Assembly: GCA_963971425.1 (NCBI GenBank)
Contig: OZ020523.1
Span: forward strand, 23,045,105 to 23,109,104
Source: Bryoerythrophyllum caledonicum
Taxonomy: Eukaryota > Streptophyta > Bryopsida > Pottiales > Pottiaceae
Direction: 5' to 3'
Length of the DNA stretch: 64,000 bases
A program made the translations under genes and the position numbers. Below are positions 1 through 64,000 of the stretch, piece by piece (position 1 is the stretch's first letter; every line of letters starts with the position of its first letter). The notes under the pieces were generated by a model, which saw only the letters and a list, made by a program, of their open reading frames with translations, was not told where the DNA came from and searched no databases.

Positions 1-187
1 CAAAAATGCCAAAAAAAACTTATTGAATTAACATTTTTGGTTATATTAAAAATTGTTCTCAGATCCTAAATTTAAAAAAAAAAAAAAAGGAAATCAAACA
101 AAACTTAATTTGATCCAACGCATTGGTCGCCGTTGTCACTAAGTGCATTTTTAAAAGGCCAAGTGCATAATTGCTTAATTGCGTGTT
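1..187 (+). mobile_element. right terminus of a large TIR transposon (body off window)
   Basis: The last 70 or so bases nearly repeat the right end of the 12.8-kb element at 41530-54375: the same CGCCGTTGT stretch, then AAGTGCA, a GGCCAAGTGC stretch and the terminus ending in GCAATTAAGC-type palindromic sequence and GCGTGTT at 187. The first 25 bases also resemble 54175-54200. The next four bases (188-191, GTAA) would be the target duplication, and the sequence from 188 on is homologous to 58546 onward, which lacks the element. This is therefore the 3' end of a second copy inserted next to the eL14 duplicate. The transposase, if any, lies upstream of the window. Confidence 0.8.
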
Positions 188-967
188 GTAAGTAGTTTTC
201 TGTATTTCCACATATCACAATATGTTCAATAAAATTTTCAATGAAAGAAATGAGATGGGTTTTACATTATTTCCATTTTTCTACATTTGGGTTCAATATT
301 TTTTTTGCAAAACCTTTTTGTAAAATAGAATTACTTTCAATTTACCAATTTCGAGGTAGGTTTTTTTCTTTCAAGATTCCTTTCAATTTGAGATTTTTGA
401 ACGTGGCTGGAAAAAACTCTGTGCAAAATCAACTCGTGACACCCTATTTCACACTTGTTTATGCAACTAAATGCGAGGTTTTATTTCTTGGGCAAATTTA
501 GATGCACGTATTTTCATAAAAGATTCTCATTTAATTTGTGAAGAAATTGATAGTAACATAATTTGACAGTCTCCAAGAGCTATTTCAAAGAGGTCGTGAA
601 AGAAAAATCCAATTCATAAAAACACGGGGTGAAAACACGGAGTAAAATTACCGCGACATTTTGCACTTCTTCCGGCTGAAAATTTGAGGACGTGGGATGG
701 GAATTTGAGGATGTGGGATGGGAATTCGGGGACGTGGAATGGGCTATGGAATTAGGGGTTAGGAGGGGTTTTGGAAGGTTGGGGAAGGGCATCAAGGTTT
801 CTCTTTCTCGCAGCGACACCTGCGCCACAGCCGAGCGCAGTTCGGGAGGTCTTGCAGGGAAGTTAGTCGTCATGGTGTTCCGGCGCTTCGTGGAGATTGG
901 GCGGGTGGCGCTCGTCAACTATGGGCCCAAGTACGGGAGGCTGGTGGTGATCGTGGACGTCATCGTT
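188..967 (+). repeat. segmental duplicate of the eL14 upstream region and 5' coding end
   Basis: This stretch matches 58546-59759 almost base for base, from the CTGTATTTCCACATATCAC segment through the start of the eL14 reading frame. The copy here lacks about 430 bases present at roughly 59020-59451. The junction at about 655-662 is a simple run of T shared by both sides, so a deletion by short homology is likely. The match stops abruptly after the codons for VDVI at about 967. The duplicate could supply a promoter and 5' UTR to the kinase gene just downstream. Confidence 0.85.
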
Positions 968-1000
968 AGGTTCAGAATCCTTTCCGTGTGCAGGTCGTGA
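872..1000 (+). pseudogene. eL14 ribosomal protein gene fragment (first ~32 codons)
   Basis: From the ATG at 872 the frame reads [20 protein letters not shown] and continues to VDVI, with few changes from the intact gene at 59665 (for example E to K and K to R). After VDVI the sequence diverges and a stop follows at 998-1000. The fragment lacks the conserved basic C-terminal two thirds, so it cannot make a functional ribosomal protein. It is the 3' edge of the duplicated block and sits 58 bases upstream of the kinase start. Confidence 0.85.
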
Positions 1001-1057
1001 GGACGTGCATCGATCTGAGGTCGGGGTTGCAGAAGGGTTGCATTTGGTTGGGGAGTG

Positions 1058-2425
1058 ATGGGGAATTTATGCTCATGCGTCCGCCACTCGGGTGATGTTT
1101 CCCTTCACTTGAGGGGTGGCTCGATGGAGTCCGGGCACGATGAGACGACTCCTCCCGCTTCAGGAGTTGATCGAGGAAGTAGCTCCAATCATGCCTATGG
1201 CAGATATGAGGACATGGAGAGCTCGGAGCAGGCCATAGGGAGTGCAAATTTGGGGAGTGATGTTGAGGACCAAATTGAGCGTTCCAAGGTGCATTGGAGC
1301 CAACTCTCAGAGTGGGAGTCGGACCTTGATGACGAGGAAGTGGTGCAAGAGAACAAGCAAGTGTTTGAGGAATTGGAGTCGCATCCAACTTGGGGTATTT
1401 TTTTTGTGACATTCGGTTATGACACGAGGTGGTTGAGGGTTGATGAGTTGGTAATGGAGGAGAAGTTTGCTGAGGGGGGACAAGTTGAGCTCGTTAATGC
1501 CAAGGTCATTTGGAGGAATCCAAAGAAGAATGAGGATGATTTGAAGGAGGGACGTGAATGGGTTGTAAAAGTGTTTAAGAAGGGTACCCGCTAGCGTGAA
1601 TTACAAGCGCAATGGCCCCTTGGGTACTTGCAATGTTGCGCAGATGATTTGGATTGTACGAAGGAAGGTGTACCTCCACGAACACGATATCTTTGCGATG
1701 TATATTTGGGGATATTGTTACAAGATGGAAGTTTTGCATTTGTAATGCAAAAAGAGCATGAAGATTTACGGAGCCGGATTGATTGTGTGATGTTGGACAT
1801 TGGAAATGACCATGGACCATTTTCAAAAGATGAAGTTCAAAGGATCTTGTTTCAGATTGCACTAGGGATGGATTGGTTGCACAACCATAACATTCTTCAT
1901 AGGGATATCAAAGCATCAAATGTGTTGATTGAAGAAAAGGTTGGGTTTTTACCGAACTATCATGTGGCGGACTTTGAGTGCTCCATTGGAGTTGTTGGAA
2001 CTGGATTCTTCATGGCACCGGAGATAATGCAAGCTTTGAAGAATAAGGTTCCAAGCAAGGATATAAAGGTGTTCTCAAAAGAAGCAGATGTGTACAGCTA
2101 CGGCATGACATGCTATGAGGTCTTGACAGGAAAACTTCCTTTTGAAGGTCATCGTAGAAATGATTATGATCTAGTAATCCATGGAGCAAGGCCTATAATT
2201 CCAGAATATGTAGATTGTTGGATAAAGGAGTTGTTGAATAGATGTTGGGATGTGGATTGTTCAAAGAGACCTTTGTTTCCTTAGATGATGGAAATTCTCT
2301 CAAATAATTCTGTTGTTGTTAGAAAAGTTCAATTAGACAGTCAAAAGTATGACGAGGACTTTAATAAAAAAAATTTAAGAGAAATTATTGCAAGAAGTTT
2401 GATAGAACCAAAATTGGTAGGGTGA
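1058..2425 (+). pseudogene. protein kinase-like gene with N-myristoylation signal, two in-frame TAG codons
   Basis: One frame runs from ATG 1058 to TGA 2423, interrupted by TAG at 1592-1594 and 2282-2284. The N-terminus MGNLCSC has Gly2 and Cys5/Cys7, a typical myristoylation plus palmitoylation signal for membrane anchoring. A Ser/acidic region follows. The kinase domain shows the beta-3 lysine region (WVVKVFKK), the catalytic loop HRDIKASN, GTGFFMAPE of the activation segment, and CWDVDCSKRP of the last helix. The metal-binding DFG is DFE, so catalysis would be doubtful even without the stops. Sequence on both sides of each stop aligns with kinase consensus in the same frame, so they look like nonsense mutations rather than introns. 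Its 5' neighbour is the copied eL14 promoter region. The substrate is unknown. Confidence 0.75.
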
Positions 2426-4550
2426 GAATTCTATGTGGGTGCCTTTCTGAGCCTACAAGGTTCAACTTGTATTTGTAAACAACAATTAGTTGGAAAATTC
2501 ATAGTTGGCATATTGGTGGAAAGGACCATGTATTTGTATGAGGATCAATCCATTGACTTACTCTTGTGTTTGTTGGTTTTCCTTTTTTTTATTCTGAATG
2601 ACTCATTTACATTTGATGCTCCACAGGAGGTTTGGTATTTATCCCACGTTTGCTACTCAAGGTTTTTTTTAATGATTTTCACCCTTTAAGCAGTTTGAAG
2701 GTGTTTTATATTTTCCATATTATGCTCATCCGCATCATAGTTGACGCCTAGGTTATTCCTTGCTCCCTAAACAGTGAAAGTCAGGTCGTGTACTACACTA
2801 TGTGATCATACTTGGACCCTTGATTAAGTGCAAGAGGGAGATCTTGAGGCCTTCATGGATGGGATTTTGTATAAGAAGTTGCGAGATCTATAATGATGCC
2901 AACATATATGGTTCTTGTTATTAATTCCATAATACATCAATTAAGTTGTTAATGTAGAAAATTTTCAAATTCCGTGATAAATCTAAATAACTTAGTATGC
3001 ATGATGGTGATGTGGTTGGATAAGAAGTTACAAAAAAGACATTAAATTTTGCCCCATATAATTGTCTTGGAGTTTATGATAGAAATTTAACAATATTAAA
3101 GGATAATTTTAATCACATCTAAGTAGTAAGGTTGTGATTTATATATATTTAGAGATCTATATGTTGAAAGACCATTAAGGGCCCAAATCTCTTTGGTCCT
3201 CAATTGATGTAGGCATTGGAGAACTACAATGATTTACGTGAAATGGAGTCGCGATGAAATGTATTTGTTGTGTAGGTGATGTTCTACATGATCTATTATT
3301 CTCGTAGATTCTCGGAGGCCTCGTGGTCCACTTAGGCATGAAAGGATTAATAGACTGCCTTAGCTCTATTTTTGAAATGTTATAGATGTTTTAATCCACT
3401 AATGTTTTGTCTAGATTTTTTAAGAGATTTGAAAGTAATGATATGGAATTTGATGTATTTAGGTGATGATGCTCACTACCACTTTCCTATCTCCACCGCT
3501 TTAGAAATGATCCCATTTCTACCCCATTCACTCATTCACAACTACAAAATTTAGGTTTAGCATTGATCATGACCCCTTGCTTTTTGCCTATGCTTATGAA
3601 GGGTGCCTCATGGCACAAATGGGCTCATCATTGCATACCACTTTGAAAACTCATAACTAATTCATACTTTCAAATGGTATAATATGCCATCAGTCTAGTT
3701 GAAATTGTATCACAAAAGGTGAAATTTCTTATTTAGTGTAATGATTTGAAAGCGCTATGTCTTTTTATTTTTGATGAAGATTTTTACTAAGAGTACAACC
3801 ATCAATACTAAATAAAGAGGGGGATCATTGTGAACATGGTTGGTGAAAATATTCATAAATAGTCAAAACTTATAGCATATATAAATCACATAGTGTACCT
3901 ACACTACACATACAATTTAGAGTACCATGGAAGTACACATAACTAAAAATCACTCTACATAATGAATCAAATCTCAAGAACAACTCATACACCATCATTA
4001 GAATGGTGTAGCAATTGAATGTTGTGGTGAATCCTACTACATAAAACTACAGTCTCTCACCAACTACCACATCTTGGCTTTACCAGAATCAAGAACTAAT
4101 TGGAAATGTACATTGACCAGAAAGACTCATCCGCATTTATGACCTCAGTAGTAATTTTGCAATCACTACACTAAACATGGTCATTAGTGGTAACCACGCT
4201 AGTTCGTTTATTAAATTTGCTATAAGTTTGTATTCTTTATGAATATTTTTACCAACTATGTTTTAAGGCAAAGCCAAGATGTGATAGTTTTAAGGAATGT
4301 TTTGGAAATGCTATAACTTTTTACTTTTGAAGACTTTTTTCTAAGAGCACATCTGTCTATACTACTTAATAAATAATCCAATAAATTGACTACTATTCAA
4401 CATACTCGTCCTTCATGTTCACCAACAAGTCATGTCGGTGAACATCCCATAGCTACCAAGATGACAATCACATTTGCAGCCAAAAACTTAGTATTTGCCG
4501 GTGGCTTCAGAGAACAACACCTTTCCAAGGGTAGGCAAAATAGCAGCCAT
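2426..4550. other. AT-rich non-coding stretch
   Basis: No convincing reading frame on either strand. It holds a short TTAA-flanked repeat (3179-3346). At about 3750-3900 and 4160-4340 there are stretches with runs such as TTTTTACTAAGAG and the AACTATGTT/ACCAACTATG type that resemble the hairpin MITE at 29415-29641. These look like degraded MITE copies. Confidence 0.5.
3179..3346. mobile_element. short TTAA-flanked MITE-like repeat
   Basis: Bounded by TTAA at 3175-3178 and 3347-3350. The core at about 3285-3315 (CTACATGATCTATTATTCTCGTAGATTCT in overview) is shared with the elements near 57740-57780 and 61615-61660, so it is a dispersed repeat. The ends are degenerate, so family assignment is tentative. 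Confidence 0.4.
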
Positions 4551-4916
4551 CTACGCAAGCCTGCTCTCGAACAAGCCTAACACGTTGAACTCATAGCTTG
4601 GTCGCTTCTTCAGCTCCTCGTTGTATCGCTTCACGTTCAGATTGGGACCGACATACACCTTCTCTTGCTTGGCCGTGTACATCTGGTAGATAACATGCAT
4701 AAAGATCACTTCTGCCGCCAAGTACTCGTCGCCCGCCACACACTCCTTCATTGCCAGAATCGTCTCTGCTTCATCCATCAACTCTTTAATCTGCTTCCAG
4801 TTGCTCTCTATCAACATAGTGTCACTCATGACCGCAATGATCTTCTTCAAGCCAACAATCTTTTGCGTGTAGAGCTCGGCCATCTCCACGTTGCGCTTCC
4901 TGTTTGCTTTGGCCAC
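4551..4916 (-). CDS. glutathione S-transferase C-terminal exon, TCHQD-like
   Basis: The 121 codons run from a splice acceptor (CAAG before GTGGCC at 4916) to a TAG stop. The peptide looks like the all-helical C-terminal GST domain: MSDTMLIESNWKQIKELMDE, then AGDEYLAAEVIFMHVIYQM, which is the conserved hydrophobic-pocket/N-capping region, and a closing KKRPSY segment. The pattern is that of the plant TCHQD class (related to tetrachlorohydroquinone dehalogenases), known from family knowledge. GSTs conjugate or reduce electrophiles with glutathione in the cytosol. The thioredoxin-fold N-terminal exons are not seen in the next 800 bases upstream on this strand, so this is either a last exon behind a long repeat-filled intron or a stranded fragment. 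The frame itself is open. Confidence 0.6.
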   Translation of the reverse strand: MAKANRKRNVEMAELYTQKIVGLKKIIAVMSDTMLIESNWKQIKELMDEAETILAMKECVAGDEYLAAEVIFMHVIYQMYTAKQEKVYVGPNLNVKRYNEELKKRPSYEFNVLGLFESRLA

Positions 4917-5708
4917 CTTGAATCAATCCAAAAGTTAGTGTAAAATCAATGGAATTTGGTGAAAAACGCTATCAATACCCTTGTCTTTTTTAACTTACTA
5001 TTATTCAATAAGTGGATGCGTCACCTAGCACCCTTTTCCGCACACGTAAGATTGTTTTTGAGTGAGGGATGATATGATTGCCAAAAGTGAAAATCTAAAA
5101 AAAAACGACTTGAGATACTTGAATCCTACCTTTACGTATTCATGTGAGACCAAGATGAATATTTCAATTAATCTTAAACCAGTTACTTTAGATATTAATG
5201 AGTTGCGTCAAAAAACTTCACATCAAAAATGGTCTTGGTCAAAGGGTAATGTTGATTCAAGGTTTATAAAGCTCAGTATGATATTTCTGAAGTTCCTGTA
5301 GACAACTAAACTGGTATGTATATAAACCTTTACACAATAACTTTGATCCAACCTAATGAATCGTCATGCAGAAAACAAATCTCATCATTTTCATCATATT
5401 ATGAAGTGAATAACTAACCAATATCAAAATCATAAATGGCTTCTGGTTGGTATAGTTCAATATTCACTTTGAATCCAAGAAATTTCTTGATGCACTTGAT
5501 ATCAAAATTGTGAAGTTACTGTAGAAAACTAAACTAGTATGCATATTAGTCTGTACATAAAGACCGATAATATTCAACTTAAACCCCAGGATTTCACCTG
5601 ATGCACTCGATATCAATATTGTAATGGGCTTCAGAAAAGATCGGCGCGAGGACGATTCTGATGAAAACTAAACCAGTTTGGATACAAGTCTTTACAGAAA
5701 GCTAAACT

Positions 5709-6207
5709 AAGTGCGCGGTTGCGCTCTCCGGTCGCTCGACTCGCCGAATTGCATCCGGTGCTCGATGGGCAGCCGCAGCTTCACCCTCTTCTTGCCCTGC
5801 ACAGGCAACACAAAACTCGCCCTCCTCTTCTTCACCCTCGCAATCCCCGCCGCCTGCACACGACCCAAATTCCTCAAACCCCTCGACCCACATTCGTAAA
5901 CCACGCTCCGGGCCATGGGCGCTCCACATACAGCGAGGTAGTCTCGCCACAGGCCCTTCACGAATCTCTCGCGTGCACAGGGGTGATGCATCATCGTCGC
6001 GGTTGTTACCACACTGAATTCCGGTTGCTGATGACACTTCAGATCACAAAAAGGTGTGCGATTGCAGCGAGGAGCTTACAATTGAGGGTGGCTGTTGTTC
6101 TGTATTCCCGGGAATTGAAGGCCATGAACTCATAGCATCCATCCAACTGGCGCTCGTCTGCCTGGCATCCAACCGCGTACGTTAACCGAGAGCGCAACCG
6201 CGCACTT
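5709..6207. mobile_element. GC-rich 0.5-kb element with perfect 20-bp inverted ends, possibly carrying captured coding sequence
   Basis: AAGTGCGCGGTTGCGCTCTC at 5709 is repeated inverted at 6188-6207. The inside is much richer in G+C than the flanks, and on the - strand 5707-6012 is open for about 100 codons with a basic segment (ARVKKRRASFVLPVQGKKRV). Another - frame (5702-6037) is open but acidic and low in complexity. I do not recognise the protein. The abrupt composition change plus inverted ends suggests a non-autonomous DNA element that picked up a host gene piece. I found no clear target-site duplication. Confidence 0.55.
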
Positions 6208-6729
6208 GTGTCACCTTCCTCTCCGCCTTGAAACCACGTGCTTTGATGCGTTTCCGCATGTGAGAAATGAAATTTGCTGGTCGAATCCCTGCCATAGTTG
6301 CAATGTCAATGAATTTCGTTCGGTCTTTTTACAATCAACTTCCTGATTGTCTTGTTCAGATAGCTTAATTTGTCGAAAAGCCCTAAATTAATGCGTTTCA
6401 TTGCAACTATGATTCCTAGAGAGCCACTGGCAGCCGAGATGGGCCTTTAAAACGATTTCATAATCTGACATCAAAATGCATGACCCAGAAATACAACATG
6501 CATATAGAGCACAACCCCTTTGGACGAGACCAAGTTTCATATTATTCATGTCAAGAGTACAAGAGTTACAGCTTCATATTTTGACGTCAAAGTTGCATGA
6601 TCCAGAAGCATAATATACACAGCAAACACAGCCACACCGAGCTGCAATCCATTTTCGATGTCAAGCTTACGTGTACAGAAATTGCTATCAGAGTATTTCA
6701 CCTCTATCTAACATTCTGCATCGACATAG
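6208..6729. other. non-coding, nothing recognised
   Basis: I see no supported gene. The right part may be the 3' UTR of the ferredoxin remnant on the - strand. Confidence 0.4.
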
Positions 6730-6901
6730 TCATCCAAGGTTTGCAGAACCATCTGCAATCCAGAAAGCGTGTGGAGGAATTGCCAAATAAAACTGCTCTT
6801 CTTTGTGCGTTTCGATGACGCAATCCGAGGTCGGAACCGCGGAGCACATGAGAGCGAACCCTGCCTCCAGCTGCGCCTCGTCCAGGAACGTCTGATCGTC
6901 C
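6730..6901 (-). pseudogene. [2Fe-2S] ferredoxin-like gene, 3' half (split by copia element)
   Basis: Read on the - strand and joined across the copia insertion, this continues the frame at 13085-13195. It gives [20 protein letters not shown], then [16 protein letters not shown] and about 15 more residues to a TGA at 6730-6732. The fourth cluster cysteine (LMC) lies exactly 29 residues after the third, as in plant-type ferredoxins, and [11 protein letters not shown] is the family's usual C-terminus. Plant ferredoxins carry electrons from photosystem I in plastids. The extra C-terminal residues are unusual. The gene is broken by the 6.2-kb insertion and by a one-base deletion upstream. Confidence 0.8.
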
Positions 6902-7108
6902 TGTGGAAATTATTAGTGAATAATATGAATCATTGTAAGTGTACAAAATTAAATTGTATCGAATATGTAATGAGGATTACATCATATTTCAACTAAGAGT
7001 CTCATGAGATAATCTGTAAAGACACGACTCTCTATATCTGTGTATAGGGTTGTTATGTATCTGAAGATTGCGACTAGTGTACTACTTATGTACTGTGTAT
7101 ATCCAACA
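6902..7108 (-). repeat. 3' LTR of the copia element
   Basis: 207 bases, from TGTGGAAATT to TATCCAACA on the + strand. It differs from the other LTR only at positions 4 (G versus A) and near 7048 (GGG versus GAG). Confidence 0.95.
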
Positions 7109-7822
7109 CTCCCACTAGGACACTAGTCTCGATGTATCATCCATCCATGTTTCATCCATTCTGCTACTGATCTTGTCAACGTCGCTGAGGGTTTTCAGAA
7201 GCTCTTTCTTCCTGCGGCGCTGTGTTTGTTCCTCTCGCGCGGCGGTGGCGACGTCCTGTCTCTATGCACCTTGGTGCGCCGTGCAACTTGGTGCAATATG
7301 CAACTTGAAGTGCGTGTTTGTGTTTCGTTGCTCCGTAGTGTGAGAGACGATGTTGCAGATCTTGGGAGAGACCTGTTTTTCCTCCAGGTGGTGGATCATG
7401 GCGACGGCCGTCAGCATGCGCACGAGACAACTTGAGGTGACGGTGAGGAAACTCATAACCAGTTCCACGGTTTGCTTCCTCGCCCGCGACACCAGCTGCG
7501 TGATCGGTATGTTGTTGCCTTGCTTCTGCGACAACTGCCCATTGCTCTTTGAGATTGAGGTACCTGGTTAGTACATGCATTCTGTACGTAGCTTCGTTAA
7601 GGTTTTGGTTGACACTTTGAATCAATTGAGTAACTTTTGGTTCTCTTGAGTTGTTTGCTGCAGGTGCTTTGTTGAAGCTGAGTGCCTGACATTTGATCAT
7701 GTCAGGTCGAAGTAATGAAGTTTGACCTTTATGAAGATGCTCGTTGCGAGGTAAGTGCTGTCCACACATAACTTGCTTGTGCGTTCTTGGCTTAATGAAT
7801 TTTCTACTTGATGGATATGAGC
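7109..7822 (-). other. region between pol and 3' LTR of the copia element, with a possible captured segment
   Basis: Ordinary copia elements have little here. This copy has about 700 bases, of which roughly 7180-7560 is noticeably GC-richer and open in two overlapping - strand frames, one reading VSRARKQTVELVMSFLTVTS and on to ICNIVSHTTEQ. I do not recognise the protein. The composition suggests a host sequence picked up by the element, but no match could be tested. The purine-rich tract next to the LTR is at about 7109-7120. Confidence 0.4.
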
Positions 7823-10800
7823 TTACAGAGTGTCTTTGATGTTGACTTGTTTGAAATTTGCTTCTTTGTTATCATGTTTGTCCAGCAGACAAGACCTCTG
7901 TATATGTCCACATTCTTTATAAAAGTGGCAAACTTTTGTCTTAGATAAGTGTTGCTGATGATTGCTTTTTGAATGATTGAAATCGTTTGAAATATGTTTA
8001 CGCCAAGTTTGTTGACTGCAGTGAGGTTGTATACGTTGATTAGCTTTTGAAAACATTGCACTTTGATTGGTCTTGGATAATGAACAATAAGGTTGTCTTG
8101 GATATCTCCCACTCCAAGACTTATCAAAATGTCTTGATTGATTGATTGTTGTGGCAAAAGAACTCAATAAAGGATACAAAAATTGAGAGAGTATATCATC
8201 CGTCGTGGATAATGGATGTGATAGTCGTTTAGGGCAGCAACCATATATACATGGTTGTAAGTAACTCCCACATAAGTGGGAAGAGTGTAAAGAAGAACCA
8301 AAATGTTTGGTATAAGTGGTCAAGGCTTGAATCTTTGAAGCTGGAATCAAACACATGCCTAAATTGGTCATACAGTGCTGATGTTTATCTTTAGGTAAAG
8401 ACTTGGTTAAAATATCAGCAGTCATGTCAGCTGTAGAAACATAACATAATTGAATTTTGTGAGCAAGAACCTTTTCTCTTGTAAAATGATATTGGGTGTC
8501 CACATGCTTGCTGCGGGAATGGTATTTGGGGTTTTCACTTAAGGCTATTGCACTTTGGCTGTCGCAATAAATAGTGGTAGGATTTGACTGTGGAAACCCT
8601 AATTCACATAATAATTTGCGTAGCCAGACCGCTTCAGCTGTGGCTTTAGCTAAGGCCATATATTCAAATTCAGTTGAGGATAAGGCAACACTTTGTTGCT
8701 TTTTGCTACCCCATGAAATAACCCCAGTAGCCAATAAAAAACAATAACCAGAAGTTGACCTACGAGTATCTTTATCTCCCGCCCAGTCAGCATCAGAAAA
8801 ACCATGGAGAATGTCTCCGTTAAGTGATTTTTGATATTTGATGCCAAAAGCAAGGGTTCCTTTGATGTAGCGCATTGTTCTTTTGAGAGTTTGAATATGT
8901 GTAGGACTAGGATTTGATAAATATTGGGCCAAACTATTAATAGTATAAGCACAATCTGGTCTTGAGTTAACTTGAGCATGCATGAGGCTACCCACCAATT
9001 GAGAATATGGATAAGCGCGCACAAGGGCTTTTTCTTCTACAGTAGAGGGAGAATCATCTTTACTTAATCGGATGCCACATTGCATAGGTGTACTTAAAGG
9101 ATTACAATTTGACATATTATATTCTTCAAGTTTATCAAGTAAATATTTTTGTTGGTGTAAGATAGTCCAGCCTTCGTGCCGATTTCGAACAATAGAATTG
9201 CCAAGTATGTAATGTATTTCACCTTCATCCGTCATTTCAAATGTCGTGTGAAGTATTGCTTTAACTTTGTGAATAAGTGAGATGTGATTACTGATAAGGA
9301 TGCAGTCATCAACATAGACTGTCAAAATAGTAAATCCATCATCATTATCTTGTTGAATATAGATGTTGGCATCAGCTTCTAATCTTTTAAAGCCTTGTTG
9401 AATAAGATAAGTGTCAAAACGCATGTACCAAGCTCATGATGATTGTTTAAGTCCATATAAGGATTTAATAAGTTTACACACGAGGTTTGAAGGGGCTGAT
9501 AATCCTTCAGGGATAGACATGTATATGTCTTCGTTAATATACCCATGAAGAAAAGCGGTTTTTACATCTAATTGATGTATTTCTAAATTGTATTGAGTGG
9601 CTAGGGCTAATAAGACTTTTATAGAGTTAAGTTTTACAACAGGAGAAAATGTTTCCATATAGTCAATGCCTTGTACTTGTGTAAAACCACGTGCTACAAG
9701 TCTAGCCTTGTATTTATCAATAGTGCCATCAGCATGAGTTTTAATCTTAAAAACCCATTTAGAGCTGATTGGTTTTCTATCAGGTGGAAGAGGTATTAGC
9801 TTCCAAGTTTTATTTTTCTCCAAGGATTGCAATTCAGCTGTAATAGCAGCTTGCCAATGATGGCTATCAGGTCTAGTTAAAGCTTCAGTAATGGTTTGAG
9901 GAGGTTCTAAAGAAATATGTGATGACTTAGCCATATTAGCTTGATGGCGAGACTTGTGATAAGGACAAGCTCGTTTAGGTGATGATGTACTTTGGATTGA
10001 CTCCAATAATCGTGTGGTTGGTTTAATGGTTCTTTTAGGGCGAGAAGAACTTACTGGAGGAGGAGGATCTCTTACAGTAGAAGTAACTTCGTCATCATCA
10101 TGAGGTAAATGAGCTGTATTCTCATCTAGAGAAAGGTGTGAAAAATTCTCTATTATGTCATTGTGAGAAGGTGGATTGATGTCACTTTGTGGATAGTCCC
10201 TGTTTAAAGACTGAGTTGATAATGGTCGAGTAGATAGGGGCTGTACTTGTTGAGGTAATGTTTGTGGTTGTATTTGCTGAAGTAATGGTTGTGTCTTCCT
10301 TGGAGTGATAGATAGAGGCCTAAATAAACTAGGATCTATCAATTCTTCTTCATCGTCATTGATGTGAATACTTGCTCCAACATGTACATTTTCATTAAAA
10401 ATAACATCTCGAGATATGACAATTTTCTTATTGTGTTTGTCCATAAGGCGATAAGCCTTTGATTCTTCACTATATCCTAGAAAAATTGCCTCTATAGAAT
10501 GGGAGTCCAATTTTCGTCTAGTCTCCTTCTGAACAAGGATATGAGCTGTACTCCCAAAGATTTTTAAATATGACAAATTTGGTGGTCTACCAAACCACAT
10601 TTCATAAGGTGTTTTGTTTGTTGTTATAGCTTTAGTGGGACTTCTGTTTTGCAAATAATTTGCTGTTTGAAGTGCTTCGCCCCAAAATATTTTGGGTAGT
10701 GTAGCATAAGATAACATAGCTAGGATTGAGCCCACTAAAGTTCGATTTTTCCTTTCAGATACACCATTTTGTTGAGGTGTATAGGCTGTAGTGAATTCCT

Positions 10801-12601
10801 GTTTAATGCCTTGTGCTTTACAAAAACTATTAAATGAATCAGACATGTATTCACCGCCACGGTCAGACCGTAAAATTTTGATTTGGCAGTTAGTTTGCTT
10901 TTCTACAAAATTCTTGTAAAGGATGAATTTATCAAAAGCTTCAGATTTTTGTCTCATTAAGTAGATGTGACAATATCTAGATAAATCATCTATAAAGGTG
11001 ATAAAATATTTACATCCAGAATGTGTACCTACTTGCATAGGGCCACAAATGTCAGAATGTATTAATCCTAAAAGTTCTGTAGCTCGTTGTCCTCCTCCTT
11101 TAGGAAATTTGCCTTTGTGTTGTTTGCCCTCAACACATGATTTGCAAAAAGTCATGTTATGTACATCAAAAGTATCAATGCCTTTGGACATTGATTGGAT
11201 TTGTTTTAATCTGTATTGATTGATATGGCCTAGTCTTAAATGCCACAAGTCAGCTTTACTCAAACTTTGTATTGTAGCTGGTATAGCTAATATTTTCTTA
11301 TTTGGGATTACAGTTGTACCCAATTCGTATAAGTCAGGGTTTAACTTGCATTTTGCAATTGTTTGGCCTGATTTATTCAATAATATTGAAATTCCAGATT
11401 TGATACGAATTTCACCTCCAGCTCTGTCTAATTGTTTGGCAGAAAATAAATTCTTCGCCAACCCGGGTACATGTAAGACATCAGGTATGACTTTCTCCAT
11501 ACCATTTGAAAGTCTAACTGTAACATCACCGAGTCCTTCTATTTTATAAGATGTACTATCATCTCCTAAATATACAAATTGCTGCTCTTCATACTTTGTA
11601 TAATTAGTGAAGGCATTTGGTTCATGACACATGTGTTGTGTCGCACCAGAGTCTACATACCATGTAGATGTAGATATTTCATTAGTTATGAGTGCAGCCA
11701 CATAAAGTCTATTTGGTTTTATAACCATATTTGACTGTTTTCTCTTTTCAGCAGCTATTCTTGTTCTACAATCTTGAATTAGATGTCCAGATTTCTTACA
11801 ATAGAAGCATTTCTTATCAGCAGAATAATTCTTCTTCTTCTCAAAAGGTCGGGAAGAACTTTCATCTTTTGAATTTGAATTTGAGAATTTCTTGTAGTTT
11901 TTGTTATGATATTGTTTCTTATTATTATAAGATTGTTTTCTTCCAACATATAGGGCTGATTTGTTATCCAAGTTTAAATTCATATCCTTCATTAAGGTTT
12001 CCTCTTGTATTAAGTCTGTTATCAATGATTGTAGAGTAATGCCTGGCTGCCTTCTTAAAGAACTAATGAAAGATCGATAAGACGGTGGCAAACTCCTCAT
12101 AAGAGTTAAGATTGCTTCATCATCTTGTGTTGGACATCCGGCTGCTGATAATTGCTCCAAGTGAGATCTAAAAACATGAATATGTTTAGTAATACTCTCA
12201 TTTTCTTTCATTTTGAGAGTATGTAACTTATCTTTAAGATACATCTTAGTTACGGCATCCTGTGATTCAAAGACGCTCTTTAATTCTTTCCATGCTTCAT
12301 TTGATGTACTACATGATTGAATGTGTGATACCACACTATTTTCAAGACAATTGTTGATTATGGTTAGAGATATTGTATCTCTTTCTTCCCAGTTGCTAAT
12401 ACTTCCTGCTCCTGTGGCAGGCAAAGCTGGGGCACCTGCAGCAATTTCTGCTGCATCAGGTGCTATAGGTAAGGGTTTACTACCACTTACCACAGACCAT
12501 AATTTTTCACTCTTGAAGACTAATTTCAATCTATGTTGCCAAATGTTAAAATAAGTGCCATCAAACTTAGTAATGTGGCTTATGTCAACTTTGTGAGTCA
12601 T
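7823..12601 (-). pseudogene. copia gag-pol polyprotein, one in-frame TGA
   Basis: A single frame starts at ATG 12601. Gag comes first (UBN2-type), with a zinc knuckle CFYCKKSGHLIQDC. The protease has WYVDSGATQHMC. Integrase has an HHCC finger, the aspartates in HSDICGP and RSDRGGEY and the glutamate in QQNGVSERKNR. Reverse transcriptase has KWVFKIK, ARGFTQVQGIDY, LDVKTAFLHG and the catalytic YVDD. RNase H has FSDADWAGD and YCDSQSAI. A TGA at 9434-9436 lies between KQSS and AWYM where copia proteins have Arg, so it is probably CGA to TGA. After RNase H the frame continues about 110 codons, including CHFYKECGHIQRSC, a second zinc-knuckle-like motif whose second cysteine is Tyr. Reading through one stop, all enzymatic domains are present. 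Confidence 0.95.
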
Positions 12602-12853
12602 TTCTAATGCTTAATAAAATGAACTTCAAATTTCTTCATAAGATTAAAGATTCAGATTGAATCACTATAATTTCCATATTACTTATGAATTTCAATTCTA
12701 TTTTAGCAGGATCGAAATTGTTTCCAATGAAGTTGTAGACCGGATACTTTTCACCAGCCTCAATCTCCATGTAGGATTGTTGATATATATTCATTTTCTT
12801 TTGGTATAAATTATAAGCAATTTTGCTTTTAACATTAGAAACTGAAATTCATC

Positions 12854-12872
12854 GGGATTCGCTCTGATACCA
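12854..12872 (-). promoter_or_regulatory. primer binding site for initiator tRNA-Met
   Basis: Directly inside the 5' LTR on the - strand lies TGGTATCAGAGCGAATCCC. Its first 12 bases are the standard complement of the 3' end of plant initiator tRNA-Met used by many copia elements to prime minus-strand cDNA. Confidence 0.9.
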
Positions 12873-13079
12873 TGTAGAAATTATTAGTGAATAATATGAA
12901 TCATTGTAAGTGTACAAAATTAAATTGTATCGAATATGTAATGAGGATTACATCATATTTCAACTAAGAGTCTCATGAGATAATCTGTAAAGACACGACT
13001 CTCTATATCTGTGTATAGAGTTGTTATGTATCTGAAGATTGCGACTAGTGTACTACTTATGTACTGTGTATATCCAACA
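12873..13079 (-). repeat. 5' LTR of the copia element
   Basis: 207 bases starting TGTAGAAATT. It carries the element's promoter by family knowledge. It is followed directly by the second copy of the CGTCC target duplication. Confidence 0.95.
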
Positions 13080-13084
13080 CGTCC

Positions 13085-13195
13085 TGCCTCACGGTGCCCA
13101 ACTTGAGCAGGACCACGCACGAGAAGCACGCCCTCGAGCGGCAGTTGTGGGGCAGCGCCACGCTTGTCTCTCCGCCGCGTCCAGAATGCACTTAC
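13085..13195 (-). pseudogene. [2Fe-2S] ferredoxin-like gene, middle part (other side of the insertion)
   Basis: On the - strand this reads CILDAAERQ, then after a one-base loss near 13160, VALPHNCRSRACFSCVVLL and KLGTVRQDD before the insertion. CRSRACFSC is the C-x4-C-x2-C cluster motif of plant-type ferredoxins and ILDAAE.. is the conserved segment before it. Upstream of about 13195 the similarity ends in short tandem repeats, so the transit peptide and first half of the domain are lost or far away. The gene was already, or has since become, frameshifted. Confidence 0.8.
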
Positions 13196-13310
13196 AGCTT
13201 CTTACACTACAAGAAGATGGGGGTCACTTTGCCAACAGCTTCTTACACTACAAAAAACATAAGAATCTTTTCCTTCTTACACTACATAAACATGAGTGTC
13301 GCTTTATCAA
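13190..13310. repeat. short tandem repeat, unit CTTCTTACACTACA
   Basis: Three imperfect copies of AGCTTCTTACACTACAARAA at about 13195, 13237 and 13280. They mark the point where ferredoxin similarity ends. Confidence 0.6.
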
Positions 13311-13823
13311 ACCACCTGATACGATGCTGAGATTGTAATTTGCCCACGTCTCGCGCTCGTTAGAGACTTTTTCGTGAAGAGCAAAGGCGTGATCTTCACT
13401 GCAGACGACATGGCAACACCGCTGCTTGACAATGAAATTGCTCCCGATACTAAAGCTGCCATATTGTCTCAAATGATCTATCTCTCTCTCTCGATCGAGG
13501 TCATGAAACTACAAAGTATCCCAGGAAGGCAGCTACAGAGCATCCTCTCGATCTCAAACCTTTGAAAGAGAGAAAAGAACAGCGATGGTATTTCTCATAT
13601 CCGGACACTACGCGGCTTCATGTAGGAAGACGCTCGCAGTGCAGAGTCAGCAAAACCAAGTGTACCCCAACGTGATGAAGACGAAGAGTATGGACTCTCG
13701 ATGACGATGAAACCGAGAGAATTTCATCGCACTCACTTATTCTGTAAGTTAGGGGTGTGTCACAAGTGGGGTGGCTGAGTTTCTTCAGAATTCATGTTTT
13801 AAAGGTTCTGAGAGAGCGTGACG
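13311..13823. other. no gene recognised
   Basis: Moderately GC-balanced sequence with short open frames and a CT-rich tract at about 13480-13500. Its last part may be the 5' UTR and promoter of the exon at 13824. Confidence 0.3.
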
Positions 13824-13952
13824 ATGGCGAAGCGATTGCTGTTGCAGAGCTGCAGGAAGGCTTTTTTACAGAGTTTCTTCCAAGTTCGTTCTCTTCATAC
13901 GATTCAGAAGAGGGAAGTTCCGGTGTGCGTTGCGCCGACTGCGGAGGAGTTC
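13824..13952 (+). CDS. possible first exon of a mitochondrial-targeted protein
   Basis: ATG at 13824 opens 43 codons that end at a good donor (TTC before GTGAGT at 13953). The peptide MAKRLLLQSCRKAFLQSFFQ, then VRSLHTIQKREV, has no acidic residue in the first 30, many Arg/Ser/Leu, and looks like a mitochondrial presequence. A possible acceptor (CTGCACAG) lies at about 14336, but the following exon cannot be traced with confidence because a MITE begins at 14540. I do not recognise the mature protein. Confidence 0.4.
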
Positions 13953-14539
13953 GTGAGTAGATTCTACGAGGTGCACATTCATGGCTCCTTTTCAGAGATT
14001 TGAGGGTTTCTGTGCTTGAAAGAACTAGGATCTCCTCGTTTGAGAAATATTTTTACATGCTTTATGTGAAGCTCTGTTTTAGCGGTTTCTGTGTTTCTGT
14101 GCTTTGGATTTGATGTAGATTCTAGATCGTGGACGAGTTGGGGTTTTCTCGTTAGAGGATTCCGTTTTGTATGCTGATCAGTTGGGATTTTGTGAAGCTC
14201 TGTTTTACGGTTTTTGGTGTGGAGCGCATAGAAATTACAGTGGATCTGGAATGCGCGCTGCCTCACAATTTTATGGCCTCACCCATGCATACACGGACGT
14301 TGTGAAGTGACTGTTCTCGCATATTATCTGCACAGATCCGCAATGACACTCTGATCATGGCTTCCTTGACGTTGAGGAATCAGGACCTACGCAGAAGTGG
14401 TATCAGAATCAGTTGCTCTTGTAATGTTCTCTTGGAGTCCTTATTCAAGGGATTCTTGAAGATCACGTTTAAAGTCGTATTTTTTTTAATTACTGAAACG
14501 TTGCTCGGGTGTTGGTTCATAAACTGGATCTGTGGTATA
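13953..14539. other. probable intron or non-coding sequence
   Basis: No clear gene. A possible splice acceptor lies near 14336, with a short open stretch after it to about 14400. Confidence 0.3.
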
Positions 14540-14741
14540 AGGTAATCCCCCCCATAACCAACAAAAACCCATAGCCAACGCCTATAAAATTGGGGTATAT
14601 CCAACCCTCTTCCATCCCACTACAGCTCCAAATGGAGGTTTGCTATTAGTCAACACCCTTACTTTTGGTCATTGGTTATGGGGGTACCTACTGCTGGCCA
14701 CCCACTAAACATGGTTGCACAATCTAAAAATTCATAACTAA

Positions 14742-15347
14742 GGGCCGCTTCACACTATGCCCAAGTCGAGAGGCCGACTGTCAAAATGAGTGGCCAAACT
14801 ATGGCGAGAGGCCAAACTTTTTTGCCAAAAAAATACATTAAATTATATAGATTGAAGGTTTGGCCAGTCGTGGTGTGAAGCCCCAAAGGCCAAGTCCAAA
14901 GTCCAAACCCCATGTCATTACGCCAAAAGAAAATCAGCCCAAAAAAATCAGCCAATAAAATTCAGCCAAAAAAATCAGCCAAAAAAAATCAGCCAAAAAA
15001 ATCAGCCAAAAAAATCAGCCAAAAAAAATCAGCCCAAAAAATCGGTCTCCTTCATCTAACGGTCTAGATCTTGTCACTTTTTGATTATTTTAATAAATAA
15101 ATTCGACGGACTCTCGATTGTAGTTTGGGTCGAGCAAAATGGGCGACCTAAGTTTTGCTCGAGAGGCCGTCGCTTTGGCGCCAAAACAACCCAAAAGTGT
15201 TGCCATGTAGGACGACGACCTTTGGAGTTTCGGCACAAGTGTGAAGGCCCAAAGTCCGGACTTTGGACATTCTAGCAATCTCATTGGTGGAAATCGACGG
15301 CCTCTCAACTTGGCCTCTCAACTTGGCCACCAAGTGTGAAGCGGCCC
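14742..15347. mobile_element. Harbinger/Tourist-like MITE nested in the previous MITE
   Basis: Inverted ends GGGCCGCTTCACACT, flanked by a 3-bp TAA duplication (14739-14741 and 15348-15350). The uninterrupted site is seen in copy 2, which reads straight through ATAACTAATTC. A 3-bp TWA duplication is typical of PIF/Harbinger. Inside are GGCCAAGT/ACTTGGCC subterminal repeats and the minisatellite at 14931-15045. Confidence 0.8.
14931..15045. repeat. minisatellite, unit ATCAGCC plus A-run (14-15 bp)
   Basis: About seven tandem copies of TCAGCCAAAAAAA with varying A-run lengths, inside the Harbinger-like MITE. Confidence 0.85.
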
Positions 15348-15492
15348 TAATTCAGTTTTCATCGAAAAAGTATGAAATCACTTGGGTTGGAGTTGTAATT
15401 CTATTGACTATCACTTAAAAAATGATAGTATAATTATCTCCTCTCTCCATATATGCACATTCCTTAACTTGTCGGTTCTAGGGGGGCTTCCT

Positions 15493-16186
15493 TAATTTGC
15501 ATGAAGGTGATTGACCACCTTCGTTTTTAGTTGGTGGCACATTAACCCTTAAAGGACCTATGACCGTGGCATTGATCCCAATTTCCATTCTACAATGTGC
15601 TCTAATTTTTCATTAAGTATAAATGGAAATTTTTTTATTTCATTTTTTAAGAGATGAGATCACATGTTTTTGTTTATGTCACAAAGATCACAATCTTTTT
15701 TGTGAAAATTTGAATTTATTGTGAATTTTTAAAGAAAACGTGAAGAAAATTCATAGTGAATACAAAGTATGCTAAAAATTTCACCAATAGTATACATTGT
15801 AGGGACAAAATTTGTGGTGTACATGAATCTTCCGCATTCGGCTAAAATTAGAGAATCGGTCAAGCATGGTCGTAGGCCCAAAGTTCAAATCGCAACAACT
15901 TATTCAACTTTGGGTATTTTTAAATTTCAATTTGGAATGGAAACTAGACTTCATCAACTTCAATTCTTTAGTTGGACTCAAAATCAAAAAATATCATTTT
16001 AATGACTTGAATTTAGATTTTGAGCACGAGCCATAAGTTTCTAAAACTCACTACATTGAGATCCATGTCACAAACTTTTTTTTCTATAGGTATAACATGA
16101 TTACGTCAACGAGGCAAGTTTCATCATCATCTAATGCTTACACATTCAATGAACTCTCCACAAAAATAATTGGATGAAAAGTGATT
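15493..16186. other. AT-rich, no gene recognised
   Basis: Contains one isolated TTAACCCTTAAAGGACC at 15542, which looks like the end of the TTAA element family, but no partner end was found. Confidence 0.4.
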
Positions 16187-18889
16187 GTTTATAGCGATAA
16201 GCGTGTGATGAAGTGCTGCTTTTCAAGGGAGGATAAAGCAATATGGCGTCCAGATGAAGAGTGGAGATATCATCCTTTGGCATTGAAGGCCCTGGGAGAT
16301 CAATTGGTTACCACCAAGATCAAAGATTGGGATGAAACCTTGAAGGCATTGGATAAGTTTAATATGTGGAAAGATATTAAACACCCTGTGTTCTCAATTC
16401 TTGGGTTGGGATTTTATGCTCTTCAAAAGGAGTTTCAAGAGATATTCTTGGACTTAGCACTTCTTTGGAGGTCTAAATGGATTTGGGACTCATGGAATTT
16501 TGGCCATTTGTGGATCCAAGAGAATGTCTTGGGGTGGAAATGGTTGTGCACATTGCATTTAGTTTCTGAAGGTGAAATGATTGCAAATGTAAGACTTCTC
16601 TCCTATTCCTTCTTGAGAACTTTGTCTTTGTAGCAATGATGTGGTTACGTTAGAAGTCTTGAGGGTCACTTAAACTTTTAGTAAGATAATTTGATTTTTG
16701 AAATGTGTTTCTTAAATTCTTTCTAAATACTATTAATATATAGAAGGGCTTGTTCGGTTATTCCATAAGAGTTCGGTGGTTTGTTTTAAACTCAAGTTAA
16801 GAAGGCTTAACCATCTGTGGGAGTGAAAGTAGACACTAGTGCCTTTTCTCTTCGGTTGGATTGAGGTATTGGAGGTTCAAACACCAAAAATGGTTAAAAT
16901 AATATTGGCTATATTTATTGGATTCATAGTTTTCTTGTTGTCAATTGCACTATCCCTCTTTGACTAATTTGGAGGTTTTTCTTTACTAAAGTAATAAATC
17001 TAACATACCTTATTGTAGGAATACTACAAAGCCAATTTAAATGCTAATATGGCCCAATGAATCCTTCAAAATGTTGAGATTGTACATAAAGTTTGCACTT
17101 AGAAAGTTCTACACCTATGTTTTAAGGTAATGAAAATCGTTTATGTCAAAGATAGAGTTGTGGTATCTATATAAGTACTTTTGGGTGACTTTAGAAGCAA
17201 CTCTATGATGGTTGAAAGCATTGATCACATTTGTTTCTTTGTATTGAAACTCAAAATCCTGGTGTTGTGATACAGTAACAAATGAAGGTTGTGCCTATTC
17301 TTTATTCATTTCTAAAACTCATGAAGCAAGTGAATTTTGATGACTAGCTCAATGAAGTTTCACATGTGTGAACATTGCTGTAAGGTAAGCCTCTCCATAA
17401 CCAACCAAAATCCATAGCCAACGCCTACAAAATTGGGGTATATCCAACCCTCTTCCATCCCATTACCACCAACTCAGCTCCAAATGGAGGTTTGCTATTA
17501 GTCAACACCCTTACTTTTGGTAGTTCGTTATGGGGGGTACCTACTGCTAGCCACCCCCTAAACATGGCTGCACAGTTTGAAAATTCATAACTAATTCATT
17601 TTTCATTGAAAAAATATGAAATCACTTGGGTTGGAATTGCAATTCTATTGGCTATCACTGAAAAATAATAGTATAATTATCTCCTCTCTCCATGTATGCA
17701 CATTTCTTAACTTGTCGGTTTTAGGGGGGCTTACCTTAATGGTGGTTGTTGGATGTGGAATGCTTGGTATACTTCTGACATTGAGAAATCTTGTGTATTT
17801 TTGTCAGAAAGAATTTTTTCTTTCAAAATCCGTTTCGATGGATTTAGAATTTCATTCAACCAAATTGCAATTGGTGAGGTTGAGTTGTATACAAGGGCGG
17901 TCAAATGGACTTGTGTTTCCACCGGACCTCAGCAAGTGCACAAGATTGTATGAGGTTGCTCTTCCTGGTATTTCTTGGGTACAGGATTGAAGGTATCAGC
18001 TTTTGTAGATATTGGCAAGTTCCTACCCACATCACTGCAAATGCTTGATGTTTCTTTCCACCCTTATTTTCAAAGCATACAAATTTGTGCAATGGCCGCA
18101 TTGACAAACTTGCAAGACTTGAATCTTCGACATTGCCATGATATGTGTGATTTTACAGGCCTATTGAAGAAGTTGGACACCTCATGTACGGGAATTTCTG
18201 AGGTACGCGGTGATCTGTGGAAGCTAAGGCATCTACAATACCTTGATGTGAGCCACTGCTTTGTCGGCATCGTCCATTCGACGGGCTTGCAGAGTATCCT
18301 TGGACATGATTGTGGAGAATTGAGAGAGGTGCCTGATGATTTGAGTAGCTTACAACAATTGGAGGTGCTTGATTTGTAGAAGGCTTCAAAAATGCTTGTG
18401 GACTATCTCGGGAATGAGGGAAAATTGGAAGTGAAAGTGGGCGGATGTTGGGGTTTGATTGTGCCTCTTGTGCGGAAGCTTACGGGCTTTGAGGTTGCTC
18501 GGGATGAAGATGGATGCAACTGTAGCTCATGTGAATCCATGGGATCATGGATTGCAGCCAAGAAGCGTGTCGACGCTGCTCCCTACAACTGGCTTAAGAA
18601 CGTCCTTGGTTCTGGGGAGGAATATTCATCTAAAGATGGGCTTGCCCATTGGACATACTTGTTGGATGATGAAAATCAGGCCACTGAAGTTCTCATAAGA
18701 GGACTATGTGAGCACAACGCACGTGAGAGCAGAACAACAAACAGACTTGCTGCTGTGGTTGAGGATGATGCCATACAAAATCGTTCTTATGACAACAAAT
18801 ATTACAGGTGGGTTGTAGTGGTGAAAGCACCATGCACGTTCAAAGCTGAGAATTCCAATGAGAAGCATCAGAACATTGCTGAAGGATGA
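16187..18889 (+). pseudogene. TNL immune receptor pseudogene B (NB-ARC end and LRR)
   Basis: 16187-16588 corresponds to the end of exon 4 of TNL A (VMKCCFSRE, then HPLALKAL, the GLPLAL-like motif, and LDKFNMWKD), ending at a conserved donor AAT/GTAAG. The exon that should follow is largely missing and a MITE (17383-17736) sits in the gap. LRR similarity resumes at about 17740 and runs through NLQDLNLRHC and LQYLDVSHC to the C-terminal GSWIAAKKRVDAAPYNWLK region, ending at TGA 18887. A TAG at 18377-18379 interrupts the frame. The P-loop, TIR and start are absent. In the family these proteins detect pathogen effectors inside the cell. Confidence 0.8.
17383..17736 (+). mobile_element. MITE family 'AGGTAAGCC', copy 2 (uninterrupted)
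   Basis: 354 bp from AGGTAAGCCTCTCCATAACC to GGGGGGCTTACCT with TA on both sides. It shows the empty site for the Harbinger-like insertion in copy 1. It lies within the decayed intron/LRR part of TNL B. Confidence 0.8.
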
Positions 18890-19110
18890 AACAATTGATT
18901 TCAAGTTATCGGGAGTGCATCATTTTGAATCATGCAACAAGAGTGTAGACCAGTTCAGCAATTGAGGAACTAGGAATTCCAATGAGAAGCTAGATATTGA
19001 GGACCATGAGACTCTTTATGTTTAGAATTTGCAGCTCACGTTTTGTTTTAATATCTGATGATTCATAAGTCTGCCTTATTACATGACTAAATATCACATT
19101 TCATCACTCG
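18890..19110 (+). other. 3' flank of TNL B, homologous to the 3' flank of TNL A
   Basis: It matches about 38400-38670 (shared GAATTCCARTGAGAA, TTCAAGTTATYGGGAG, CTAAATATCACAT.TCATCACT). The Tc1-like element begins where the homology would continue, so the paralogue at 38665 shows the uninterrupted arrangement. Confidence 0.7.
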
Positions 19111-19112
19111 TA

Positions 19113-19675
19113 CAGTGGGGTACCAATCAAAATGTCGTTTTTGAATTCGCAGTGAGAAAAATTTCAGTAGTGCCAACTTTGAAAGCCTCCTGAGAGCTCA
19201 AAAATTCGTATTTTACCACGAAATTTTTACCAAAGAATTATCTTTAAGATAATTACATGTATGCCGAATTTCAAGGCCAAAAAATTCACCGAAAAAAAGT
19301 TATTCAAAATCTACCAACATTGGTAGCTGTGGAAATTTTTTCACTGCTGCCAACTTTGATAGCCTCCCAAAGATTGATTTTTTTTTTTTTTGCCATGAAA
19401 TTCTTGGAACAAAAATCTCTTTATGTTAACAACATATGGTACAAATTTCAAGGCCAAAAGATTAATACAAAAAAAGAAATCCACAATCTACCAACATGTG
19501 TAGTTGTGGGAAACAATGGGGGAAACCATTTCATTGCTACCAACTTTGACACCCTGAGAAATTGTCTATTTACCATGAAATTTTTGGCACAACATGATCT
19601 TTATGATAAAAACATTCATGCCAAATTTTAAGGTCAAAAAATTTATACAAAAAAAAACATTTACAATCTACCAAC
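19113..19675. repeat. left inverted repeat of Tc1-like element 1, about three tandem modules
   Basis: The repeat is built from modules of roughly 180 bp. Each carries in order CCAACTTTGA.A.CCT, a T-rich stretch with CATGAAATTYTTGG, TTTATGTTAA.AACAT, AAATTTCAAGGCCAAAA and CTACCAAC.T near its end. The inner end includes the transposase stop codon. Confidence 0.75.
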
Positions 19676-20647
19676 GTGTATGTCCTCCATTTGCCTCAAT
19701 CACTGCTTGTAACCTAAAGGGCATAGAATGACATAGTTGAAGGAGCTTTGTACCATTGATTAACTTCCACTCTCTTTCAATAACTACCTTCAAGTCATCT
19801 AAATTTTTTGGACATATTGGGCCATATTGCACAACATCTTTCAAAATCTTCCAAAGGTTTGCAGGCCAATCGAGCTTCTCCAAAAGGTGTGTTTGTCTCC
19901 ATTCTTCACATACTTTGCTACAATGGACAGGTGCGCCATCTTCCATGAGCAATCCCTGTGGCACTCTACTCATAAAATGAAGCAACTCGACATTGTAGAC
20001 CACTTCAACAAAATCCTTAGGAGAACGTCTATCCTTGGGCATAAAACAAGTTGTGACTTTTTCCCTCCAACAAATGCACCCCAAATCATCAAAGAAGTTC
20101 TTCCACTCTTAAAAGTTGGAACTATACAACTTGATGAATAGCGCTCATATGCATTTCTCCAAACATGAACTTGTTTAGAATTTTTCCCAACTTCAAAGGT
20201 AGATTCATCTATCCAAACAACTCTCTCCCATTCTTTTACAGTCCATCCACAATACTTTTGAGCAAATGCCAATCGTTTAGACATGTGACAATGTGTCAAA
20301 AAAGGTTTTTTAACAACAATTGGACTGAAAATGCCACTCTCATATAAGGCCCTTCGAATAGTCGATCTAGACACTTGAGTAGAACATATATTAGTGATCT
20401 CAGAGAGTGTCGAGCGACGATGAGATTTTGAGACACGTATAATAGCACGGACATCTCTATCACTAAGCTTTTTAGCATGACTTCCACCACAAGGTTTGCA
20501 CTTATAGGTTCCATCTTCTCAAAATTTCTTCACTACCCTCTGAACTGTTCTAACATGGACTCTAACAATAGCTGCAATGTCAACTCTTGTCTTTCCTGCC
20601 TCACTCAAACCTACTATGCGAGCACGAATTTCATCTGAAATAGCCAT
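19668..20647 (-). pseudogene. Tc1-like transposase (DD34E type), broken, third catalytic residue deleted
   Basis: The start ATG at 20647 aligns with that of the intact protein at 25781-26788. The bipartite helix-turn-helix region and the first catalytic Asp (WIDESTFEVG) are present. Damage: a TGA at 20519-20521, a frameshift near 20040, and an in-frame loss of about 11 codons between LDWPAN and LWKILKD. That loss removes the SPDLNPIEN motif with the catalytic Glu. The second Asp is present (MEDGAPVHCS). It cannot catalyse transposition. The stop lies inside the element's inverted repeat, as in the intact copy. Confidence 0.9.
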
Positions 20648-21062
20648 CACTCACTGACCATGATCTTGCCTTCACTTAATCACCATGATCCAGCCTCACT
20701 CACTGAGCACATATATAACCTCACTCAGTCATCATAAAAAATCTCACATACCCTCAATTACTCACCATCATCATGCCTCACAGCCTTCACTCGTTCACCA
20801 GACCTCACCAGTCACCACATGTAAGTTATAACCTCACTCACTCTTAAAGAAAATCTCACATACCTCCATATATCCTCAGACACTCATCTCATGCCTCATC
20901 CACTCAGTTATCACATAGCCTAGACTTACTCAGTTAACTCATCTTTCATGCACTCAATCACTCATGTTCACAAAGTTTCAATCCTGTGCTAGAAAATAAT
21001 CACCCATCACTTGCTTCTCTCATCATCCCACATCCCACCTCCTATAATGCTCTATTGTACAG
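20648..21062. repeat. CACTCA-rich simple repeat region inside Tc1-like element 1
   Basis: Imperfect repetition of CTCACTCA, CTCACCAT and CTCACATA motifs. It lies where the promoter of the transposase would be. Confidence 0.5.
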
Positions 21063-21064
21063 TA

Positions 21065-23018
21065 CAATGGGGTACAGTTTGCTTACGAATTCTGGCCGCA
21101 GTGCAGGACAGTGAAAAAACTGGGAAACTTTGGAATGCAATAACTTGCTAAAAAATTGACGGATTTTGGAATTTCAAATTGCGTTGGAATGCTAGTGAAG
21201 TCTACTTCAATATTACACAAAGTATATACATAAAAACTTGAAAAATGAATAAGCATTTGTATTTTCCTTATACACTATCTACCACCTAGTGCTTCCACCT
21301 CTAGCTGAGATCACTGCTTTAATGCGATTGGGCATAGTTGAAATGAGGCATTTCAATTGCTCTAAAGGAACCTCATCCCATACTTTCTGAATGCATTCTA
21401 TCAATTCTTGCTTATTTTGTGGCATGCTATGGTAACGAAGCCAATCTTTGAGTATCTTCCAAATGTTCTCAATTGGATTTAGATCAGGTGAGTTTGAAGG
21501 CCACTTCAACTTCTTCATGCCATAAGCTAGTCTCCAATTCTCTGCCAACTTACTTCGATGAACAGGAGCTCCATCTTCCATGAGAGTGAGGTCATGAGGA
21601 TTATTGTGCATGAAATAAAACCCGTTCAAAGTGCTTTCATACACATTTTTCACAAAATGTGCAGCAGTTCTTTCTCCTTGAGGCATAATGACTAATGGGC
21701 ATTTGTTTAAACGCACCCCACGTCATCACAGATGTCCTTCCAGATTTGAAGGTAGGCGCCAAACATTCTGTCATATACTTTTCGTAAGGTTTGCGCCATA
21801 CTCAAATTTGACGAGAATTCTTTCCAAGTTCAAATGACGATTCATCTGTCCAAATGACCTTGTACCAATTTTGTTCTGTCCAATGCTTATATTTGCGAGC
21901 AAATGCTAACCTAGTTGCTTTCTGCACTAGATTGAGGAAATGCAATTTCCAAAGCCCAGATTCCGAATATATTTTTGCATGGTATTGTGATGCACCTGAT
22001 ATTTTGCAGCAAGACTAGTGAGATGTTGGCGTCGATCTTGTTGAATGTCTTGAGCTAAGTTGCGTAGCGCACGATCTGATAATTTGCAAGAGTTGTGTCC
22101 TCCACTTTGAGTTGTCATGCAACCAGATATCTTCCATTTAGTGAGAACCGTTGAAACTGTGGAGCGAGGCATGCTCAAATCTTTTGCAATATCAGATGGC
22201 CTCATGCCACCTCGACGTAGTCCAATAATAAGTGCCCGCTCCACATTTGTAAGTGTGCGTGTCCGCATCACACTTTGATGGAAACGCTGCTCAATACAAC
22301 TCAAGTTCAGAAAGGATGCATCGGTTCACAGATATGAAGCCAATCCAACAACCACTCTAAGTGAAAGTGATATTGGCTGCCCACCTGTTATAACACCAGA
22401 CAAAAAAAATAAGGAACTCACGATATGCTCACAATATGCTCACGATATGCTCACGATATGCTGACAAGCTGCTCACGATATGCTCACAAGCTGCTCACTT
22501 CATGGCTACTTATTTCGTCAATTCAAACTTCATGCTCCACAGATCATCGATGCTCACTTCATGGATACACTGCCTGCTCACAATCGATATGCTCACAGCC
22601 TTGGAGAGTCATCGACTATAAGCAACCCCCCTTTGAGAAAGTGCTCTCTTGAAAAATCTAGAGCTCATTACTTCTTGAATGCAATGTGGGAAAGATAAGG
22701 TGGCTTGGTGATGAATGTTAGCCGCCAAAAAAATTGGTGGTGTGTGATGTCCAATTTCATGCTATGTGCAATTTTATATGCATTGTTTTTGAGCCATTTG
22801 GTGGATGGAGGTGGAATTCTTATCTTTGTCATTAATGCTTCATGCCGTCATGCAAATATTTAATCTCCCCATATTTGGAATATTTTGAGCAACGTGCCCA
22901 CCAAATTTCATGATTAGAAGTGGTGGAATCTGTGAGTTATGGGCCATATCATACTGCTGCAGGAAACGAAGCTCAAGGAGCTGAGGGCCAGAATTCGTAA
23001 GCAAACTGTACCCCACTG
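21065..23018. mobile_element. Tc1-like element 2, 1.95 kb, nested in element 1
   Basis: TA flanks (21063-21064, 23019-23020). The inverted ends begin CARTGGGGTACAGTTTGC and match for about 33 bp through TTACGAATTCTGGCC, with one difference. Short ends and a different transposase show that it is a separate family from its host element. The interior right half (22420-22620) has repeated GCTCACGATATGCTCAC-type sequence. Confidence 0.9.
21279..22304 (-). pseudogene. Tc1-like transposase of element 2, two frameshifts and a TGA
   Basis: The N-terminal part (21927-22304) has paired helix-turn-helix motifs (PSDIAKDLSMPRSTVSTVL and a second at SLAAKYQVHHNTM). The middle part, in another frame, has WTDESSFELG with the first catalytic Asp and a TGA at 21802-21804. 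The C-terminal part (21279-21716) has MEDGAPVHRS and SPDLNPIENIW; I count 34 residues between the second Asp and the Glu, the DD34E spacing. All three catalytic residues remain, but the frame is broken between the segments. Confidence 0.9.
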
Positions 23019-23264
23019 TAAATGCAAGCATTCTTATTGAGAGGAAAAAGCTTCTTCATGCATATATGGTCTCCAATTTTTAAACAAGTGCAGTCTTTGA
23101 GATGTGACAAGTGCACACAACTAAATTTGGCTATCCTTGATTTTTTTGAGAAGCATTTATGATTAGAGATTGCATCATCTGGAGAATTTCAATCTAGAAG
23201 CATGATTGTCTGACATACTTCAACAATTTCAATGTCTTTAATAAAAGGTATCTCACAACTACAC

Positions 23265-23827
23265 ACATTGGTAGATTGTAAATGTTTTTTTTTGTATAAT
23301 TTTTTTGACCTTGAAATTTGGCATGAAGGTTTTTATCATAAAGATCATGTTGTGCCAAAAATTTCATGGTAAATAGACAATTTCTCAGGGTGTCAAAGTT
23401 GGTAGCAATGAAATGGTTTCCCCCATTGTTTCCCACAACTACACATGTTGGTAGATTGTGGATTTCTTTTTTTGTATTAATCTTTTGGCCTTGAAATTTG
23501 TACCATATGTTATTAACATAAAGAGATTTTTGTTCCAAGAATTTCATGGCAAAAAAAAAAAATCAATCTTTGGGAGGCTATCAAAGTTGGCAGCAGTGAA
23601 AAAATTTCCACAGCTACCAATGTTGGTAGATTTTGAATAACTTTTTTTCGGTGAATTTTTTGGCCTTGAAATTCGGCATACATGTAATTATCTTAAAGAT
23701 AATTCTTTGGTAAAAATTTCGTGGTAAAATACGAATTTTTGAGCTCTCAGGAGGCTTTCAAAGTTGGCACTACTGAAATTTTTCTCACTGCGAATTCAAA
23801 AACGACATTTTGATTGGTACCCCACTG
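23265..23827. repeat. right inverted repeat of Tc1-like element 1
   Basis: Inverse copy of 19113-19675 with very few differences visible. It ends CCCACTG before the TA. Confidence 0.8.
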
Positions 23828-23855
23828 TACAGTTCTGCTTGCTAAGGCTCATTAA

Positions 23856-24796
23856 CCCCTAAAGGACCAAGTGTCCAAAACGAGCTTTTTGAAAATTCGG
23901 TCAGGTTCCTATGCTGTCAATTTCAAACATTCATCTTTGAAATTCTTACCATAGAAGGGCATTACCAAGACCTTAGTGGGAAAACAATTTTTTCCTAAAT
24001 TGGACATTTGATGAAAAAGTTATAGGGTTTTTAATTTCAAATGGGGAGGGTGGGCACCTCGGGCACCTCCAAAAACTTTTGATAGGACACTCTATTGAAA
24101 GTGAGATTTTCAGTACTCGCAAGTAATATTATTTCCCTTCATGTTGTCAAAAAAAATCTTGTCTTTAGTGAAAAATAGCATACCAACCCAAGTCAAACAT
24201 TCACACATTGTCACTCATTGTCGGGCAAGGTACCAAAAAAACTTCTTCTTTTCCACATAAAACCTAGAGATCTTCATATTTTTCACTTTTTATTTCTTCC
24301 ACAACAACATGTAATGCAAACCTTCTTATTAACCATTCGGATTATCAATCGAAAACATATTAAGTTCAAAAAAAATTAAAGTGTGAATTAACAAATTTCA
24401 AGCCTCCACTCCTTGCACACTTGTTTTGAATATGCTACACCCTATCTCTACCTCTAAAAATTGGTGTGTAAGGAGCTAACATCATGCTTAACAAGATGGT
24501 AATAGATTTAGACCTTGTGTATTGAAAATTTTTTACACGAACTGAAGTCAAAGTCTGTTGATCCACTAAACGAAGGGAAGAAAATGAACCACTTGCTTGA
24601 CTTCAAACACTATAATCTTTCAATCCGTGCGGTCAAAGTTTATGAAATTTTGTACATGTATTACTTAATAGGCCTTTATTGAGATCCTACGGTCAGAACT
24701 AAAAATAAAAGTTTTTGTTACCTTCTTTATTCATTGCACTAGAATCCATTAATTTTGAAGTGTTTTTGGTGTAAAACTGCCTTAATACATTAGGGG
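23856..24796. mobile_element. TTAA-flanked element, copy A (941 bp, non-autonomous)
   Basis: TTAA at 23852-23855 and 24797-24800. The element begins CCCCTAAAGGACCAAG and ends CTTAATACATTAGGGG, an imperfect inverted repeat. It is homologous along its length to copy B (49447-50389), which is also flanked by TTAA. There is no open frame of note. TTAA duplication with CCC ends is the hallmark of piggyBac; Sola3 elements also use TTAA. It lies in the 44-bp gap region between two Tc1-like elements. Confidence 0.8.
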
Positions 24797-24839
24797 TTAA
24801 ACAACTCTAGGTACTTGCTTTGTGAGCCGTTGTTCTGTA

Positions 24840-25785
24840 CAGTAGGATGACATCCAAATTGGCGTTTGGGCAATTCCAGGGATGGTGTCCCACACTGCTG
24901 CCAACTTTGACGCCTTCCACAGGGCTGAAAAATTGTTCTTTTACCCTGAAATTTTGGGAACAACATCACCTCTATGTTAAAAACATGCATACCAAATTTC
25001 AAGTCCAGAGGACTTATAAAACAAAAGATATTAAAAATTAACCACCATGGGGTAGCTGTGAGAAAAGTTTCTCAATCGCCAACTTTGACACCATCCCAAG
25101 GATTGAGGAAATTTTTTTTGCCCGTGGAATTTTTGGAGTGAGAACACCTTTATGTTGATTACATGTGTGGAAATTTTCAAGTCCAAAAAATGCACAAAAA
25201 AAAATCACATCCCAAATCTACCAACATGTGTAATTGTGAGAAAAAAAGGGAAAAACCATTTTACTACTTCCAACTTTGACACCCTCCCTAGGATTGAGGG
25301 TTTGTTATTTCAACATGAAATTTTTGACACATGGTAACCTTTATGTTGATAACATGTGGGAAAATTTTCAAGGCCAAAAAATGTATTCAAAAGAAGATAT
25401 TCAAAATCTACTAACATGGGGGTTAGTTGTGAGAAAAGTTTCACAGCTGCCCACTTTGACACCCTCCCAAGAATTCAAAAAAATTTATTTGTCCATGAAA
25501 TTTTGGGTATGAAGTCACCTTCACGTCAAATACAAGTGTGGAAAATTTCAAAATCCGAAAGATTTACACAAAAAACCATATACCAAGTCTACCAACATGT
25601 ATTGTTGTGACAAACAAAGGGGAAAGTTTACCACTACTTCCAACTTCAACACCCTTCCTAGGATTGAGTTTTTGTTGATACATAATGAAATTTTGGCCAC
25701 AAGATCATCTCTATATTGGTAACATATGAGATAGATTTCAAAGCCAAAAGATGTATATACAAAAAAAATTTATTCCATATCTACC
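24840..25785. repeat. left inverted repeat of Tc1-like element 3, about five tandem modules
   Basis: Five imperfect copies of a roughly 180-bp module, starting near 24895, 25075, 25265, 25445 and 25630. Each has CCAACTTTGACACC, CATGAAATTTTTG, ATGTTGATAACATGTG, TTTCAAGGCCAAAA and CTACCAACATG. The same module makes up the arms of element 1 and the relic at 30692-30905. Confidence 0.8.
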
Positions 25786-26788
25786 AACGTGTATGTCCTC
25801 CATTAGCATCAATCACCGCTTGTAACCTTGAGGGCATAGAATGACATAGTTGAAGGAGCTTTGTACCACTAACCGAATTCCATTCTTTTTCAAGAACTAC
25901 CTTCATCACTTCTAAGTTTCTAGGGCATTCCTTGCCATGTTGCACAACATTTTTTAGCATCCTCCAGACATTCTCGATTGGATTGAGATCGGGAGAGTTT
26001 GCAGGCCAATTGAGCTTTTCGAGTTGGTGGGTTTGTCTCCATTCTTCACATGTTTTGCTATGATGAACAGGTGCACCATCTTCCATTAGCACTCCTTCTG
26101 GAAGTCTACTCAAGAAATGAATCAATTCGCCATCGTAGACCACTTCAACAAAATCTTTAGCAGAACGTTGAGTTTTTGGCATAAAGACAAGTTGTGACTT
26201 TTGTCCTCCAGCAAATGCACCCCAAATCATCAAAGATGTCCGTCCACTTTTAAAAGTAGGAACTATACAACTTGATGAATAACGCTCATATGCACTTCTC
26301 CAAACATGAATTTGCCGAGAACTTTTTCCAATCTCAAAAGTAGATTCATCTGTCCAAACAATACGCTCCCACTCTTTTGGACTCCATCCATGGTACTTCT
26401 GAGCAAAAGCTAACTGTTGAGACATGTGATGGGATGTCAAGAAAGGTTTTTTGACTACAATTCGACTAAAAATACCACTTTTATGTAATACCCTTTGAAT
26501 AGTACATCTACACACTTGAGTACGGCACATATTAGTAATCTCTGAGACCGAGGAACGACGATGAGTTTTTGCATAACGCACAATATTATTCACATCTCTC
26601 TCACTAAGTTTTTTAGCGTGACTTCCACCGCAAGGTTTGCGCTTATAAGTTCCATCTTCTTTAAACGTTTTTACTAACCTCTGAACTGTTCTAACAAAAA
26701 CTCCAGTAATGGCTGCAATTTGAACTCCTATATTTCCTCCCTCACTCAAACCTATAATGCGAGCACGGATTTCATCTGAAATTGCCAT
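25781..26788 (-). CDS. Tc1-like transposase, DD34E, intact frame (335 aa)
   Basis: The length matches the usual 340 or so residues of Tc1 transposases. Residues 1-100 hold paired helix-turn-helix DNA-binding motifs (around 20-40 and 80-101), followed by the RNase H-fold catalytic domain: Asp147 in WTDESTFEIG, Asp237 in MEDGAPVHHS and Glu272 in SPDLNPIENVW, with 34 residues between the last two. WGAFAGGQKS is the conserved beta-strand region. The enzyme would bind the element's ends and cut and paste it at TA. The TAG stop lies at the inner end of the left inverted repeat. Start ATG at 26788 is the first in frame and aligns with the paralogue. It is the only undamaged transposase in the window. 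Confidence 0.93.
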   Translation of the reverse strand: MAISDEIRARIIGLSEGGNIGVQIAAITGVFVRTVQRLVKTFKEDGTYKRKPCGGSHAKKLSERDVNNIVRYAKTHRRSSVSEITNMCRTQVCRCTIQRVLHKSGIFSRIVVKKPFLTSHHMSQQLAFAQKYHGWSPKEWERIVWTDESTFEIGKSSRQIHVWRSAYERYSSSCIVPTFKSGRTSLMIWGAFAGGQKSQLVFMPKTQRSAKDFVEVVYDGELIHFLSRLPEGVLMEDGAPVHHSKTCEEWRQTHQLEKLNWPANSPDLNPIENVWRMLKNVVQHGKECPRNLEVMKVVLEKEWNSVSGTKLLQLCHSMPSRLQAVIDANGGHTRW

Positions 26789-27480
26789 TATAGACTATTT
26801 TTTATGATGTTGATACAATACTATATGCTCTTCAATAAGTAATCAATATAACACTCAACCTATGGCAATTGGATTATATAATTCAGTAAACACAAAGGAC
26901 TCAGCTTATGGCATGTGCACTAAATAAATCAATCAACAACATAACACTCACATTGGCATGTGCACTAAATAAATCAATCAACAACATAACACTCACATTG
27001 GCATGTGCATTAGGTGATAACCATGGCATGTGCATTAGATGATAACCATGGCATGTGCATCAATTGAGTGAACCAAAAAATACTCTTGGACATACTCATG
27101 CCACATGTGACTCGTCAACACTCAGTAAACTAGTCAACAACACTCAAAAAAATATATATATATATCCACTCAATAAATCAGCCCATATGTGATATGCCCA
27201 CTCAATGGATCAGCCCATATGTGATTTGTCTACTCAATCAGTCAACAACACTCAGCCCATATCTAATATGTCCACTCAATATCATCTCAACATTCACTCT
27301 CAATACCATCTCAACATTCACTCTATTACAAATCACATGACAAAATACACACAACATTTCCTTTACATAGTGCTCAACAAATATTTGGAGGAGAAAACTC
27401 GTCATACGTGCATAATGCACACCAAACCTTATGACAAGTGGATTCTTCTACACAAAACAACTCTGCAATTCTACATGTAG
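26789..27480. repeat. short tandem repeats upstream of the transposase
   Basis: Two copies of a 45-bp unit (GCATGTGCACTAAATAAATC...) at about 26910-27000, then GCATGTGCATTAGATGATAA units to 27060, a short AT-run at 27148-27165, and YCCATATGTGATATG units. The region is presumably the promoter of the transposase on the - strand. Confidence 0.6.
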
Positions 27481-27624
27481 ATTTCATTGATCTTTTCAAG
27501 ATGCATTTATGTTTGGTAGCATAGTCACATGAATAAAATCAATGAAGAGTACGAGGTGTCAAAGATAATTTGACATTCTCAATATGCCCCTTCAATATAG
27601 TTTCTCATTGTTACAAACATTGGT

Positions 27625-28567
27625 AGATATAGAATAAATTTTTTTTGTATATACATCTTTTGGCTTTGAAATCTATCTCATATGTTACCAATATAGAGAT
27701 GATCTTGTGGCCAAAATTTCATTATGTATCAACAAAAACTCAATCCTAGGAAGGGTGTTGAAGTTGGAAGTAGTGGTAAACTTTCCCCTTTGTTTGTCAC
27801 AACAATACATGTTGGTAGACTTGGTATATGGTTTTTTGTGTAAATCTTTCGGATTTTGAAATTTTCCACACTTGTATTTGACGTGAAGGTGACTTCATAC
27901 CCAAAATTTCATGGACAAATAAATTTTTTTGAATTCTTGGGAGGGTGTCAAAGTGGGCAGCTGTGAAACTTTTCTCACAACTAACCCCCATGTTAGTAGA
28001 TTTTGAATATCTTCTTTTGAATACATTTTTTGGCCTTGAAAATTTTCCCACATGTTATCAACATAAAGGTTACCATGTGTCAAAAATTTCATGTTGAAAT
28101 AACAAACCCTCAATCCTAGGGAGGGTGTCAAAGTTGGAAGTAGTAAAATGGTTTTTCCCTTTTTTTCTCACAATTACACATGTTGGTAGATTTGGGATGT
28201 GATTTTTTTTTGTGCATTTTTTGGACTTGAAAATTTCCACACATGTAATCAACATAAAGGTGTTCTCACTCCAAAAATTCCATGGGCAAAAAAAATTTCC
28301 TCAATCCTTGGGATGGTGTCAAAGTTGGCGGTTGAGAAACTTTTCTCACAGCTACCCCATGGTGGTTAATTTTTAATATCTTTTGTTTTATAAGTCCTCT
28401 GGACTTGAAATTTGGTATGCATGTTTTTAACATAGAGGTGATGTTGTTCCCAAAATTTCAGGGTAAAAGAACAATTTTTCAGCCCTGTGGAAGGCGTCAA
28501 AGTTGGCAGCAGTGTGGGACACCATCCCTGGAATTGCCCAAACGCCAATTTGAATGTCACCCTCCTG
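27625..28567. repeat. right inverted repeat of Tc1-like element 3
   Basis: Inverse of 24840-25785, with all five modules preserved and almost no differences seen, apart from a few near the outer end. Confidence 0.8.
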
Positions 28568-28569
28568 TA

Positions 28570-30115
28570 CAGCAAGTTTATGTCTGTTGAAATTCCAGTC
28601 CACAAGGATAAGATTCTAAGTAAACATCACTTCTTTCCTGTTTGTATCAAGAGGATCACATCTTAAGCAATGTGGCTGAGATGGTTCACTTTGACGCTCA
28701 TTTTTGCTGACAATTGTTTTATGAGTTCTTGGTGAAGAAGGACTACTTGATTGTAGTATTTAAATTTGCACATTTGAATGTAAGGCATGAGTTGAACTTT
28801 GGATATAACATGCATGGGAGCCATAAACAGTAGTATCCAATTTTTGATAATTTGTCTACCTTTACATGCTTGATTGTATACAATGATGTTTCAAAACAAG
28901 TTCAAACAAAAAGCTATATGTCTATTTCTTATGTGGACAAATTTTAATTAATAGTTCAGATCAGTATCATCATCCATGGTAATGAAATAATTTGTACTTT
29001 GTGCAATTGTGACCATAGATATTTATTGTATTTGAGTATATTTAACATATTCGGCAACTCAATTCAAATGCTCCTTGTCAACAAATTGTATACTCACACA
29101 AGTCTTTCTTGGCCAATCTCTGCATTAATATTACTTGGCAATGTACTCCTAAGTATTTTGAAGAGATCTATAATTCTCCAAATCATAATCTGATTTCTGT
29201 AGAGTTTTTGTGTAATGTGAATCTAGATATGAACTTCAAAGTGAAGAGAGTTGTATTTCTTACAAGATTTTCACTCACTTGAGATTTTCCACATCTAATG
29301 ACCAACCTTGTTAGGTGAGCACTAAGAGAATAAAAACAACATATTACCAAGAGTGCCATGAGTAAAAGTATTGGCTCGTTTAATCAGCCACTAATTCCAA
29401 AGTTAATTAGAGCCCACTACACTAAAGTTGATATTTAGTGTTAAGCATAGTAAATGACTTGTAAATGCTATAAGTTTTTAATCTTGATGATTATTTTTAC
29501 CAACTATGTTTACAATGATCCTCCTCTTTAGATAGTATAAGTGATTATGCTCTCAGTAAAAATCCGCATCAAAAGTAAAAACTTATAGCATTTACAAGTC
29601 ATTTACTGTGCTTAACACTAAATATCAATTTTAGTGTAGTGTATAGTCAAACTAGCATCATGTATGAAACAAAAGAACTTGTACACTACAACCTTCAATA
29701 GATACAACTACTTGGATCAAGTGAACTACTCAAAAAATGTTCTTGCTTTTGCACATTAGCAAAAGCATCTGATTCGAATACAAAGTCATCCAAAGTTATA
29801 ATAAGATATTCTTTATTTTAAGAATTAGTCCTGTTATTTGTTCAGTTTTATTAGCTCTTGGGTATGGAAGAGATTTGTGGTCTCACAACTAGAATCTTTA
29901 GTAAATATGAAAGTACTTTAGTGAGTCTTTAAACTTAAGCAAGATATAGTTTTAGCTCCTTTATGGAAGGTTGCAAGAGAAGTCATCTCGTTCCGTAAAT
30001 CTTATCCACTCTTTTGCTATTTGACAGGATTCTAGACATTAAGAGGTATTGAAGGATTGACAATGAGAAAGAGGTCAAAATTAATGGTTTCTAAACTTGA
30101 CTACCAAAAGTTGTA
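28570..30115. other. AT-rich non-coding stretch
   Basis: No supported gene. It contains the hairpin MITE at 29415-29641. 28999-29193 is open on + but resembles nothing I know. Confidence 0.5.
29415..29641. mobile_element. fold-back MITE, 227 bp, ~65-bp inverted arms
   Basis: The arm starting CACTACACTAAAGTTGATAT is repeated inverted at the right end with few mismatches, so the strand can fold into a long hairpin around a loop of about 95 bases. Related pieces occur near 3750-3900 and 4160-4340. Confidence 0.8.
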
Positions 30116-30470
30116 AGGTATATCCATCATGACCAACAAATTAAGCAATGTGCATGTAAGGAGATTCCAAATAATTATACATTTGTTTTTTAGTGATAGC
30201 CAATAGGATTACAATCTCAACCCAAGTGATTTCATACTTTTCCAATGAAAATTGAATTAGTTCCAAATTTCAAAGTATGCTGCCATGTTTGGCCCATTTC
30301 TACCACTAGGTACCCCCCATTAGTGCTGACCAAAAGCTAGGGTCTTGACCAATAGTAAGCCTTAAATTGGAGGTGAAGAAAAAGAGTGAAAGGATAGCAA
30401 TGGGGTGGAATTGGAACCAAATACAGAGTGCGGTGATAGGAAGGTGGCGGTAATGGGCAAGACTACCTCT
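30116..30470 (-). mobile_element. MITE family 'AGGTAAGCC', degraded copy 4
   Basis: Carries, inverted, the family's core (TGATAGCCAATAGGATTACAA, ACCCAAGTGATTTCATACTT, GGTACCCCCCATTAG), but the ends are worn, so the boundaries are approximate. Confidence 0.55.
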
Positions 30471-30691
30471 TTACGTGATAAGTTTTGAAACTGAATTTGG
30501 TGCAAAATGATGAAAAGTGATTGGTAAAAAAATAATAACAAAACAAAGAAGTATCAAGGCTTCAGTCATGTTCAAATGCAAGAGATAAAGGAAAGGTTGG
30601 GACCTTGACTTCTCTTCATTGCAAAGAATTGAAACAACTGTCAAGGCTTCCATTCTTCTTTATGCAAAGAATTACAAAGCTCATGTACCTT

Positions 30692-30905
30692 GTACTGTGC
30701 AATGGGTTGACGCTCAAAATGACGTTTTTGCATTCCTAGAGAAGGTAATTTCACTACTACCAACTTCGACACCCTACAGAGGGCTAAAAAATTGTTAACT
30801 TACCATAAAAATTTTGACACAAGATCATCTCTATGTTGACAACATGTGTGCCAAATTTCAATGCCAGAAAATGAGTACAAAATAACTTATATTTAAAATC
30901 TATTC
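30692..30905. mobile_element. relic end of a Tc1-like element (single module)
   Basis: Begins TACTGTGCAATGGGTTGACG and carries one module like those in the arms of elements 1 and 3 (CTACCAACTTCGACACCCT, then AAATTTCAATGCCAGAAAA). No partner end or transposase follows. It is probably a truncated copy. Confidence 0.6.
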
Positions 30906-31027
30906 CTTTACATCAAGAGCGCCAGCTCTTCCCAACAGTGCTCTGTGCAGGTGTGGCATAGTTTCCCATGCAACTGAGCAAGACTCAGCCACATCCAAAA
31001 CATCCTTCCAGTGACAACAAACCTATA

Positions 31028-31382
31028 AAGTAAGCCCCCTAAAACGGACAAGTTAAGGAATGTGCATATATGGAAAGAGGAGATAAATTTACTATTATTT
31101 TTCAGTGATAGCCAATAGAATGACAATTCCAACCCAAGTGATTTCATATTTTTTTGATGAAAACTGAATTAGTTATGAATTTTCAAACTGTGCAGCCATG
31201 TTTAGTGGGTGGCCAGCAGGAGGTACCCCCCATAACCAACTACCAAAAGTAAGGGTCTTGACTAATAGCAAACGTCCATTTGGAGCTCACTTGGCGGTAA
31301 TGGGATGGAAGAGGGTTGGATATACCCCAATTTTATAGGCGTTGGCTATGGGTTTTTGTTGGTTGTGGGGGGCTTAATACCT
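31028..31382 (-). mobile_element. MITE family 'AGGTAAGCC', copy 3 (inverted)
   Basis: Begins AAGTAAGCCCCCTAAAACGG after TA and ends GGGGGGCTTAATACCT before TA, about 355 bp, and is the inverse of copies 1 and 2. It lies just upstream of the GC-richer region before TNL A. Confidence 0.7.
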
Positions 31383-33392
31383 TAGTGGCCTAGAAAACGG
31401 TGACCACTTGGTCAATTGATATACAGTGCTTGGGCGACTCAGCGTAATCGCATCAGTTGACGCGCAGCCAATGAACCGTGACTCGGCGGACATCGGGCCT
31501 GACGGAGCCACGAGATCAAGGGACTTGAACTGCGGAGCGAGATCTGGGACGCGCGTTGCACTCTACCGCGTTACGGGCGCAGCGTTCGTTGAAGAAGTCT
31601 CCACACTCGCACCTCGACCGCGCTTGCCGGACACAGAGAATTCCATCGTTTCGCGCACAAGCCGAGGTTTCTACGAGGAGCCGAGCACCCTCTCCTTGCT
31701 AGCCGCTGTGCATATTGTTACTGCAGTCGCGGATTCATGAAGCTTGCTCTTGCTGGAAGGACCTGTGAGACGAATGACCCGGTATGGCCGCGACCAGGCT
31801 CTTTGTCTGCTTCTGGTTTCTTGTATTGAGTCGCCAATGATGCATGGCTCAAAGGAAGGTGCGTAGTACAGATGTCTGGTGTGGTGATACAGGTGAGTAT
31901 TGTGGTGTCACTTTTTGATTTAGCGATGTATTGTAGTTGTTTCCGACACTTTCGAGGGGTTCTTCGTTGGTCTTGTATGGGTGATAGTCTGCGAGATTCT
32001 ATGATGTGTCTGGGAGGCAGTCGAGCACTTCAGAATTTCGGCGATCCGATGTCAGGCAGTGTTGGTTGGTGGTGGTGTTGTGTGTCGGTATCGTGGTTTC
32101 TACGAGCTTATCATTCAGTAGGTGGTGGCGAATCTTGGGCATACTAGAGTTGTTCGGGGGATTCCATTTGTTCTGTACTGCTTGGCTATAGTGAAGCACA
32201 AGAGGGGGTGAGCTGATGAGGTCCAGAGTTGATTGTGTCTCTGGTCGGGCCCTCGTCTTTTCTTTCCCTCTCAATCCTGCTCTCTTTCAGATTAGGACCT
32301 CGTGTGCAAGTGGTGATAACTGAGGTGGATTGGTGCTTGATGTCAGTCGTGATTTTCGGTGTTGTGTGTCTCAATGAAGGTAGGAGAAGCGTACTCCTGG
32401 TGGGGGAATGTGAGTGCTGTGTGGGTGGAACGTTGTGTGGAGTTTCAACTACGACTTGGATGAAGGGTGGCAGTGGACTAGTTCTACGCAGGTGGAGCTG
32501 AACCGTTTTCTGTCCAGGGTATACCACTGCTTGTTTGTGATATCGTCGGAAGCGCTTCCTGCAGGGGGTTACGTATCCGAGCTAGATCGGCAGAACGTGC
32601 TTGTCGAGGTAATCTCATACTGTCGCTTGGTTAATCTTCGGTGTATGTTTTCTTGGATCAAAGATGAGAAAAGGAAGAAAACTGAAGCAAATAGTGGAAG
32701 TAGCTTGCTGTAACTGACACCAATGCTTAGTGGCCTGTAAGGACTGGACAATTCTGGTTTGGTACTGAAACTGACGAGTGTTATCAGAGGCACATCCTGA
32801 GACGGTAACTGATAGTTTTCTTTTGTGGTCGTGTGGAAGAAGTCCTGACGATGGGGATTGGTGAAGGTGTTGGGCGTTCTGAGGATGATGTTACAAGGAT
32901 AGTTTGGGTGGAATTCGCTGCTACATGTGGGGCGAAAGCTGTGGGGGCACGTGATCGTTGAGTGGAGTTGCAGCTTGACATCCTCTGTTGGTCTCAGAAG
33001 TTGGAAAGTTGCAGGAGGTGGTGGGAGCACATTAATGCTGTGTTGTAGGACATTAGTGTCTAACTGGTTCAGTGACCATCGAACGTATGCGGTAGTGACA
33101 CTGGACCGGCACTTACAAACCGCGGGCTTCAGAGCCAAACACTTGCTTCTTATTGGCATCTTCAGGATGTCAGAAGGCAAACCATTACCACGTTCTTCCT
33201 ATTACCACCACTCCATAATTGATCCCGTGTGCACCCCATTAACAACCATTTAATCATTCATAGCTACAATTTAAGGTTTGATATTGGTCATGATCCCATA
33301 AACTTGGTCGGCGCTTACAGGTGCGGCTGGGGCAGTAATCGCGTACATGTCGCAGACCAGTCTGAAAACTTACCACTAATAATTATATCACA
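31383..33392 (+). promoter_or_regulatory. GC-richer region upstream of TNL A, possible promoter and 5' UTR exons
   Basis: Composition changes at about 31420. CpG dinucleotides are frequent to about 31740, after which the strand is GT-rich, as expected for transcribed intron-like sequence (possible donors such as CAGGTGAGT at 31891). Several open frames on both strands (for example 203 codons on - at 32569-33180) have repetitive composition and no recognisable motif. I infer leader sequence for TNL A but cannot locate a promoter. Confidence 0.3.
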
Positions 33393-36300
33393 ATGCGTCC
33401 CCTCCAGATCTGCTCCTTGCTTAGTTTTGCTGTAATCGGCTGGGTTATCGTACACGTCACTGTGACCAGGAATGGCATGAAGCGTTGGCTACGCCGGGAC
33501 AATCCGGCCCAAGAGACCAAACCTGATTTGGAATGTCCTTCCGAGAGGAACATAAGCGATGAGGAACATGTTGGTGTAGGATCAAATGATGTTGGTCCAT
33601 CTGATCAATGCAGGTATGTGATGACAATCAAAGATCTTCTGCTGAAAGAGATGGGTTTGTTGATTGGAGGGAAGGCTGTTCTTTGTAATACTCATGTGTT
33701 TGTATGAACTAGTTTGGGCCAATGACACGCATTAGTAATGAGGATGTGTTTAAATTTGTGGCATACCTAGGAAGCCAAGCGTGGAGGCAAGCGTGGAGGC
33801 ATGTGTGGAGGCAAGTATGGAGCCCAGCGTGGAGCCAAAGCATAGGATATTTCTGAGCCATAGCGGGGCCCAAAAGAACTTCACATGGCAACTATGTGAA
33901 GACTTGGAAAGAGTACAACACTATCCATTCTTTGATCGACGCGATGATAGCTTGCCAAAGGGTGAAGAGTTCCCACCCCTCATTTTTAAGGCTGCATGAC
34001 AATGCCGTATTGCAGTGTTGGTGATATCTGATGAGTTCTTCACCCATTCTAAGTGGCCTATGATAGAATTGAATGCATTTGTGAAGGCACAAGGATCCAA
34101 TAACCAAGGCTTGAAGATCCTACCATTGTTTCTTGGAATTACCATGGAACAATTTCATGATAAGAAGCGACAAGCACGGTGGTTCAAGAAATGGAAGGAG
34201 TTTGCTTGCACTGATGAGAGAATTGATGTGGAGGCATGGAAGGGTACTTTGTCAAAGATCCCAGGTGGATTAAATGCAATGGAGTATAATGGGGTTATTG
34301 AAGGGGAAGTGGTGGAAGTCGTTTGCAAGCTCTTATGCCCTGATGTGAAGTATGATGTGTCCCATGTGCAATCATTGGAACAATTGTGTGAGGTATGGAT
34401 AAGTCATTGTTTTCTATCCAAGCATGTGATACAATTGACTCTCATGTCCAGGTGCAATGAACTAGGATTAGGACATGTATTACAATGTATAGTTTAGCAA
34501 TAACTTGGTTTTTGAGCAATTTGTAAATGATACATGTCAAGGTCTCTAAATTGCTCTTGTGTTGATTTAGTGACGCTCAATTGTGAAGGTGTTTTTCAAT
34601 GGTTGAAATAAAATCTCATTGGCTTAGGAAATTGGATGAAATTTTGACATGCGATAATTGACTTTAAAGAGCCTTTAACACTTTCACCTACAAAGGTGGA
34701 ATGAAGTGGGTGGTTTGATTTCATCTTGTTAAATGGGAAACTCTTCCATGAAGTTTTGAGGTCCTAATTGTAATCCTCAAGAATCTTTGGCCACGTAGGT
34801 GCTTTGATAACTAATTGACGTGTTTTGATTGTCTAAGGGTTTAACATAGCTCACGGTGTTCTTCCTCTTGGCAGCCAATATTGAAGAAGATGAATACGGT
34901 TAAAGTATCTTCTCGGTTTGAAGTCAAAGTAGTTGGGTTGTATGGAATGGGTGGTGTTGGAAAGACCACCATCTCAAGGGCCATATGCAATGAAATGTTG
35001 GAAGATTTTAATGGAAGGGTTTGCCATGTGGAATTGGGAGGCAATGATCAAGTGGAATTGTAGAAGAGAGTCCTTCGAGAAGTGACGTATGCTAATGCAT
35101 CAATCTTGGAGATTGATCCTCACAAGGTGAGGCTTTGGGATGTTGATGGTACCAAAAGTTTTGATATTGATTATCCATTGTGTGTTGTGAGTAGATTTGG
35201 AAAGGTTAATTGATAGTAATTTTAGTGATATCACTTTCCCACCTTATTTATGAATTTCTAGTCCATTGTAGAAATGTTGAAGTTTCTTTTAGATGAGCTG
35301 TTTTCATGATACACTTGTATGATGTACGTTTTTGATTGTATGGTAAATTTAGTTTCATGTATGGTAAAATTTGGCTTCTAATATGTCCAAATCATGTTTG
35401 ACAGCTTGATGATTTATTGAAACAGCGCATGCATCGGCAAGAAGTGTTTCTTGTATTGGATAATGTATGGGATGATCAAGTTGAAGAAGCATTGAAGTAT
35501 CTCAAGATTGGCCACCATGCTAAAAGTATGGTGTTGGTGACATCGCGATCTATTAGAGTTTTGAATCGATTGGGCATTGAGGAATGCAATTGCATGGAGA
35601 TGTCAAATCTGGAGTATGAAGGAGCAAGGAATATACTCCTTCATTATAGTGGAAACTCTTGGGAATCCATTGGAGATGAAAGCAAATGGGAGATTGTTGA
35701 GAGGTGTGTAAAGAAATGTTACTTTTCAACGGGGGAGATATCATCATGGGATTTGGATGGAGTGAGGAGATTTCATCCGTTGGCACTGAAGGCCTTGGAG
35801 GCCCAATTAGTAACTACTGAAATCAAAGATTGGGATGAAGTGTTGAAGGTGTTGGATAAGTTCAACATGTGGAAAGACAAAGTGCACCTTGTGTTCTCAA
35901 TTCTTGGCTTGGGATATGATGCTCTACAAAAGGATCTGCAAGAGATATTCTTGGACCTTGCACTTTTTTGGAAGTCTAAGTTGATTGGGAATGCAAGGCC
36001 TGATTACGAGAGAATCGTCTTGGAGTGGGAATGGTTGTGCACATTGCATTCATTGTCTGAAGAAGATATGATTCTAAATGTAAGGCTTCTCTCATATTCC
36101 TTTTTGTATAATTTGATTTTGTAGAGGTAATGTGGTATGTTTTGAAAGTCACTCAAACTTGAAGTAGCATATGAAGCGAGTGAATGTTGATGATTGGCAT
36201 TATGGAGTTTCACATCCATGCACAATGATATAATGGGGCCTTGTTGTTGGTGTTGTTCTTTTAGGTGAAGGCTCTTGAACGAAAGGGGCTTTTGGAGAAA

Positions 36301-38169
36301 GTCAATGATATAACTAAGTTGGAATACAACATTCATGATTTGTACTATGAATTTGCCGAAGTAGAAGCACAAGCACGACCGTTTGAAGAAAGGCGGTTTC
36401 TGTTGAACAAGAATGGAACTGGTATACAACATTTGGAAGTGTATCCACCAAATGGCTCTTATTGGCCACATTTGAAAAGGCTTATCATTTGCAATAGTGA
36501 AGTGCAGAGCTTGAAGGGAGCAAATCTGCATCATTGTAAGAACGTGGAAGTACTAGTTTTGAAGGGTTGTGACCTATTGGAGGAGGTTGATGTGAGAGGG
36601 ATGGACAACTTGAGACTCTTGGTGGTTTTTGGTTGTGACATTCTCGGTAATCTAACAGGGCTTGACACATTGAAAAATCTTGAGTATTTTTTGTGCCATG
36701 CAAACTATCATGTTCGAATCAATCTTGCATGTCATTTAACAAGATTGCGGGTGGTAAGGGTATTTGGTGCAGTAGGTTTGCTTCCACCGGACCTCAACAA
36801 GTGCACAAAATTATATGAGGTTACTCTTCCTTCATATTGTAAGTTCTTTGACGACGATGAGGATGCTCCTTTAGATATTTGCAAATACCTGCCGACATCT
36901 ATACAAAAGCTTAAATTGTCGGGGGTTTTTGAATTACCGTTTCCTGGATTGGCCGCATTCACAAACTTGCAAGACTTGAATCTTTCTACTTGCTTTCGTG
37001 TGTGGGATTTGACAAGCCTATTTGAACTCACTTTGCTGAAGAAGCTGAACGTCGCATGGACAAAAATTTCCGAGATACCTAGTGGGCTGTGGAAGTTGAG
37101 GCGTCTACAGTACCTTGATGTGAGCAATTGCTTCAATCTCACGAGCATAGTTGGCATTGTTCAGGCAACGACCTTGCAGACAATCCTTGCACATGGTTGT
37201 GAGAAATTGGAGAAGGTGCCTGATGATTTGAGCACCTTACAGCATTTGGAGATGCTTGATTTACATGGGGCTGTCAAGATATCTAGGCTGCCGAGCCATC
37301 CCGAACATGAGCGGAAATTGAAAGTGAAAGTGGGCGGATGTTGGGGTTTGATTCCGACCCTTGTGTAGAGGCTCAGGGGGCCTGAGGTTGCACGGGATGC
37401 TTGTGTAGATGGATGCAACCAATTTTCATGTCAATCCATGGGATCATGGATTGCAGCGAAGAAGCGTGTCGACATTGCAGCCTTCAACTGGCTAAAGGAT
37501 GTTCTTGGTAATTTTGGATTTAATCGCCATGTCGTGGAATTAAATTGGTCACACTTGTTGGATGATGAAAATCAGGTCACTGATGTTTTAATAAGAGGAC
37601 TATGTGAACATGACGTTCGTGGGAGCAGAGGCACGATCAGTCTTGCTGATGTGTTAAAGGATGTCACAATGTGTGGAAGAATTAGAGATCATCTTTGGTG
37701 GACTGTAGTGGCAACATCACCATGTACGTTCAAAGTTGTGACGAGGGGGGCAGTGATGGAGCCATGGAAGAAAACCCTCCTTCACCACACGATAAAGACT
37801 ATGCTCCCTCATTTTCTATTTGTGAGAAGGAAGATCATCAAGAAGATTATGTTGGATACTAGTGACGATGAGGACAAAAAGCAGGGAGATGAGGGAGATG
37901 AAAGCAGTAGTTGGTTTGTGAAGACGCGGCTTTACCAGGCAATAGTGGTTGTATTGCAAAAGTGTACAGAAAATCTTGAGGATGCATGTGACCAAGGCAT
38001 TGACCCTATGCGTTGCCATGAGGGCAAGAAACTTGTTCACATTTTTCTATGTGAACTTGAAGCGATGAACAGTGAAGAGCTAGAAGATGGAAGTATGTTG
38101 CAAGCGTTGATGGATAGGTATGGAAAAGATTACACTATCCGATACAAAGAACTTTTTCCGAACTTCTAG
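33393..38169 (+). pseudogene. TIR-NB-LRR (TNL) immune receptor A, five exons, in-frame stops
   Basis: Exons 33393-33613, 33771-34392, 34875-35126, 35405-36079 and 36265-38169 have GT/AG borders and consistent phases; joined they give about 1,225 codons. Exon 1 has a hydrophobic segment (LLSFAVIGWVIVHV) and an acidic stretch. Exon 2 has Val-Glu-Ala-Ser repeats and a TIR domain (RIFLSHSG to VISDEFFTHSKWPMIELNAF). Exon 3 has the P-loop GMGGVGKTT. Exon 4 has kinase-2 VFLVLDNVWDD, RNBS-B VLVTSRS and a GLPL-like HPLALKAL. Exon 5 has an MHD-like NIHDLYYEFA, leucine-rich repeats and a long C-terminal domain. Stops: TGA 33997, TAG 35061, TAG 37366. At 35061 paralogue C has CAG, so the first base changed. 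Coding-like acidic sequence continues past the TAG at 38167 to 38286. TNLs trigger defence through TIR NADase activity; this copy is probably dead. Confidence 0.85.
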
Positions 38170-40901
38170 TTTGAAAGCAGTCTTGGAGAAGAAATTGTAC
38201 ACTTGGGTAGAAGATATTCTGAATTTCTTAACGATTATGAGTACGATAGTGAAGAAAGTAATCCTGAAGACATTTTGGATGGATGAGATTTGAATTTTGG
38301 CTTTTTTTTTGAAGATTTGTAGATGATACCACACCTAGTTGTCACTACTTGGATAGTGGCTTTTGGAGGTAGTCACATGGGTTAACAAAGTACTAGGGTA
38401 GAGTCACTAGGAATTCCAGTGAGAAAAGCATCAGACAACATGAACACAGTTTGATGGATGGAACGTTTCATCTCAAGTTATTGGGAGCGCAACATTGTGA
38501 ATTATGTAGGAAGAATGTAAACCAATTTTGCAAATGCGCTAGATATTCAAGAACATGAGAGTTCGAATTATGTTCACAATTTGCAGCTCACGTTATGTCG
38601 TAATTTATGATGATTCATAATCATGCCTCATTACAAGACTAAATATCACATATCATCACTTGTGTAGTTGTGCCCTATTTGGATTCTACTCAGATGATGT
38701 TCGGCTTATATTCTAGTGATGTCCCTTTAAGTAATCAAGTGATACTATCGCAAATATCACTTATGAAAGTCCTACCCGGAGGGCTTTTCCAGCAAAGAAC
38801 CGTGTTGAAGGAGCTGGAATGGCACACCGCTGAGAACGAAGAGACTCTCTACAAGTCTGCTCAGCTTCAACAGCATCTAGGCTTGGGAAATCAACTCGTG
38901 TTCAGCTTCTAGTTCTAGCAAGTCAATATATCAAGGTCTGTTTTCATGTTTTACCCTCCCCTACTATACATCCGAATGAAACAATGGTTTATTTGTGATA
39001 AATTATCACAGATCATAGCGTGTTTGTAAGTTTCTTTGCAAAATCATTGATGACACCAAAATGTGAAATCTTAATGTCTCCAATTCCTTCATATTGAATA
39101 GGGTACTGAATAGATTTAGTATCAAGAAAATCAAGTACTATTTATCAATGAAATCTATGTAATAATACGTAATTGAAACCGAGTGGATGCAACTCTAAAA
39201 GATTTGAAATGTTCACTAAGATGACACATTCTTATTAATTTCTTTCCATAACGTGCAATGGTGCTCAAAATGGTGTAGCGTTGAACTGCCATCAATAAAG
39301 TCGTCTATTTTAGTGTATCACTAAAATTGCACCAAAGTCAAGTACTTCACATAGATACCCACTCTTGCATTGTTTAGATTATAAGGCCAACATCGACAAC
39401 AGCTAAAGTAGTAGGAAACTGATAACACAATGCGAGCAACGTAGACCTTGGGCATCTTCCCAACGAAATTTTGTTTTCCAAAGTTTCAAACACAAAACTT
39501 TGAGATTTCTCTCCTCTTCTACACTTCCTACTTCAACAAAGAACAATGATCTTTATCTTGACTATTTGGATCAAGATTTTATTAAACAAAACAAAATTGA
39601 GTTTACAAGAAAATACAAGGTACTTGAATTGAGTTCCTTCGGTTCGAAAATTGTTTTTAGTGTGCTAGAAGAAGCCTTTGATACATCCAAAAATGGTGGA
39701 CTAGAACCTGTCGTTTTTTCATTTTGCACTAGAAGGAACCTAGGGTGCGTTTTTCATTCAAAAGTGTCGCTCTTCACTCACTAAACGTCGCTCTTCGTTC
39801 ACTGGAAATCGGAAAAGCGTTTAATTTATTTTGTCCTTTGTGACCTAACTGACTCCCACGTTCACAAAATCCTCAAAATAGTGAATGAAAAACGACAGGG
39901 TTTGTTGTAGTGCTGTCGAGTGAGCAAGCCCCTAGGCATTGCTTAGGAATTTTTCAAAACGTTGCTAAACACCTTGTTTTCTTGTAGTGAATGTGCATTT
40001 TGTCCAAGAATACTTCGATTTTGATGAAGACAACACACATTCAGGTCAGAAGATGGAAGAAACGAGCAAGGAGATGGAAATGTGACAATGACACTATTTG
40101 ATCTGTTAATTCCAAGACATCAACTTTGCTTTCTTTACCTCACAATCAAGTGAAACATTCGTGATTTTCACGACTACAGTTGATCTCACAATCAAATATG
40201 AACATCCTTCGACATGGAACTTCTAACGTTGTTGTTGGACTTTGAGTTCATGAGTGTCATCGCTTGGATGAAATTTATTGGATGATATATGTCGAGGATG
40301 TGTTGGGATTTGTGGCATGTGTAGGGAACCAATAAATTTCAATGTTGAGATGGTTTATTAGATGATTTAAATCTGAAATTTATTAGATGATTTCTGTTAG
40401 ATATGAATATTATGAGGTGTTGAGTGATTGATGTTTCATATTGTTGAGGATGTGCTGGGATTTGTGGCATGTGTAGGGAACCAAGATGCGAGCATGTTTT
40501 CTTATATATGGTTTAAACACTAATTGGCTCTTTGACAATCTCGAGTGATACATGTCAAGGTTTTTAGGTTGTCTCTTCTATCAATTCAAAGGATTTTGTG
40601 ATGCTCAATTGTGGAAGTGTCTTATTGATGCTAAGTAGCTATCTCATTTGTCTTAGGATATTGGATGTGTTTAACATGTAATGCTTGTCATGAATGAGCC
40701 TTTACCATTTATAGAACGGTTGGAATATAATTGAATTATTGATTTCACTTTGTCGAATGAAAGATTTTGCTTGTGGAGTTTTAAGGCCTTAATTGTGGAC
40801 CGTGAGATTCTCTTGTTGTGTATGTGCTTTGACAATGAGTTCTTGCAATTCTTTTTGTTTCGGTTTTGGTTTCACCATGTAGTGTTTTTCTATATCGGCA
40901 G
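38170..40901. other. non-coding region between TNL A and TNL C
   Basis: 38170-38286 continues the TNL A frame after a TAG with acidic residues. 38400-38670 is the 3' flank shared with TNL B. 39480-39900 has a hairpin MITE. From about 40240 the sequence resembles the intron upstream of the TNL A P-loop exon (TGATACATGTCAAGG, TTTGTGATGCTCAATTGTGGAAG), so it belongs to TNL C, although its TIR exon is missing. Confidence 0.5.
39707..39899. mobile_element. short MITE with inverted ends CCTGTCGTTTTTTCATT
   Basis: CCTGTCGTTTTTTCATT at 39707 is inverted as AATGAAAAACGACAGG at 39884-39899. The interior has repeated GTCGCTCTTC. Target duplication is unclear. Confidence 0.55.
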
Positions 40902-41525
40902 CCAATAAAGAAGAAGCTAGAGGAGGTTGAAGTCTTTTCTTGGTTCAAAGTGAAAGTAGTTGGGTTACATGGAACGGGTAGTGTTGGAAAGACCACCATC
41001 TCAAGGGCCATGTGCAATGAAATGTTTGGGAATTATAGTGGTAAGTATGCCATGTGGAAATGGGAGGCAAGGATCAAGTGGAGTTACAGAGGAGAATCCT
41101 TGGACAATTGACACATGCTAATGCATTGATCTTGGAGAATGATTTTAAGAAGGTAAGATTCTAGGATATTGATGGAAACAAAACATGGTGTGGTGGGCAT
41201 ATGTTCTTATTTTCATACTCTAATATGTGTTGTAAGTGATAGTGAAGTCTGTTTTATTATTGAAATGGAAACTTCTACTTGGATGGCTTGTTTGATGGGA
41301 ACTTTTGGCTTGTTATTTTTGTGTGATTTGCTACTTGAATGTGTTCAGCATTTTAGGTGCGTGTTTGATAGTTTGACATAATGTGTGTTGATAACATTTG
41401 ACAGCTTGATTACTTATTGAAGCAATGCATGCATTAGCAAGAAGTGTTTCTTGTGTTGGATAATGTATGGGATGATGATGTTGAGGAAGCATTGAAGTAC
41501 TTCAATGCTAGCCACCATGCAAGGG
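40902..41525 (+). pseudogene. TNL pseudogene C, left part (P-loop exon and start of next exon)
   Basis: 40902-41152 matches exon 3 of TNL A but is one base shorter (frameshift), and its P-loop reads GTGSVGKTT, with Ser replacing a Gly. 41405-41525 matches the start of exon 4 (QEVFLVLDNVWDD, then VEEALKYF). A TAG at 41435-41437 replaces a CGG seen in TNL A. The reading breaks in the middle of the RNBS-B region where the 12.8-kb element is inserted, and continues at 54380. Confidence 0.85.
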
Positions 41526-41529
41526 TATG
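41526..41529. other. target-site duplication TATG (left)
   Basis: TATG here and at 54376-54379. TNL A has a single GTATGG at the equivalent place, so the four bases were duplicated on insertion. Confidence 0.75.
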
Positions 41530-41560
41530 AACATGCAATTAAGCAATTATGCACTTAGCC
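41530..41560 (+). repeat. left 31-bp terminal inverted repeat of the 12.8-kb element
   Basis: Differs from the inverted right end (54345-54375) at two positions. It overlaps a hairpin-forming GCACTTAGCCAAGTGC that continues to 41566. Confidence 0.9.
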
Positions 41561-42125
41561 AAGTGCACTGGTTGCTGGTAGAAAGCCGCAAGTTATTTGC
41601 TCATAACTTTTTTTTAAATCAAAATTTGGCAAAAGTTTAGTAAGTTTTTTGTCAAAATTTTTTGGTGTTTGTCGTGTTAAACCTTGGCATCTTCATGTTC
41701 ATATCAGTAATATATTTTTTACATTTGCTACCTTTTTAAAAAATATATGATTTCTAATCTAGTTTACAAATCTTGCTACAAAATTATAATCATGTGCCCA
41801 AAGAGATTATAAATTTGTTATGAGTTATTATAGGATTTTTAGAGTAGTGCACTATAAATACAATGTGTAAGAGATACAAAAATATATATGCAGTTTCCTA
41901 AGACAGTGTAAAGTACCTCAGTGTATTTTATAATGCAAAACATACATAATCAAGCAATTCCACACTATTGCTGAGGAATTCTAAAATCAAACATATCATA
42001 TGGACCACCCAATATATAAATATATACCACCCATCGAACGATAGACACATCTCAAACTGCATTATACTAACGTATTTGCCACCTAAATTGCGTGCATGCT
42101 CTACTATAGTATATAGCTCCAGGGC
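41561..42125. other. left subterminal region of the 12.8-kb element
   Basis: AT-rich with no gene. Presumably holds transposase binding sites and the 3' end of the - strand gene. Confidence 0.4.
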
Positions 42126-45100
42126 TCAGAGCTCATCTTCTGGCGGAACTACTCCCTCCACGTGTCCAATGGCGCTACCTATCATAGCGGACAGTTCATG
42201 ATCCTGCACTGGACGATCTCCCACATCTTCGATGCCAATGGACGCACACTCAACATATCGGTAATTGCCAGGAACACCCTCCCGCGTATGTCTTACCCTA
42301 TCATCATTGTAGAAAGAGCCATCCTCTGGATTGAAGGACATCTCTCGTTCTAACGAGAAGGTCCCTTGAAATGCAATGATGTCCTCAGATACGCTAGATC
42401 TTGGAACGGAAGGCAAACCTGGTCCGGTATCACTCTGAGCACCTCCGAACGTCTCTTGTGTCTCCGATACAGGCTCTGATTGAGAAGGTTGTGGAATCCT
42501 CCTCTGCACAAAAAAAATTCCAATGAATCCAATTTTTCTTCCTCCATCTCCAGCCTAGGACCATCAAATGTACGCCCCCCTCATGCCCCTACCCCAAAAC
42601 CAACATCCACTACACCGGTATCTTGCATCCTCTCTGTAGGTGTTGGAGACGTCTCCCTTGAAGTATCTTCCACCGCCGGCTGCGTTGATGGAATCCTCTC
42701 TCTTGGAGGAGACTGATTCACCCCATCTTCATCAGCATCTGAACTACTGCGAGATGAGAAATCTTCAGTGGTACCTGAACGTGACAATCTCTCATATAAA
42801 CCACCTCCATCCTCATTGTCGTCTTCATTCCTCACTCCACTAACCGCCTCTTCAGTCTCAGGTACAATGTTGCAACTAGTACTTCTTCCACCAGTCCTGA
42901 CCAACAGTTGTCATTGGAAATTGTCAGACAACTCATTGTACAGAAATGAAACTCTGTCTGTACATTTGTCAATGATGAAAACCTTAGATCCCTGGAAATC
43001 TCCTTCGAGGATCGTGGGAATGGCCATAGATATGTTACACGCCACTAAACTCCAACCACGGGGCAAGTATGAGCCCACTAGTCTTGTCAACTCTAATCGA
43101 GATCTCTCAAGTGAATCAACTTCAGAGGGTTGGCGTGCCTCACTCCAGTGATCCAAGAAAACAAGTGGAAGTGGAATGTTTCCAGAAACATAGTTCGGGC
43201 TAGGAGATGTACCCACAGGGTACTGCATACAAATCACAACATCGCCAATCGGTTTAACTACTTGCTCCAGATGCCCATTCTCTATAAAATCGAGAGCATA
43301 GGGATTAACCGAGTTCGGATCAAATGCCCAACATCCACATCGCATGGTACATCCCTCTGGAAGCTTCACCTTCGTGAAAAACTCTTCGTTGGCATACACG
43401 GCCGCTGGTAACAAGAAGATGACGTTCCATCGTTCAATATTTGCCATCCATAATATCAATTGTACAAAAGCTGTGGATAACTGGGCGTCTCCCCAATGAC
43501 CATCTCCATGCCTCCCACCGCCACGTCGACAATCAATCACCCACGAACATGATTTCCCCAACTCTATGTAGTCGGTGCGGAATAATCCTCTTCTACACCG
43601 AACTGGAAGAAGATTCTCTGTGTCGCTCTGGCCTAGCCTCTTGATTTCCATCTGCCATTCCCAATTAGTAGTAGCATGTCCTCCCACATCCACGGACAGT
43701 CCAATGTATCCACGCCCCCCTGCCGCAATGTCACCATAATGAAACCTGATGGAAGGGGGGATGAGGTAGCCTATGTCTTCGAATTTAGACACCTTCCCCC
43801 GCACAGGAGCAGTCCAAGTTTTTTTCGTGGCAGCATTCAAAAGCTTCTCAAAAGTATCAAGTTGTGCGTTACTCCTTGGAAAATACTTCCCTACACGGAT
43901 ACGAAAGAACTCCTCCATGGAATCAGGTGTATTTTCCTTGTTCTCCACCATCAACCAACGGATGGAGTTCATCACAGCTTCTCGTCTCTGATATCGGTCA
44001 ACCACACCGGCAATCGTACGAGGATGTGGATTCTTGTCTTTTACACTGTCGAAATAATATACTTGACGTGGTCTTACTCCATCCTCCCCCACCGGCTTCG
44101 CTGCAGCAGATTTTGCCAACCGAAGATAATATGGATTCGGAACCCTACCTAATGGCCTCAACCAATTCTCGGTCATCTCCTTCCTGGTTGGTCGTACATC
44201 CACATTTGGATCCAGCTCTTTCTTCCTCGCCATGTCCTTCCACTTGTCCTCTTCCTCCTTGCTGTAAAAGAGAATGCCGGCTTCGAAGCAATCATTGCTC
44301 GGATTCCACGCATGATTGATCAGATCCTCCATGTTTTGGGCCAACCTCTTCACCGTGACAACTCCATCCCCCTTGGGCAATTTATGCACTGCACTTGCCG
44401 CACTCACCAAAGCAACAGCCCTCCGCGCATCGTCCGCACATATTGTGCTATCAGGCCTCCCGTATAGATCCCAAATCTGACAGAGCTTCCTCAAATCCTC
44501 CTCCATGGTAGAATATGATTGTCTCTGAAACTCCGCCACATTGATCCGTGCAGACTACTCAATGTAGAACTAGCGATCATCATGCACCACAAAACAGGCC
44601 TCCTGCCGCTCGAACGTGTCTAGGTACACATTTAAAGGCATAGTACCATCTCTCCATTGCTGTTGTGCAAACTTACAAGCTGCTACTATGTGTTGCCCAT
44701 CCACCGGTTCCCAAATGATATGATCTTGAAGCCAAGAATACTGGGATCCCATAGCACCCTATGCAGAAGCACTCCCGTGTACAATGAATATGCGCTCAAA
44801 CTCTCATGCGGTTCCTATCAACGGAAATGGCAGCTCCTCCTTCTCAACGACACCATCATCGGTGGTAGTATGCACGATGTATCTGATCGGTCGAAGTACC
44901 AATCTACTTACCCGAGTCGCGGATTCAGGGTCTCTCAAGCGATTAAATACTTCTCTGACCCTCTTCTGTGATAAAACCCGGTGGTTCGTTTCCGGATTCT
45001 CCACAGAGACAATGCGGTCTATGTGTGCCTTAAATACAAAATTCCCCCACACTGATCCTTTTGCAATCTCCTCCGTTATAGGCACTGGTGCTTTTAAATA

Positions 45101-46072
45101 CATTGAAGTTGGAACATCCCGTGGTATCTCCACATTGTCTTCAAAATCCTTTGGTATACTGTCTGGAAGGTTGTGAAAATCTTCTTCCTCCTGCGCCATG
45201 GCTGACAAATCAGCTAAATCTCCCGGTATAGATGTAGGGGCCCTACGATGACCATCAGACGTCCTGAGCCCCGATCTAAGAACCCTGCCACCCGATCTTG
45301 CACTTCTTCCATTCAACCTCCTCCCGCTTGGATCCAAACTTGATGGGCCTTTTCTTGAACCAGAAGCTACATCACTGTCAACACGCCGTGGCCTCTTCGT
45401 AGGACGTCTACTTGTTAATAGAGGATTCGGTAATGTTTGTACCTCAGAAGTTGTGGTGGGATGTTGGCCTCCACTTCCCCTCCCCCCCTCCAGTGGTCGC
45501 CAATCCAGTTGCAATGGCTCAGCAAGAATTCGATAAACTTTTGTTTCTTCTGGTTCCGCTGGTGGAGCTTGAGTTCTCGCACGTGATGGGTCTCTCTCTT
45601 GAAATGCCTCATATCTAATATGTTCCTCCATAATCTTCTTAGCCTTCAGCACCATCTCCGGTAATAACGCTAAACAGGCTAAAACGTTGTTGTGTCTAGC
45701 AGTACGTACCGCAAGAGAGATCTTTAACCAAAACGTTTGCAATGATTTGAGGAATTTCACCTGACTTGGATTTTGAAGAAGATTCAAAGGGACAGGTGCA
45801 AGAAGCAACTTCTTTGAAAGTGAAGTCTTCACCTCCGATTGACCAGGACCTACTGTGCAAGTAACATATACCATATCATCACGTCGAAGAGTGATTGCCT
45901 GAATTTTGCCAAAACTCTTCCCCAATGCCGATGTACGCTTCCCCAACTCAAAGGGATAATCCGTCACCCACAAGAAGGCGTTCGACTCATCCACTTCCGC
46001 GATCCACCAGCCGTAGCTCTCCCAAATTCTGTCAATATTTGGTGGTGCCAGAACGCAACACTCAAAAAACCT
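42126..46072 (-). pseudogene. large unrecognised gene of the 12.8-kb element, five in-frame stops
   Basis: One - strand frame is coding-like from a splice acceptor at about 46073 (ATACAG before GTTTTTTGAG) down to about 42590. It is followed by a likely intron (acceptor TTTTGTGCAG near 42510) and a last exon to 42126, about 1,280 codons in all. Stops TGA 44804, TAG 44759, TAG 44570, TAG 44555 and TGA 42911 interrupt it, with similar protein character on both sides. The first third has a Trp-rich domain (WESYGWWIAEVDE) and an NLS-like RRPTKRPRR. The middle has helical and Arg/Lys-rich sequence, then GYIGLSVDVGGHATTNWEWQ and CSWVIDCRRGGGRHGDGHWG. The end is acidic and Ser/Pro-rich. I do not recognise the family. 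Its divergent placement relative to the transposase suggests an accessory or cargo protein. Confidence 0.65.
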
Positions 46073-46114
46073 GTATATCATTACAAAACGATAGTCACTA
46101 TTAGTATGGAATAA

Positions 46115-47550
46115 GAATTTTTGAACCTCCACTCATTGCACAACTTTTTTGAACATCCTACACCCCTTGTCTACCTCTAAAAACTTTTCCACCACAGAAG
46201 ATCTAAATCCAATATCATCGTGTTAAGCATGTTGTTAGTTCTTTGGTGAAATAGCATATTAATCCAAGTCAATTATTTTCACACATTTTCAAGGAGAGTA
46301 CCAAAAAACTTCTACTTTTCCACATAAAACTTTAAGAACTTCGTATGATTCACTTTTGATTTTGCCTACAACATTATGCGATGTAAAACTTCTCATTGAC
46401 CATTTGGATTCTCATTTCAAACGATATCAAGTTCAAAAAAAAACATAACGTGAATTGAGAATTTTTGAACCTCCACTCATTGCAATTTTTTTTTTAATAT
46501 GCTACACCCCTTGTCTACCTCTAAAAACTTTTAAACTACACAAGATCTAAATCCAATACCATCATGTTAAGCATGTTCTTGGTTCTTTGGTGAAATAGCA
46601 TATTAATCCAAGTCAATTATTTTCACACATTGTCACACATTTTCGAGGAGAGTACCAAAAAACTTCTACCTTTCCACATATAACTTTGAGAACTTCGTAT
46701 GATTCACTTTTGATTTTGCCTAAAACATTATGCGATGTAAAACTTCTCATTGACCATTTGGATTCTCATTTCAAACGATATCAAGTTCAAAAAAAAACAT
46801 AACGTGAATTGAGAATTTTTGAACCTCCACTCATTGCAATTTTTTTTTTAATATGCTACACCCCTTGTCTACCTCTAAAAACTTTTAAACAACACAAGAT
46901 CTACATCCAATACCATCGTGTTAAGCATGTTGTTAGTTCTTTGGTGAAATAGCATATTAATCCAAGTCAATAATTTTCAGTCATTGTCACTTATTTTCGA
47001 GGAGAGTACCAAAAAACTTCTACCTTTCCACATAAAACTTTGAGATCTTTGTATGATTCACTTTTGATTTTTCCTACGGCATTATGTGATGTAAACCTTT
47101 GTATTGACCATTTGGATTCTCATTTCAATCGATATCAAGTTAAAAAAAAAACATAACGTGAATTGAGAATTTTTGAACCCCCACTCATTGCACAATTTTT
47201 TTGAATATGCTACACTCCTTTTCTAACTCTAAAAAATGGTATATAGCAAATTAACATCATCTTTAACATTATGGTAATTAATTGAGACCTTTTATAGTGC
47301 AAAAATGTGACACCAATTGAAATCAAAGTCTGCTGATCCAGAAAACGCAGTGAAGAAAATCACGCTTTTCACTACTTCAAACATTATAATCTTTCAATCC
47401 GTGCGGTGAAAATTTATGAAATTTTGTGAGCATATTATTTAATAGATAAGGATTAAGATCCTACGGTTAAAACAACCAAAAAACTATATTTTGTCTTCCT
47501 TGCTAAATGCACTAAAACAAGCATTTTTAAAGATTTTTGGTTGAGATGTT
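46115..47550. repeat. ~350-bp tandem repeat grown from a TTAA-family element
   Basis: The segment starting GAATTTTTGAACCTCCACTC recurs at 46115, 46459, 46813 and 47167, so the unit is 344-354 bp. The remainder (about 47200-47540) matches the right part of TTAA-family copies A and B (CACTATAATCTTTCAATCCG-type sequence). The element thus expanded internally. It lies just upstream of the - strand gene. Confidence 0.8.
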
Positions 47551-48360
47551 CTCAACATCATTTATGGACCAAGGTACATTGGGTATCAATAGCGAGGATA
47601 TCACCACCAGGGTATGAGTTCATAGGTACCAATTCCAAGTTATCAACCAATGTATCTAAGTCGGGTATCAATTAGGATTTGATATTAGGGTTTTGGAAAT
47701 GTGGGTATCAATGGAGGATATCAATCCTTTGCAAAGTTGGGTAGTCCTACGAGGGGGTGTGCGCGTGCACACCCCTGGCAGTAGTTTGAGGGAGGCTGTG
47801 AGTGTTAGAGAGGGTTTGGAGGAGGGTTTGAGAGAAGCGCTTGTGAGGGTGAGGAGAGTAGAGTTGTGAGGGAGAGGAATGGAGGGGAGTTGTGAGGGAG
47901 AGAAGTAGTGGGCGACTAGGGTTTGAGAGAGAGAAGGAGAGAAGTTTGTGAGGTGTGAGAAATGCAAGCAATAGTTTCGGAGGTGTGAGAGATGCACATG
48001 TGAGAGTGATTGGGAGGTGTGAGAGATGGCGCCCGCGCCGCGCCTGGGCAGCCTGCGCTTGCGCCGCGCCCCGAGGACTATGGATTTGAATCGCAGCTCT
48101 CGTTGCGGCGGGGCTTTTTTGGATGGATGCAGGAGCAACAACAGTTCGGGGTGTGCGTGCGCACACCTCCAGTCCATGGTTACTCCATCAGGTGTCGCGC
48201 GAACTCCGTGGGACCGGCAGCTACGGTTTGGCTGCGGCGGCTAGGATTTAGTTGCGGCGGCTAGGGTTTAGTTGTGGCGGCTAGGTTTTGGTGCGGCGGC
48301 TAGGGTTTGGGTGCCTGGGTGTGGCGGCTAGGGTTTCAGGTTGTGCGGTGATGTGCCGTA
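47551..48360. repeat. GC-rich repetitive region in the middle of the 12.8-kb element
   Basis: Repeats of GGGTATCAAT (47580-47730), near-palindromes GGGGTGTGCGCGTGCACACC at about 47756 and its relative at about 48149 (perhaps inverted ends of a 415-bp insert), GAGGTGTGAGAGATG repeats (47950-48030), and a 20-bp minisatellite GGCGGCTAGGRTTTRGTTGY, about five copies (48233-48330), resembling telomere-like TAGGGTTT. Open frames here are by-products of the repeats. Confidence 0.6.
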
Positions 48361-49442
48361 CTGAGGATTTAGTGCCATATTATTAACTTCACATTGACTT
48401 CAATTTGTGTGGTGTTGGTGTAATTATTTCAGTTGATCGAAGGTTTAACTTACTAGTTCTTGACTGCTATATGTGTATTCATTCAACGTTGCAATTTTGT
48501 ACATACTGAAGTTGGTGTCCTCATTTGTGTATTCAGAAATTGGTATTCACCTAACTCTATCGTAACTCTGACTGAACTTCAATCATCATGTACCTATCCT
48601 TGAGTTCCCTCTATGCAGAATTGAAACAAAGTTAGAAGCTTACCAAATTCGCTATAATATCCTCAATGTGCAAATTTCCTTCAATCTACACAATACACAA
48701 AGTTGACAGAAATTAGTGAATGGAGTAAAAATGCAGATGACTTAAGGTTTCGAATGTAAGAGAGCTCACCTTAGAAACTGGGAAGAGAAATGACCTCCAG
48801 ATTTGCATAGAAACCTTATATCCATGTTGGAACCTTGTGCCTCAAGTTTAAGAGTCAAAGTTTGACTTTTGAACTTTGGACCTTTTGCTTTGTTCCTCCT
48901 TATGTTTAAACTTTTTACATATTATATTAAAATTTTGGGGTATATGTAATACGATGATACTTAGGAGGTTTTATCGCATAGTTTACCGTATAAATTTTAT
49001 GCATGTGGTGCAGGTAAAGTGAGAAGGGTTAAAAAACATGTTCAACAACGACGGAATGGTGATTAAATGTTGAACGCCATCAAGCATCAGTGTGTATACC
49101 GCTAACACCTGCAACGTATCTTGAGGTAAACATTTATTTTAATACAAGTTTAAGATTGATTGTTGATTGATCTTCTATACTATGTTGTTTGTAGAATAAC
49201 CTTTATGTGGATGTACAAACTTTTTTTTATTAGCGATTGTAATAAGTTCCAATGGTGTCGGTAATAGCAAGTAGACAACATGGTTCATTTTCTTCCCTAA
49301 GTTCAGTGGATTCCCTTCGTTTCAGTTCACTTGGATTCAAAAAATCGCATCACACATGATCTAGATTCGTTATCATCATGTCAGAAATGATATAAGTTCC
49401 ATTTACACCAATGTTTAGGGATGCAGAAGAGGTGTAGCATAT
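48361..49442. other. intergenic sequence of the 12.8-kb element
   Basis: No supported frame. It may contain leader exons or the promoter of the + strand transposase gene. Confidence 0.3.
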
Positions 49443-49446
49443 TTAA

Positions 49447-50389
49447 CCCCTAAAGGATCAAGTGTCCAAAATGGGCTTTTTGAAAGTTCGGTCAAGTTCC
49501 TATGGTGTCAATTTCCACCATTTCTCTTTGAAATTTTTTCTATAGAAAGGCATTACAAAGACTTTAGTGGGAAAACGATTTTTACTTAAATTGGACATTT
49601 GATCAAAACAATTTAGGGTTTTGAATTTCAAATGGAGAGAGCAGGCAAGTCGAGCACGTCTAAAAACTTTTGCTAGGACACTCTGTTGAATGTGAGATTT
49701 TCAGTACTTGCAAGTAATATAATTTCCCTTGATGTTGTCAAAATACGTTCTTGTTTTTGGCGAAAAATAGCATACCAACCCAAGTCAAACATTTCACACA
49801 TTGTCAGTCGGTGTTGGGCAAGGTACCAAAAAAACTTCTTGTTTTCCAATTAAAACCTAGATATTTTTTTATATTTCACTTTTCATTTTTTCCACAACAT
49901 TACGTGGTGTAAACCTTCTTATTGACGATTTGGATTACCAATCTAAAACATATTAAGTTCACAAAAAATTACACTGTGAATTAACAACTTCCAAACTTCC
50001 ACTCCTTGCATAGCTGTTTTGAATATGCTACACCCATTCTCTACCTCTGAAAATTGGTGTACAAGGAACTAACATCATGCTTAACAAGATGGTTATGGAT
50101 TTAGACCTTCTGTACTGCAAAATATTGACACCAAGTGAAGTCAAAGTCTACTGATCCACTGCATGCAGGGAACAAAATGAACCATTTGCTTGACTTCAAA
50201 CACTATAATTTTTCAATCCGTGCGGTCAAAGTTTATGAAATTTTTTGAGTATGTTATTGAATAAGTCTTAATTGAGATCCTACGGTCAAAAGTAGAGATA
50301 AAAGTTTTTGTTTCCTTTTTTGTTCATTGCGCTGGAATCCAACAATTTTGAAGTGTTTTTGGTGTAAAACTGTCATTGTATCTTCAGGG
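49447..50389. mobile_element. TTAA-flanked element, copy B (943 bp), nested in the 12.8-kb element
   Basis: TTAA at 49443-49446 and 50390-50393. It begins CCCCTAAAGGATCAAG and ends TTCAGGG, and is homologous throughout to copy A. It sits about 200 bp upstream of the transposase coding region. Confidence 0.8.
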
Positions 50390-50605
50390 TTAAAGACTCC
50401 GTGCAAGGAGTTCATGCTCTACAAATTCTTAATTTTTTTATTTCAAAGTTGTTTTATCAAAAGGTCCAATATCATCATCATATTTTGAACTGAAAATATG
50501 TGTTTAGAAACATATCTTTTATCAGATGAATGGTGCTTTAAAGGTTAACAATTACTACATGTATTTTGACTAATGTGCAGCCATAATGTTCCTATTTTTT
50601 GAATA

Positions 50606-53600
50606 GTGATAATAGAGAGCCGCACGATTCAGACTCCTTCGATACAGCCACACATCCAAAGGGATAAAATGCTTTCCAATAGCTCTGTGGGGGCCCAATT
50701 AGTACGAGCAGCACGTGCAAGGCAAATTCAACAAAGATATGTTGATATCATGATATCTGAATCAGAAACGGTAGTAGAATTGCTTTCTAAGAGAGGAGAT
50801 GTGGTGGGCTTAGCAACCAGGGAGCATGCATTGAAAAGTGGCATGGAGTTGAATGGGCCAAAGTTGTTCCCATTCGAGGTGGCGGTGCGTATCACTAGGG
50901 TAGATGATGCATTGCATTGGACCGGAGAGATTGTAGGAAAACGCCTTGGCATGTGTGTGGGCTTGATCATTCGTTGGCATCGGTCTTTGCTACATGTAGT
51001 GGCTGTAGAACCCGATATCACAGGTGTCCATGGTGACATTGGATCACAGATAGCGCCTACACAAGTGATGGCCCCAGAATTTGATGTTCCTAAGTTCATC
51101 AACACACCAGGATCCACCCAGAGGTCTCGACGCAGTAGTCATGCTTCAAACGCCATAGATGAAAATTCGCCGTTTTCCCAATCTACTCCCTCAAATATCC
51201 AAGATTTGCCCCATGTAGATGGATTTGCTTATGTTAGACCAGCAGGTCGTCCATATTCTATGCAAAATAGGAGAAGGAGAGATTCAAGGGAGCCATCATT
51301 GACACAAGCTGCACCATCTAAGGTATCGCTTAGAAGCGTGCAAATTGCAATGGCACAAAGAGGATGCAAACGGAATTGTTTGAGGGACGTTCCAGCAAGG
51401 TATCTATTGGACATGCGATATAATGCATGGGGTAGTGAATTTTCAGTTCAAAGTACGTGGATGAGACAGATGCTGGTTTCTTTTTACAAAAGAACGGAAG
51501 GAATTCGTCGAGACAAGTTTGTAACAAAGTTAGATGGGAAAGAAGTTTGCAATGCTTGCTACGCTCTTGGGGTTGGATATTCACAGAGGCGCTTTAAACA
51601 ATTGAAGAAGGACTGTCTAATATATGGAAGAGTGACATCGATTCACGGCAATACCCATTCAAATCCGATAAGAGAGAGTACTAGAATGTCTGCAGTAGAG
51701 GCTTGCTTTAAATCGTTTGTCGATGAAGCTGGTTGTCCTCAACCTCATCGTTGTATTCGCCGTAAGAGTGACAACGAAGTGGTGCCTCTCATTCTCCTTC
51801 CTATGAATACAGCCAAATTTGATGTATTCAATTACGTGAATGAGGAGGTCAAGAGAATTTGTAATGGAGAAACCATTTCTATGAGTTCGTTCCGGAGGAT
51901 GTGAGGCATCAAGTATCCCCACGTTCAGGTACCTCCATTCTCAAGATTCTCAAAGTGTTATCATTATTGGGAGTATAAATGTGCCATGGAGGGAACCACC
52001 AATGCGGATGCAACGATAAAGATAAAGGAGTTGTTTATGTTGCATCTGCGCAACTAGACGGAAGAACGTAGGCATTATTGGATATTCAAGAGGTCGTATT
52101 ATATTAGCCCTGAGTTGTACATGTGCATCACAGTGGATGGCATGGACCAAAACACGACCATGGTACCGAGGATGCGTCAGACTGTGAAGAACATTGAACA
52201 CCGGTTTGTGAAGACCCATTTGTGTGGTGCTCTTGTACATAGGATTGATTTATATTGCGATGTGTGGTTTGGGGCTCACCACAAATACAATAGCAATCAA
52301 GTTGTGAGTACATTGTTGTATGTGATCGGAGATGTGCTGCGGAGGAGGGGCTTTTTGCCACCAACACTGCGAATTCAGGCCGACAACTGCACGCGTGAGA
52401 ACAAAAACATTTATATGTTTGCTCTATGTACTACATTGGTGGGATCGGGGTTTTTTCAGGAGGTGGAACTATCTTTCCTAATAGTGGGCTATACCCACGA
52501 AGATATTGATCAACGCTTCAGTTGTATATCAAATACGTTGAAGAGGTCGGACGTGGACTCGTTGAAGGAAATGATTAGTCTTATAGAACGAGGAACATCT
52601 CCTACGGAGGCATTTGTTAGTGCCCGGATGCTAGAGAATGTATGGGATTGGAAATTGTTCATAACTCCTCATTTACTGACAGGTCAAAATTCATTGGTGG
52701 GCATAACATTTCCGTACCACATGCGATTCTTTATGGACAATCGAGAAGGGACTTGTGAGGTTCGAGTACAACACAAGCATTATTGCAAGGATCCATGGGG
52801 ACCGGAGGCAGGGACGAAAACTTCGAGGTCGTTGCCAAATAGGGATGAACGACCATCGTTTGCGGAAGTATTTGCAGCGGACGAACGGGAGTTGAAGGCG
52901 TTGGATGACTTCATTGCATATAAACAAAGGTGCATTCAAAGGTTGCAGCATGAGGACAAGAATCGTGAGGCAAAAGTAGAGGCTGAAAGATTGAAACTCA
53001 ATTTAGCTCAATTTCCACACAAAGACCGTAGCAATGAGCATCGTACCTCACCGTTTTGGCCTTCAGAGTTCTCCAACACCGAACCTACAAGGAGCGCATC
53101 TTTGGATGTAATGGATGGTGCAAGTGAAAAAAATTGCGAGATAAATGTCGTAGAGCAGGTAGTGGCCATGCTTCCAAATGCCGAGGCTCGAGGATACTTT
53201 GGTCCTCGTAGAGGAAGACCCTCTAATCAAGCAGTGCGTAGACACAACGAACAGAGCGCAACTGTGATGAGGAATGCGCCGAAGAAGGAGCAATGTATGA
53301 AGGTAATCATGACCCATTTCCACCATTTAATCCACAATCTGATATCCGTTGTGGACAGTTTGTAGCCTTGAGTGTTGATCGAGCAGAGATAGAAGGCGGT
53401 GTACCATTCTATGTGGGGAAAGTGATTGAGGAAGGAAAAAACCGATGGAGACTTAAGATTAAGGTTTGTTGGTATTGGCCCATCATCCAATGGGGGGTTG
53501 CTGATGGACATGGGTCTTCTACACAACGGTATGCAAATTGCATGGACTTAATCTGGGAGCCATCTGGGGAGAGCCATAGTTGGGTAGAGAAAGATGCATG

Positions 53601-53802
53601 CATTTTTTCATGGGTAGACTCACCGGAAAGAACCATGTCCGGAGCCAACGGGTGGAGAAAGCGCAATGTATTTGGAGTGCAGGTTGAAAGCAGGATTCGC
53701 ATTCTTCAATCGGCAAAGGCTCACATCCTACAATATATTGCAATGCAAACCGAAGCTATCGATGACGACCGTTTGCAAGCAGCCCTACATTCTATGGAGT
53801 AG
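50606..53802 (+). pseudogene. DUF7869-like transposase of the 12.8-kb element, broken
   Basis: A likely splice acceptor (TGTGCAG at 50574-50580) precedes the frame. The N-terminal third is an unrecognised domain. Then come YNAWGSEFSVQSTWMRQM and VCNACYALGVGYSQRRFKQL, the usual pre-domain of this family. The catalytic-type core has ITVDGMDQNTTMVP (about 52130), LRIQADNCTRENKNIYMFAL (about 52370) and GYTHEDIDQRFSCIS (about 52490), which match the DUF7869 signatures I know from other eukaryotes and look like an RNase H-fold triad. TGA 51902 and TAG 52055 break the frame with homologous sequence on both sides. A one-base shift near 53290 moves it to the last 165 codons, which contain GQFVALSVDR and FYVGKVIEEG, a possible BAH/chromo-like module. 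It ends TAG 53800. Confidence 0.75.
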
Positions 53803-54344
53803 ATAGTGTGCCTTTTTGAGAGTATACTAGTTGTATATGGTAATTGCTATATAGTGTATGTGTAAGAGTAGTATATTCTAAGGGTGATGTAAGACATTAT
53901 GTCGTTAATCCTTTAGAGTGAAGTTGTGTTTACTATTGGAGCTAAGTCCAATTGTTGAAGCATCTATATTTAGTTTCCACCATTGTATGCATTATGTACT
54001 ACGTAGAATATCTTTTAATCAACTGCCAACCCTTGCATAAAGTATGTTTTTTTGTAATTACGCATGTTTATATACTACAATCCTTCAAATCTATCTTTGA
54101 AATATTGTGAAACTATATTAAATATATATTTATCTAGTATTAACGAGGGGCCACGACAAATTAGTTGAAAATGCCAAAAAATCGCTTCCAATATGAACAA
54201 CCATGATTGTACGTAATATTGTTGCAGAAGCTCAATTTTTTTTCCTTTGGAAATTTTTTTTTTTCATTGATTTTCTGTTTTTTTATTCAATTTTGCCACT
54301 TTTGTTCGCAATGGCCGCCGTTGTACCCAAGTGCACTTTTAAAT
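53803..54344. other. right subterminal region of the 12.8-kb element
   Basis: AT-rich. From about 54175 it resembles window bases 1-120, showing that both copies share this terminus. Confidence 0.5.
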
Positions 54345-54375
54345 GGCCAAGTGCATAATTGCTTAATTGCGTGTT
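54345..54375 (-). repeat. right 31-bp terminal inverted repeat of the 12.8-kb element
   Basis: Inverse of 41530-41560 with two differences, and the same as 157-187. Followed by TATG (54376-54379), the second copy of the target duplication. Confidence 0.9.
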
Positions 54376-54379
54376 TATG

Positions 54380-54948
54380 GTGTTAGTGACATCGCGGTCT
54401 ATTGGAGTTTTGAAACGATTGGGCATTGAAGTATGCAGTTGCATGGAGATGTCAAATTTGGAAGAAGAAGGTGCAATGAATGTACTCTTTCATTATAGTG
54501 GAATCTTTCATGAGTTTATTGTAGATGAGAGTGATTGGAAGATCGTTTGGAGGTGTGTAATGAAATGTTGCTTTTCAAGGAGAGAGATATCAACATTGCA
54601 TAAAGATCAAGAGTGAAAATATCATCCTTTGACGTTGAAGGTCTTGGGAGGTCAATTAGTTACTACCAAGATCAAAGATTGGGATGAAGCCTTCAAGGCA
54701 TTGGATAAGTTCAACATGTGGAAAGACAAAACACACCCTGTGTTCTCAATCCTTTGCCTAGAGTTTGATGCTCTGGAGCCAAAGTTGCAAGAGATATTGT
54801 TGGACCTTGCCTTCTTTGGAGACGTGAATGGACTCGTCATCCGAGGGATTTTTATTCTTCTACTTCACAATATGAGTATCAAGATATGTTGGAGTGAGAA
54901 TGGTTGTGCAGATTTCATTCAGTCTCCAAAGGTGAAATGATTGCAAAT
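54380..54948 (+). pseudogene. TNL pseudogene C, right part
   Basis: Homology to TNL A exon 4 resumes exactly at VLVTSRSIGVLKRLGIE, where the left part stopped at 41525. It continues through KIKDWDEAFKALDKFNMWKD. A TGA at 54614 replaces the TGG seen in TNL B. The splice donor at its end is AT instead of GT (AAT/ATAAG). Downstream LRR exons are not found. Confidence 0.85.
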
Positions 54949-55443
54949 ATAAGACTTATCTCCTTTTCCTTCTTGAAAGTTTGGTCTATGTTCAGGTAAC
55001 CTTCTTACAATAGTGGTTTTGAAAATCACTTAAAACGTGACAACATACCCTTTTTATTGCAATATGTTCCTCATGTTTATTCTCACAAAGGCATGACATT
55101 TTAAAGAGCTTGATGGTTGTCAATTCATATCAATTGGTATATGCAACCGAGTTTGGTGGTTTGTAATCTCAAGTTGAAGTAGTTTTGACCATCTAAGAGA
55201 GTGAAATTAGATATGTTTGCATGATTGACCAATTTTACGTTGCTAATTGCACTATCTCTCTCTGATTGATATGTAGTTTCTTCTCTATTGACAAATGCAA
55301 CATACCTCGTTGCAGCAAAGCCATTGAACCTATTTGAAATACTAAAGTGGACCAATTTGAATCTCTAAATTTGAAAAAAAATTGATTTTTATGATTGACT
55401 TTGTGTGGAGGTCATGTTTGGCAGCCCTAGTGAGGCAACCAAA

Positions 55444-55648
55444 CCCCTAAAGGACCAAGAATACATACATGTGGGCTACAAAATTTTAACTTTGATTGCA
55501 ATTATCTTTCAATCTGTACAATCAAGATTCATAAAAATGTTACCACATCATCTTGTATAAGTTTAGAAGAAGATCCTATGGTTACATTCTTAAAAATTCA
55601 TCTTGGAAGGAATAGAGATTCCTTTAAAATACCTCGGACTTTTCAGGA
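55444..55648. mobile_element. TTAA-family MITE, worn copy
   Basis: Starts CCCCTAAAGGACCAAGAATA like copies A and B and ends TTTTCAGGA before TTAA (55649-55652). The left TTAA has become CAAA. Confidence 0.55.
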
Positions 55649-56027
55649 TTAAAGGAATTGCATGCTGCTATGAAGCATTGTAAGCCAGCTTTCGTTGCAA
55701 AGGACAGCATTTCATGTAGCAGTTTCATTTGGTAAATTTTTGAAATGACCTCCAAATGAAATTAATTTCAAGGAGGAGGTAAATTATGATATTGAGTTAC
55801 CAATTAGGTTAAATCATGTTTTTTTCATGTCCCATAACCACAATGCTGCCTCGGTGGCACCCTCTCCATGCTCGGTTTGTGAAGTTTGCATTGGTGATTT
55901 TAGGTTAATATGGACAAAATTGTTGGATAATATGGGCAAAATTGCAAAATTCATGATTTGTTATTTTTAGTACAATAAAAATAGAATTTACTGTACACTG
56001 TTTTTTTAAATAGGTCAAGGGTATTAA

Positions 56028-56397
56028 CCCTTAAAGGTTTGTGGGAGAGCATATATACAATCAGGTGTTTTAGTCTTAGAATATAGAAAACGCATTAAGA
56101 TTGAGCAAGACTTACACCTTTGGATTGAAGATTTTTCAACTATCATCTTTCATTTGGAGGTCATTTCAAAATTTGAACCTTATCATGTTCAAATCCGACA
56201 CCATAAATGTAGAATACTTGACCATTTTACAACTTCTCAAGCATGTAGGTGGTTCAATGCCATGTGTCATTGGATTGGGCTCAACCCATACACAAACTCT
56301 TACAACTATTGTATACGTCAATTTTCACACCTTGTATGTCAAATACACTGAAAACATCATGTTGCAACCCAAATCTGGCTTCCGAGACCTTTAAAGG
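56028..56397. mobile_element. TTAA-flanked MITE (370 bp)
   Basis: TTAA at 56024-56027 and 56398-56401. The ends CCCTTAAAGGTTTG and inverse of CCTTTAAAGGTCTC pair over 13 of 14 positions allowing T/C change. Confidence 0.75.
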
Positions 56398-58545
56398 TTA
56401 AATTAGCCTCAGATTGTGTAATGGTGGTACACAGTGTTTTTGGAGGTTGTCTTTAACTCATAATAAATATGGATATATGAAAAATGTAAAATTCACACAT
56501 ATACTTAATGTTTAAACCGCCTTCCAATTTCCAAATATCATGTAGTGCCACCATTGTCAAGCCAAATATTGGATAGATATCACTTCCTGGTGCAAACATG
56601 TCACTTTTTCATCCATTTGATCATTTGTACCCATACACACATATTTTCAACATAAAAGGTGACAAAACAATATTGCTTTCAAACCATGTATAGCCCAAGT
56701 CACGTGTTTTCAAAGGCAAGATTACCATCTGCCTCTTTACTTGAGATCTATGATGTCTATTTTGATCCGACAATCATGTATTTTTAATGAAGAAGTGTCA
56801 TGGTAGTACACTAAACACTGAATATAATGTAGAGGGATTATTGATGTAGATCACTCACACTAATTTCCATCAAAGCATGTGCATGCCAAGTTCTGATTGG
56901 GTATTTGTTCTCAAGCAAGTGTGTGTCAATCAACAATTGCATGTAAATTTTCAATTAGTGTAGGAAACTTCAAATAGTCTGGTCTACACTATATTCACAT
57001 AACGGTGTAGTTTTGGAGGAATGTAATTCTATTCCTAACAAACTCCTATGAAATGGCCATGTCATTAAAACTAGAATTTACTTAGCTTTGAATAATTACT
57101 ACGCTTGAAATGGCTAGATACATATCACTACTTGGCTTTAAATAGTTACTGTGGAAAAATCTTCCTTTAATGAAAAAGTTCTATTTCAAGGCAATTTCAC
57201 AACCTTCAAGGTAGAAAAGTAGAAAAATAAAAAAAGTAATATACTTTCCTCACCAAAAAATGAGATTTTGTTATTCTTTTAGTTTTCTTATTTCTTCAGC
57301 AAGGTATGGTATTGATGTATTGAAAATCTGAATCATTGTTTTTTAACAAGCTGAGTTTATACTCGAATTAAAACATGTATCTACAATGTTTGAGCTTTTG
57401 TTCTTTGCACATTAAGAAACAAAGTAGAACAACCTTCAAACGCCTCTAAAACTTCAAGGTGTTCAAGCAAGCGTCATCATGTGAACCATCATGAGAATAT
57501 ATTGAAACCTTGTGTAGTATAAAAATTTGATGCCAACATAGATGATCACACACACGGTCCCAAACATGTCCCCTCAAAAAATAAATTTATTGTGGGTAGT
57601 TAGTAGGAAAGACATGTTGTTTCTTGGATATGTGAATTTTGCCTTGGATTAATATTTAAGATTCATTTTAAACCAATGTGAACTAGCTCTTTAAGGACAA
57701 GCAACCATTTTCTGATAGTGAAATGTATCCAATACCTTGGTGATGCTCCGCATAATCTATTATACTCGTAGGTTCTCCCATCGTCCAAAGTTTGCGTGTC
57801 CTTGAAGAGTTAAGAGTGCAAATTCTTCCATCTAGTTCTACTATGGCAATTTTGAGTTTGTTCTGCTTTGCTTTGCTTTGCTTTATTTTGTGACAGTGGT
57901 GAGATCTCCTAGTTGATAGCTGACTATAAGTCACCTTCAATTGCATGAAGTGTCTTTGGAAAGCACTTGCAATAGTGAGGTTAAAGGGCTTGATCTTGCA
58001 AGATTTCAAGCTGTATAATAAGAGTTATGGAGTTTCAAAATCATATCCAATTCGACATGCAATGAGATTAGTCCAATACTAGAATCGGAGTTTTAGGCAC
58101 ATTTTGTCCTCAATTTATTAGTCATTCTTTGTTCCATTAGAACAAATTAACACTTTCCTAAAAGTTCTATAACATCAACGGTTTAAATTTTTACTTAAGT
58201 CACCATTTGAGGATTATGATAAAAACCATTCGGGGAATTTCATGAGAACCCTAACTTGGATAGTGTGGGCATAATATATACAAGTTCTAAGGTACAACAC
58301 GCCCTTTTCTATACTACTTATCAATATATAAAGTAAACTACAAGGTAAAGTGGTAATATAATAAAATCAAAAGTGCATATCATACTAAGGCCTCAAATCA
58401 AGGGTGCCCAACGGCTTATGGTAGCCTAGTCTTTTATGCACAATTGACACAGGTACACCAATAATTGAAGTACAAGCTAATAGAATCTAATCCAGTTTGT
58501 TGCCTTGAGGCAATTCATTCACCTACATACATTTCCACCAACTAT

Positions 58546-59759
58546 ATAAGTAATTTTCTGTATTTCCACATATCACAAAATGTTCAATAAAATTTTCAAT
58601 GAAAGAAATGAGATGGGTTTTACATAATTTATATTGTTCTACATTTGGGTTCAATATTTTTTTGCAATACCTTTTTGTAAAATAGAATTACTTTCAATTT
58701 ACCAATTTCAAGGTAGGTTTTTTCTTTCAAGATTCCTTTCAACTTGAGATTTTTGAACGTGGCTGGTAAAAACTCTGTGCAAAATCAACTTGTGACACCC
58801 TATTTCACACTTGTTTATGCAACTAAATGCGAGGTTTTGTTTCTTTGGTAAATCTAGATGCACGTAATTTCATAAAAGATTCTCATTTAATATGTGAAGA
58901 AATTGATAGTAACATAATTTGACAGTCTCCAAGAGCTATTTCAAAGAGGCCGTGAAAAAAAAAAAATCCAATTTATTAAAACACGGGGTGAAAACACGGA
59001 GTAAAATTACCGCGACATTTTTGAGTTATTTGTAAAGGGAACCGGTCTTTTGTCCTCCTTTTTTCATGCAAAAGAGAATCTAACCTATATTTGAGTGTAG
59101 CCGCAAAGTAATCCAGTGAAAAAAATTCAAGGTTTGAGGGTTTTGAGGAGGTGTTATTTATGGCACAAGTGGCACAAATCTCCCCAAAAAGAACAAAAAC
59201 AATCATGAACGTCATGACACTCTCGCATGTATCCTACAATCCTAGAGTTGTGCATGATGTGAAGGGTCAGAGTTTGCTTAAAATAAAAGCCAAGCACAAA
59301 CTCGAGTTTGGGAATTCTAGGGCTCAAAAACTAGTCTATCCAGTGTTCTATTCAAGGTCTACAGTGAAACCCTACCAGTGGACTCGGCGACCCTGGCTTT
59401 TTCATTTTACAGGTTAGAAACTAAGGATTTGGGGTACTTTGCGGATAACTCTTTTGCACTTCTTCCGGCTGAAAATTTGAGGACGTGGGATGGGAATTTG
59501 AGGATGTGGGATGGGGATTCGGGGACGTGGAATGGGCTGTGGAATTAGGGTTTAGGAGGGGTTTTGGAAGGTTGGGGAAGGGCTTCGAGGTTTCTCTTTA
59601 TCGCAGCGACACCTGCGCCATAGCCGAGCGCGGTTCGGGAGGTTTTGCAGGGAAGTCAGTCGTCATGGTGTTCCGGCGCTTCGTGGAGATTGGGCGGGTG
59701 GCGCTCGTCAACTATGGGCCCGAGTACGGGAAGCTGGTGGTGATCGTGGACGTCATCGA
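58546..59759 (+). repeat. eL14 upstream region, the longer member of the segmental duplication
   Basis: Homologous to 188-967, with about 430 extra bases at 59020-59451. It includes the promoter and 5' UTR of eL14 by position. The shared GCACTTCTTCCGGCTGAAAA (59457) lies about 200 bases before the ATG and could be near the transcription start, since such polypyrimidine starts (CTTCTTCC) are typical of ribosomal protein genes; this is inference. Confidence 0.8.
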
Positions 59760-60069
59760 CCAGAACCGCGCGCTGGTGGACTCGCCCGACATGGTGCGGA
59801 CGCAGATCAACTTCAAGCGGCTGTCGCTGACGGACATCACCATCCCGGAGCTGCCGCGCGCGCCGCCCAAGAAGGTGCTGCGGAAGGCGTACGAGGACGC
59901 GCAGGTGGAGCAGAAGTGGGCGAGCAGCGCGTGGGGCAAGAAGCTGGCGGTGCGCACGCGGCGGGCGGCTCTGACGGACTTCGACCGGTTCAAGGTGATG
60001 GTGGCACGCGTGAAGCGCAGCTCCATCGTGCGCCGGGAGCTCGGCAAGCTCAGGCGGGAGAAGGCGTAG
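59665..60069 (+). CDS. RPL14: 60S ribosomal protein eL14
   Basis: An intron-free 134-codon frame starting [20 protein letters not shown], with [19 protein letters not shown] (the KOW-containing N-terminal domain) and [18 protein letters not shown]. The basic C-terminal helix follows ([25 protein letters not shown]). Length and order match plant eL14. It is a structural protein of the large cytosolic ribosomal subunit. The coding part is markedly GC-rich compared with its surroundings, as expected of a highly expressed gene here. A longer in-frame start at 59485 exists but is not conserved protein. This is the only clearly intact host gene in the window. Confidence 0.97.
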
Positions 60070-61560
60070 TGCGTCGCTACGGGTACGTGGTATTGAGCAT
60101 TGCTATGGGTTGTTTGGAGCTGAGTCGGCTGCTCATTTCATGGCGCTTGCAGTCATGATTAGGGTTAAAGGATTTCATAACAGGTGGTACATTGGCGAAC
60201 TTTTGAGGCGAACTTCTACCTCTGTGGACTATCTGGTCTAATGCTTCGGTACTTGCACAAGCAAGTGGTGTTTTTGATGTTAAACCCGTCACTCAGAACA
60301 TAAACCTCAGCGGCTGAATGGTTTTGCTATCAGTCATTCCGTTTTGGCCAGTCGCCTTTCGTTTCTGTGTAAGCATTACCTTTTCAGTGTTACATTGGCC
60401 CGGCTGTACTCGAATCAGTCTGTGATGGTATTTATCGTCTCATGCATTTCTTTCTCTCGCCTCCGACATGCAGAATTCAGCCTTGTGTAAACGGCGACGA
60501 TGAGACGAATTTGATCAGTGCTTAGTTGCCTGTTCCAGTTGTGTAGAACGTTTCAAGTATGATGAACTTCAATAGCTAACATGATCTCTTTCTGGTGTCT
60601 GGCAGCGTGCTCTTCTAAATCTACCGGTAGTTGTCTTTGTGTGGTAGGAGTGGTGCTGCTGCGATCACGAGTTGGGCCGAGAAGCTGAAGTCATGTTCGA
60701 GCTTTCTCACTTATAAACCTTCATTGCTGTGTGCATGTTACCCTTTTCAGCGAAAGGCTCAGACTATGATTATGCACCTTGTAATTTACCGTTCTTGTGA
60801 TGCATCTTTTTGGCAATGTCCTTTAGTGGATCGTTTGGAGAGGGATTCATCGTGTTCAATGTTGTTCCCTGTCATGTAAGCATCATCTGGGCCATAGTGA
60901 TGGATCTATCAGTTCTTGTAGATATGCTTTTGTAGTTGTCGTATTTGGAAACGACTGGAGTTTGGGTGTGCATTATTTTCGTTCCAAGTACAGTCAGCTT
61001 TATACAAGCATCTGTTACAACAGCAATTTCATTACGACAGGCAGCTGGGGTCAGAACAAATCTTCTCCCTTTACAATAGCAACACTTCTTGTAACACTCA
61101 TAACCCACTCTTTCATTTTACTTTATTCGTTGGTTGGGTTTGTACATAGTTCATTCAAAATCGAGGGTGTCCAAAAATTTTGGAAAATATATAATATTTG
61201 TGTGAGGTGATATGCATGTCATACCCTTGTAATATCTAGACAATACTCATGTAACACCTAGGTAATACCCATCGTGTCCAAACCGCTATCTAAAAAAAAA
61301 TGATTTGAACATGGGGTGTGTGAACGAGACCAAAGCGTATGGTAATAGCCGTTCAATATAGCAACCATTGCATAGAGTTGGCAAAACCAATGAGGTTGTT
61401 GTAATGGAGCCGACTGTATACAAATTTCAAGAGGGTTTATGTATTTCATGATTTTTGAGACCCATGAGTAGGATGAACACAATACGGTTCACTTTCTTTT
61501 GGAGGTTATCTCAAAGAAACAAAGTTAAAAATTGTGGAAGCTTAAGGATATGATAGGATG
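60070..61560. other. eL14 3' UTR and intergenic sequence
   Basis: The first few hundred bases are balanced in composition and may be transcribed 3' UTR or contain 3' introns. No other gene is seen. Confidence 0.4.
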
Positions 61561-61567
61561 TCCTTAA

Positions 61568-61679
61568 TCCTTTAGCGCCGAGTTGGCTATGGCTGATGGA
61601 GTGTAATAGATGATACTCTACATAATCTATTATACTCATAGATTCAACCATCATCCATAGCCATCTCAATGTTAAAGGG
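61568..61679. mobile_element. TTAA-flanked hairpin MITE (112 bp)
   Basis: TTAA at 61564-61567 and 61680-61683. Ends TCCTTTAGCGCCGAGTTGG and inverse CCCTTTAACATTGAGATGG pair, and pairing continues inward over GCTATGGMTGATGG, for about 35 bases in all. The core (CATAATCTATTATACTC) also occurs near 57750 and, modified, near 3285. Confidence 0.75.
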
Positions 61680-61683
61680 TTAA

Positions 61684-62669
61684 ACCACCAACTTAAAGTT
61701 CCTTGACCTATGACAATGTCCACAATCTTATTGGTGGCAACTTTTTTTAGTAGTTTTCCTACTTAAAACTATATTAAATGTCATAAAACCAAGAATAATG
61801 GCCTTCAAAAGACGGATAATTGTCTCCAGCTTGTTGGTCCCAAGCCTCACCATGGCTAGGACATTTGTGAAGTCTTGGTCGGATTTGGCCACGGTGCCCA
61901 CCTCCATGCCGTCGCCCTTGGCGTAGGAGGGGTGGGGAAGCTTTTAGTACTAATAGGGACATAATTCACCCTTGATCCAAGCCTCAAGTATAGTAAACTC
62001 CCTTTAACACAACATTTGTTAAAACGAACATTTCATTCTAGCAGTTGATGGAGGCAACAACTATCTATACCTATGGTAGATACAAAGGTGGATTCAATAG
62101 GCTCTCGCACATGAGTTCCATTTGGAAGCTGATGCTCCCAAATTTGGGGAGCGCCGGACCCGCGTTGGGTCGGTTCTAGTCGACCACCCAACTCGATGTG
62201 GAACCAGGTCTTGGAGGTTGTTCACGATAAATTCTAAGGCGGTTTTACTCCTGCTTTTTTTCCGGTCTCACCATTTGGGTTCAAAGGCGGTGTAAAGGAC
62301 TCAAAGGTGGGGTAAACAAGAGTGTAAAAAGTAAATATGATGGCCGCAACCCGGTTGCATGTGCGTCGTTGGTGCTTGACTTCGAGCCCCGTCGGGTGGG
62401 ACCCACCACCACCCACACGGCAATCGAATTCCAAGGAAACGACGGTTAAATTGTGGCTAATTCTGATGACGATGAAGGCGCGGTGGATGATTGGTGTAAT
62501 CATTCATATGACATTTATCTTACTTAGTCACAGAAAAATATTCCAGGTAATGTGAAGTGTATAAACTATTTTCAATATTTTTGGAAGTAGTGGCCTGTGG
62601 CCGGCTTGTTTCAGTGGCAGTTTTTTGATTGTTTCCTTTTTGTAATTGACATTGATTTTGTATTTGCAG
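61684..62669. other. no firm gene
   Basis: On the - strand about 61774-61945 is open and reads SYAKGDGMEVGTVAKSD in a coding-like, GC-rich patch, perhaps a gene fragment I cannot name. 62230-62550 on + may include an upstream exon of the next gene (possible donor TTCCAG/GTAATG at 62546). Confidence 0.3.
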
Positions 62670-64000
62670 ATCTGGTGGTTAGTGAAGGAGGTGTCGAGAA
62701 TATTGCCTCCGAAGGTGTCTTAGTTCCATTTTATTTAGTTTGTTTTTTTTCATTATTTATCCATTGGTCTTTGTTGTATTTATAGAATTTTTATTTGGTT
62801 TTCTGCTCCTTTGAAATGCCAAACTTAATGTATTGATAATAGCCGGCCTTGGCCGGCTAGTAGCTGCGCGGCAGCACTCATTTGTTGCTTAATGTTTTGA
62901 TTGTGTTTCTTTCTTCGTTTTGTATTATGAGTTGTTTCTCTATTTTTGTTGTGATGTTTTGATCTCTGTGAGTCTTTTTGATGTGTTTTTATGCTTGTTA
63001 TGTTTTATTATTTGTTTGGATTGTTTTTTGTTGGTGAATGCTTGTTCATTTTGCTAGGTTTATGTTGGTTAGATTTGGTGTCTTTGTTTACGTTGTTTAT
63101 TATGTTTAATTCATTTGTTGAGTCTCGGTCGTGTTTTTTTTTTCAGAGTTGGATTTTAGATACCAGCAAGAGATTGATCTTCTTCATCACGAAGTTCTGC
63201 TTCGACATGACATTCGGAAGGGTAAGAGTTTGTAGTTATATTGTTGTTTAGTTGATGGTCTTGTATGGTTGATGGTGGTTTTCTGTTGATTTGCTTGTGC
63301 TGGTTGTGTTGTCTGATTGAATTTTCGTGTAAAATTATGACCGTTTTCTTTTTTAGTCTTTAGCAGTTTTGTTACTGCAGATAACGTTGCTGCTAGAGAT
63401 GCGGCTGAAGGTTCGGTTCTTACTGTGCATATGTGCATTCAATTTTTATTGTTTTGTTTTTTGTATTAGAATTTGATTAGTATAATTACTTGGATTAGAT
63501 GCATTGGATTGTTTTAGTTTGAATTGGAATTATGAGTATTATTGTTTACAGGTGTTGAAGGTGGTTCGGTTATTGGCATTGTAAGTGAAGAGTGTCGTGA
63601 TGCCCTTGTTCGTGACAGTGATATTAAAGGTAATTGTCGACATTTTTTGTCTATTAGTTTTTTTTGTGTTTAGTTCAATGTTGTAGCTATTTTCAGATTG
63701 TTTGACTTTACTTTGTGACATGTTTTGATTTTAGAGGAGGATGACGACGAAGATCAGGGTGAGGGTGAGGAGCCTAATGAAATTACTGAACGTGTGGACC
63801 ATGGAGATCATGATGACGATGACGAGTGCCAGGGTTCTTTTGTGCCAAAATGTGATGATTTTCCAGAGGATCCTGATCCGGGGTTCCTCCCGCAACTGGA
63901 GATTCTAGGCCGTCAAGGTTTCGTGAGCTTGATGATGCCGAAGTTCGTCATGTCGCAGGTGGTGGAGAACAGCGAAGTGCGCACAGCGAAAAATGGGCAT
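62670..64000 (+). CDS. 5' part of an unknown multi-exon gene with small same-phase exons (runs off window)
   Basis: Predicted exons 62670-62714, 63147-63221, 63381-63410, 63552-63629 and 63735 onward have pyrimidine-rich acceptors and GT donors. The four complete ones are 45, 75, 30 and 78 bp, all multiples of three, and every intron splits a codon after its first base. Joined they give an open protein: LVVSEGGVENIASEE, LDFRYQQEIDLLHHEVLLRH, VAARDAAEG, VEGGSVIGIVSEECRDALV, then a very acidic run (EDDDEDQGEGEE and HDDDDEC). I do not recognise it. The start codon and the 3' part are not in view. Confidence 0.5.

Follow-up and report, generated by a model that had tools for sequence, protein, structure and literature searches.

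The insert that splits an immune-receptor gene in the window (the whole 64,000-nucleotide stretch of Bryoerythrophyllum caledonicum DNA analysed here) is well supported as an autonomous two-gene element, because its ends and target site duplications (TSDs), the divergent pairs formed by its two genes, the open copies of both genes, the dN/dS of the second gene and a diverged lineage all agree. These two genes are called gene A, which matches the Pfam domain DUF7869, and gene B. In the reading that we consider probable, the window copy is an old and damaged autonomous cut-and-paste transposon of a land plant, most likely of Sola-1 type, in which gene B is a diverged accessory gene. The features of the window are listed in Table 1.

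Table 1. Features of the window copy and of its surroundings (positions in the window).
Feature	Position	Strand	Remark
DNA transposon, window copy	41530-54375		12,846 bp; bounds defined to the single base
Left (B-side) terminal inverted repeat, 31 bp	41530..41560	+	runs into GCACTT-AGCC-AAGTGC palindrome
Right (A-side) terminal inverted repeat, 31 bp	54345..54375	-	
TSD TATG, left copy	41526..41529		
TSD TATG, right copy	54376..54379		
A-side end of second family copy	143..187		body extends left of the window
Direct repeats between the two divergent genes	46107..47282		spacing about 344-354 bp
Copy related to the inter-genic direct repeats	about 49747-50291		
Gene A, DUF7869 transposase-like protein	50603..53802	+	broken by two in-frame stops and, close to the end, a frameshift
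DUF7869 domain (PF25273)	52202..52750	+	residues 49-231 of the 52058 frame
Gene B	42129..46132	-	broken by stops and a frameshift
Interrupted TNL gene, left part	40839..41529	+	P-loop exon; NB-ARC score under the curated cut-off
Interrupted TNL gene, right part	54376..54940	+	75% to 35527-36130
TNL A, uninterrupted paralogue (empty target site)	35397..36130	+	

Ends of the element and the interrupted immune-receptor gene

The original prediction had defined both ends of the element to the base by 31-bp inverted repeats, and comparison of the two ends agreed with it, as they match each other at 29 of 31 positions. A 22-mer of these repeats occurs three times in the window, against 0.00 expected from shuffles of the window. 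Two of the sites are the ends of the element itself, and the third, at 161-182, lies in one end of a further family copy.

The 4-bp duplication TATG, also predicted, was found on both sides of the insert and is supported by alignment with the paralogue. In TNL A, homology to the left flank (35397-35530) stops in AAAAGTATG at 35530, and homology to the right flank begins at 35527 with no interruption, which identifies TATG as the duplicated target. A 3-bp duplication (GGT) had been suggested by the reading frame and was rejected, since the paralogue reveals the TATG site. The same flank alignments showed that the element splits a TIR-NB-ARC gene and that TNL A is the empty-site paralogue, as had been proposed. 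Pfam searches gave TIR, NB-ARC and LRR matches across three frames of TNL A, and the frame at 54617-54937, taken alone, had no match in Pfam. The P-loop exon of the interrupted gene has single-base gaps relative to TNL A, so that this gene may carry lesions beyond the insert. With this insertion, a transposon is seen to have broken into an immune-receptor gene whose uninterrupted paralogue lies close by.

Copies across the genome and pairing of the two genes

The search for inverted end pairs that had been proposed with the original prediction was run on the assembly from which the window comes (437 Mb, 894 contigs). Exact counts of a 27-bp end gave 645 forward and 645 reverse occurrences, and the reversed control gave 0. 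Among the first 100 listed ends, which lie on two contigs, 27 neighbouring pairs faced inward within 30 kb and were 2.2-25 kb long, 10 of them measuring 12.4-14.4 kb; three neighbouring pairs faced outward and one pair had the same orientation. The shorter pairs are presumably non-autonomous copies. Exact 4-bp TSDs were present at 10 of 11 end pairs (the window element and 10 fetched pairs), namely TATG, TAAG, CATC, CAAG, CCTA, CTTA, ATTG, TATG, CATT and ACAT, and the exception was a 2.2-kb pair with AGTC/AGTA.

Both genes of the window copy are broken, in line with the stop damage noted earlier, and intact relatives, which had been anticipated elsewhere, were found for both genes. A DUF7869 search of the genome scored 150 of 3,601 candidates, and every one of these 150 lay above the Pfam gathering cut-off for this domain (26 bits); the 14 control genomes gave none. 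Many of the 150 were in open frames of 1,044-1,087 codons, and open copies of gene A measure about 1,066-1,087 codons. The search with gene B gave at least 79 matches (79 of 1,252 candidates scored) at 90-100% identity, many of them open over 1,340-1,371 codons; taking all searches together, its open copies measure 1,340-1,377 codons. An intact two-gene copy within one end pair, which the original prediction had called for, was found as well: it is 13,693 bp long, with its middle partly masked, and both genes are open in it, B with 1,348 codons from stop to stop and A with 1,077. The minus-strand gene had been predicted at about 1,280 codons; its position and its place in the element stand, and its intact length is the 1,348 codons of B in the complete copy. 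In the window it occupies a single frame, interrupted by stops, between 46132 and about 42581, and its last piece, 42126-42554, lies in a different frame.

The two genes were paired far more often than by chance. Among the 150 A and 79 B matches listed, 33 A/B pairs lay within 15 kb, versus about 0.8 expected from chance placement, and all 33 were divergent; for the remaining 46 of the 79 B matches, none of the listed A matches was that close, which the scoring of 150 of 3,601 and 79 of 1,252 candidates may explain. When a diverged B (31% identical to the window lineage over the matched stretch) served as query, 85 of 733 candidates were obtained, counted as rows and not as genes, some rows being two pieces of one gene. 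A listed A lay within 20 kb of 38 of these rows and was divergent for 35; at least three rows are loci already in the first pairing count. Of the three non-divergent nearest pairs, two involve short fragments from a single site, and the third has a divergent A at a distance of 26 kb. Three further A copies were checked for B over 10 kb of upstream DNA; it was present at one and absent at two, one of which has a B at 26 kb. When six B lineages were compared, four had a locus with a listed divergent A, lineage L068 was 95% identical to a B having a listed divergent A, and lineage L082 had no listed A nearby.

Gene B also behaves as a component of the element in its surroundings, as had been predicted. 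It is multicopy and divergent to A, and an inverted end adjoins it at 26 of 30 fetched loci, which is not the picture of a gene with orthologues at a fixed host locus. The internal repeats and the damage in the window copy might suggest a composite, in which an unrelated second element was inserted alongside a DUF7869 element. We regard such an origin as scarcely credible, given that the two genes recur many times in the same arrangement, that the complete copy holds both within one end pair, and that the flank sequence past the B-side end is different at every one of the 26 loci, judged by eye.

The family also has more distant relatives. A lineage whose B is about 22-31% identical has AACACCGGTT ends and the TSD AATA. 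Its element at C1:3203712-3214709 is 10,998 bp long with a broken B, and since the ends read AACACCGGTTYCGTTAAAA, the outermost AACAC is common to the window lineage and this diverged one. The pair C1:62054685-62067046 has an end of the window type, and a B match inside it is open over 1,377 codons; judged by length and score, this B would belong to another lineage.

Gene B is under purifying selection and co-inherited with the element

The pairwise identity between B loci has a median of 94.7% and reaches 99.0% (30 loci), and no other B locus is more than 93.3% identical to that of the window. Among the 11 stop-free copies of the 30 loci (55 pairs), mean dN was 0.023, dS 0.086 and dN/dS 0.26, a ratio biased somewhat downward by the picking of intact copies, with the contrast between regions less affected. 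By residues of B, dN/dS was 0.13 (1-160), 0.72 (161-320), 0.14 (322-560), 0.05 (561-640), 0.23 (640-1010) and 0.50 (1060-1322). Gene B is under purifying selection and is co-inherited with the element. It showed no credible family match in Pfam, as might be expected if B were cargo, a host gene captured by the transposon and not a working part of it. This explanation is very improbable, as B is present in lineages just 21% identical, its divergent position is fixed, and its copies are under purifying selection.

The six B lineages share 21-56% pairwise identity and 69 invariant columns, which include E-P-x-D-G-Q-H-x3-A, S-x3-N, R-x4-T-x2-E and LW-x2-DCR-x-G. Two conserved regions stand out, one with DGQH invariant in six of six lineages and the other with an invariant LWxxDCRxG. 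An SRA1-like PDB match of one piece of B (E 0.021) was rejected, being absent when a longer protein or a profile was used.

By eye, the first conserved block of B looks like a ParB box. When the B core was compared by hhalign with eight plasmid ParB sequences, the score was 20.2 (probability 1.8, E 0.027), with B DGQHIVAAC lying opposite the ParB G-RR-AA box, and 30 column shuffles of this comparison gave at most 18.4. The score is not specific, because pairs of unrelated profiles do equally well, with 20.5 for A and ParB and 25.5 (E 0.032) for A and the B core, and the ParB-likeness therefore rests on the motif and on a published parallel, which weakly hint at such a relationship. A search of the whole genome with Pfam ParB_N gave nothing at E<=10. 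A methyltransferase in B, suspected on visual inspection and later because of the Ectocarpus paper discussed below, was not supported: the [DNS]PP[YFW] motif was found in 0 of the six B lineages, the second B region scored 12.0 against three bacterial amino-methyltransferases (one partial) with shuffles up to 18.1, and gene B had no Pfam methyltransferase match.

Gene A, the Sola superfamily and a possible mechanism

The DUF7869-like gene on the plus strand came out as predicted. The window copy matched the domain with an E value of 1.4e-45 and 155.7 bits, covering almost the entire profile, and an open copy reached 172.8 bits. The domain carries the candidate catalytic motifs DGMDQ, QADN-RENKN and GHTHEDID, and in the window copy GHTHEDID has Y in place of its first H. 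Alignment of seven A proteins (36-59% identity to the first) showed DGMDQ, HDSNQ, QADN-RENKN and GHTHEDIDQRFS in all of them. Gene A is predicted to encode a Sola-1-type DDD/E transposase of the RNase H type, with D512/D594/D636 as its putative catalytic triad.

The Sola superfamily has a transposase of the DDD/E type and a TSD of 4 bp. MuDR, CACTA and PIF/Harbinger elements differ from the window element in their ends and in the lengths of their duplications. Like the present family, these plant transposons have a transposase plus further genes, as one survey describes (PMC9033089), whereas gene A matches DUF7869 and none of their Pfam transposase families. The land-plant table of the same survey includes a Sola1 of Physcomitrella (PMC9033089); the 4-bp TSDs and the occurrence in a moss resemble Sola. 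Sola2 elements are described as having AT-rich 4-bp TSDs (PMC3627910), unlike the window family, whose TSDs include CATC, CAAG and CCTA.

The closest parallel comes from the brown alga Ectocarpus. Sola1-1_Ec32 is a giant DNA transposon of 21.5 kb, whose other strand carries a gene for a protein of 1,104 aa that is described as combining ParB-like and DNA methyltransferase parts, and two intact Sola-1 copies are tabulated for this alga (PMC12477816). The window family is like Sola1-1_Ec32 in that its large second gene and its transposase gene lie on opposite strands; it differs in that its copies read 11.0-13.7 kb, its B measures about 1,350 codons without a methyltransferase motif, and many open copies are present in a land-plant host. 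The second gene had been called new by the original prediction, which is only partly right, because a gene in the same position had already been published. The comparison with Sola, also part of that prediction, gains from this parallel in published layout. In the literature searched, the accessory arrangement is described from algae, to which the window family would add a land plant; the titles and abstracts screened on moss Sola elements contained no such two-gene element.

Alternatively, gene A could be the transposase of an unnamed DUF7869 superfamily apart from Sola, with B unrelated to the algal ParB-methyltransferase and the shared layout convergent. This is an appreciable but rather unlikely alternative. 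DUF7869 is named in no paper of the literature searched, B is without a methyltransferase signal, and ParB_N is absent at profile level, with an hhalign score no better than that of unrelated pairs, all of which would fit a separate superfamily. It would, however, leave to coincidence the 4-bp TSDs, the length of more than 10 kb, the large accessory gene on the opposite strand and the ParB-like motif, which together recall Sola-1 and Sola1-1_Ec32 as described.

For the favoured Sola-1-type transposon, a mechanism can be outlined. The DUF7869 enzyme encoded by gene A would bind the AACAC... ends, excise the element and insert it into a target cut with a 4-bp stagger; the TSDs were observed, and the enzymology is proposed. 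Gene B, divergently transcribed, is a co-inherited accessory under purifying selection. Its product is a putative DNA-binding protein, perhaps ParB-like but diverged, which may act on the DNA of the element itself, such as the sub-terminal or inter-genic repeats. Its role might lie in the assembly of the transposition complex or in the countering of silencing. Relative to the Ectocarpus gene, a methyltransferase part may have been lost, have diverged past recognition or never have been present in B.

A broader proposal, which we offer as tentative, is that DUF7869 elements make up a large and ancient group of two-gene transposons in land plants, in which B would be an obligatory, non-methylating DNA-binding partner. 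Possibly derived from a partition fold of ParB type, it would clamp the element or spread along it, so as to join the ends or to shield the element from silencing. Pfam gives no function for DUF7869, and the present family links this unnamed domain with mobile ends and 4-bp duplications. The domain has been accompanied by a large second gene, whose lineages have meanwhile diverged to about 21-38% identity. The genome holds open copies of both genes, which makes the role of gene B accessible to experiment.

In viral contigs, 28 stretches fitted a short A pattern and 63 fitted a short B pattern, with 0 confirmed in either case. In prokaryote contigs, one of 33 pattern-matched stretches held a relative of A. 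This relative, 26% identical, lies on a 3.7-kb contig assigned to a cyanobacterial MAG, which is probably eukaryotic DNA, and it retains the aspartates of DGMDQ, the aspartate of DN-RENKN and the last aspartate of GHTHxxID.

Repeats and a second family copy

The direct repeats between the divergent genes A (DUF7869 transposase-like) and B (the large second gene) have a related copy at 49747-50291; these repeats may serve the element as a promoter or as a binding region. As listed in the table, an A-side end of a further copy of the family was also present, showing 95.6% identity over 45 bp to 54331-54375. The body of that copy lies beyond the left window edge.

Features of the window
Feature	Window position	Strand	Evidence or remark
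A-side end, further family copy	143-187		sequence alignment to 54331-54375
Copia-type LTR retrotransposon polyprotein, two frames	7823-12610	-	
Putative Tc1/IS630-type transposase gene, shorter frame	19970-20518		similar to 25781-26794 by eye
Tc1/IS630-type transposase gene, open frame, 337 codons	25781-26794		DDE_3 match
Direct repeats, spacing ~344-354 bp	46107-47282		between divergent genes A and B
Ribosomal protein L14e gene	59473-60066		downstream of TNL genes

Partial relatives of gene B and a probably misplaced relative of gene A

Searching with a diverged B, a query from another B lineage, also returned sequences L071-L078, which matched only about its first 166 residues (81-86%) and carried 0-4 stops in each stretch. 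Among the matches listed, no gene A was found within 20 kb of them. They may form a solo domain family, or they may be deletion derivatives.

An open DUF7869 gene of 915 codons (L083) was found on the 3.7-kb contig CAKZGI010000425.1, which is filed under a Trichormus MAG. This contig is probably DNA from a eukaryotic host or bystander in the Trichormus MAG sample.

Other mobile elements

In the Copia-type polyprotein, the frame at 9437-12610 showed gag, integrase and RVT_2 matches.
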